From: Chloroflexaceae bacterium | GTDB lineage: Bacteria > Chloroflexota > Chloroflexia > Chloroflexales > Chloroflexaceae | Direction of reading: 5' to 3' | DNA: 37,669 nucleotides | NCBI GenBank assembly: GCA_012031225.1 | Contig: JAAUTZ010000031.1 | Location: 1-37,669 of the forward strand | Shown here: one piece after another, positions 1 through 37,669 of the stretch | How the letters are laid out: each line of letters begins with the position of its first letter | How positions within the stretch are numbered: the first letter of the stretch is position 1 | The notes under the pieces: model-generated | What the model was told of the DNA's origin: nothing | Databases searched by the model: none | Seen by the model: the letters and a program-made list of their open reading frames with translations, nothing else | Translations under genes and position numbers: made by a program

Positions 1-127
1 GGGCGACAACGTGAAGATGGTGATCGAGCTGATTGTGCCCGTCGCAATTGAAGAGGGCTTGCGCTTCGCCATCCGCGAAGGCGGGCGCACCGTCGGCGCA
101 GGGGTCGTGACTAAGATTATCAAGTAG
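1..127 (+). CDS. tuf: Elongation factor Tu, C-terminal end (partial)
   Basis: The reading frame starting at base 2 gives the last 41 residues of EF-Tu before a TAG stop; the start lies outside the window. EF-Tu is the GTPase that carries aminoacyl-tRNA to the ribosome. The visible part is the end of beta-barrel domain 3: the [20 protein letters not shown] strand pair, then [15 protein letters not shown], which is close to invariant in bacterial EF-Tu and is part of the surface contacting the tRNA T-stem. It sits 73 nt upstream of rpsJ, the usual str-to-S10 junction, so tuf and the ribosomal genes are probably co-transcribed, with a hairpin in between. Confidence 0.95.
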
Positions 128-145
128 GACTATATCCTGCGGATT

Positions 146-176
146 GGGTGGCGCACGCAACAAATGTGCGCCACCC
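146..176 (+). other. Hairpin in the tuf-rpsJ gap
   Basis: GGGTGGCGCAC (146-156) and GTGCGCCACCC (166-176) form a perfect 11-bp stem with a 9-nt loop. No T-run follows, so it does not look like a standard intrinsic terminator. It may mark an mRNA processing or stability boundary, or partly attenuate read-through from tuf into rpsJ. Confidence 0.75.
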
Positions 177-200
177 GCGTGTGGAATGAGGAAGCAAGGA

Positions 201-509
201 ATGGCAAAGCAGAAAGTGCGGATTCGGCTCAAGGCGTATGATCACAAGATCCTTGATCAGTCCGCCCGCCAAATCGTTGAAGCAGCCGAACGAACCGGCG
301 CACAAGTCTCAGGACCTGTGCCGCTACCAACCCGCATCGAGCGGTTCAGCGTGATCCGCTCATCGTTTGTGGATAAGGACTCGCAAGAGCAGTTTGAGAT
401 TCGGACGCACAAGCGTCTGATAGATGTGATTGACCCAAGCCAGCCGACAATCAATGCGCTGATGAAGCTCAACTTGCCGGCGGGGGTGGATATTGAAATT
501 AAGCTCTGA
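201..509 (+). CDS. rpsJ: 30S ribosomal protein S10 (NusE)
   Basis: This is a 102-residue protein of the usual S10 length. It packs into the 3' domain of 16S rRNA in the head of the small subunit and, as NusE, pairs with NusB in transcription antitermination. Recognisable stretches are [17 protein letters not shown] at the N-terminus, the GPVPLPTR loop near residue 50 and [12 protein letters not shown] in the middle. I chose the ATG at 201 because GAGGA (188-192) lies 8 nt upstream; the frame is open back to 144, but those residues ([10 protein letters not shown]...) do not resemble S10. It is the first gene of the S10 block after tuf. Confidence 0.97.
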
Positions 510-603
510 TGTATCTGCATCGGGCAGATACCGCTCAGCCGCGACAGTATAAGACACACAGTCTGGTCGGTCAAGCTGCGCCGACCCCTGTGGAGGAAGT
601 ATC

Positions 604-1233
604 ATGGTAAAAGGTTTGATAGGGCGCAAAGTCGGCATGACCCAAATCTTCAGCGAGAATGGAACGGTCATTCCGGTGACAGTTGTGCAAGCGGGACCGT
701 GTGTCGTGACCTACATCCGCACGAAAGCAAAAGACGGCTACAACGCGATCCAGCTCGGCTATGAAGAAGTGCCCCAGCGCAAGCTGACCAAGCCGCAGCA
801 GGGGCATCTCAAGCCAGCGAACGTGCTGGTGCGCCACCTACGCGAATTCACTGCGGATGACGTGAGCGTCCACAATGTCGGTGATATTGTGCGCGTGGAC
901 ATGTTCGCGCGCGGGCAGCGCGTGGATGTCTCCGGCACGACGAAAGGGCGCGGTTTCGCGGGTGTTGTGCGGCGACACGGCTTTCGTGGGGGCCCCCGCA
1001 CCCACGGGCAAAGTGACCGCCTGCGTGCGCCCGGCTCGATTGGTGGCGGCAACAGCCCGGGCCGCGTGTGGAAAGGGCAACGTATGGCGGGGCGCATGGG
1101 CGGCAAGCGGCGCACGATCCAGAACCTTGAAGTGGTAGATGTCCTGCCCGACAAGAACCTTCTGCTGATACGTGGTGCGGTGCCGGGCCCCCGCACGGGG
1201 TTGCTCCAAATTCGGAAAGCGGTCAAGGGATAA
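604..1233 (+). CDS. rplC: 50S ribosomal protein L3
   Basis: A 209-residue protein, typical for L3. L3 is an early assembly protein of the large subunit; its globular part is on the surface and a long loop reaches the peptidyl transferase centre. The start [16 protein letters not shown] and the central loop motif [15 protein letters not shown] are diagnostic. The Gln in THGQ is the position methylated by PrmB in E. coli; whether that happens here is unknown. A GGAGG at 592-596 sits 7 nt before the ATG. It lies between rpsJ and rplD, as in most bacteria. Confidence 0.98.
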
Positions 1234-1336
1234 GCCAATAAGCGGCGTGCCAATGAGAGCCGCCCGCGTGAAACCGGATGCGTGACAGTCGCGGAGCAGC
1301 CTCTCCGAGTAGACGCAACGCTGAGGAAGAAAAGAC

Positions 1337-2053
1337 ATGGAAGCAAAGCTCTACAATCAAGCTGGTGATCAAATTGGTGTGATTACCGTCAATGATGATA
1401 TTTTCGGGATCGAGCCAAACGTGCCCGTGATGCACCAAGCGTATGTCCGCCAAATGGCGAATGCCCGCGCTGGCACGCACAACACCCGCGGGCGCGGTGA
1501 AGTGGCTGGCAGCACGCGCAAGCTCTATCGCCAGAAGGGGACTGGGCGGGCCCGGCAAGGCTCGATCCGCGCCTCGCACCGCCGTCACGGGGGTGTCGCG
1601 CACGGGCCCCACCCGCGCTCCTACGCGAAACAGATGCCACGCAAGATGCGCCGCCTCGCGGTACGCTCCGCGCTTTCGGCGAAATTCGAGCAGATTCGTT
1701 TTGTGGATGCGCTGCACTTCGATGCACCGCGCACACGGTCAATGCTAGAGTTGCTCGAAGATCAGCAGATCGAAGGCAAAACCTTGATCGTGATTGACCA
1801 CAAGCAGGGTAATGAGAACCTCGAACGCTCGGCGGGCAACTTGGGCTACGTGAAGACGTTGCTAGCACACTATCTCAATGTGATTGATCTGCTGACGCAC
1901 GACAACGTGATTATGTTGGTGGATGCCGTGCGGGTAGTGGACAGCTATCTGGGGAATGGGATTGAGGCCGAGATCACGCTCGGCAGCAACGGAGCCGTAG
2001 CAGCACCAGCCGCTGCCAGCGATACGGAAGCGGAGGATGCAAGCGATGAATGA
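1337..2053 (+). CDS. rplD: 50S ribosomal protein L4
   Basis: A 238-residue L4. L4 lines the peptide exit tunnel with L22 through a long arginine-rich loop, seen here as KLYRQKGTGRARQGS followed by RRHGGVAHGPHPRSYAKQMP. It is about 30 residues longer than the commonest bacterial length. The excess is mainly a C-terminal tail rich in Ala, Glu and Asp (AVAAPAAASDTEAEDASDE), which is likely disordered. In E. coli L4 represses its own operon; nothing here shows that this lineage does so. The 103-nt gap before it holds no strong hairpin that I can see. Its last 8 bases overlap the start of rplW. Confidence 0.97.
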   Translation: MEAKLYNQAGDQIGVITVNDDIFGIEPNVPVMHQAYVRQMANARAGTHNTRGRGEVAGSTRKLYRQKGTGRARQGSIRASHRRHGGVAHGPHPRSYAKQMPRKMRRLAVRSALSAKFEQIRFVDALHFDAPRTRSMLELLEDQQIEGKTLIVIDHKQGNENLERSAGNLGYVKTLLAHYLNVIDLLTHDNVIMLVDAVRVVDSYLGNGIEAEITLGSNGAVAAPAAASDTEAEDASDE

Positions 2054-2327
2054 TTATCAAGTCATCATTCGCCCACTCATTACTGAGAAGAATACCAACT
2101 TGATGGAAGTCAATAAGTATTCCTTCGAGGTGGCGCGTGAGGCTAATAAAGCCCAGATCAAGCGGGCGATTGAGAATATCTTTCAGGTGAATGTCATGAA
2201 CGTTCACACGATGAATGTGCGCGGCAAAATGCGGCGGCGCGGGCGTGCCGTCGGCTATCAGCGCAACTGGAAAAAAGCGATTGTGACGCTGGTGGACGGA
2301 GACCGGATTGATCTATTTGAGGGCTAG
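2046..2327 (+). CDS. rplW: 50S ribosomal protein L23
   Basis: A 93-residue L23. L23 sits at the mouth of the exit tunnel and is the docking point for trigger factor and the signal recognition particle. Hallmarks are IIRPLITEKNT near the start and VNVMNVHTMNVRGKMRR in the middle. I start it at the ATG at 2046 because GGAGG (2032-2036) is 9 nt upstream. An in-frame ATG at 2037 directly abuts that ribosome-binding sequence and would be poorly placed. It overlaps the end of rplD by 8 nt, suggesting translational coupling. Confidence 0.95.
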   Translation: MNDYQVIIRPLITEKNTNLMEVNKYSFEVAREANKAQIKRAIENIFQVNVMNVHTMNVRGKMRRRGRAVGYQRNWKKAIVTLVDGDRIDLFEG

Positions 2328-2378
2328 AGCCGCGCAGAGCCATAGCCCCACGCCGGACGCACGCCGTTCTGCGTGGCT
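2328..2378 (+). other. Hairpin in the rplW-rplB gap
   Basis: AGCCGCGCAG (2328-2337) pairs with CTGCGTGGCT (2369-2378), 10 bp including one G-U. It begins right after the rplW stop codon and has no T-run. Its role is unknown; it resembles other gap hairpins in this operon in position. Confidence 0.6.
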
Positions 2379-2394
2379 GTGAAATGAGGAAAGC

Positions 2395-3219
2395 ATGGGT
2401 ATTCGACGCTATAAACCAACTTCGGCTGGTCGCCGCAATATGTCCGTTTCGACATTTGAGGAGATCACCAAAGATCGCCCAGAGCCACGTCTGGTAGAGC
2501 CGCTGCGGAAGCAGGCGGGGCGCAATAATCAGGGGCGCATTACAACACGCCATCGCGGTGGCGGGCACAAGCGCAAGTATCGCATTATTGATTTCAAGCG
2601 CAACAAGACGGGCGTTCCGGCACGGGTTGCGGCGATTGAATATGATCCCAATCGCTCAGCACGTATTGTGCTGCTCAACTATGCAGACGGCGAGAAACGC
2701 TACATCCTTGCTCCCGTTGGCTTATCCGTCGGGGATACGGTAATGAGTGGGCCCGATGCGGAGATCCGACCCGGCAATGCGCTGCCGCTGTGGGCTGTGC
2801 CGCTCGGCTCGGATGTCCACAACATCGAATTGCAAATCGGGCGCGGCGGGGTACTTGTACGCAGTGCAGGAGCATCGGCTCAGCTGATGGCCCGCGAGGG
2901 CAACTATGCCACGCTGCGGATGCCGTCGGGTGAGACGCGCCAAGTGCATATTAACTGTATGGCAACAATTGGCAAGGTCGGCAATGTCGATCACCAAAAC
3001 GTGCGGATCGGCAAAGCTGGGCGCACACGCTGGAAAGGTCGTCGTCCGGTGGTACGTGGCACTGTGATGAACCCGCGTGACCACCCCCACGGCGGTGGTG
3101 AGGGGCGTGCGCCGCGAGGGATGCCGCCCAAGACGAAGTGGGGCAAGCCCGCCTTGGGCAAGAAAACGCGCCACAACCCGCGCACGGATCGGTTCATTGT
3201 CCGCCACCGGAAGAAGTAA
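2395..3219 (+). CDS. rplB: 50S ribosomal protein L2
   Basis: A 274-residue L2, the normal length. L2 is one of the most conserved large-subunit proteins; it is needed for subunit joining and peptidyl transfer and contacts inter-subunit bridge B7b. Diagnostic segments are [17 protein letters not shown] near residue 50, [22 protein letters not shown] and the C-terminal [12 protein letters not shown] carrying the functionally important histidine. A GAGG lies just before the ATG (gaaatgaggaaagc). The rpsS gene follows after only 12 nt. Confidence 0.98.
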
Positions 3220-3231
3220 CTGGAGTAGGAT

Positions 3232-3519
3232 ATGTCGCGTTCTTCAAAAAAAGGCCCTTATGTAGACCTGAAGCTGCTTGGTCGGATTGAGGATATGAAT
3301 CGTGCTGGCGATAAGCGGGTACTGCGTACATGGTCGCGGGATTCAACAATCTTTCCGCAGATGATTGGGCATACGATAGCAGTACACAATGGTAAGCAAC
3401 ATGTGCCCGTCTACATCGGTGAGAATATGGTCGGGCACAAGCTAGGCGAATTTGCGCCGACGCGCACCTTTCGCGGGCATGTCGGCAAGAAAGCCGACAA
3501 GCGCGGGAAGATGAAGTAG
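3232..3519 (+). CDS. rpsS: 30S ribosomal protein S19
   Basis: A 95-residue S19. It lies in the head of the small subunit, forms a pair with S13 and takes part in inter-subunit bridges near the A site. [12 protein letters not shown] at the N-terminus and [18 protein letters not shown] are typical, as is [13 protein letters not shown] near the end. The start is set by GGAG 12 nt after the rplB stop. The C-terminus [10 protein letters not shown] is basic, as expected for a 16S-binding tail. Confidence 0.98.
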
Positions 3520-3550
3520 CCCGGATCGGCACGGAAAGGATAAGCATCTG

Positions 3551-3898
3551 ATGCAAGCACGAGCGGTAACGAAATATATTCGGATTTCGCCGTATAAAAC
3601 CCGGCTCGTTATAGACGTGGTGCGCGGCAAGCCGGTAGATGAAGCTCTGGCGATCTTGCGCTACATGCCGCAGAAAGCCGCCAAAGAAGTTGCCCGCACG
3701 ATCAAGTCGGCGGCGGCCAATGCCGAAAACAACTTCGACATGGATCGCGCTGATCTGGTCGTCAAGACGATTTATGCCGATCAAGGCCCCACGCTGAAGC
3801 GGTTTATGCCGCGTGCGCGGGGGCGCATTGACCAGATCCGCAAGCCAACGACCCACATCACGGTGATTGTGGATGATGGGCACGAAGATTATGCGTAA
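3551..3898 (+). CDS. rplV: 50S ribosomal protein L22
   Basis: A 115-residue L22. It binds all domains of 23S rRNA, and its beta-hairpin narrows the exit tunnel next to L4; mutations there give macrolide resistance in other bacteria. Seen here: [21 protein letters not shown] at the start and the tunnel hairpin [18 protein letters not shown] near residues 88-105. GAAAGGA is upstream of the ATG. A 78-nt gap with a hairpin separates it from rpsC. Confidence 0.97.
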
Positions 3899-3909
3899 GG
3901 TAGCCACAG

Positions 3910-3954
3910 GGTTGGGCGGGCACGCACCCCACTGCGGGGCAGGCAGTGCCAACC
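3910..3954 (+). other. Hairpin in the rplV-rpsC gap
   Basis: GGTTGG (3910-3915) pairs with CCAACC (3949-3954), enclosing a GC-rich inner part where CCCC and GGGG can pair. No T-run follows. Its role is unknown. Confidence 0.5.
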
Positions 3955-3976
3955 GGCACACAGGAGAGGATTTGTA

Positions 3977-4675
3977 ATGGGACGTAAGGTACATCCGATT
4001 GGCTTTCGTTTGGGCTATATCAAAGATTGGCAGTCGAAGTGGTATGCCGATGCACAGTATACCGATCAACTGCACGAGGACATTGCCCTACGCGCCATGA
4101 TTCATAAAGAACTCCAGAATGCCGGGGTTTCACGGATCGAGATTGAGCGGTCATCAAATAAGATTGAAGTGACCGTCTATACCGCCAAACCCGGCATTGT
4201 AATTGGCAAGCGTGGCACGAATGTAGATCAGCTTAAGGCGACGCTCGAGAAGAAGACGGGGAAGAAAGTCAAGCTGAATATTCAAGAAATTCATCAGCCG
4301 GAACTCGATGCCCAGCTGGTTGCCGAGAGCATTGCCGAGCAGATCAACAAGCGGGTCTCGTATAAGCGGGCGATGAAGCAAGCTGTGCAGCGGGCTATCC
4401 GGCTCGGCGCACAGGGGATCAAGATTAAGACCGCTGGGCGGCTGGCCGGCGCAGAGATGGCCCGCATCGCCACCGAGAGCGAAGGCCGCGTGCCCCGCCA
4501 CACCCTGCGGGCAGATATTGACTACGCGCAGGTGCATGCCCACACCACGTATGGCCGCATCGGGGTGAAGGTCTGGATTTATAAGGGTGAAGTCTTCCCC
4601 GATCAACTGGCCAAGGCCCAAGTTGAGCAGCAGATCGGTCAGACTTCTGGCGGAAGCCAGCGCACCCGAACATAA
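3977..4675 (+). CDS. rpsC: 30S ribosomal protein S3
   Basis: A 232-residue S3. With S4 and S5 it forms the mRNA entry tunnel and has helicase-like activity there. The start [18 protein letters not shown] is typical. A KH-type RNA-binding domain is visible with the loop GIVIGKRG (residues about 73-80). The C-terminal domain contains [20 protein letters not shown] and the [17 protein letters not shown] strand. Upstream CAGGAGAGG is a good ribosome-binding site. The last 20 residues are Gln/Ser/Thr-rich and probably flexible. Confidence 0.98.
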
Positions 4676-4688
4676 GGAGCAATGACCG

Positions 4689-5153
4689 ATGTTGATGCCG
4701 AAACGAATGAAATATCGCAAGATGCAGCGCGGGCGCAATCGTGGCTTGGCCCATCGCGGTAGCTCGGTCGCCTTTGGCGAATACGGCTTGATGGCACTGG
4801 ATCGCACTTGGATCACCAGCCGTCAGATCGAAGCCGCCCGCCGAACTATTACCGGCTACGTCAAGCGCGGTGGCAAAGTCTGGATTCGCATCTTCCCCGA
4901 CAAGCCGATCACCTCGAAGCCAGCGGAAACCCGGATGGGTGGCGGCAAAGGCTCGGTGGATAAGTATGTCGCGGTGATCAAGCCGGGGCGGATCTTGTTT
5001 GAGCTAGCGGGGGTGCGCGAGGAAGTGGCGATAGAAGCCCTGCGCCGTGCCGCCCAGAAGCTGCCGACGCGCTGCAAGGTGGTGCGCCGCGAAGAAATGA
5101 TTGTAGATTTGGCACTGGTAGGAGAGGATGATGAAAGCACAGGAACTGCGTAG
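4689..5153 (+). CDS. rplP: 50S ribosomal protein L16
   Basis: A 154-residue L16, about 10-15 residues longer than usual because of an acidic C-terminal tail ([14 protein letters not shown]). L16 shapes the A-site tRNA binding region of the large subunit. [11 protein letters not shown] at the start, [24 protein letters not shown] and [16 protein letters not shown] are diagnostic. The ATG at 4689 is preceded by AAGGAG. The 3' end overlaps rpmC by 23 nt in another frame, and the extra acidic tail is encoded within that overlap. Confidence 0.97.
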
Positions 5154-5346
5154 CCTGAAAGATGACGCATTGCGCGAGCGGCTGATGGAGTGTTATCAAG
5201 AGTTGTTTAACCTGCGCTTTCAGAAGGTGTCGGGACGACTCGCCAATACGGCCCGCCCGCGCCAAGTGCGGCGCGACATTGCCCGCATCAAGACGATCCA
5301 ACGCGAGCGGGAATTGATCAATGAGGCGTTGGAGCAACAAGCCTAA
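5131..5346 (+). CDS. rpmC: 50S ribosomal protein L29
   Basis: A 71-residue L29 made of the expected helical hairpin. It sits next to L23 at the tunnel exit. [18 protein letters not shown] and [20 protein letters not shown] are typical. Two ATGs are adjacent (5128 and 5131); AGGAG at 5120-5124 is better spaced (6 nt) for the second, so I use 5131. The start lies inside the end of rplP, so its translation probably depends on rplP translation. The GTG at 5347, right after its stop, is probably not the start of rpsQ. Confidence 0.94.
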
Positions 5347-5385
5347 GTGCGGCTGGTGCTGACCAGCGTTGAGGGAGAACTGGAC

Positions 5386-5670
5386 GTGACAACACAAACC
5401 GAAACCGCACCAGCAAGCGTGCGCCGCGTGACGAAGGTGGGGCGGGTCGTAAGTAATAAGATGGATAAGACGGTGGTGGTGGCAGTAGATTATCTGAAGC
5501 CGCACCCGCTGTACCGCAAGATCATCCGCAAGACGCACAAGTTTCACGCGCACGATGCGGACAACACTTGCCAGATCGGAGACCTCGTGCGGATCGAGGA
5601 AACCCGCCCGCTGAGCAAGACCAAACGCTGGCTCGTCGTCGAAATTGTTGAGCGTGGCGAGGAGGTATAA
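5386..5670 (+). CDS. rpsQ: 30S ribosomal protein S17
   Basis: A 94-residue S17, an OB-fold protein that binds helices 7 and 11 of 16S rRNA. Recognisable parts are [31 protein letters not shown] and the [20 protein letters not shown] strand near the end. I start it at the GTG at 5386 ([14 protein letters not shown]), because GAGGGAGA (5371-5378) lies 7 nt upstream. A GTG at 5347 is in frame but follows the rpmC stop directly and has no ribosome-binding site of its own. The next gene, rplN, begins 3 nt after the stop. Confidence 0.94.
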
Positions 5671-5673
5671 GGA

Positions 5674-6042
5674 ATGATTCAGCCACAGACACGCTTGAAG
5701 GTTGCGGATAATTCGGGCGCACGCGAGATCATGTGTATTCGTGTTCTCGGTGGTTCGAGAGTGCGCTATGGGCGCGTGGGCGATGTGATCGTCGCATCCG
5801 TCAAGGCCGCCGTGCCCAACAGCAACGTGAAGAAGGGCGAAGTGGTACGCGCCGTGATCGTGCGGACGGCAAAAGAGTATGGGCGGCCAGATGGCTCGCA
5901 CATTCGCTTTGATGATAACGCCGCCGTGCTGATCGGGCGTGAGAACCAGCCCCGCGGGACACGCATCTTTGGGCCCGTAGCGCGTGAGCTGCGCGAGAAG
6001 CAATTTATGCGGATCGTATCGCTCGCACCGGAGGTGCTATGA
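5674..6042 (+). CDS. rplN: 50S ribosomal protein L14
   Basis: A 122-residue L14, exactly the normal length. It lies at the subunit interface, forms bridges B5 and B8 with 16S rRNA, and is the binding site of the silencing factor RsfS in other bacteria. [35 protein letters not shown] and the C-terminal [24 protein letters not shown] region (seen as [16 protein letters not shown]) are diagnostic. Only 3 nt separate it from rpsQ, and its stop overlaps the first bases of rplX (ATGATG). Confidence 0.98.
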
Positions 6043-6371
6043 TGCATGTGAAAAGCGGTGATGAAGTGCTGGTAATTACCGGCAAAGATAAAGGCAAGCG
6101 CGGCAAGATCCTACGGGCAATCCCCAAAGAGGGGCGCGTCGTGGTGGAAGGCTTGAATGTCGTGAAGCGCCACACCAAGCCGCGGGGCATGGGCAAGCCG
6201 GGCGGGATCATTGAGATGGAAGCCCCGCTGGAGATCTCGAATGTGATGCTGATCTGCCCCACCTGCGGGCGTGCATCACGCACGGGCAAACGCTTCCTTG
6301 AGGAGCAAGATCACAAAGGGCGACCACGCAAAGTACGCTTCTGCAAAGCGTGCGATGCCACCATTGATTAA
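6042..6371 (+). CDS. rplX: 50S ribosomal protein L24, with zinc-ribbon-like C-terminus
   Basis: A 109-residue L24. It starts large-subunit assembly and later lies near the tunnel exit. The KOW motif is at the N-terminus ([20 protein letters not shown]), followed by [10 protein letters not shown]. The C-terminal part has two Cys pairs (CPTCGR and CKACD) that could hold a zinc ion, as in Thermus-type L24 proteins. The ATG at 6042 is favoured over 6039 because GGAGG (6030-6034) is then 7 nt away. It overlaps rplN by one base. Confidence 0.95.
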
Positions 6372-6383
6372 GCATTATGCACG

Positions 6384-6432
6384 GATCGGGCGGGGCTGTG
6401 CCGCAGTGAGCCATAGCCCCCGCACACCGATC
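6384..6432 (+). other. Hairpin in the rplX-rplE gap
   Basis: GATCGG (6384-6389) pairs with CCGATC (6427-6432). Inside it, GCGGGGCT (6390-6397) pairs with AGCCCCCGC (6415-6423) with one bulged C. This is one of the strongest gap hairpins in the operon; there is no T-run. Confidence 0.65.
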
Positions 6433-6449
6433 ACGAGGAGTATGTAAGG

Positions 6450-6995
6450 ATGGCTGCACGGCTAAAAGAGAACTATCTTAACGAGATTGCACCGGCCCTG
6501 ATGCAGGAGTTCCAGTACCAATCGGTGATGGAAGTGCCGCGTGTCACCAAGACGGTGATCAATATCGGCGTGGGCGAAGCAGTTCAGAATGCGAAAGCCC
6601 TCGAAGCTGCCGTTAACGATCTGACGGCACTGGCGGGGCAGAAGCCGGTGATTACCCGCGCCCGCAAATCTATCGCGGGCTTCAAGCTGCGCGAAGGCAT
6701 GCCGATTGGGGTGATGGTGACGCTGCGCGGGGATCGCATGTACGATTTTCTGGATCGGCTGATCAACCTTGCGCTGCCCCGCATCCGCGACTTTCGCGGG
6801 ATTAGTCGGCGATCATTCGATGGGCGCGGCAACTATAGCTTGGGCTTGCGGGAGCAGATCCTGTTCCCTGAAATTGACTACGACAAAGTAGATAAGATTC
6901 GCGGGCTGGAAGTGGTGATTGTGACAACGGCTCTCAACGACGAGCAGGGCTATGCGCTGCTGAAGAAGTTTGGGATGCCCTTTGCAGAGAACTGA
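6450..6995 (+). CDS. rplE: 50S ribosomal protein L5
   Basis: A 181-residue L5, normal length. L5 binds 5S rRNA with L18 in the central protuberance and contacts the P-site tRNA. Typical segments are [56 protein letters not shown] and [20 protein letters not shown]. The start is preceded by GAGGAG and AAGG. The next gene, rpsN, follows after 13 nt. Confidence 0.98.
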
Positions 6996-7008
6996 TAGGA
7001 GAAGCGAC

Positions 7009-7194
7009 GTGGCAAAGAAAGCCTTGATTATTAAAGCCCAACGCCCGCAGAAATATGAGGTACGTGAATACAATCGCTGCCGCGTGTGTGGGCGTTCGCG
7101 GGGCTACATTCGCAAGTTTGGCATGTGCCGCATCTGCTTCCGCGAAAATGCGTCGCGGGGGTTGATTCCGGGCGTAGTGAAATCGAGCTGGTAA
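7009..7194 (+). CDS. rpsN: 30S ribosomal protein S14, short zinc-binding type
   Basis: A 61-residue S14 starting at GTG 7009, of the short zinc-binding form (often called rpsZ or rpsN1). Four cysteines at residues 24, 27, 40 and 43 (CRVC...CRIC) form the zinc site; [18 protein letters not shown] is diagnostic. S14 lies in the 30S head near S3 and S10. GATAGGAGAAG precedes the start; the frame stays open upstream inside rplE but those codons do not look like S14. No zinc-free S14 copy is seen here. Confidence 0.96.
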
Positions 7195-7224
7195 TGCAAG
7201 ATCGGCGCGTTGCGCGGCAAATAC

Positions 7225-7248
7225 CCACCGAGCAAGAGCCTGCGGTGG
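7225..7248 (+). other. Hairpin in the rpsN-rpsH gap
   Basis: CCACCG (7225-7230) pairs with CGGTGG (7243-7248), loop 12 nt, just before the rpsH ribosome-binding site GAGGAGG. It could affect access to that site, but this is inference. Confidence 0.5.
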
Positions 7249-7264
7249 TGCGAGGAGGAACGCT

Positions 7265-7663
7265 GTGAGCGTAAATGACCCAATTGGTGATATGTTGACG
7301 CGCATTCGCAATGCGTGCATGGCCCGGCATCCACAAGCTGCGATGCCCTCATCGAAGATGAAGCTGGCCATTGCGAAAGTGCTGAAGCAAGAAGGGTTCA
7401 TCAAAGATTATACTGAGCAGCCGGGTCAGCCTTACAATACGCTGATCCTGACGCTGAAATATACTGACGAACGCCAGCCGGTGATTACTGGTTTGCGCCG
7501 GGTGAGCAAGCCGGGCTTGCGGATTTATACCAAGCGGGCCGACATTCCGCGTGTGCGGAGTGGCATGGGTCTGAGCATTCTGTCTACGCCGAAAGGTATT
7601 CTGGCGGGGCACGATGCGTGGCAACAGCAAGTCGGCGGCGAAGTGCTGTGTTATGTGTGGTAA
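7265..7663 (+). CDS. rpsH: 30S ribosomal protein S8
   Basis: A 132-residue S8 with a GTG start behind a strong GAGGAGG. S8 organises the central domain (platform) of 16S rRNA and in E. coli represses the spc operon. [17 protein letters not shown] at the start, [15 protein letters not shown] in the middle and [19 protein letters not shown] near the end are diagnostic. The last residues GGEVLCYVW match the conserved C-terminus. I see no clear S8-type target in its own mRNA. Confidence 0.98.
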
Positions 7664-7678
7664 GCGGGAGGTGTTGTA

Positions 7679-8248
7679 ATGTCGCGTATTGGAAAGAAAC
7701 CAATTCCCCTCCCCAAAGGGGTTGAGATTACGATTGGGACGGGCAATGTCGTTTCGGTCAAGGGCCCAAAGGGGCAGCTGACGCAGCACCTCCACCTCGA
7801 TATGCAGTTGGTGCAAGAAAATGGGCAGATCGAGGTGCGCCGCCCGAGCGATGGCAAGATGCACCGCTCCCTGCACGGCACGACGCGCACCCTGATCTAC
7901 AACATGATCAAGGGTGTAACCGATGGCTGGGAGCGTGAACTGGAGATCAACGGCGTGGGCTACCGGGCCGTGCTAGAAGGCAAGACGCTGGTGTTGCAGC
8001 TCGGCTTCTCGCATCCAGTGCGGATGGAACCGCCTGATGACATCTCGTATCACGTCGGCGAGCGCAAGAGTGCGAGTGACCCACTCGCGCTCTACGTGCG
8101 CGGGATTGACAAGCAGGTAGTTGGCGAGCAAGCCTCGATCATCCGCTCGTTGCGCCCACCGGAACCCTACAAGGGCAAGGGTGTGCGTTACAAAGAAGAA
8201 GTGGTGCGCCGCAAGGCAGGCAAAGCTGGCAAGACAGGCAAGAAGTAG
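7679..8248 (+). CDS. rplF: 50S ribosomal protein L6
   Basis: A 189-residue L6, slightly longer than the usual 176-180 because of a Lys/Gly-rich tail (AGKAGKTGKK). L6 lies at the base of the L7/L12 stalk near the sarcin-ricin loop. MSRIGKKPIPLPKGVEI, RSLHGTTRTLIYNMIKGVTDG and the C-terminal EPYKGKGVRYKEEVVRRKAG (seen around residues 162-181) are characteristic. Ribosome-binding sequence GGGAGG is 11 nt upstream of the ATG. Confidence 0.97.
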   Translation: MSRIGKKPIPLPKGVEITIGTGNVVSVKGPKGQLTQHLHLDMQLVQENGQIEVRRPSDGKMHRSLHGTTRTLIYNMIKGVTDGWERELEINGVGYRAVLEGKTLVLQLGFSHPVRMEPPDDISYHVGERKSASDPLALYVRGIDKQVVGEQASIIRSLRPPEPYKGKGVRYKEEVVRRKAGKAGKTGKK

Positions 8249-8311
8249 CACTGCTGACGGCGGTGCTGATTGCGGGCGGGCAACCGGCTCGCCGAAAGCT
8301 GAGGAACGACA

Positions 8312-8689
8312 ATGGCAAAACAAACATCACGCGACTTGCGGGCAAAGCGGCATCGCCGCATTCGCAAGAAGGTACACGGCACGGCCCAGCGTCCGCGCCT
8401 GTGTGTCTATCGCAGTAATATTCATATCTATGCCCAAATTATTGATGATGTCGCTGGGCATACCCTCGTCTCTGCCTCAACGGTAGATCGGGCTGAGCGC
8501 GAGAGCCTGCCCAACGAAGCGGGCAACCAGCGCAAGCGGCAGCAGGCCCATGCGGTGGGCAAGCTGATTGCCGAACGCGCCCTACAAGTGGGGATCAACG
8601 AAGTCGTGTTTGATCGCGGCGGCTACATCTATCACGGGCGGGTGCAGGCTGTTGCCGATGGCGCACGCGAGGGCGGTTTGAAATTTTAA
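8312..8689 (+). CDS. rplR: 50S ribosomal protein L18
   Basis: A 125-residue L18. It binds 5S rRNA together with L5 and places it in the central protuberance. [20 protein letters not shown], the conserved strand IYAQIIDD, and [24 protein letters not shown] near the end are typical, including the terminal [18 protein letters not shown] precedes the ATG. The following 61-nt gap holds a tight hairpin. Confidence 0.97.
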
Positions 8690-8707
8690 CAGTCTACGGC
8701 TCTGGGA

Positions 8708-8725
8708 TGCGGCTACACAGCCGCA
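8708..8725 (+). other. Hairpin in the rplR-rpsE gap
   Basis: TGCGGCT (8708-8714) and AGCCGCA (8719-8725) form a perfect 7-bp stem around the tetraloop ACAC, about 15 nt before the rpsE ribosome-binding site GGGAGG. There is no T-run. Confidence 0.65.
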
Positions 8726-8750
8726 AGCGGAGACAGATTGGGAGGTAAGC

Positions 8751-9293
8751 GTGGTTCGGAACCGTATCAATCCAGAAACACTCGATCTAGAAGAACGTGT
8801 CGTTCAGATCAACCGCGTCTCGAAGGTGGTCAAGGGTGGACGACGCTTCGGCTTCAGCACCGTGGTGGTGGTGGGCGATGGCAAGGGGCATGTGGGTATT
8901 GGCATGGGCAAGGCATCGGAAGTGCCCGACGCAATCCGCAAGGGGATTGAGGCGGCCAAGCGCAACGTCATCTTCGTGCCTATCGTCAATACAACGATAC
9001 CGCATGATGTGGTCACAACCTACTCCTCATCGAAGGTGATGCTGCGCCCAGCTACGCCCGGTACGGGTGTGATCGCCGGACGCGGGATGCGCCCAGTGCT
9101 GGAAGCCGCTGGGATTAAAGATATTTTGACCAAAGCGTATGGCAGCAACAATCCGGTGAATGTCGTCAAGGCGACGTTCCAAGCCCTCTCCGAGATGGTC
9201 TCACTGGAGGAGATGGCAAAACGCCGCGATATGACCCCGCGTGAGTTGCGGTTGCGGGTTGCCCGCCGTGCGCCGGAGCAGGTGGTATCGTGA
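8751..9293 (+). CDS. rpsE: 30S ribosomal protein S5
   Basis: A 180-residue S5 starting with GTG behind GGGAGG. S5 helps form the mRNA entry channel and influences decoding accuracy; ram and spectinomycin-resistance mutations map to it in other bacteria. The S5 RNA-binding domain is seen as [19 protein letters not shown] and [20 protein letters not shown]. The second domain has [22 protein letters not shown] and [16 protein letters not shown]. Its stop overlaps the GTG start of rpmD (GTGA). Confidence 0.98.
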
Positions 9294-9496
9294 GCAAAAT
9301 ACGGATTACCTACAAGAAAAGCATGATCGGCTACAGCCGCGATCAGAAAGATACCATTCGGGCACTTGGGCTACGCCGCCTCAACCAGAGCGTGGTCAAG
9401 CCTGATAACCCTTCCGTGCGCGGGATGGTTAACAAAGTGATCCATATGGTGGTGGTTGAAGAATTGACGGATGAGGAAGCCAATGAAACTGCATGA
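9290..9496 (+). CDS. rpmD: 50S ribosomal protein L30
   Basis: A 68-residue L30 with a GTG start that overlaps the rpsE stop codon by 4 nt, implying coupled translation. Typical L30 features are [40 protein letters not shown] and the closing strand [13 protein letters not shown]. It is somewhat longer than the usual 58-62 residues because of an acidic tail ([10 protein letters not shown]) encoded partly within the rplO overlap. Confidence 0.96.
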
Positions 9497-10007
9497 TTTA
9501 CGGCCCGCGCCCGGCTCGATCAGCAAGAGCAAGCGCATCGGGCGGGGCTATGGCTCCGGCAAAGGAAAGACCGGCGGGAAGGGCATGATGGGGCAGAAAG
9601 CCCGTTCCGGGCCCAATCCCTACCGCACCTTTGAAGGTGGGCAGAACCGCTTGGTCAAGCGCATGCCCTTCAAGCGCGGCTTTACCAATATCTGGCGCAT
9701 CGAGTATCAGGTCGTGAATATCGGTGACTTGGATGCCTTGCCCGATGATGCCCCGATTACACCGGAGACGCTGCTGGCGGCGCAGGTGATTCGCAAGAAG
9801 ACCATGCCCGTCAAGATTCTCGGTGACGGTGATCTGAGTGGCAAGCGCGAAGTTCACGCCCACAAGTTTTCGGGCAGTGCGCGGCAGAAGATCGAAGCCG
9901 CAGGCGGCACCGTTGTTGAGGTGCCGTGGCTCGTGTTGCGCCGCAGCCGTTCACGCGGGGCAAACCCACGCATCACGCGCCGCAAGCAGGCCCAAGCAGA
10001 AGCCTAA
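9483..10007 (+). CDS. rplO: 50S ribosomal protein L15
   Basis: A 174-residue L15. It is a late assembly protein of the large subunit with a long N-terminal extension into r[43 protein letters not shown] and [18 protein letters not shown] are diagnostic. I start it at the ATG at 9483, with GAGGAAG at 9473-9479 upstream; the ATG at 9471 has no site of its own. It overlaps rpmD by 14 nt. Length is above the usual 145-150, due to an extended basic C-terminus ([22 protein letters not shown] region). Confidence 0.96.
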
Positions 10008-10030
10008 AGGATAAGGCAGAGGAGTAGTCC

Positions 10031-11377
10031 ATGTTACAGGCAGTCCGACAGGCGATGCTGTTGCCCGAACTACGGGCGAAGATCCTGTTCACGCTCGCGA
10101 TGTTGTTTCTGTTCCGGTTGATCGCGCACATTCCGGTGCCCAACATCAACCCGTCTACGCTGCAAGAGTTGCAGGCGGCGTTGGCCCAGAACCAGCTCGC
10201 GCAGCTTTTGAACATCTTCTCCGGCGGAGCCTTGCAAAACTTCTCGGTGGCTGCAATGGGAGTCTACCCCTACATCACCGCCACCATCATTATGCAGCTC
10301 TTGCAGCCGGTCGTGCCTGCCCTAGAGGAACTGGCCAAAGAGGGCGAGCAGGGGCGGATCAAGCTCAATCGCTATCAAATGTGGCTGACGATCCCGCTGG
10401 CATTCTTGCAAGCCTATGGGCAAACCCTCGCGCTAGAGAATAGTCTCGGCTTGGGGCAATCCCTATTCCGCTCGCCGTTTGATGTGGTGAACAACTTCCT
10501 GCCCACCTTCACCATCATCATCACGATGACGGCGGGCACGATGCTGTTAGTGTGGCTCGGCGAGCTAATCAACGAGCGCGGGATTGGCAACGGGATCTCG
10601 ATCATCATCTTTGGTGGGATCGTGACCGGCGTGCCCACGCTCATTATTCAAGGGATCCAGATCGGGCAGACGGGCGGAGCCGAAACGGTGGTTGGCTTGA
10701 TTCTGTTCTTGCTCATCGGGTTGGGCACGATCATCGGGATTATTCTGCTGCAAGAGGGGCAACGTCGCATTCCCGTGCAGTATGCCAAGCGCGTGCGCGG
10801 CAACCGGGTGTATGGCGGGCAAAGCAGCCACATTCCACTCAAGGTGAATATGGCGGGGATGATCCCGCTGATCTTCGCGCAGAGTGTCATCATCTTTCCG
10901 GGCGTAGTTGCCTCGTGGTTCTACCGTCCGGGGGGTGAGGGCATCGGCAATGCGATTGCGGGCTTCTTCTTCAACACCTTCAACCCAACTGGAATTGGGG
11001 GCGGCTTTGTCTATACCTCGCTGCTGTTTGTGCTCGTGGTCGGCTTTACCTACTTCTACACACTGGTGCTGTTTGGGCAGCAGAACATTGCCGAGAACTT
11101 GCAGAAGAATGGCGGCTTTATTCCCGGCATTCGGCCCGGCAAGCGCACGGAAGAATACTTGATGCGCGTGCTGAATCGGATTACGCTGGTGGGCGCATTT
11201 GGATTGGGCTTTATCTCGATTGTCCCGTTCATCGCCCAATCTATCACTGGGATTCAGATCGGCATCGGCAGTGCCGCCTTGCTGATTGTCGTCGGGGTAG
11301 CGATTGACACAATGCGCCAGCTTGAGGCGCAGCTGGTGATGCGGAACTACGAAGGGTTTATCAGCCCCACCAAGTAG
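10031..11377 (+). CDS. secY: Preprotein translocase subunit SecY
   Basis: A 448-residue integral membrane protein with about ten transmembrane helices, the protein-conducting channel core that works with SecE, SecG and the SecA motor. The start LRAKILFTLAMLFLFRLIAH is the first helix. The plug-domain region includes NIFSGGALQNFSVAAMGVYP. A cytoplasmic loop contains RRIPVQYAKRVRG, and the late loop NGGFIPGIRPGKRTEEYL (involved in SecA and ribosome contact) is conserved. It occupies the usual position between rplO and adk. AGAGGAG precedes the ATG. Confidence 0.98.
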   Translation: MLQAVRQAMLLPELRAKILFTLAMLFLFRLIAHIPVPNINPSTLQELQAALAQNQLAQLLNIFSGGALQNFSVAAMGVYPYITATIIMQLLQPVVPALEELAKEGEQGRIKLNRYQMWLTIPLAFLQAYGQTLALENSLGLGQSLFRSPFDVVNNFLPTFTIIITMTAGTMLLVWLGELINERGIGNGISIIIFGGIVTGVPTLIIQGIQIGQTGGAETVVGLILFLLIGLGTIIGIILLQEGQRRIPVQYAKRVRGNRVYGGQSSHIPLKVNMAGMIPLIFAQSVIIFPGVVASWFYRPGGEGIGNAIAGFFFNTFNPTGIGGGFVYTSLLFVLVVGFTYFYTLVLFGQQNIAENLQKNGGFIPGIRPGKRTEEYLMRVLNRITLVGAFGLGFISIVPFIAQSITGIQIGIGSAALLIVVGVAIDTMRQLEAQLVMRNYEGFISPTK

Positions 11378-11402
11378 GGCGAAGTGGGTACATCGCAGTA
11401 CA

Positions 11403-11417
11403 CGAACGCAGGGTTCG
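11403..11417 (+). other. Small hairpin in the secY-adk gap
   Basis: CGAAC (11403-11407) pairs with GTTCG (11413-11417) in the 71-nt gap; flanking ACG/CGT could extend the stem with a bulge. It is short and only suggestive. Confidence 0.35.
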
Positions 11418-11448
11418 CGTGCAGACAACACTAAGGAGTGTGTGAGCC

Positions 11449-12108
11449 ATGAAAAACATTATCTTTATCGGGCCACCGGGGGCAGGCAAAGGAACCCAAG
11501 CCCAAATCGCAGTAGAGCGCACCGGCTTGGTTCACGTTTCGACGGGCGACTTGTTCCGAGCGGCACTGAAGCAGGGCACGGAGCTAGGGCTGAAGGCGAA
11601 GGGCTACATGGATGCAGGCGAACTTGTGCCCGACACGCTGGTGATTGATATGCTGCTGGAGCGGCTCGATAAGCCTGATATTACGACGGGCGTGATCTTC
11701 GATGGCTTCCCGCGCACGCTAGAGCAGGCTCACACACTCGATACGACTCTCGCCGCCCGCTCGTCCCAGATTGACAGCGTGGTGCTGTTCAAGGTAGATG
11801 ACGACGTGCTGCTCAAACGAATCAGTGGGCGCATCTCGTCAAAAGTTACCGGAATGGTGTATAATAAATACTTTGACCCGCCGCGTGATGCGGAGGGCAA
11901 CGATATTTCGGATAGCGATGAGTTTGTGCAGCGAGCGGATGACAGCGAAGAAACCGTTCGCAATCGGCTCAAGGTGTATCACACCCAAACGGAGCCTTTG
12001 ATTGATTATTACAATGAGCGCGGTGTGCTGCATACGATCAATGGTGAGCAGGCGATGGAGCAGGTAACAAGCGACCTGTTGCAGGTGCTGGACGAGCTAA
12101 TGGCATAA
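11449..12108 (+). CDS. adk: Adenylate kinase
   Basis: A 219-residue adenylate kinase, which catalyses ATP + AMP to 2 ADP. The P-loop GPPGAGKGTQ is at residues 8-17, the AMP-binding region includes STGDLFRAALKQGTELG, and GVIFDGFPRTLEQA is the conserved FPRT segment. The LID is odd: GRISSKVTGMVYNKYFDPP lacks both the zinc cysteines of many long-form enzymes and the usual GRR-x-C/H pattern, though RADDSEETVRNRLKVY afterwards is typical. It lies between secY and infA; map, often found here, is absent. AAGGAG precedes the start. Confidence 0.95.
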   Translation: MKNIIFIGPPGAGKGTQAQIAVERTGLVHVSTGDLFRAALKQGTELGLKAKGYMDAGELVPDTLVIDMLLERLDKPDITTGVIFDGFPRTLEQAHTLDTTLAARSSQIDSVVLFKVDDDVLLKRISGRISSKVTGMVYNKYFDPPRDAEGNDISDSDEFVQRADDSEETVRNRLKVYHTQTEPLIDYYNERGVLHTINGEQAMEQVTSDLLQVLDELMA

Positions 12109-12135
12109 ATGATTGGGACTGCCCAAAGGAGTGGT

Positions 12136-12357
12136 ATGACGAAGAAGAAAGACGTGATCGAGATTGAAGGGACGATAACGGAGCCGTTGCCGAATGCGAT
12201 GTTTCGCGTGGAACTGGACAACGGGCACGAAGTCTTAGCTCATATCTCAGGCAAGATGCGGATGAACTACATCCGTATTCTCAAAGGTGATCGCGTTTTG
12301 GTGGAGCTTTCGCCCTACGATTTGACGCGCGGGCGGATTACCTATCGGTATAAGTAG
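12136..12357 (+). CDS. infA: Translation initiation factor IF-1
   Basis: A 73-residue IF-1, the usual length, with a single S1-like OB fold. It binds the A site of the 30S subunit during initiation. [40 protein letters not shown] and [20 protein letters not shown] are diagnostic. The ATG at 12136 has AAAGGAG a few bases upstream. The frame extends to an ATG at 12109, directly after the adk stop, but those nine residues (MIGTAQRSG) are not part of the family. It directly precedes rpmJ after a structured gap. Confidence 0.97.
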
Positions 12358-12358
12358 C

Positions 12359-12424
12359 GGCATACCAGCCACTCGGCAGTCGCGCCACACATGCGGGCGC
12401 AGTACCATTGCTGGAAGGTATGCC
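12359..12424 (+). other. Stem-loop in the infA-rpmJ gap
   Basis: GGCATACC (12359-12366) pairs with GGTATGCC (12417-12424); the adjacent AGC and GCT can extend the stem past a small bulge, and GCGCC (12382-12386) pairs with GGCGC (12396-12400) inside. It begins right after the infA stop. It may be an mRNA processing or regulatory structure; no ligand motif was recognised. Confidence 0.6.
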
Positions 12425-12463
12425 AAGAGCAACTCTGGCAGACGGCCAGCAAGGAGAATGACA

Positions 12464-12580
12464 ATGAAAGTGCGTGCATCAGTTAAGCCACGCTGCGAGT
12501 ATTGCAAAGTGATTAAACGCAGAGGGGTCATCCGCGTCATCTGTAGCCGCAACCCCAAGCACAAGCAGCGGCAGGGCTAA
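12464..12580 (+). CDS. rpmJ: 50S ribosomal protein L36, zinc-binding type
   Basis: A 38-residue L36, the smallest ribosomal protein gene here. It reads [20 protein letters not shown] and continues to a TAA at 12578-12580. Cysteines at residues 11, 14 and 27 and the histidine at 33 form the C-x2-C-x12-C-x5-H zinc-ribbon pattern of the zinc-binding form. L36 lies near helices of domain V in the 50S subunit. AAGGAG precedes the ATG at 12464. Position between infA and rpsM is canonical. Confidence 0.96.
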
Positions 12581-12586
12581 AGCGGA

Positions 12587-12602
12587 GCCGCCTGCGGGCG
12601 GC
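12587..12602 (+). other. Hairpin in the rpmJ-rpsM gap
   Basis: GCCGCC (12587-12592) and GGCGGC (12597-12602) form a perfect 6-bp GC stem around TGCG, starting 6 nt after the rpmJ stop. No T-run follows. Confidence 0.6.
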
Positions 12603-12638
12603 ACAGTGGTAGCAATGATTGGGAGAGGATAGAGCCGT

Positions 12639-13019
12639 ATGGCACGAATTGCGGGCGTGGATATTCCACGCAACAAAAAGCTGAACATTGCCATTCGTTA
12701 TATCTACGGGATTGGCCCCACGAATGGCGCAGAAGCAATCAGCCGCGCCAATGTGAACCCGGAAACGCGGGTGCGCGATCTGACCGAAGAGGAGATCGCC
12801 CGCCTGCGTGAGGTGGTTGAGCGTGAGTATCTCGTGGAAGGTGACTTGCGCCGTGAGGTGCAAATGAATATCAAACGCCTGATGGACATTGCCTGCTATC
12901 GCGGCTTGCGCCATCGGCGCGGCATGCCGGTGCGGGGCCAACGCACGCGCACCAACGCCCGCACGCGGCGCGGGCGCAAGGGACAGGCGATAGGCATTAA
13001 GAAGAAGACCAAGAAGTAA
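12639..13019 (+). CDS. rpsM: 30S ribosomal protein S13
   Basis: A 126-residue S13. It lies in the 30S head, forms bridges to L5 and 23S rRNA, and its C-terminal tail touches the P-site t[23 protein letters not shown] at the start, [13 protein letters not shown] (helix-hairpin-helix), [20 protein letters not shown] and the basic tail [13 protein letters not shown] are typical. GGGAGAGG is upstream of the ATG. It opens the alpha-type block rpsM-rpsK-rpsD-rpoA-rplQ. Confidence 0.98.
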
Positions 13020-13022
13020 GTA

Positions 13023-13040
13023 CGTGCCTGTGGGGGCACG
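13023..13040 (+). other. Hairpin in the rpsM-rpsK gap
   Basis: CGTGCC (13023-13028) pairs with GGCACG (13035-13040) with a 6-nt loop, filling most of the 37-nt gap just upstream of the rpsK site AAGAGGAG. Confidence 0.55.
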
Positions 13041-13056
13041 GTAAGAGGAGTGATGA

Positions 13057-13470
13057 ATGCCGCAGAAGCAGCAGAAACCAACCGCCCGTCGGCAGCGTGG
13101 AGGACGCAAGCGCGAACGGAAAAATATTCCGCGTGGCTTGGCCTATGTGCAAAGCACCTTTAACAATACGATTGTGACGATCACCGATCCGCAGGGTGCC
13201 GTTGTGTGTTGGGCGAGTGCAGGTGGTTCCGGCTTTAAAGGATCCCGCAAAAGCACGCCCTACGCCGCCCAAGTTGCCGCTGAAACTGCCGCTCGGAAGG
13301 CGATGGAAAACGGCATGCGGAGCGTTGAAGTATTTGTCAAGGGGCCCGGCTCTGGGCGCGAGGCGGCGGTGCGCTCGTTGCAGGCGGCGGGTCTGAACGT
13401 GACGGCGATCACCGATGTCACCCCATTGCCACACAACGGCTGCCGCCCTCCGAAGCGGCGACGGGTGTAA
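13057..13470 (+). CDS. rpsK: 30S ribosomal protein S11
   Basis: A 137-residue S11. It binds the platform of 16S rRNA and, with S7, forms the mRNA exit channel. The conserved core is [19 protein letters not shown], then [20 protein letters not shown] and the end [17 protein letters not shown]. The first 25 residues are a Gln/Arg/Lys-rich extension, common in this position. AAGAGGAG precedes the start. The 98-nt gap after it holds a hairpin. Confidence 0.98.
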
Positions 13471-13501
13471 TCCAAGCAGCAGTGCAGCGCTGTGCCGCTC
13501 A

Positions 13502-13530
13502 ATCTCAATCGGCCCAACAGGCGTTGAGAT
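13502..13530 (+). other. Hairpin in the rpsK-rpsD gap
   Basis: ATCTCAA (13502-13508) pairs perfectly with TTGAGAT (13524-13530), loop 15 nt. It precedes rpsD; S4 is a translational repressor in other bacteria, but I see no proof of a target here. Confidence 0.5.
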
Positions 13531-13568
13531 GGGCGACAGCCTTGAGAATGCAGGAGTAGAGAAGCACT

Positions 13569-14189
13569 ATGGCGCGTTATCGCGGACCGGTTGGCAAAGT
13601 CAGCCGTCGTTTAGGAATTGGGATCACGGAGAAAGGTCAGCGCATCTACAATCGCCGCCCCTTCCCGCCGGGCCAGCATGGGCCGAATGCGCGGCGGCGG
13701 CAAGTGTCTGACTATGGACAGCAGCTCCTCGAAAAGCAGAAAGCCCGCTACATGTATGGCCTGCTCGAGCAGCAGTTTCGGCGCGTGTTCGAGCGGGCTT
13801 CACGCATGGATGGCGTAACCGGCGAGAACCTGCTGAGCCTGCTAGAGCGGCGGCTGGATAATGTTATCTATCGGCTTGGCTTTGCGACAACCCGGGCGCA
13901 AGCACGCCAGATTGTAACGCACGGGCACATCGTTGTGAATGGGCGCAAGACGAATATTCCGTCCTTCTCGGTGCGGATCGGCGATGTGATTACGGTGCGC
14001 CCGCAGAGCCGCGAGCGCACGTATTTCAAGAACTTGGCCGACGGCAACGATCTGAGCCGCTATCGCCCGCCGGAATGGTTGCGCCTGAATGCAGCCCAAA
14101 TGACGGGTGAGATCTTGGCCCTGCCGCGCCGTGAGGATGCGGAACAAGGGATTAACGAACAGTTGATTGTGGAATACTACAGCCGCTAA
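13569..14189 (+). CDS. rpsD: 30S ribosomal protein S4
   Basis: A 206-residue S4, the normal length. S4 is a primary 16S-binding protein that nucleates 30S assembly and lines the mRNA entry tunnel. The N-terminus [18 protein letters not shown] has no zinc cysteines, so it is the zinc-free form. [19 protein letters not shown] is diagnostic. The S4 RNA-binding domain follows ([37 protein letters not shown], residues about 97-130). The end [13 protein letters not shown] is conserved. CAGGAG lies upstream of the ATG. Confidence 0.98.
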
Positions 14190-14289
14190 TCTCATCACGA
14201 GTTGCGCCAGAAGGCATATGCGGCGGCACGGCTCCGCGCATCACGCGCGAGTTGGGTTTCTGGTACAGCTCAGTAAAGGAGGCGATCCT

Positions 14290-15300
14290 GTGCTTGACAT
14301 CGCCATGCCAAAAATCGAAGTTGTGCAGGCGGCTGAAAACTATGGTCGCTTTAAAATTGAACCGCTCGATCCGGGCTATGGTCACACGCTTGGCAATGCG
14401 CTGCGCCGGGTGCTGCTCTCATCTATTCCCGGCTCGGCTGTCACCAAAATCAAAATAGATGGGGTCTTTCACGAATTTGCCACAATTGAAGGGCTGCGCG
14501 AAGATATTACCGAAGTGGTGCTGAATGTGAAAGGCATCCGGATGCGTTCATATGCGGAGCGGCCCGTCAAGGTGGTGCTATCCAAGCAGGGCACCGGCAT
14601 CGTGCGAGCCGGCGATGTGGATCTGCCCAGCAACGTTGAGCTAGCCAATCCCGATCACTACATCTGCACGCTTGACAGTGATACGGCCCGGATTGATATT
14701 GAATTGACGGTGGAGCGCGGGCGCGGCTACCTCAGTGCGGACAACCGCGATACCTTGCCGATTGGCGAGATTCCGGTAGATGCGATCTTCACGCCAATCC
14801 CGAAAGTCAACTACATCGTCGAGAATACGCGCATTGGGCAGGCAACGGACTATGACCGCCTGCTGCTTGAGATCTGGACCGATGGCACGGTGAAGCCGGG
14901 CGATGCCCTGAGCCACGCCGCACAGGTGCTGGTGCAATATTACCAATCGGTGGCCGAGTTCAACCGCTTGGCCCACGATCTGGAAGCACCGAGCGCACCC
15001 GTCGGGCTGACAATCCCGCCCGATATTTACGATACGCCGATTGAAGACCTTGATCTCTCGACCCGCACCTACAACTGCCTCAAGCGGGCGGATATTACCA
15101 AAGTCGGGCAGGTGTTGCAGATGGATGAGAAAGCCCTCCTGTCGGTACGCAATCTGGGGCAGAAATCTATGGAAGAGATTCGTGACCGTTTGGTCGAACG
15201 TGGGTATCTGCCTACCGCAAATGGGAACGGCGGCTACATGCCCCATGCATTGCCCAGTGCGGGGAGTGCAGCCGATGAGGAAAGCAGCGAGGATCGCTAA
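14290..15300 (+). CDS. rpoA: DNA-directed RNA polymerase alpha subunit
   Basis: A 336-residue alpha subunit, which forms the dimer scaffold for beta and beta' and binds UP elements and activators through its C-terminal domain. The N-terminal domain shows ENYGRFKIEPLDPGYGHTLG and NALRRVLLSSIPGSAVTKIK. The C-terminal helix-hairpin-helix domain (about residues 255-320) contains LSTRTYNCLKRADI and LLSVRNLGQKSMEEIRDRL. I choose the GTG at 14290 (MLDIAMPKIEV) because a very strong AAAGGAGG is 7 nt upstream; the ATG at 14305 is a weaker alternative. Position after rpsD is canonical. Confidence 0.96.
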   Translation: MLDIAMPKIEVVQAAENYGRFKIEPLDPGYGHTLGNALRRVLLSSIPGSAVTKIKIDGVFHEFATIEGLREDITEVVLNVKGIRMRSYAERPVKVVLSKQGTGIVRAGDVDLPSNVELANPDHYICTLDSDTARIDIELTVERGRGYLSADNRDTLPIGEIPVDAIFTPIPKVNYIVENTRIGQATDYDRLLLEIWTDGTVKPGDALSHAAQVLVQYYQSVAEFNRLAHDLEAPSAPVGLTIPPDIYDTPIEDLDLSTRTYNCLKRADITKVGQVLQMDEKALLSVRNLGQKSMEEIRDRLVERGYLPTANGNGGYMPHALPSAGSAADEESSEDR

Positions 15301-15315
15301 GACTAGAGGTATGGG

Positions 15316-15379
15316 CAACACCATCCGGCAGGGCTGATGCGCCTGCACGTCGGGCACGCGGGGCTGTGGGATGGTGTTG
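15316..15379 (+). other. Stem-loop in the rpoA-rplQ gap
   Basis: CAACACCATCC (15316-15326) pairs perfectly with GGATGGTGTTG (15369-15379), an 11-bp stem; inside it GCAGG and CCTGC can form a second helix. No T-run follows. It fills most of the 101-nt gap and ends about 20 nt before the rplQ start, so it could influence rplQ expression or mRNA processing. Confidence 0.7.
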
Positions 15380-15401
15380 TGTTGCCTGAGGAACCAACGA
15401 C

Positions 15402-15752
15402 ATGCGACACCAAAAATCGAAACATAAACTAGGGCGTTCGTATGAGCATCGCAAGGCGTTGCTCCGCAATCTGATGATCGCCTTGATCGAACATCGCAAG
15501 ATCAAGACGACCCTGCCCAAAGCCAAAGCGGTGCAGCCAGAAATTGAGCGCGTGCTGAACCTTGCCCGCGCCGATACGCCCCACAATCGGCGCATGGTCC
15601 TCTCGAAGCTGGACAGCAAAGAGGCTATGCGGAAGGTATTCACCTTTGCCCCAACGGAGTATGCCACCCGTGCGGGCGGGTATACCCGTATCACCAAGCT
15701 AGGCCCCCGCCTAGGCGACGCAGCGGAGATGGCCCAGATCGAACTGCTCTGA
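15402..15752 (+). CDS. rplQ: 50S ribosomal protein L17
   Basis: A 116-residue L17, normal for bacteria. It lies near the tunnel exit, close to L22 and L32. MRHQKSKHKLGRSYEHRKAL at the start and LLRNLMIALIEHRKIKTTLPKAK (residues about 21-43) are diagnostic, as is GGYTRITKLGPRLGDAAEMA at the end. GAGGAACC precedes the ATG. It closes the alpha-operon block and is followed after 31 nt by truA, as in many bacteria. Confidence 0.98.
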   Translation: MRHQKSKHKLGRSYEHRKALLRNLMIALIEHRKIKTTLPKAKAVQPEIERVLNLARADTPHNRRMVLSKLDSKEAMRKVFTFAPTEYATRAGGYTRITKLGPRLGDAAEMAQIELL

Positions 15753-15783
15753 GCCAATGATCCAATGGACGTAGGAAGCAACG

Positions 15784-16584
15784 ATGCGAAAAGTTGCGCT
15801 GCGCCTTGCCTACGATGGAACCCGCTTTGCCGGATCGCAGTGGCAGCGCACTGGGCGCACCGTGCAGGCCGAGCTAGAATCGGCGTGGACGCGGCTCGCG
15901 CAAGAACGTGTGCGGGCAGTCTTTGCGGGGCGCACCGACGCAGGGGTGCATGCACAGGGGCAAGTTGCCCATATTGAGACCGTCACAAGCCACCCGGCAG
16001 CGACGATCCAACGTGCGCTGAATGCGCTCTTGCCAGATGATCTGGTGGTGCTGGAAGGATGGGATGCGGAGCCGGATTTTCACGCCCGCTTCAGTGCGCG
16101 GTGGCGATCCTATCGCTATCTGATTGACCCGGCTCGCGTGCCGCTGCCGCAGCTGCGCCACTACGTGCTACACCATCCGGCAACGCTCGACGTAGCGGCA
16201 ATGCAGGCGGCGTTGCAGATGCTCGAGGGCGAACACGACTTCGCGGCATTTGCGGCGTTGCACGGCTACACGGGTAGCACCACGCGCCACTGCTGGCGGG
16301 CAACCAGCCAGTGGGTCACATGGTACGGGCGCGACTTGTTCGCGGTGGATCTTGTTGCCAATGGCTTCCTGCGGCATATGGTGCGAAATATTGTGGGCAC
16401 GGTGCTGTTGGTGGGGCGGCGGCACCTCACGCTCAGCGGATTTGGGCAGGTGTTCCAGAGCCGTGATCGGCAACAGGCCGGACCCACGGCGGCGGCACAC
16501 GGCTTGACCTTAATGGCAGTGGGCTACACCCACGTGACCCTGCCCGATGTGGTAGGGGCGAAACTGGGCGAAACCAGACAGTAG
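15784..16584 (+). CDS. truA: tRNA pseudouridine(38-40) synthase TruA
   Basis: A 266-residue TruA, which converts uridines 38, 39 and 40 of the tRNA anticodon arm to pseudouridine. The N-terminal LRLAYDGTRFAGSQWQ strand and the catalytic loop GRTDAGVHAQGQVAH are visible; the catalytic aspartate is D52. Later landmarks are FHARFSARWRSYRYLI and GFLRHMVRNIVGTVLLVGRR, both typical. Located between rplQ and rplM, a common order. There is a 31-nt gap upstream with a weak ribosome-binding site and 9 nt downstream to rplM. Confidence 0.96.
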   Translation: MRKVALRLAYDGTRFAGSQWQRTGRTVQAELESAWTRLAQERVRAVFAGRTDAGVHAQGQVAHIETVTSHPAATIQRALNALLPDDLVVLEGWDAEPDFHARFSARWRSYRYLIDPARVPLPQLRHYVLHHPATLDVAAMQAALQMLEGEHDFAAFAALHGYTGSTTRHCWRATSQWVTWYGRDLFAVDLVANGFLRHMVRNIVGTVLLVGRRHLTLSGFGQVFQSRDRQQAGPTAAAHGLTLMAVGYTHVTLPDVVGAKLGETRQ

Positions 16585-16593
16585 AGGATAGAT

Positions 16594-17034
16594 ATGAAGA
16601 CATATTCACAGAAAGCATCAGAAGTGCAGCGCGACTGGTATGTGGTAGATGCCAGTGGCTTGGTGCTAGGGCGGCTGGCAACCCAGATCGCAACCTTGCT
16701 GCGCGGCAAACACAAGCCGACGTTTACGCCCTCGATGGATGGCGGCGATTTTGTGGTGGTAGTCAATGCAGAGAAGATCCGCGTGACTGGGCGCAAAGAA
16801 GAGCAGAAGATGTATTATCGGCACTCCGGCTACCCCGGTGGCTTGCGTGAGATCCCCTACAAGATGATGCGCGCCAAGCACCCGGATCGCATCCTGCGGC
16901 TTGCCGTCAAGGGCATGCTGCCCAAAGGGCGGCTTGGGCGCAGCCAGCTTTCCAAGCTCCGCATCTACGCCGGGCCCGATCATCCGCATATTGCCCAGCA
17001 GCCCCGCGTGTATGAGCCGCGTGTGCGCGGGTAG
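16594..17034 (+). CDS. rplM: 50S ribosomal protein L13
   Basis: A 146-residue L13, an early assembly protein of the large subunit. [20 protein letters not shown] at the start, [20 protein letters not shown], the [19 protein letters not shown] region and [20 protein letters not shown] are diagnostic. The start follows truA by 9 nt with AGAGGAT upstream. It pairs with rpsI as in nearly all bacteria. Confidence 0.98.
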
Positions 17035-17064
17035 CCCGCGCCGATGGAGGAGAGAAAGACAGCT

Positions 17065-17466
17065 ATGACAACAGAGAAACGCTATTATCAAGGCACGGGG
17101 CGGCGGAAAACATCGGTCGCACGGGTGCGCCTGTTTCCCGGCACGGGCGAGTATGTCGTCAACGACAAAGCCCCAGAGGATTACTTCAACAGCCGCGATG
17201 TGGTGCAGCACGCCATTCGCCACCCGCTCGAGCTGACTGGCACGGTGGGCAGCTTCAACGTGATGGTCAAGGTGCGCGGCGGCGGCACAGTCAGCCAATC
17301 GATTGCCGTGCGGCATGGGGTGGCTCGAGCATTGCTCGATTTCAACCAAGAGTATCGCCCAATGCTGAAGCAGGCTGGGATGCTCACCCGCGATCCGCGG
17401 GCGAAAGAACGCAAGAAGGTGGGCTTGAAGCGGGCCCGCAAGCGGCCTCAGTACACCAAGCGGTAG
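17065..17466 (+). CDS. rpsI: 30S ribosomal protein S9
   Basis: A 133-residue S9, whose C-terminal tail reaches the P-site tRNA anticodon loop. YYQGTGRRKTSVARVRLFPG at the start, VRGGGTVSQSIAVRHGVARA and the end KRARKRPQYTKR are diagnostic. I prefer the ATG at 17065, behind GGAGGAGAG, although the frame also has an ATG at 17044 that overlaps this ribosome-binding sequence. The stop codon lies in a 9-bp tandem duplication (GGTAGACCC twice), giving a second in-frame TAG 9 nt later. Confidence 0.95.
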   Translation: MTTEKRYYQGTGRRKTSVARVRLFPGTGEYVVNDKAPEDYFNSRDVVQHAIRHPLELTGTVGSFNVMVKVRGGGTVSQSIAVRHGVARALLDFNQEYRPMLKQAGMLTRDPRAKERKKVGLKRARKRPQYTKR

Positions 17467-17479
17467 ACCCGGTAGACCC
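17462..17479 (+). repeat. 9-bp tandem repeat over the rpsI stop codon
   Basis: GGTAGACCC occurs twice in direct succession (17462-17470 and 17471-17479). The first copy contains the rpsI TAG stop (17464-17466); the second puts a backup TAG in frame at 17473-17475. Confidence 0.85.
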
Positions 17480-17497
17480 GGCAATTTGAAGATTGCC
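17480..17497 (+). promoter_or_regulatory. Inverted repeat bracketing the rsmD -35 box
   Basis: GGCAAT (17480-17485) and ATTGCC (17492-17497) flank TTGAAG, which is exactly the inferred -35 hexamer of the next promoter. It could be a repressor operator, or a weak hairpin at the end of the rpsI transcript; there is no T-run. Confidence 0.5.
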
Positions 17498-17514
17498 CCA
17501 AGCCGTGCTACAAT
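17486..17514 (+). promoter_or_regulatory. Promoter for rsmD-coaD
   Basis: TTGAAG (17486-17491), a 17-nt spacer and TACAAT (17509-17514) with the extended element TGC just before it. Transcription would start near 17521, about 17 nt before the rsmD ATG at 17538. Confidence 0.65.
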
Positions 17515-17537
17515 GCGCGGGAAGTTGTTGTACGCAC

Positions 17538-18142
17538 ATGCGCGTTATCACCGGAACAGCAAAAGGGCACCGCTTAAAAGCCCGCGCGGGATGGGCACCC
17601 GCCCCATGCTAGATCGAGTGAAGGAATCGCTCTTCTCAGTGCTAGAAGGCTACGATGCCTTGCACGGGCGTGTGTTGGATCTGTATGCGGGCACCGGTTC
17701 GCTCGGCATCGAATGCCTCTCGCGGGGCGCAACCTTTGCCGATTTCGTTGAGCAGAATGCCAACGTGTGCCGCATCATCCGCGAGAATTTGGAGCATACG
17801 CACCTGATCGAGCGGGCACAGGTGCATTGCATGCCGGTTGAACGATTTGTGCGCGTTGCTGCGCCAGATGTACAGTACACATTGATTGTTATGGATCCGC
17901 CGTATGCCGATCCAGCCATCGAGCGCACGATTGAGCAGGTCATCGGGCGCACCATCAGCACCCCCGATGGGCTGCTGGTGGTGGGGCACTCGCCCCGTGT
18001 AACACTCGCAGACAGCTATCTGCACTGGCAACGATGCAAGTTTCGGCGGCTTGGAGATTCGTGTTTCTCGATCTATCAACCCGCACACGGTGAGCAGATA
18101 GAAGGATTGGTAGATGATCGCACTCTATCCGGGGAGCTTTGA
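17538..18142 (+). pseudogene. rsmD: 16S rRNA (guanine966-N2)-methyltransferase RsmD, frame disrupted near the 5' end
   Basis: RsmD methylates G966 of 16S rRNA. The N-terminal motif MRVITGTAKGHRLK is read from the ATG at 17538. The rest, PRGMGTRPMLDRVKESLFSV onward, lies in the -1 frame from about 17579 to the stop at 18142. The body is intact: LDLYAGTGSLGIECLSRGA (SAM site) and the catalytic MDPPYAD. The break is at TTAAAAGCCCG (17574-17584), where one base is missing relative to a continuous gene. The -1 frame stays open upstream to a TTG at 17486, but that lies within the promoter, so it is unlikely to be the real start. It could be a true indel, a sequencing error at a homopolymer, or ribosomal slippage on AAAA. 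The 3' end overlaps coaD by 29 nt. Confidence 0.8.
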
Positions 18143-18596
18143 TCCGGTTACCTATGGACATCTTGATACGGCAGTGCGGGCGGCGCGTATTTTTGACCAA
18201 GTGGTGGTCGCCGTTTTTGATCGCCCCAATAAGAAGCTGCTGTTCTCGACGGAAGAGCGCGTTGCCCTAATGCGCGAAGCGGTGCAAGCCTACCCGACAA
18301 TTACGGTGCGGGCGTATTCGATCCTGACTGTGGAGTATGCCCAGACGATTGGGGCCCGGGTGATTGTGCGCGGCTTGCGTGATGTGATTGATTTTGGCCA
18401 CGAAAAGCAGATCGCCCATGTGAACCAAGCCCTCGATCCAGAAATTGAGCAAGTTATTTTGATGGCAAGTCCGCAATACTCATTCGTCAGTTCCAGCATC
18501 GTGCGCGAAGTGGCGACGCTTGGCGGCGAAGTGGGCACGATGGTTCCGGCGCATGTCGTCCGGGCACTGCGGCGCAAATTTGGACACGCTGAGTAG
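18114..18596 (+). CDS. coaD: Phosphopantetheine adenylyltransferase
   Basis: A 160-residue CoaD, normal length. It transfers AMP from ATP to 4'-phosphopantetheine, the penultimate step of coenzyme A synthesis. The nucleotidyl transferase motif GSFDPVTYGHLD (with the GH of HxGH) is at residues 7-18. VIVRGLRDVIDFGHEKQIAH and the SSSIVRE motif (the ISSTxxR equivalent) are visible. It starts inside the end of rsmD, a very common gene pair in bacteria, and probably relies on coupled translation and the promoter upstream of rsmD. Confidence 0.97.
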   Translation: MIALYPGSFDPVTYGHLDTAVRAARIFDQVVVAVFDRPNKKLLFSTEERVALMREAVQAYPTITVRAYSILTVEYAQTIGARVIVRGLRDVIDFGHEKQIAHVNQALDPEIEQVILMASPQYSFVSSSIVREVATLGGEVGTMVPAHVVRALRRKFGHAE

Positions 18597-18617
18597 GAAG
18601 CCAGCAGAGGTGCGATA

Positions 18618-19040
18618 GTGAGTGACAGCAGCCTCGATGAACTGATTGACGAACTCGAAGATGTACTGGCGGACGGGCGGCGGTTGCCATTTGGCATGGT
18701 GCTGGTGAACGAAGACAAGATTCTCGATATTGTTGACAAGATGCGGGTTGCCGTGCCGGATGAGATTAAGCAGGCGCGGCGCGTGGTGCAAGAGCAGGAA
18801 CGCATGCTGGATGAAGCCCAAGCACGGGTTCAGCAAGTGCTGACTGAACAGGGCTTGTTGGATGCGGTGCAAGCCGAGCGCGAACGCATGCTGGTGCAAG
18901 CCGAGCAGGAAGCGATCACGATCCGCAATGGAGCTGATGTGTATGCGCGTGAGGTGCTGGAAGATTTGGATGACCAACTGGTGAAGCTGCTGACGAGTGT
19001 GCGGAATGGGCTTGAGTCGCTGAACCATGTCGGGCAATAG
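18618..19040 (+). CDS. Coiled-coil protein, ATP synthase subunit b-like
   Basis: A 140-residue soluble protein, GTG start behind GAGGTG. The N-terminus (DELIDELEDVLADGRRLPFG) is followed by MVLVNEDKILDIVDKMR, then a long charged helix from about residue 50 to 110 (IKQARRVVQEQERMLDEAQA, AERERMLVQAEQEA) that should form a coiled coil. No transmembrane segment or catalytic motif is seen. Similar proteins are found next to coaD in Chloroflexi and Firmicutes and are often named ATPase or ATP synthase b-like from the coiled coil alone. Its function is unknown; the VNEDKILDIVDKMR part suggests a cell-division or envelope role, but that is inference. Confidence 0.75.
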   Translation: MSDSSLDELIDELEDVLADGRRLPFGMVLVNEDKILDIVDKMRVAVPDEIKQARRVVQEQERMLDEAQARVQQVLTEQGLLDAVQAERERMLVQAEQEAITIRNGADVYAREVLEDLDDQLVKLLTSVRNGLESLNHVGQ

Positions 19041-19071
19041 CCATCGTTTGTAATGCAGCAAGGCCCACCAT

Positions 19072-19617
19072 ATGACAACCCTAAAATTCAATGTGGCCCA
19101 ATTGCTCCGCGAGCCAATCGGCGCGAAACGCACCTACACCTTCGAGGAGCCGCAGCTCGCCCTCGATGGGCAGCTCCACCTGCGCGAGATCAGCGGCTCG
19201 GTGCAATTTACGCGCACCGCTTCGGGCGTGTATGCGTGGATCAGATCACAGGGCACCGTCGCGCTGACGTGTGTGCGTTCGCTTGAACCCTTCGATGAAG
19301 TGATCGCTATTGATGTGCGCGAGGAGATGCACTCGGTGGTGGATATTTTCACTGGCGGGGCTGTGCCGCAGCTTGCCGATGCTGAGGATTTCCGGCTCGA
19401 CGGCTTCCATATGGCTGACGTGGGCGAGGTGATCCGCGAGTACACGCTGCTCGAATTGCCGATCAAGCCGGTCAGTCCGGCATATCGGCATCAGCCCGTC
19501 AGCTATAGCGTGGGCGATGATGCCGAAGATCCCGCCGATGTTGCTGAAGTGGGCGATGCACGGCTGGCAGTATTGCGCGAATTGATCCACCGCCCAGCTG
19601 CACCGGAGCAGAATTGA
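19072..19617 (+). CDS. YceD/DUF177 family protein
   Basis: A 181-residue protein of the DUF177 (YceD) family, which in other bacteria and plants is needed for 23S rRNA accumulation and is nearly always encoded just before rpmF, as here. The N-terminal half has FNVAQLLREPIGAKRTYTFE; the middle has the strand pair LREISGSVQFTRTASGVYAW and TVALTCVRSLEPFD, where a family cysteine is kept. The acidic patch near the end (DAEDFRLDGF and IREYTLLELPIKPV) is typical. Ribosome-binding site is weak (AAGG). The C-terminus is variable. Confidence 0.85.
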   Translation: MTTLKFNVAQLLREPIGAKRTYTFEEPQLALDGQLHLREISGSVQFTRTASGVYAWIRSQGTVALTCVRSLEPFDEVIAIDVREEMHSVVDIFTGGAVPQLADAEDFRLDGFHMADVGEVIREYTLLELPIKPVSPAYRHQPVSYSVGDDAEDPADVAEVGDARLAVLRELIHRPAAPEQN

Positions 19618-19692
19618 GGACGTGACGCAGCGTGATCAGGCGTGACTGGAAGCGAATAGACAAATAGACTGTGAACAAGTAAGGAGACGACT

Positions 19693-19887
19693 ATGGGGGC
19701 ACTACCCAAACATAAAGTGTCGCGCCACCAGCGCGGCAATCGCCGGCGCCATCAGGTGCTCAAAGCACCGCATCTGGTGACGTGTTCCAACTGTGGCAGT
19801 ATGATGCAGCCGCATCGGGTGTGCAAAGTATGTGGCTACTATCGCGGGCGGCAAGTGCTAGTTGTACGTTCGCAAGACAACGACTAG
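19693..19887 (+). CDS. rpmF: 50S ribosomal protein L32, zinc-binding type
   Basis: A 64-residue L32. GALPKHKVSRHQRGNRRRHQ at the start and the zinc ribbon CSNCG...CKVCGYY (two Cys pairs) mark the zinc-binding form. It lies near L17 and L22 on the large subunit. AAGGAGACG precedes the ATG. The YceD-L32 pair upstream of fatty-acid genes (here fabH, fabD) is a widespread order. An intrinsic terminator follows 38 nt after its stop. Confidence 0.97.
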   Translation: MGALPKHKVSRHQRGNRRRHQVLKAPHLVTCSNCGSMMQPHRVCKVCGYYRGRQVLVVRSQDND

Positions 19888-19925
19888 GGCATTGCTTCCT
19901 CATTGGGTATGGCGTGATACGCATG

Positions 19926-19970
19926 CCCCTCTCGCGGCTGCACCTTCAGCACCTTGCGAGAGGGGTTTTT
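19926..19970 (+). terminator. Intrinsic terminator after rpmF
   Basis: CCCCTCTCGC (19926-19935) and GCGAGAGGGG (19956-19965) form a perfect 10-bp GC-rich stem with a 20-nt loop, followed directly by TTTTT (19966-19970). It separates rpmF from fabH, which starts only 26 nt later. Confidence 0.92.
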
Positions 19971-19996
19971 GATGAGAGTGGCACATACAAACGCGC

Positions 19997-21004
19997 ATGC
20001 AGCACTATGCAGCAATTACCGGATGGGGCATGGCCGTGCCAGCGCGAGTGGTCGCCAATGCTGAACTGACCACGCTGGTAGACACCTCTGATGAGTGGAT
20101 CCGCTCACGCACAGGCATTGGGCAGCGGCGGCTGGCCGCCCCCGATGAGTATACCTCTGTGTTGGCTACCGCCGCCGCACAGCAGGCGATAGCGCGGGCA
20201 GGCATTGAGCCAGCCCAAATCGAGTTGGTGATCCTCGCCACCTGCACCCCAGATCGGCTCTTCCCCGCCACCGCGTGTACGGTCCAAGCCAATCTGAATT
20301 TGCCCCACGCGGGCGCGTTCGATTTGGTAGCGGCATGCAGTGGTTTCGTCTATGGCTTGACCGTTGGCACCCGCATGATCCAGAGTGGCGCACACCGCAC
20401 GGTGCTGGTCATCGCCGCCGATCTGTTCAGCCACATCCTCAATTGGCACGACCGCGCAACATGCGTCTTGTTTGGCGATGGAGCCGGTGCGGTGGTGTTG
20501 CAGGCTACGCCAGAGCCACTGGGCCTGCTGAGCGCAGTGCTGCGCTCGGCGGGGCAACACGAACAGCACATGGCGATTGCCGCAGGCGGCACACGCCAGC
20601 CGCTCACCCCCGAACTGCTCGACGCGGGGGGCCACTTCTTCACCATGAACGGCGGCGAAGTCTACCGCCATGCCGTGCGTGATATGACCACCTCCTCGCT
20701 CGAAGCGGTTGCCGCAGCCGGCTTGACGATTGATGCAATTGATGTCATGATCCCACATCAAGCGAATATCCGTATTATTGATGCGCTTGCCAACCGCCTG
20801 ATGGTGCCCCGCGAACGGATTTTTGTGAATCTCGAACGCTACGGCAACACCTCCGCCGCCTCGGTTCCGCTCGCGCTCTGCGAAGCAGCAGCAGCAGGCT
20901 GGCTCAATGCCGGTAGTCGGGTGTTGCTGAGTGCGTTCGGTGGCGGCTTTACGTGGGCATCGGCAGTGGTGCGCTGGGGGATACCAACAACCCTCGTGCC
21001 CTAA
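19997..21004 (+). CDS. fabH: Beta-ketoacyl-ACP synthase III
   Basis: A 335-residue FabH, which condenses acetyl-CoA (or another starter acyl-CoA) with malonyl-ACP to begin fatty acid synthesis. The catalytic triad is visible: C114 in AACSGFVYG, H254 in IPHQANIRI and N284 in YGNTSAASV. The N-terminal TSDEWIRSRTGIGQRR is a family signature. No good ribosome-binding site lies before the ATG, so the start is less certain, but the N-terminal GWGMAVPARVV strand fits the family. A terminator is only 26 nt upstream; I did not find a clear promoter. fabD follows 50 nt downstream. Confidence 0.94.
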   Translation: MQHYAAITGWGMAVPARVVANAELTTLVDTSDEWIRSRTGIGQRRLAAPDEYTSVLATAAAQQAIARAGIEPAQIELVILATCTPDRLFPATACTVQANLNLPHAGAFDLVAACSGFVYGLTVGTRMIQSGAHRTVLVIAADLFSHILNWHDRATCVLFGDGAGAVVLQATPEPLGLLSAVLRSAGQHEQHMAIAAGGTRQPLTPELLDAGGHFFTMNGGEVYRHAVRDMTTSSLEAVAAAGLTIDAIDVMIPHQANIRIIDALANRLMVPRERIFVNLERYGNTSAASVPLALCEAAAAGWLNAGSRVLLSAFGGGFTWASAVVRWGIPTTLVP

Positions 21005-21054
21005 GCAAGCCCCCGACAATGGCTCCGGAATATGCTGAATAGAGGAGAGCAAGC

Positions 21055-22146
21055 ATGACGACGGCGTGGATCTTCCCCGGTCAAGGTTCGCAGTATGTGG
21101 GCATGGGGCGGGATCTGTATGACCACCAACCAGCCGCCCGCGAAGTGTTTGATTTTGCCGATCACGTTCTCGGCTTTGACTTAACGCGGCTGTGTTTCGA
21201 AGGCCCCGAAGCGGAGCTGATGGCAACTGAGAATGCCCAGCCCGCGCTCCTTACAACAAGCATTGCAACGTTGCGGGTGCTGCATACCCACGCCGATGTG
21301 GAAGTGTTGCCGGATCTATTGGTGCCCCACGCGGTGGCGGGGCACAGTCTCGGTGAGTATTCCGCGCTGGTCGCGGGCGGCAGCCTCGATCTGGAAACCG
21401 CCTTGCGGCTTGTGCGGCGGCGGGGCGAGCTAATGGCGGCAGCCCACGAAGGCACGATGGCAGCGGTGATTGGGCTGGATGAGCTAACGCTCGATAACGT
21501 CTGCCGCCAAGTCCAAGCCGAGCTAGGGGCCATGGTGGTGATTGCCAACTACAACACGCCCGATCAACTGGTGATTAGCGGGGCGGCGCACGCGGTGGAG
21601 CAGGCCAGTGTACTGGCCCGCCAGCACGGGGCGCGGCGGGTCTTTCCGCTGCGGGTGAGTGCCGCCTTCCATTCGCCCCTGATGGCTGCCGCCGCCCAGA
21701 AGATGCGCCAGATTCTGCATGCCGCCCCGCTCAACGATCTGCGGATCCCCTTGATTGGCAATGTCAATGCCGAGCCGGTGCAGCGGGCAAGCGAGGTGCG
21801 AAGCGAATTGGAAGCCCAGATTGATGCACCTGTGCGCTGGACAGCCAGTGTGCATGGCATGGCCGCACGCGGCATCCAGACGTTTGTGGAGATTGGCCCC
21901 GGGCGGGTGCTATCGGGCTTGGTCAAACGGATTGCGCCCGCCGCTCGGCAGATCACGCTGGGCACCCTCGCCGAGCTAGAGGCTATGCGGGCCAGCCGCA
22001 ATGGGCACAGACCGCAGGGGCTACCCCCACCAAACGGCCCGCACAGCGCAAGCGAGCCAAATGGCCTACCTGCCCCACCTGCCCCACCTAGCACCAATGG
22101 CACTCCCCCCGTAGCGCAGGAAGTGCCCCAAGCACGCGCACAATAA
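21055..22146 (+). CDS. fabD: Malonyl-CoA:ACP transacylase
   Basis: A 363-residue FabD that moves malonyl from CoA to ACP. AWIFPGQGSQYVGMGRDLY is the N-terminal signature. The nucleophile S98 lies in GHSLGEYSALVAGG, and the catalytic H206 in SAAFHSPLM. FVEIGPGRVLSGLVKRI closes the fold. From about residue 314 there is a Pro/Ala/Asn-rich tail of some 50 residues that is probably disordered and is not part of the usual enzyme of about 310. AGAGGAGAG gives a strong start. acpP and fabG, often adjacent, are not in the window. A strong hairpin follows the stop directly. Confidence 0.95.
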   Translation: MTTAWIFPGQGSQYVGMGRDLYDHQPAAREVFDFADHVLGFDLTRLCFEGPEAELMATENAQPALLTTSIATLRVLHTHADVEVLPDLLVPHAVAGHSLGEYSALVAGGSLDLETALRLVRRRGELMAAAHEGTMAAVIGLDELTLDNVCRQVQAELGAMVVIANYNTPDQLVISGAAHAVEQASVLARQHGARRVFPLRVSAAFHSPLMAAAAQKMRQILHAAPLNDLRIPLIGNVNAEPVQRASEVRSELEAQIDAPVRWTASVHGMAARGIQTFVEIGPGRVLSGLVKRIAPAARQITLGTLAELEAMRASRNGHRPQGLPPPNGPHSASEPNGLPAPPAPPSTNGTPPVAQEVPQARAQ

Positions 22147-22400
22147 AAGGGGGGTGTGGCGCAGAGAACCCGACAAACTGCGCCACACCCCATATGAAAG
22201 CCTGCGTTGCTTGACTACCTTACCAGAACAATCTGGATCTGTTTCACTGTTTCGTCTTTCAGCAGGGCAACAAAAGATTCAATCCAAATGGGCAAGCATT
22301 GGCTGCCCGATGTCCTGTCCGGCCCTCGTGCCCGCCAGCACTGCATTGGAGTGGGTAGGCGCGGAGGCTAGTGGACGGGTGATGCCTGACCGTCTGTTTG
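22144..22400 (-). ncRNA. Candidate structured small RNA (minus strand)
   Basis: Read on the minus strand, a strong promoter at 22407-22435 predicts a start near 22400. A 14-bp hairpin plus T-run at 22191-22145 would end the transcript after about 255 nt. Between them several local hairpins are possible: GACGG/CCGTC near the 5' end, GTGC/GCAC, GGGC-AGC/GCT-GCCC, and CCAGA/TCTGG around TTGT. I found no match by eye to SRP RNA, RNase P RNA, tmRNA or 6S RNA signatures. One 43-codon reading frame exists inside (22346 to 22215, minus) with no ribosome-binding site. It could be a small regulatory RNA, a small-protein mRNA, or a lineage-specific RNA. Confidence 0.55.
22145..22191 (-). terminator. Strong hairpin with minus-strand T-run
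   Basis: GGGGTGTGGCGCAG (22151-22164) and CTGCGCCACACCCC (22178-22191) form a perfect 14-bp stem with a 13-nt loop. On the minus strand it is followed by CC then TTTT, like an intrinsic terminator. On the plus strand there is no T-run, but the hairpin abuts the fabD stop and may also mark that 3' end. Confidence 0.8.
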
Positions 22401-22406
22401 ATACAA

Positions 22407-22435
22407 ATTATAGCACACCTAGTACCAGCAGGCAA
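22407..22435 (-). promoter_or_regulatory. Strong minus-strand promoter in the fabD downstream gap
   Basis: On the minus strand: TTGCCT (-35, 22435-22430), a 17-nt spacer and TATAAT (-10, 22412-22407), preceded by the extended element TGC. This is the best sigma70-type match in the window, and it points to no annotated gene. Confidence 0.75.
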
Positions 22436-22540
22436 GTAGGAGGATACTCAAACAGTTCCACAGAGAAAACAACGCAACGGGCTGTGCGGGCTTAGCTTCC
22501 AGCCCATCCCCCTCCCCCTGCACACCCTATCCCAAGAATC

Positions 22541-22549
22541 TGGTATCAT
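22541..22549 (+). promoter_or_regulatory. Possible promoter of the 22585 gene
   Basis: TGGTATCAT: an extended -10 with TATCAT at 22544-22549. No convincing -35 lies 16-18 nt upstream. The start of transcription would be about 30 nt before the ATG. Confidence 0.4.
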
Positions 22550-22584
22550 GTCAAAAAAGAGTTCTAATCCAGTAGGCATACCCA

Positions 22585-23397
22585 ATGAAACTGTTTGAAC
22601 AAACCGAAACGGCTTTTATTGTCCGCAACAGCACCCTCCGCAACGACATCGTGCTAGGGGGCTTGCTGATCGTGTTAGGCATTGTTGCCTTAGGCTCGAT
22701 CAGCTACATCATCGAATACACCACCCTGACGTGTAACCCGGTTGCCAATCGTTCGGTGACGTGCATTATGCAGGAGCATCGCCTATCTGGCGTATATACG
22801 ACTGAACTCACCAATGTGCTGGCGGTGTATGTCACCGAAGCCACCACCATCGGCACGGGGCGGTTTCAGGTGCGCCGCGATCAGATTGTCTTAGTTGCCG
22901 ATCAGGGCGAGGTACTCGTGCCCTATTTTTACAGTGCCGAATTTGGCAAGGTGCAAGTGCTTGCAACGCGCATCGCCCGCTATCTCGAAAACCCGCAGGG
23001 GCGGACTTTGGCGCTGCGCCAGAATCAGCAGGTGGAACATGAATTCCTCAACGTGGTGGCTGGTGCAGTACTGATTGCTATCGGCAATACCCAGATTGCG
23101 CTACAGGTGCGGCGATGGGAATTTGACCGCTCGGAAGGCGAACTCCTCATGATCAAGCAGCGCATTATGGGGCGGCAGGTGATGCCGGAAACGCCGTGCG
23201 CGGTACGCATCGAACGCACCTCTGATTACCGCATCCTGCGCGATCACGAGCACCGCCGCTCGTGGGTGACAGTGCTGTTCCCATCCGGCAGCGTGCAACG
23301 CATCACCCACAGCTACAAAGATAACCAGCCGGAGTATCCCCAGCTAGAGCCTCTGGTGCGCGATCTGCGCCAGTTTCTCGGAGTGGAACAGGCATGA
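22585..23397 (+). CDS. Two-TM membrane protein of unknown function
   Basis: A 270-residue protein I do not recognise. A hydrophobic segment at about residues 25-43 (LGGLLIVLGIVALGSISYI) and a second near 155-172 (LNVVAGAVLIAIGNTQIAL) suggest two membrane spans with a soluble domain between them, holding two cysteines (TCNPV, TCIMQ) that could form a disulfide if extracytoplasmic. The C-terminal part alternates strands and basic residues (WEFDRSEGELLMIKQRIMG) and ends with a helix, like a PH-type domain. Its stop overlaps the ATG of the recombinase (ATGA), so the two are probably co-translated. The minus-strand protein at 25964-26635 has a similar plan. Confidence 0.8.
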   Translation: MKLFEQTETAFIVRNSTLRNDIVLGGLLIVLGIVALGSISYIIEYTTLTCNPVANRSVTCIMQEHRLSGVYTTELTNVLAVYVTEATTIGTGRFQVRRDQIVLVADQGEVLVPYFYSAEFGKVQVLATRIARYLENPQGRTLALRQNQQVEHEFLNVVAGAVLIAIGNTQIALQVRRWEFDRSEGELLMIKQRIMGRQVMPETPCAVRIERTSDYRILRDHEHRRSWVTVLFPSGSVQRITHSYKDNQPEYPQLEPLVRDLRQFLGVEQA

Positions 23398-24590
23398 CCG
23401 CCGAGTATGCCATCCCCGCGCTCCATCCCCCCACGCTGGCGGCACTGGTGCAGCTCGCGCAGCAACCAATCACGCCGGAGATGCCACTGGGGCTAGCTGG
23501 GCAGATCTGGTTGGCGCGCCTAGAGACCGCCGGGCTGGATGCGCTGGATCTCGAATTTGCCTCCGATCAGCACGATGCCGCCCGCCAAGAAGACCAACGC
23601 CACCACTCGCGCCAAACGATCAACAGCTACCACACTGCGCTCGAACTCTTCCTGCGCTGGCTTGCACGCCAAGCGCGGCCCACCGTGGCCACCCTCACCC
23701 TTGATGACCTGCTGCTGTATGTCCGCATGTTGCGTTCGCGCAGCTACAACCTATCGCACCGTGCAGCCGCCCAGACCACCCCCACAACCCCACTGGCCGC
23801 ACGTTCGATCCACAGCTATACCCGCCCCCTACTCGGCTTCCTCACGCTGATCGAAAGCTACGGCGCACTCACCTTCACCACCAGCGTCGCCCGCGCCGAG
23901 CTAGCCCGCATCCTCCCGCGCCTACCCGAACCAGTCGCCCCGACCCCGCCCGACCTGCGGCGGGTGGTTGCCTACTTTGACCGCCCGCCTCTCGATGGAG
24001 ACCGCACCGCTCGCCTGCGCCTGATCCGGCTCCGCAATGCCGCCCTGCTCCATCTCCTGTTCTCATCGGCGGCCCGGATCTCAGAGGCACTAGGCTTGAA
24101 TATCGGCGACGTATGTCGGGATCGGCACATCCTCAGCCGTGCGCCGGTCTACTCCAAGGGGCGGCGGCAAGGCGTGATCTTCGTGCGCCGTAGTGCCGAG
24201 CAAGCCCTCGCCGCCTACCTCGAAGCCCGCGAGTACCCGCCCGCCGCATCGCCCCTCTTTGAGGCGTATGATCGGCGCACGGCGGGCGCACGCCTCAGCC
24301 GTTCAAGCGGCTGGCGCATCGTGCGCGAGGCCGCCGAAATGGTGGCGCAGCGGATGATAATCGAGGGCAAGCACGACGAAGCCGATCTGTTGCGCCAAAC
24401 GTCACCGCACACCTTCCGCCACTTCGTCGGCTACCACCTCCTCAACGAAGGAGTAGACCTCGCGGAGGTCTCGCAGATTCTACGCCACCGGAGCGTCGAA
24501 GTCACGCGCAGCTACTATGCCCGCTACCGCGACATTCAGCTACAGGAAGTGCATGACCAGTTCAGTGCCGATCCATTGCCATTTGCGTAA
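23394..24590 (+). CDS. Tyrosine recombinase (Xer/phage integrase family)
   Basis: A 398-residue site-specific recombinase. The N-terminal SAM-like DNA-binding region is at about residues 70-160 (TINSYHTALELFLRWLARQ). Catalytic residues are visible: R228 in SAARISEALGLNIGDV, K255 in YSKGRRQG, H339 and R342 in HTFRHFVGYHLL, H365 in LRHRSVEVTRSYY, and the nucleophile Y374. All the key residues are present, so it is probably active. It is about 100 residues longer than XerC/XerD. It overlaps the upstream membrane-protein gene by 4 nt. No att repeats or other mobile genes are seen, so it looks resident, not part of an intact mobile element. Confidence 0.92.
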   Translation: MTAEYAIPALHPPTLAALVQLAQQPITPEMPLGLAGQIWLARLETAGLDALDLEFASDQHDAARQEDQRHHSRQTINSYHTALELFLRWLARQARPTVATLTLDDLLLYVRMLRSRSYNLSHRAAAQTTPTTPLAARSIHSYTRPLLGFLTLIESYGALTFTTSVARAELARILPRLPEPVAPTPPDLRRVVAYFDRPPLDGDRTARLRLIRLRNAALLHLLFSSAARISEALGLNIGDVCRDRHILSRAPVYSKGRRQGVIFVRRSAEQALAAYLEAREYPPAASPLFEAYDRRTAGARLSRSSGWRIVREAAEMVAQRMIIEGKHDEADLLRQTSPHTFRHFVGYHLLNEGVDLAEVSQILRHRSVEVTRSYYARYRDIQLQEVHDQFSADPLPFA

Positions 24591-24651
24591 CTGCGTAACG
24601 TGCGCGGGATCACGTATCAAGGATTGGCAGAAGCAGACAGGAGGTACAACC

Positions 24652-25917
24652 GTGCCAACAACATTGGAACTAACGATCACCGGTATGGCACAGGGCGGCA
24701 CAGGCGTTGCCCGTAGCGCGGGCAAAGTGGTGTTTGTCGCCGGGGCCCTCCCCCACGAACGGGTACTGGCGCAGATCACGCAGGAAGCAGCCGCCTATAT
24801 GCGCGGGCATGTGCTAGAGGTCTACGAGCCTGCACCAGAGCGGGTTGAGCCGCGCCTGCCGCAGGCCGATCATCTGCTTTGGCAGCACATCGCCTACCCA
24901 GCCCAACTCCAGTTCAAGCAGACGATCCTGCGTGAACAGGTGCAGAAGCTCGCCCGCCTTGCCGAGCCACCCATCGCCCCCATGCTACCCGCCACCCCGA
25001 TCTGGCACTACCGCAACACTGCCCGCCTACACCTTGCAGGCAATCACCCCGATACATTGCAGATTGGCTACTATGCAGCGGGCACGCAGCAGGTGCGTGA
25101 TCTACCCGCCGATCCCACGCTCCTGCCCGCTATGAATGCCGCCCTACACGGCATGCGGATTGCCATTGAGGATGTGCTAGAGCAAGCCGAGCCACTGCCG
25201 AGCAGCGTGCTATTGCGCGGCAGTGCCGTAGGCGGCTACGTGGTGGCCGCCCTGCTTGATCTGCCCCGCCCCGCCCGTGTGCATCGGCGGTTTGCTGTGC
25301 GCTGGCAGGGCTTTGTGCCTGCGCTAGCGGGGGTTGCCCTTGCGCCGGATGAGCCAGTAACACTGCACGAGGAGCTAGGCGGGATCACCTTTACCCTCTC
25401 GCCCTTCAGCTTCTTCCAGACCAACACGGCACAGGCAGAGGTGCTGCTCGGCGTGATCCAGCGCATGCTCAAGCCGCACGCAGGCATGACCCTCCTCGAT
25501 GCCTACTGCGGCGTTGGCGCGTTCGCGTTGCCGTTGGCCCGCCATGTACGGCAGGTGCTCGCAATTGAGCAGGACGCGCAGGCAGTGCAGGATGGGCAAG
25601 AGAATGCCGCCATCAATGGGATCACCAATGTTCGCTTCTCCACCGGAGCGGTTGAAGCAGTCCTGCCTACCCTGCGCCCCGCCCTCGATGCGGCGATCCT
25701 CGATCCGCCCCGCCGTGGCTGCGATGCGCGGGTGCTTGCCGCCCTGCTCGAACGCAAGCCGCACCGGATTGTCTACGTCGCCTGTCATCCGGGCGTGCTG
25801 GCCCGGGATTTGGCGATCTTGCTGGAGGGTGGCTATCGCCTGATCGAGGTGCAGCCAATAGATATGTTCCCGCACACGCCCCACATCGAATGTGTGGCAT
25901 TGCTGGAATGGGCGTAA
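24652..25917 (+). CDS. TrmA/RlmD-family RNA (uracil-5-)-methyltransferase
   Basis: A 421-residue SAM-dependent methyltransferase acting on uridine C5 in 23S rRNA or tRNA. A TRAM domain covers about residues 1-60 (ITGMAQGGTGVARSAGKVVF). The SAM site is LLDAYCGVGAFALPLA (281-296), FFQTN is at 254-258, the DPPRRGCDARVL motif at 351-362, nucleophile C378 in YVACHPGVLARDL and base E413 in HIECVALLE. The usual four-Cys Fe-S cluster motif before the QHIAYPAQLQFK segment is missing: there are no cysteines in that region. I start at the GTG at 24652 because AGGAGGT lies 6 nt upstream. The exact target uridine cannot be decided. Confidence 0.9.
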   Translation: MPTTLELTITGMAQGGTGVARSAGKVVFVAGALPHERVLAQITQEAAAYMRGHVLEVYEPAPERVEPRLPQADHLLWQHIAYPAQLQFKQTILREQVQKLARLAEPPIAPMLPATPIWHYRNTARLHLAGNHPDTLQIGYYAAGTQQVRDLPADPTLLPAMNAALHGMRIAIEDVLEQAEPLPSSVLLRGSAVGGYVVAALLDLPRPARVHRRFAVRWQGFVPALAGVALAPDEPVTLHEELGGITFTLSPFSFFQTNTAQAEVLLGVIQRMLKPHAGMTLLDAYCGVGAFALPLARHVRQVLAIEQDAQAVQDGQENAAINGITNVRFSTGAVEAVLPTLRPALDAAILDPPRRGCDARVLAALLERKPHRIVYVACHPGVLARDLAILLEGGYRLIEVQPIDMFPHTPHIECVALLEWA

Positions 25918-25929
25918 TCCAGAATGCAG

Positions 25930-25962
25930 CCGGCAGGGGCACACCACCGCCCGCCCTGCCGG
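25930..25962. terminator. Hairpin between convergent genes
   Basis: CCGGCAGGG (25930-25938) and CCCTGCCGG (25954-25962) form a perfect 9-bp stem with a 15-nt loop, lying exactly between the stop codons of the + and - strand genes. No T-run on either side; possibly a bidirectional transcript end. Confidence 0.6.
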
Positions 25963-25963
25963 G

Positions 25964-26635
25964 CTACGCGGTGGCCGTTTCGGGGGGCTGGAGCGACATA
26001 TCGAGGATCTGCGCTACTGCCGCCGCGAGCGGTGCGAGTTCAGCTGGATCGCGGGCACTGTCTACAATCCACACATACTCCTCATCCGTCACCATCTCCA
26101 GCACCGTGAGCGTGTAGGTGCGCTTGAGCAGATTGCCCACCTGCACCGGGCGCGGCTTCAGGCGCAGCTGCGCCACCTGCCCATACTGAAGCGTCTGTGA
26201 GCGCAGGCGATGCACCTGATTCTGCTGCGTGTAACGGATGGTGCGGGCGTGCGGATCAAACGTGATGGTATTGGTGGTAGTGGCAACGGCCCGCCCACTG
26301 ACCACACCAAGCAGCCCAATCGTGGCGCAGGGCCAGCTCAAGGCACTGCCGAAGCACGCAGCCTCGAAGCTCTGCCCGCCCGTGCTAAAGAAGGCAATAA
26401 TCACGGCTGGTGTGACCAGTGCCAATGCCGCCCCACCGAGCATATACCGCCGCCCCACCCGCCGATTATCGCCCGTTTGTGCGGTCAAGATCAGCGTATC
26501 TGCCGCAGGCGGGGCGATCTGGTAGTAGGGGTGCAAGCCCAGCCGTCGCCCGATCACTTGTCGCCGGATGCGCTTCGGGGGAACAGATGAGGCAGTTTCT
26601 TCGGCTATATCTGGCATATACTCCTCGCGGCTCAT
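25964..26635 (-). CDS. Two-TM membrane protein of unknown function
   Basis: A protein of up to 223 residues that I do not recognise. Two hydrophobic stretches, YMLGGAALALVTPAVIIAFF (about 64-83) and the LSWPCATIGLLGVVSG segment (about 99-114), suggest two membrane spans. The C-terminal soluble part (ITFDPHARTIRYTQQNQVHR, then YGQVAQLRLKPRP and a final helix) looks like a PH-type beta domain. The start is uncertain: ATG at 26635, or ATG at 26617, which has GAGGAG just upstream (spacing short). It is the only minus-strand protein gene in the window and is divergent from the HEAT-repeat gene. Confidence 0.75.
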   Translation of the reverse strand: MSREEYMPDIAEETASSVPPKRIRRQVIGRRLGLHPYYQIAPPAADTLILTAQTGDNRRVGRRYMLGGAALALVTPAVIIAFFSTGGQSFEAACFGSALSWPCATIGLLGVVSGRAVATTTNTITFDPHARTIRYTQQNQVHRLRSQTLQYGQVAQLRLKPRPVQVGNLLKRTYTLTVLEMVTDEEYVWIVDSARDPAELAPLAAAVAQILDMSLQPPETATA

Positions 26636-26745
26636 CTACAAACTACGGAGGTTCAGAATAGTACTCGTTCGCGTGCAATGGCTCGCACCTATTTCGTTTC
26701 TGTTGGTACATTGTAATCTTAGCGTCATCATTTCACCATGCTACG

Positions 26746-26754
26746 TGGTATAAT
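26746..26754 (+). promoter_or_regulatory. Promoter of the HEAT-repeat gene
   Basis: TGGTATAAT: a perfect TATAAT (26749-26754) with an extended TG. The -35 region is poor. Predicted start near 26761, giving a leader of about 73 nt. The 198-nt divergent gap also must hold the promoter of the minus-strand gene, which I could not place. Confidence 0.6.
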
Positions 26755-26833
26755 ACAATCCAAGTTGTAGAATACTGGTTTATTGTTGCTTCAATATAGC
26801 CCAAATGCAATCATATCAGGATGTGAGGCTCGT

Positions 26834-28018
26834 ATGTTTGACCGTTCAACATGGCGCATGCAGGTCGGGCGCAAACTCGATGGGTTTGCCCGCAACCCGC
26901 GCCAAGAGATCGTAATTAGTAGTGGGCCTGTTATGTTGCTCACCTACCTCGCAAGTGTCACGCTAGAGCCATTCCTGAATGCCTTCGAGGAAGAGCCAAT
27001 CACCGCTATCCAAACGTTAGCGAGCATCTCGGCTATCCCGGAGATGAATGCCGTTGTGCGCCGTGCGCCGTCTATGCGCTACCAGTTGACGCATCTGCTC
27101 GAATACGAACTGCGCCACAGTACGCAGTGGCGTTCGGCTATCGAGCAATTGCTCGTGGGCGTGGATACGGTGCAGCTAGCCCGCCAACGCCTGCACGGGC
27201 TGGACTCGGATTGGTTCATTGATGCGCTCCGCAATGAGATCATTGATCTCTCACCGACTGAGTTTCTGGAGTTGCACCGCCGCCTGAATGACTCACTCAA
27301 ATCATTTTACGGCATTTTTCAGGAGATGCGCCAGCGCAAAGGCACGTATACCCAAGAAGAGTTGATCCTGATCTACGTCGGCTTGAGCGATAGCTCGGCG
27401 GCAGTGCGGGCCCAAGCAGCGCGGCGGCTCGGCGAGTATGCGTGGAGTCCATCTGAGAATATGGTCAATCGCTTAATCCAGATTGCCCTCTATGATAATG
27501 ATCTCGAATCGCGCAACGCCGCCGCCCGCGCTGTCGGCGCACTCAAAGATCGGATCCACACCCCCGTCATTCTAGAGGTGCTATCGGCGCGGCTCCGTGA
27601 TCAGGATCGCTTCGTGCGAACAGCGACGGCCATGCTGCTCTCCCATCTCGGCGAGTTGGCGGGAACAACCAGCATGGTTGAGGGTTTAGTGCAGCTGCTC
27701 CACGATCCCGATTCGTATGCCCGCGAAGCCGCCGCCCACGCGCTCGGTACGATGGGCGTGAATGCCACCGCCGCACCGGTCATCGGTGCGCTAGCGCAGG
27801 CATTGCAAGACGATAATGAGCATGTCCACGATGCCGCGCTTGATTCGCTCACGCACCTGCGCGAGTTACGTGATGTGCAGACAACGGTGCCCCCGCGCAT
27901 TACCACACCCACATCGCCCGCCGCCCCCGCGAAGCCGCACCCTGAAGCACCCACCGCACCAGAGCCACACCGCCACGATGATACATCCGAGCTGCTTGCG
28001 CCCAGCCTGACCCGCTAA
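26834..28018 (+). CDS. HEAT-repeat protein
   Basis: A 394-residue protein. Residues about 190-360 consist of repeated helical pairs of HEAT type, for example DSSAAVRAQAARRLGEYAWS, DNDLESRNAAARAVGALKDR, QDRFVRTATAMLLSHLGEL and DPDSYAREAAAHALGTMGV. The first 190 residues are mostly helical with no recognised domain. The last 45 residues are Pro/Thr/Ala-rich and probably disordered. No signal peptide or TM helix, so it is likely a cytoplasmic scaffold for protein interactions. I use the ATG at 26834; an upstream TTG at 26783 is in frame but less likely. Confidence 0.8.
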   Translation: MFDRSTWRMQVGRKLDGFARNPRQEIVISSGPVMLLTYLASVTLEPFLNAFEEEPITAIQTLASISAIPEMNAVVRRAPSMRYQLTHLLEYELRHSTQWRSAIEQLLVGVDTVQLARQRLHGLDSDWFIDALRNEIIDLSPTEFLELHRRLNDSLKSFYGIFQEMRQRKGTYTQEELILIYVGLSDSSAAVRAQAARRLGEYAWSPSENMVNRLIQIALYDNDLESRNAAARAVGALKDRIHTPVILEVLSARLRDQDRFVRTATAMLLSHLGELAGTTSMVEGLVQLLHDPDSYAREAAAHALGTMGVNATAAPVIGALAQALQDDNEHVHDAALDSLTHLRELRDVQTTVPPRITTPTSPAAPAKPHPEAPTAPEPHRHDDTSELLAPSLTR

Positions 28019-28023
28019 GGTGA

Positions 28024-28042
28024 GCGAGCTGCGTTTGCTCGC
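28024..28042 (+). other. Hairpin after the HEAT-repeat gene
   Basis: GCGAGC (28024-28029) pairs with GCTCGC (28037-28042), loop 7 nt, 6 nt after the stop. It has no T-run; possible 3' end structure. Confidence 0.45.
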
Positions 28043-28114
28043 GGTTGAGTCCCAACGGCGGCGGCGGCTTACGCCACGCTCCGCACGGCATCCTCCCGCC
28101 AGCCTCCCCCTGAT

Positions 28115-28143
28115 TTGTAAATCTCCCCAGAAACTGCTACGAT
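28115..28143 (+). promoter_or_regulatory. Promoter of the lipoprotein gene
   Basis: TTGTAA (28115-28120), a 17-nt spacer and TACGAT (28138-28143) preceded by TGC. Predicted start near 28150, about 55 nt before the ATG. Confidence 0.6.
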
Positions 28144-28204
28144 AAGAAGCGAATGCTGGTGTGGCTACGGGCTATGCCGTGCTGTACAGTGAGATGAAGA
28201 CACG

Positions 28205-29509
28205 ATGCAAGTGACCAATAGATTGCCGCCCCCCCGCTTTGCCGCGCTCTGGGGGGGGAGTGAGACAGGTAAGTCAAGCGGTTCGGCTAGGTCAGTCAGG
28301 ATTGTTGCCCTGCTGCTGACAGTGCTGGCAGGCATCCTGCTCGGCGGGTGTGGCGTGAACCGCCCGCTCCTGAGTGACATCCAAGCCGACCCGCCCCTGC
28401 TCCAGCCGACGGGCGCAGGTGAAACCACGATCATCAGCTACCGCATCGGGCGCGAGGCGGTGCTGGATATGTACCTCGAATCCGCCGCCGGGCAACGCTA
28501 CGATTTGCGCCGCGCTGTGCCGCGCAGCCCCGACGAGGCCCCCTACACCTTGCGCTTTGATGGAACCGTGCCCGTTGATCCGGCGGATAACGCCGGCTTG
28601 CTGCGCCGCCTCTTGCCCGATGGCGACTATACGGTGGTGGTGGTGGCCCGCGCAACCGATGGCAGCACCAGCGAGGCCCGCACCGTCATTGCGGTGCGGA
28701 GTGATACGCCGCCCCTGCCCGCCATTGAGAATCTGCTCGCATTCCCAGAAACCATCTCGCCCAACGCCGATGCAATTGACGATGTAACGGAGATTACCTA
28801 TCGCCTACCCGTCACCGCCACCGTAGATATTGCCATCACCACCCCCGACGGGCAGGTGCTGCCATTTGTCACCCGCGAGCTAGCCAGCCCAGAGGAGCGG
28901 CGGCATGTGTGGAACGGCAAACGCCCCGATGGGGCGATGCTGCCCGATGGGGTCTACACCTACACCGTGCAAGCCGAAGATCGCTTCGGCAACCTTGTGC
29001 AGCGCGAAGGCACAATCCGCCTGATCAATGTTGGTCAACCAGAAGCCACGATTATCTCGGCCCGCATCGCCCCCGAACGGCTGATGCTCGGCGGCACGCT
29101 CACCGTCGAGATGCGGATCCGCAACACAGGCGATGTGCCGATCCGCACCTACGGGCCTCCGAGTGGCTTTACCTACACCACCGATGAGGTCTACTCGACG
29201 ATTGCCGCTGGGCGTTACACCGCCCAAGCGGGCGGCTTCTGGCGCGTGGGCATGGATTGGGACGCAAATTCGGGCGGTGGCGCACGTCGCTACCCGTTCC
29301 GCTGGGCCCTGTCCGAACGTCCGCCGGAACAGTGGCGCATCCCCTACACGGAAGATTGGCTCATGCCCGGCGAGGAAGTTGCGGTGGTGGGGCATGTGCA
29401 GGTTGTGCAGCCGGAAACCCGCATGTACTTCTACGTCGGCTTGATTCAGGATGGGGTCGGCTTCCCACAAGATCGCACCGCCCGCACATTGATCGAGGTC
29501 GGCTTCTAG
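28205..29509 (+). CDS. Lipoprotein with FlgD-type Ig-like domains
   Basis: A 434-residue exported lipoprotein. A long n-region of about 30 residues precedes the hydrophobic VRIVALLLTVLAGILLGGC, with the lipobox LGGC and acylated Cys at residue 49. Two modules resemble the Ig-like domain of FlgD and related caps: LPDGDYTVVVVARATDGS near residue 150, and SPNADAIDDVTEITYRLP with MLPDGVYTYTVQAEDRFGN near residues 190-265. The rest (LGGTLTVEMRIRNTGDVPIR) looks like another beta-sandwich. No enzyme motif is seen, and no flagellar genes are nearby, so a cell-surface binding or structural role is more likely. The start is supported by a promoter but the ribosome-binding site is weak. Confidence 0.8.
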   Translation: MQVTNRLPPPRFAALWGGSETGKSSGSARSVRIVALLLTVLAGILLGGCGVNRPLLSDIQADPPLLQPTGAGETTIISYRIGREAVLDMYLESAAGQRYDLRRAVPRSPDEAPYTLRFDGTVPVDPADNAGLLRRLLPDGDYTVVVVARATDGSTSEARTVIAVRSDTPPLPAIENLLAFPETISPNADAIDDVTEITYRLPVTATVDIAITTPDGQVLPFVTRELASPEERRHVWNGKRPDGAMLPDGVYTYTVQAEDRFGNLVQREGTIRLINVGQPEATIISARIAPERLMLGGTLTVEMRIRNTGDVPIRTYGPPSGFTYTTDEVYSTIAAGRYTAQAGGFWRVGMDWDANSGGGARRYPFRWALSERPPEQWRIPYTEDWLMPGEEVAVVGHVQVVQPETRMYFYVGLIQDGVGFPQDRTARTLIEVGF

Positions 29510-29619
29510 GATGTAGCAAAGGCAGCCCACGCAGGACCCGCAGGCGACGCAGAATACACAGCTAAAACGGTGGTCTGTCTGCCACCGAGCACGCGCCGCC
29601 TAGCCCCGCACACACACCT

Positions 29620-32600
29620 ATGCCTAGCGCACCGCCACCACCAATGTTACTCGAAACTGTCGCCAGCTACGTGCCGCGTATTCTTGTGCGCTGGTATCAG
29701 GATGAGCCGCGCCTGTTGCATACCCCCACCGCCCGCCGCCTGCACGCCCCGATCCTGATTGCCGATCTGTCTGGCTTCACGCACCTGAGCGAGGTTCTGT
29801 CGCACCGCCAACCTGACGGGGTAGAGCAGCTCTCGCGCTTGCTGAATCGCTACTTCGGCAGCATGATAGATACGCTCCTAGCGCACGGCGGTGATATTGT
29901 CGAATTTACGGGCGATGGGCTGATCGCGCTGTGGGATGCTCACGAATACACGCCGCCGCCCGATCTGCCGGTGCTGCTTGCCCAAGCCGCTCACGCCGCG
30001 CTTGCGCTCCAGCACGAGCTGGCCCAGCTTACCGCAGCATACCCCATCGCCGATACGCACCTGACGCTGCGGGTGTGCATCGGCGTGGGCGAGGTGCTGG
30101 TCCTCTCAGTCGGTGGGGTTTTGGGGCGGTGGGAGTTGCTCGTGGCGGGCGATGCAGTCCAGCAAGCCAGCGATGCGATTGGGCAGGCCCACACCGGCGA
30201 GGTGTTGCTATCGGCGGCGGCGTGGCACACGTTGGGGCAGGTAGCGCACGGTGTGCCCACCACCCGCAACCGCACGTACTGCCTCCATCAGCTCAGGGCT
30301 CCGCGCCTGCCTGCACCCGCTCCGCCCCTGCCCGAACCAGCCACCTTGCCCCTGATCCGGGGCCACATTCCCGGCGCAGTCCTCAGCCGCATGCAGGCCG
30401 GCCAGACGGAGTGGCTGGCAGAGCTGCGCTACCTCACGGTGATCTTTCTCGACGTGCAAGGGCTGAACTACACCGCGCCGGATGCCCTGCAACAGGTGCA
30501 TAGCGTGATGCGGGCCTTGCAAATTGTGCTCTACCAATATGAAGGTAGTGTCAATCAATTCATTGTGGATGACAAAGGCACGGTGTTGGTTGCCGCACTC
30601 GGCTTGCCGCCCCTCACCCATCGGCACGAAGCAGTGCTGGCGGTGCAAGCAGCACAGGCGATGGTGCAGCGGGTGCAGCAATTGGGCTACGGCAGTGTGG
30701 CGGGCCTAGCGACGGGCTTGGTCTTTTGCGGCTCACGCGGCAACCACCGCCGCCGTGACTATGCCCTGATCGGCGATGTGATCAATCTTGCCTCGCGCCT
30801 GATGCAGCACGCCCAACAGCTTGAACCTGACCCAGCCACGCCGGATCTGCCCGCCGTGCTGTGCGATGCAGCCACCTACCAAGCCGCCCGTGCCCAGCTG
30901 AACTTTGCGCGGCTGCCGCCTGTGCCGATCAAAGGCAAAGGTGCGCCAGTGGCAATCTTTCGGCCTTTGGGCACCCAACCCCCGCTCGGCACGCCGCCGC
31001 CTTTGATTGGGCGTGCCGCAGAACAGGCGTTGCTCACCGGCTTGTTCGATTGCCTGCTGCACAAGCGCACCAGTGCCGTGCTGATCCTCGAAGGCGAAGT
31101 GGGCATGGGCAAGTCGCGCCTGCTGGATGATCTCCTCGAACATGCCCGCGCATACGCAACAATCACGCTGCTTGGGGCCGGCGATGCGCTAGCCCACCAC
31201 ACGCCCTACCATGCGTGGCGGAGCGTGTTTCAGCAGTTGTTTCATCTGCACCTGCTGCCCAATGATCTTGCAACCCAGCAAGCGCACGTCTTGCACAGCC
31301 TTGCGATTGCCCCTGAACTGCTAGAGCTTGCCCCCCTGCTAAATACCATCCTGCACCTCGATCTGCCTGATACCGCGCTCACCGCCCACATGCCCGCCAC
31401 GGTGCGGGCTGAACAGACCCACCGCATCCTGTTGCGCCTGTTACAGCTTGCCAGCACGCACCTCCCAATGGTACTGGTGTTGGAGGATGCCCACTGGCTC
31501 GACTCGCCATCGTGGAGCCTTGCCCTTGCCGCCACCCAGACGATCACGCCGCTGCTGCTGATCGTCTCGACCCAACCCCTCACCGAGCCACTCGCCCGCG
31601 AGTATCAGCAACTGCTGCGCCAGCCACAGGCCCAGCGGCTCCTCCTCGCCGAGCTGGAGGACGAAGCCGCACGCCAGTTGATCGCCGTGCAACTTGACGT
31701 TGCATATGTCGCCGATGAGGTGCTAGAACTCGTGCAGCACCATGCGCGGGGCAACCCGTTCCTGATTGCCGAACTTACGCGCAGCCTGTACGAGGCGGGA
31801 ACCCTGCGCTGCACCGCCAACGACTGCCGCCTGCCCGCCAACGGCGACCTGCCCAGCCTGATCCGCCTGCCCGCCAATGTGCAGGGCGTGATTGCCAGCC
31901 GCATTGATCGCCAGCCGCCCGCACTGCAACTCACGGTCAAGGTGGCCAGCGTGATTGGCGTGCGCTTTGCCAGTACGACTCTGCACGCCATCTACCCACT
32001 GGCGATTACCCCCACCCAAATGCAGGACTACCTGCGCCAGTTGGAGCAGGCGCAGATCTTCCGGCGGCTAACCCGCGACGGCAGCGAGTGGGAGTTTGTG
32101 CATATCCTGATCCGCGAGGCGGTCTACGCCACCTTGCTGTATGCCCAACGCCGTGATCTGCACCGAGCCGTAGCAACGTGGCATGAGCAGCATCCCCCCG
32201 ATGGGCAGTATATCCACGCGGCAACATTGGCGCACCACTGGCTGCACGCCGAAGAACCAGCGCGAGCATTAGGCTATCTGGTGCAGGCAGGCGAATATGC
32301 CCTCCACACCCACGCCTACCGCGAGGCAAGCCGCCTGCTGCTCCACGCACTGGTACTGGTGGGGCGTGTGCCGCCGCCGCCCACTGCCGCCGAACTTGCC
32401 CACCTGCACCACCTGCTACCGGAGCCAGATCGCCCGCCACCCGCTGAGTTGGTGCGCTGGCAACGCCTGCTGGCTGAGGCTTATCTTGCACGCGGCAAGC
32501 TCGCCCAGAGCCGCGAGCAGTTGGAGCAGGCCCTCCAACACACCGGCTATCCCCCGCCCCACACCAAGCACCTATTGGCATTGCTCGTGCGCTGTAGCCT

Positions 32601-33768
32601 GCGTCCGCAGCAACAGCCTGCACTGCATGCGGAAGCCGCCCGCCTGTATGCCCAACTTAGCACGGTGGCATTCTTCGCGGGGCGTAGCCGCCACGCGATC
32701 ACCGCCAATCTTGCCGCACTTGCCCTAGCCGAGCAGATCGGCATATCGCCAGAGCTAGCCCTTGCCCGCGCAGCACATGCGGTTGCCTTAGCTGCTCTCG
32801 GCTTCACCCGCCCTGCCCACATCACCATGCACCGCGCCCAACGCATTGCCACCCAAACGGGCGATGCCGCAACCCAAGCAACGGTGGCAAGCATGGCGGG
32901 CTTGGCGGCAACCGGGCGCGGGGCGTGGGCCGTTGCCCAGACGGCCCTGCACACCGCCCTCGATCAGAGCAGCAAGCTCCGCGATGATCGCCAGTGGGGG
33001 CAGGCGTGGCTATTGTTGGCCCAGTGTTACGCTTTTCAGGGCGACTTCCGCCGCGCCCAATCCATGTTTGTGGTGCTATCCCAAGCGAGCCACCAGCGCG
33101 GCGACGGAGTGCAGCAAGCGTGGGCATGGGGCGGGCAAGGCCAGATGGCGTTGCGGCGCGGCGATCTGGGGCACGCCCAGCACCTGTTGACACAGACGAA
33201 CACGCTGCTTGATCCGAGTGAGTCACCCAGCATCATCGGCAACTACGGCTTGCTCGCGCAGACCTACCTGCGGCTAGGCGATCTTGCCGCCGCCCAGCAC
33301 GCCGCGCAACACAGCTCCGCGCTGCTCGCCGAACTGCGTGCGCCACTGGCCTACTACCTGCTCGAAGGCTATGCGGGCTGCGCCGAGCTTGCCTTGTATC
33401 AGTGGCAGCAGGCAATCCAGCAGCGGGTCATCCGTGCCGCCCGCGAGCGCACCCGCCGCGCCGCCCGCCGTGCCTGCACGGCCCTCGCCCACTATGCCTA
33501 CCACTTCCCCATCGGCAAACCGCGCTGGCGGCTCTATCTCGGCTACTACCTCCTGCTCCACGGCTGGCACAGGCTCGCCATGCAGCAGTGGCACTGGGCT
33601 TTGCACACCGCCACCGAACTGGGTATGCCCTACGAGGCCGCCCTCCTCCACACGCTGCTCGCCCGCCACGCCCCCCAGCCAGCCACGCGCCAGCAGCATC
33701 AGCACCACGCGCACATCATGTTTGCACAGACGGGCGGCGACCCCACGACAGCCGTAGTGCTAGGCTAG
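29620..33768 (+). CDS. Soluble-adenylyl-cyclase-like protein: two cyclase domains, ATPase, TPR-like tail
   Basis: A 1382-residue cytoplasmic protein. Cyclase domain 1 (about 40-225) has metal-site aspartates D49 (ILIADLSGFT) and D99 (FTGDGLIALW). Cyclase domain 2 (about 268-450) has the transition-state pair N389 and R393 (DVINLASRL). A P-loop ATPase follows: Walker A GEVGMGKS (492-499) and Walker B MVLVLEDAHWLD (617-628). From about 880 on there are TPR-like helical repeats. The order matches mammalian soluble adenylyl cyclase. Domain 1 lacks Asn/Arg (Q181, D185) and domain 2 lacks the second Asp (T321), so only one composite active site is expected. The usual base-recognition Lys and Asp/Thr are D317 and A382, so ATP specificity or activity is uncertain. 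The start is at 29620 or 29644. Confidence 0.88.
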   Translation: MPSAPPPPMLLETVASYVPRILVRWYQDEPRLLHTPTARRLHAPILIADLSGFTHLSEVLSHRQPDGVEQLSRLLNRYFGSMIDTLLAHGGDIVEFTGDGLIALWDAHEYTPPPDLPVLLAQAAHAALALQHELAQLTAAYPIADTHLTLRVCIGVGEVLVLSVGGVLGRWELLVAGDAVQQASDAIGQAHTGEVLLSAAAWHTLGQVAHGVPTTRNRTYCLHQLRAPRLPAPAPPLPEPATLPLIRGHIPGAVLSRMQAGQTEWLAELRYLTVIFLDVQGLNYTAPDALQQVHSVMRALQIVLYQYEGSVNQFIVDDKGTVLVAALGLPPLTHRHEAVLAVQAAQAMVQRVQQLGYGSVAGLATGLVFCGSRGNHRRRDYALIGDVINLASRLMQHAQQLEPDPATPDLPAVLCDAATYQAARAQLNFARLPPVPIKGKGAPVAIFRPLGTQPPLGTPPPLIGRAAEQALLTGLFDCLLHKRTSAVLILEGEVGMGKSRLLDDLLEHARAYATITLLGAGDALAHHTPYHAWRSVFQQLFHLHLLPNDLATQQAHVLHSLAIAPELLELAPLLNTILHLDLPDTALTAHMPATVRAEQTHRILLRLLQLASTHLPMVLVLEDAHWLDSPSWSLALAATQTITPLLLIVSTQPLTEPLAREYQQLLRQPQAQRLLLAELEDEAARQLIAVQLDVAYVADEVLELVQHHARGNPFLIAELTRSLYEAGTLRCTANDCRLPANGDLPSLIRLPANVQGVIASRIDRQPPALQLTVKVASVIGVRFASTTLHAIYPLAITPTQMQDYLRQLEQAQIFRRLTRDGSEWEFVHILIREAVYATLLYAQRRDLHRAVATWHEQHPPDGQYIHAATLAHHWLHAEEPARALGYLVQAGEYALHTHAYREASRLLLHALVLVGRVPPPPTAAELAHLHHLLPEPDRPPPAELVRWQRLLAEAYLARGKLAQSREQLEQALQHTGYPPPHTKHLLALLVRCSLRPQQQPALHAEAARLYAQLSTVAFFAGRSRHAITANLAALALAEQIGISPELALARAAHAVALAALGFTRPAHITMHRAQRIATQTGDAATQATVASMAGLAATGRGAWAVAQTALHTALDQSSKLRDDRQWGQAWLLLAQCYAFQGDFRRAQSMFVVLSQASHQRGDGVQQAWAWGGQGQMALRRGDLGHAQHLLTQTNTLLDPSESPSIIGNYGLLAQTYLRLGDLAAAQHAAQHSSALLAELRAPLAYYLLEGYAGCAELALYQWQQAIQQRVIRAARERTRRAARRACTALAHYAYHFPIGKPRWRLYLGYYLLLHGWHRLAMQQWHWALHTATELGMPYEAALLHTLLARHAPQPATRQQHQHHAHIMFAQTGGDPTTAVVLG

Positions 33769-33791
33769 CCCCCACTGATGCGAACGATGCG

Positions 33792-33836
33792 AATGACGGG
33801 AATGACGGGAATGACGGGAATGACGGGAATGACGGG
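33792..33836 (+). repeat. Tandem repeat, five copies of AATGACGGG
   Basis: Five perfect, contiguous 9-bp copies of AATGACGGG, located just after the cyclase gene in a 242-nt gap. The unit length of 9 would keep a reading frame, but I see no gene here. Confidence 0.95.
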
Positions 33837-33848
33837 ATGCCAGCTAGG

Positions 33849-33875
33849 GCTGATACGGCTGATACGGCTGATACG
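33849..33875 (+). repeat. Tandem repeat, three copies of GCTGATACG
   Basis: Three perfect contiguous copies of a different 9-bp unit, 12 nt after the AATGACGGG block and about 20 nt upstream of a promoter -10. It could be a regulator-binding array or a replication-slippage product. Confidence 0.95.
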
Positions 33876-33890
33876 GGCAGAGCCTATTTC

Positions 33891-33899
33891 TGCTATAAT
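33891..33899 (+). promoter_or_regulatory. Promoter of the small membrane protein gene
   Basis: TGCTATAAT: a perfect TATAAT (33894-33899) with extended TG. The -35 region coincides with the end of the GCTGATACG repeats (TGATAC with a long 19-nt spacer), so the repeats may affect promoter strength. Confidence 0.6.
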
Positions 33900-34010
33900 G
33901 CACAGCGTTCAGCCATAACGTAAAAGAGTGCCACACCCGTGATGATGGGCCTGTGGTAGGCACAGGCCCAACACCGCAGCAAGTGGAGCTAACCAGAAAG
34001 GAAATGACGG

Positions 34011-34409
34011 ATGCCAGCCGGAATTGTAGTTCTTGCGATCCTGTACATTATCGGTGGGATACTCGCGTTGGTCTGGGGCGTGGTTGCAATCAGTGTGGGC
34101 AGTGTGAGTTGGATCACGGGCGTGCTGTTCTCTAGCACCATGCGCGAATTTGGTGGCTCGGCCTTTTGGGGCGGCTTTTGGGGTATCGGCAGTGCGGTCT
34201 TGAACTTTGCGGTAGGGTTCGGGCTATTTGCGCGGCAGAAGTGGGCCTACATCCTCGCGTGGATTGCCGCCGCCTTCTCGCTTGTAGGGCCGATTGCAGG
34301 CTTGCTAGGGGGCAACTTCTGGGCCCTGTTCGGCTTGATTATTCCGGGCGCGATCTTCTCCTACCTGACCTTCAACGAGAACGTGAAGCAGACCTTTGGG
34401 CGTGGCTGA
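34011..34409 (+). CDS. Small multi-TM membrane protein
   Basis: A 132-residue hydrophobic protein with about four predicted membrane spans: residues near 5-32 (VVLAILYIIGGILALVWGVV), 50-72, 77-95 (AYILAWIAAAFSLVGPIAG) and 97-118 (FWALFGLIIPGAIFSYL). The C-terminus (NENVKQTFGRG) is short and polar. No family is recognised; small four-TM proteins of this sort are common in Chloroflexi. AAAGGAAATG lies upstream of the start. It precedes the two coiled-coil membrane paralogues and may form an operon with them. Confidence 0.75.
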   Translation: MPAGIVVLAILYIIGGILALVWGVVAISVGSVSWITGVLFSSTMREFGGSAFWGGFWGIGSAVLNFAVGFGLFARQKWAYILAWIAAAFSLVGPIAGLLGGNFWALFGLIIPGAIFSYLTFNENVKQTFGRG

Positions 34410-34431
34410 TGCGGAGCACAGGAACCACGCA

Positions 34432-35154
34432 ATGATACAGCACATTGGCCGGGCCACCGTGGCCACGCTCGCTGGGGGCAGCGCAATCGCATGTTTTGGC
34501 TCGGCGGTGGCTGTCTGGCGAATACGATCCCACGCCGATCAGGTAGGCGCGAGTTTGCTCTCGCTCCTCAACGAATACCTGCCCCTCGCCAGCAGCGGGC
34601 TAGCCCAGATCGAGACGGTGCTGATTGAGGTGCAGCCCGAATTGAGCCATGCCACTGTGGAACAGATGGAAGCGCGAGCCACCCGCCTGATCGCCCGCAT
34701 GCAAGGCGCAATTGGCTTTGGGCGACAACTCTCCACCAGCATCACGGCAATCAATGCCACGCTTGAGCAGGTCAACCGTAGCCTGCCCTTCGGCAGCATT
34801 CCTACGATCTCGCACGAGCTAGCCGAGCTTGAGCAGCACTTGCAGACGATCACAACCCAGCTCGGTGAGCTACACAGCCTTGCCGCCCAAGCCGAGCTGA
34901 CGAACCACAATGGTGAGGCGCAGGTGGCGGCACTGGTTGAATGCATCAATGGGCAGATTACGCTAGCACAGCCGCACGTCGCTGCAACTCAGCTTGCTAT
35001 CGCTACGGTGATTGCCCAGATCCCCCTGATGGAGGGGAACTTCACGGCATGGACAGGCACGGCGGCAACCGTGTGGACAGGAATGGCCATGCTGCTTGGG
35101 GCCGGCCAAGTGAGCCTGCTACGCCAGAGCATGCACTGGCTCACCGGCGCGTGA
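34432..35154 (+). CDS. TM-coiled coil-TM protein, paralogue A
   Basis: A 240-residue protein with an N-terminal hydrophobic segment (about 10-30), a long helical, Gln/Glu-rich middle (EYLPLASSGLAQIETVLIEV, HELAELEQHLQTITTQLGEL) and a C-terminal hydrophobic segment near 205-228 ending in MLLGAGQVSLL. Two spans would put the coiled coil on one side of the membrane, like chemoreceptor or scaffold proteins, but no signalling motif is visible. It is a clear paralogue of the next gene. I choose the ATG at 34432; a TTG at 34396 is in frame inside the previous gene. Function unknown. Confidence 0.75.
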   Translation: MIQHIGRATVATLAGGSAIACFGSAVAVWRIRSHADQVGASLLSLLNEYLPLASSGLAQIETVLIEVQPELSHATVEQMEARATRLIARMQGAIGFGRQLSTSITAINATLEQVNRSLPFGSIPTISHELAELEQHLQTITTQLGELHSLAAQAELTNHNGEAQVAALVECINGQITLAQPHVAATQLAIATVIAQIPLMEGNFTAWTGTAATVWTGMAMLLGAGQVSLLRQSMHWLTGA

Positions 35155-35211
35155 CGGCACGCGCTGCCCCAAGCAGGCGGACAGGGCAGATCTGTAGAAG
35201 GGGAGGAACTG

Positions 35212-35943
35212 ATGAACGCACGCAAAATTGGGGCGGGGATCCTTGTTTTTCTCACGGCACTGGGCACGCTGCTCTGTCTGGTAATCCTGATCGGGGCGTG
35301 GGCGGCGCGCCCAGCAATTAACGAAACGGGAACCAGCCTTGCGGCTACGATCAGCGAATACCTGACCCTCGCCGATGGTGGATTGACCCAGATTACGGGC
35401 ATCCTTGATGATACCCAAACTCGGCTTACGGATGACTCGGAGCAGGTAGATCAGCTCGATGCGGCGGCGGAAGAGCTTGCCACTGGCGTGCGCCGCTTGG
35501 TCAGCTTTGCCCGCCAACTGCACGAGGGGCTGAATACGATGAACGACACGATAGTCTTGCTCAATCGCACCATCCCCAACAGCAATATCCCCACCATGAC
35601 GAATGAGCTGGCCCAACTGGATCGCCAACTGGAGACGCTTGCCGATCAGATTCAAGCCTTCCGCACGCGGCTCGCGGCGGCAGGTGTGAGCAAGCCCAGC
35701 GATGATGCGATTATCTCCAGCTTGCTCGGTGACATCAGCACCAACATCGGCACGATGAAATCGCAAATAGATACAACCCAAGTAACAGTGCAGCGCACGA
35801 TTACGCAGCTAGGGGTGGTACAAGCAAACCTTGCGCTGTGGACGGCCCTGCTGGCTACTGGCGTGTCGCTGGTCATGCTCCTGCTGGGCGCGGGGCAGGT
35901 CAGCCTGCTGCTGCGGGCGTGGGCGTGGCTGCAAACGGCATAG
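35212..35943 (+). CDS. TM-coiled coil-TM protein, paralogue B
   Basis: A 243-residue protein with the same design as the gene before it: N-terminal span (about 8-30, GILVFLTALGTLLCLVILIG), helical middle (EYLTLADGGLTQITGILDDT, NELAQLDRQLETLADQIQAF) and a C-terminal span near 208-232 with MLLLGAGQVSLL. Shared blocks EYL-x-LA-xx-GL-x-QI, NR-xx-P-xxx-IPT and LLGAGQVSLL at matching positions show a tandem duplication that has since diverged. AAGGGGAGG precedes the ATG. The 57-nt gap and same orientation suggest an operon. Function unknown. Confidence 0.78.
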   Translation: MNARKIGAGILVFLTALGTLLCLVILIGAWAARPAINETGTSLAATISEYLTLADGGLTQITGILDDTQTRLTDDSEQVDQLDAAAEELATGVRRLVSFARQLHEGLNTMNDTIVLLNRTIPNSNIPTMTNELAQLDRQLETLADQIQAFRTRLAAAGVSKPSDDAIISSLLGDISTNIGTMKSQIDTTQVTVQRTITQLGVVQANLALWTALLATGVSLVMLLLGAGQVSLLLRAWAWLQTA

Positions 35944-35963
35944 CTCTGCTGGACGGTAGGACG

Positions 35964-35972
35964 TGGTATGAT
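35964..35972 (+). promoter_or_regulatory. Promoter of the M20 amidohydrolase gene
   Basis: TGGTATGAT: TATGAT at 35967-35972 with extended TG, 20 nt after the previous stop. Predicted leader about 33 nt. -35 weak. Confidence 0.5.
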
Positions 35973-36011
35973 ACAGATGAGAATGCCAAACTAGCGACAG
36001 GAGAACTCCAC

Positions 36012-37415
36012 ATGACTCACCCATCGCTTGCGGCTGCGGTTGATCAAGTTACACCAACAATCATTGCGGTTGCCGATCAATTGTGGGATTTCGCCGAGAT
36101 TGCCTACACGGAAATACGCTCATCCGCCCTGCTAAAGCAGGTGCTTCAGGAACACGGCTTCACGATTACCCACGCAACAGTCGGTGAGCTAGAAACGGCT
36201 TTCGTTGCCGAATACGGCACGGGCACGCCGATTATCGGCATCCTTGCTGAGTATGATGCCTTGCCCGGCTTGGGCAATACGGCTGACCCTGTGCCGACCC
36301 CGCGCCCCGATGGACAGACCAATGGGCATGGCTGCGGGCACAATCTGATTGGCGCGGGTGCGCTCGGCGCAGCCCTCGCCCTACAAGCGGTGCTGCACGC
36401 CGAACAGCTGCCCGGCACCCTGCGCCTGTATGGAACGCCTGCCGAAGAAGGTGGCATGGGCAAGGTGCTGATGGCGCAGACGGGCGTATTCCACGATCTG
36501 GATGCGTGTTTGCACTGGCATCCGGCCCACCTTGCTGGGACGTTCACGCTCAAGACAACCGCGAATGCTAAACTGAAGATCGAGTTTCACGGCCGAACGG
36601 CCCACGCGGGCATAAGCCCGTGGCTAGGGCGCAGCGCACTGCATGCCGCAGAGCTATTCGCGCATGGTGTAAACCTGATGCGTGAGCATCTTGAGCCGAC
36701 GGCGCGGGTGCATTACATCTACACCCAAGCTGGGGAAGCAGCTAATATTGTGGCGGAGTATGCCGCGCTGCAACTTGCTGTGCGTGATGCAACGGTAGCG
36801 CAGGTGCAGCAGGCGGCGACGTGGATTGAGCAGATTGCAGCGGGAGCCGCGCTTGCCACCCAAACCCGCAGCACCACAACGGTGCAGGCCCGGGTGCATG
36901 ATCTGCTCTCGAATACGCCGCTTGCCGAGCGAGCTTACACCCACTTGCAGCAGCTGATGCCAATCAGCTATACGGATGCAGAGCTTGCCTTTGCCCATGC
37001 AATTCAGCAAGCACTCCATGTGCCGCAACAGGGTATGAATACAGAGGTATTTTTTCCCCAAGAAATACCCATCGGCGGTAGCACCGATGTGGGCGACGTG
37101 AGCAAAATCACGCCGACAATGGGCATTGCCGTGCAGAGTCTACCGCTTGGCGTATCGCTGCACACATGGGCTGCAACTGCCTGTCACGGCACAAGCATAG
37201 GCCACAAAGCGGCAATCACCGCCGCGCATACACTGGCTCTGCTCGGCTACGATCTGCTCACCGATGCGGGGCTACGCGCTGCCGCCCGTGCCGATTTCGA
37301 GCAGCGCATGCACGGCAGCCGCTACGAGATCAGCCCGCCCGCTCCGTTGCCAGTCGCCGCGAGCATCGCCGATGATACCGATGCGCTCGGCAAAACCTTT
37401 AGCGAAACCGTTTAG
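36012..37415 (+). CDS. M20 family amidohydrolase (AbgB-like)
   Basis: A 467-residue M20-type metallohydrolase, a family that cleaves amide bonds of N-acyl amino acids or p-aminobenzoyl-glutamate. Metal-site motifs are ILAEYDALPGLG (77-88), NGHGCGHNLIGAGALGAA (H106, H110) and TPAEEGGMGK (E145, E146). FHGRTAHAGISPWLGRSALHA is the lid-domain signature, and ETAN-like strand GEAANIVAEYAAL follows. SSTDVGDVS-like GGSTDVGDVSKITP and CHGTSIGHKAA near the end fit the AbgB/PEPT group. The start at 36012 has AGGAGA 7 nt upstream. The natural substrate cannot be told from sequence. Confidence 0.9.
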   Translation: MTHPSLAAAVDQVTPTIIAVADQLWDFAEIAYTEIRSSALLKQVLQEHGFTITHATVGELETAFVAEYGTGTPIIGILAEYDALPGLGNTADPVPTPRPDGQTNGHGCGHNLIGAGALGAALALQAVLHAEQLPGTLRLYGTPAEEGGMGKVLMAQTGVFHDLDACLHWHPAHLAGTFTLKTTANAKLKIEFHGRTAHAGISPWLGRSALHAAELFAHGVNLMREHLEPTARVHYIYTQAGEAANIVAEYAALQLAVRDATVAQVQQAATWIEQIAAGAALATQTRSTTTVQARVHDLLSNTPLAERAYTHLQQLMPISYTDAELAFAHAIQQALHVPQQGMNTEVFFPQEIPIGGSTDVGDVSKITPTMGIAVQSLPLGVSLHTWAATACHGTSIGHKAAITAAHTLALLGYDLLTDAGLRAAARADFEQRMHGSRYEISPPAPLPVAASIADDTDALGKTFSETV

Positions 37416-37446
37416 CAACCAGCAATCGTCTGAGGAGCTGATCCGC

Positions 37447-37669
37447 ATGGTGCCAGTTCTCACCCGTCGTCAACTCTTGAAGCTACTCGGCATTGGTGCC
37501 GCCAGCAGTGCCGCCAGTGCGTGTGCTGGCGCGGGGCTACCGCTTGCGGCACACAGCCCTGCCGCACCAGAGCCACCCCCCAGCACCACCAACCCGCCCA
37601 CACCAACGCCAACGCCACCAGCCCCGCCCGCACCAGAGCCAACGCTAGCGCCAGTGCTGCCCGCCGAGC
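37447..37669 (+). CDS. Tat-type exported lipoprotein, N-terminal part (cut by window end)
   Basis: The first 74 codons of a protein continuing beyond the window. The start MVPVLTRRQLLKLLGIGAA has a twin-arginine motif (TRRQLLK), a short hydrophobic stretch, and a possible lipobox ending in C26 (SAASAC). After the cysteine comes a Pro/Thr/Ala-rich linker (TNPPTPTPTPPAPPAPEP), typical of cell-surface lipoproteins such as substrate-binding proteins. The mature domain is not visible, so function is unknown. GAGGAG gives a good start 9 nt upstream. It follows the M20 hydrolase by 31 nt and could share its operon. Confidence 0.75.
   Translation, partial: MVPVLTRRQLLKLLGIGAASSAASACAGAGLPLAAHSPAAPEPPPSTTNPPTPTPTPPAPPAPEPTLAPVLPAE

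Follow-up and report, generated by a model that had tools for sequence, protein, structure and literature searches.

A candidate small RNA gene convergent with fabD in one genus of the Chloroflexaceae

Base-pairing with mRNAs is the commonest mode of action of orphan small RNAs encoded in bacterial intergenic regions. The locus that we describe here resembles such sRNAs in its predicted promoter of the sigma70 type, its length of about 250 nt, its non-coding character, its terminator-like 3' hairpin and its narrow phylogenetic range, and differs from them in that it has no sequence relative in Rfam and is known, in two species only, from sequence alone. With 6S RNA (RF00013) it shares its size class and the status of an independent gene, and it occurs in a genus without a detectable 6S. 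Lineages that lack 6S can carry other RNA-polymerase-associated RNAs, namely Ms1 and CoRP, the latter being limited to Corynebacterium, where it might replace 6S (PMC11077062). Like CoRP, the element is confined to one genus, and one without a detectable 6S; unlike Ms1 and CoRP, it matches no Rfam family and has been seen only as a sequence, and CoRP is about twice as long. Within the same phylum, the Chloroflexi-1 RNA (RF01698), listed for Chloroflexus aggregans (PMC2864571), is likewise a candidate non-coding RNA, but its model gave no match to the window in the Rfam search, nor to the element at a lax threshold.

The window, that is, the whole stretch of 37,669 nt that was analysed, comes from a Chloroflexaceae genome (G000), and the sole sister species available for comparison is G001. 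The element lies in a gap of 438 nt (22147-22584) between fabD (21055-22146, plus strand; PF00698), which converges on it, and a gene for a 270-aa protein without a Pfam match (22585-23397, plus strand), which diverges from it. A tyrosine recombinase gene (23394-24590; Phage_integrase in Pfam), whose sister-species counterpart is 95% identical, adjoins the 270-aa gene. The preliminary description of this DNA had proposed that the gap holds an independent, structured small RNA gene on the minus strand, with a promoter and a terminator of its own and no protein-coding gene.

The promoter is present as described, with a TTGCCT hexamer, a spacer of 17 nt and a TATAAT preceded by an extended TG, on the minus strand at 22435-22407. 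Promoter-like sites with 9 of 12 positions are frequent by chance (10 observed against 5.3 expected at 19001-37669). In the sister species the block TACTTGCCT with the -35 hexamer (22430-22435) is the same (9/9), and the extended -10 element TGCTATAAT (22407-22415, TATAAT at 22412-22407) is kept together with the downstream TTTGTAT at 15 of 16 positions. The hexamer blocks thus retain 24 of 25 positions, against 7 of the 15 compared in the diverged spacer between them. Conserved hexamers around a spacer that is not conserved support selection on a predicted minus-strand promoter belonging to the element itself. Unlike the 9-of-12 sites, the extended motif TGNTATAAT is rare in its exact form, with only three copies in 37.7 kb, the other two, at 26746 and 33891 (plus strand), each standing just upstream of a gene, which suggests that it is a local promoter signature. 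Immediately upstream of one TGNTATAAT promoter motif, 99 nt (33767-33865) have no counterpart in the sister species. On the far side of the gap, a conserved CCAAGAATCTGGTATCATGTCAAAA (22536-22560, plus strand) contains an extended -10-like TGGTATCAT (about 22541-22549), which probably serves the 270-aa gene as its promoter and points away from that of the putative sRNA.

From the position of the -10 element, transcription would start near 22400. The predicted 5' part of the transcript, about 75 nt long (22325-22400, minus strand), has diverged freely, with 59% identity to the sister and an 8-nt deletion there. It is followed by a conserved core (22187-22324) with 118 of 138 positions identical (p 5e-6 against four-fold degenerate sites), in which two blocks are nearly invariant, UGUUGCCCUGCUGAAAGACGAAA.AGUGAAACA and GUAGUCAAGCAACGCAGGCUUUCAUAUGGG. 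Core and 3' hairpin together keep 150 of 173 nt (87%), compared with 69% at four-fold sites (p 4e-8); the latter were pooled from the neighbouring genes (771 sites, including 24 from an rlmD ORF that seems misaligned). The remaining intergenic DNA of the two contigs is 75% identical; relative to this the naive p value is 1e-4, and by block bootstrap the best 173-nt window reaches 0.023, which is only moderately unusual. From these two values the excess of conservation looks real but moderate. In a comparison of nine intergenic stretches, the element holds the longest invariant run, of 32 nt, as well as the best windows of 100-140 nt, and no other stretch of its length is better conserved. The ribosomal-protein half of the window, with its uncurated gene starts, was largely set aside for this comparison.

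At the other end, the perfect 14-bp hairpin followed by CCTTTT that had been reported was found on the minus strand at 22191-22151 and 22150-22145; the T run ends about 262 nt beyond the -10 box. No other perfect inverted repeat with 12 bp or more and a loop of 3-20 occurs in the window, and none turned up in five shuffled versions. A terminator scan with a loop limit of 8 left the hairpin unflagged because its loop, of 13-14 nt, exceeds that limit. In the sister species both arms have changed, yet the hairpin persists and its loop sequence is unaltered; the U-run after it is missing there and is present in the window's species alone. On the plus strand the hairpin starts about 5 nt past the fabD stop codon (9-10 nt in the sister) and is therefore probably a bidirectional terminator common to fabD and the sRNA. 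One hairpin arm, GGGTGTGGCGCAG, resembles the 5' end of a tRNA; a tRNA-like origin was rejected, as other occurrences of GGGTGTGGCGCAG in the genomes lie outside tRNA genes. At the element a search found no tRNA, either in the window's sequence or in that of the sister.

The placement of the hairpin directly at the fabD stop, together with the minus-strand U-run not kept in the sister, would also suit conserved DNA in place of a minus-strand RNA gene, either the plus-strand 3' UTR of the fabD operon with its terminator or a DNA site with a regulatory role, the promoter match being incidental. Such an explanation fails to predict that both hexamers are kept at the right distance from each other across a diverged spacer, and we consider it rather unlikely. 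If there is a minus-strand RNA, its convergence on the 3' end of fabD raises the idea of a cis-antisense or transcriptional-interference device: the 3' hairpin is perfectly complementary to the one in the fabD 3' UTR, sits within a few nucleotides of the stop codon in both species, and has an invariant loop through which the two could pair. Antisense RNAs pair whether or not their sequence is conserved, however, so that the conserved core outside fabD is left unexplained, and overlap with the fabD coding region would require read-through, because the terminator-like hairpin precedes fabD on the path of the sRNA. We therefore judge a role of this kind to be distinctly unlikely. A small protein would account for conservation of the core in another way. 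The only core ORF in frame in both species (22346-22215, minus strand, with a TAG at 22217-22215 and a product ending in ...SFVALLKDETVKQIQIVLVR) is open in both across 37 compared codons, has a common stop codon, and contains ALLKD-like codon strings that match coding sequence elsewhere. Its ATG is nevertheless lost in the sister, its 18 differences fall equally on the three codon positions (6/6/6; pN 0.165, pS 0.154), and the 32-nt invariant run extends beyond its stop. This sole candidate thus shows no coding constraint, a protein product is very unlikely, and the gap contains no convincing gene, as had been stated earlier.

A diverged 6S RNA was considered because RF00013 detects 6S in 34 of the 61 relatives but in neither G000 nor G001. 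A model that we derived from six of the order's own 6S RNAs gave only noise on the element even with filters off, and found no 6S in G000 or G001 among the 150 first-look candidates scored per genome. The element also has none of the motifs common to those six RNAs, and its predicted folds lack the one long rod, open at a central bubble, that marks 6S. A 6S is detectable in about half of the related genera, but neither the Rfam model nor the order model finds one in G000, G001 or the genera g10, g11, g13 and g15; the other genera without detectable 6S also lack the element. The model searches thus suggest that part of the family has lost 6S or that it has diverged strongly there, and the earlier remark that the element has no 6S signature is borne out; that it is 6S itself we regard as extremely improbable. 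By analogy with CoRP, it might still replace 6S in function, as an RNA that is abundant, limited to the genus and bound to RNA polymerase, which we rate as highly improbable.

The description of the RNA as structured finds little support. Folding of the whole transcript is at most slightly better than that of shuffled sequences (z -1.2), the core without the hairpin folds no better than shuffled sequence (z about 0), and the folds predicted for the two species are unlike each other, each with separate hairpins. One small hairpin (GGGCAGC-loop-GCU(U)GCCC; 22290-22308, minus strand) has an invariant stem and a loop that varies between CAAU and UCAU. In an apical CCAG/CUGG hairpin one base pair is altered on both sides, from C-G to G-C, and this is the one compensatory change among 32 pairs compared, in a test of covariation that is poor because only two sequences exist. 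The proposed alignment of relatives has accordingly yielded a core conserved in one sister and a single compensatory pair, and structure of the RNA is possible. The Rfam search that had been suggested matched no known family: with the window and the sister sequence there was no match at gathering thresholds, and lax thresholds gave meaningless weak matches. A match to snoR35 at 22 bits was discarded (a eukaryotic family, far under its cut-off), as was a tracrRNA, since the core has no repeat-array match in its own genome.

The element is present in a single copy and has a very narrow distribution. Among 61 related genomes, only G001 has the sequence, at 78% identity, and when 158 genomes of the class were searched with a covariance model of the core, G000 and G001 alone gave a match, leaving 156 in which the element was not found. 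Laxer filters on 40 genomes added weak core-model matches only; weak matches of the model in G123, G015 and others were rejected as coding DNA or low-scoring, and short BLAST matches in other genera lay in unrelated genes wherever checked and were put down to chance. A pattern scan of GTDB returned three matches, two of them chance and the third the sister genome. Phage and plasmid searches gave no match to the element and, with its single copy, led us to reject a mobile element. In several relatives in the family, the next ORF directly after fabD has about 248 aa and, from its length and position, is probably fabG; in the genus of G000 this linkage is broken, and fabD is followed instead by the gap and the lineage-specific 270-aa protein, which outside the genus was found only in G011. 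Given its restriction to these two genomes and the altered fabD neighbourhood in the genus, the element would be of recent origin and specific to the genus, to judge by the searched genomes.

The retention of the promoter hexamers and the core, the divergence of the 5' part and the lack of coding constraint together support a real minus-strand non-coding RNA, probably of about 250 nt. That the gap contains an independent sRNA gene on the minus strand, starting near 22400, with a core of about 140 nt and an end at the hairpin, and acting by base-pairing or protein binding, is the reading that we favour, with somewhat better than even confidence. For the independent gene that had been proposed, the hexamers and the core thus speak in favour, in contrast to the spacer and the 5' part, which are not kept, and the missing U-run of the terminator in the sister speaks against. 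Most likely the element is a genus-specific, Hfq-independent regulatory sRNA that has a bidirectional terminator in common with fabD.

A rough proposal for how this sRNA might work can be made. RNA polymerase would start near 22400 at the extended -10 promoter, read through the poorly conserved 5' stretch and then the conserved core, and stop at the 22191-22151 hairpin, where the convergent fabD mRNA would end as well. Those segments of the core that hardly vary and are only weakly structured would then most likely pair with mRNAs elsewhere in the genome; base-pairing is favoured here because it is the commonest mode of action and would suit segments that are conserved but have little structure. 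Hfq would not be needed, since none was found in 21 relatives in a search whose positive controls worked. Alternatively, the core may bind a protein.

On present evidence, the element is one more orphan sRNA candidate limited to one genus, and an ordinary kind of find unless it should prove to be a stand-in for the 6S RNA that seems to be absent from that genus. However, we found few papers on small RNAs of Chloroflexota in the literature, and since Hfq was not detected in the group either, a well-delimited sRNA gene would provide a handle on how these bacteria use regulatory RNA.
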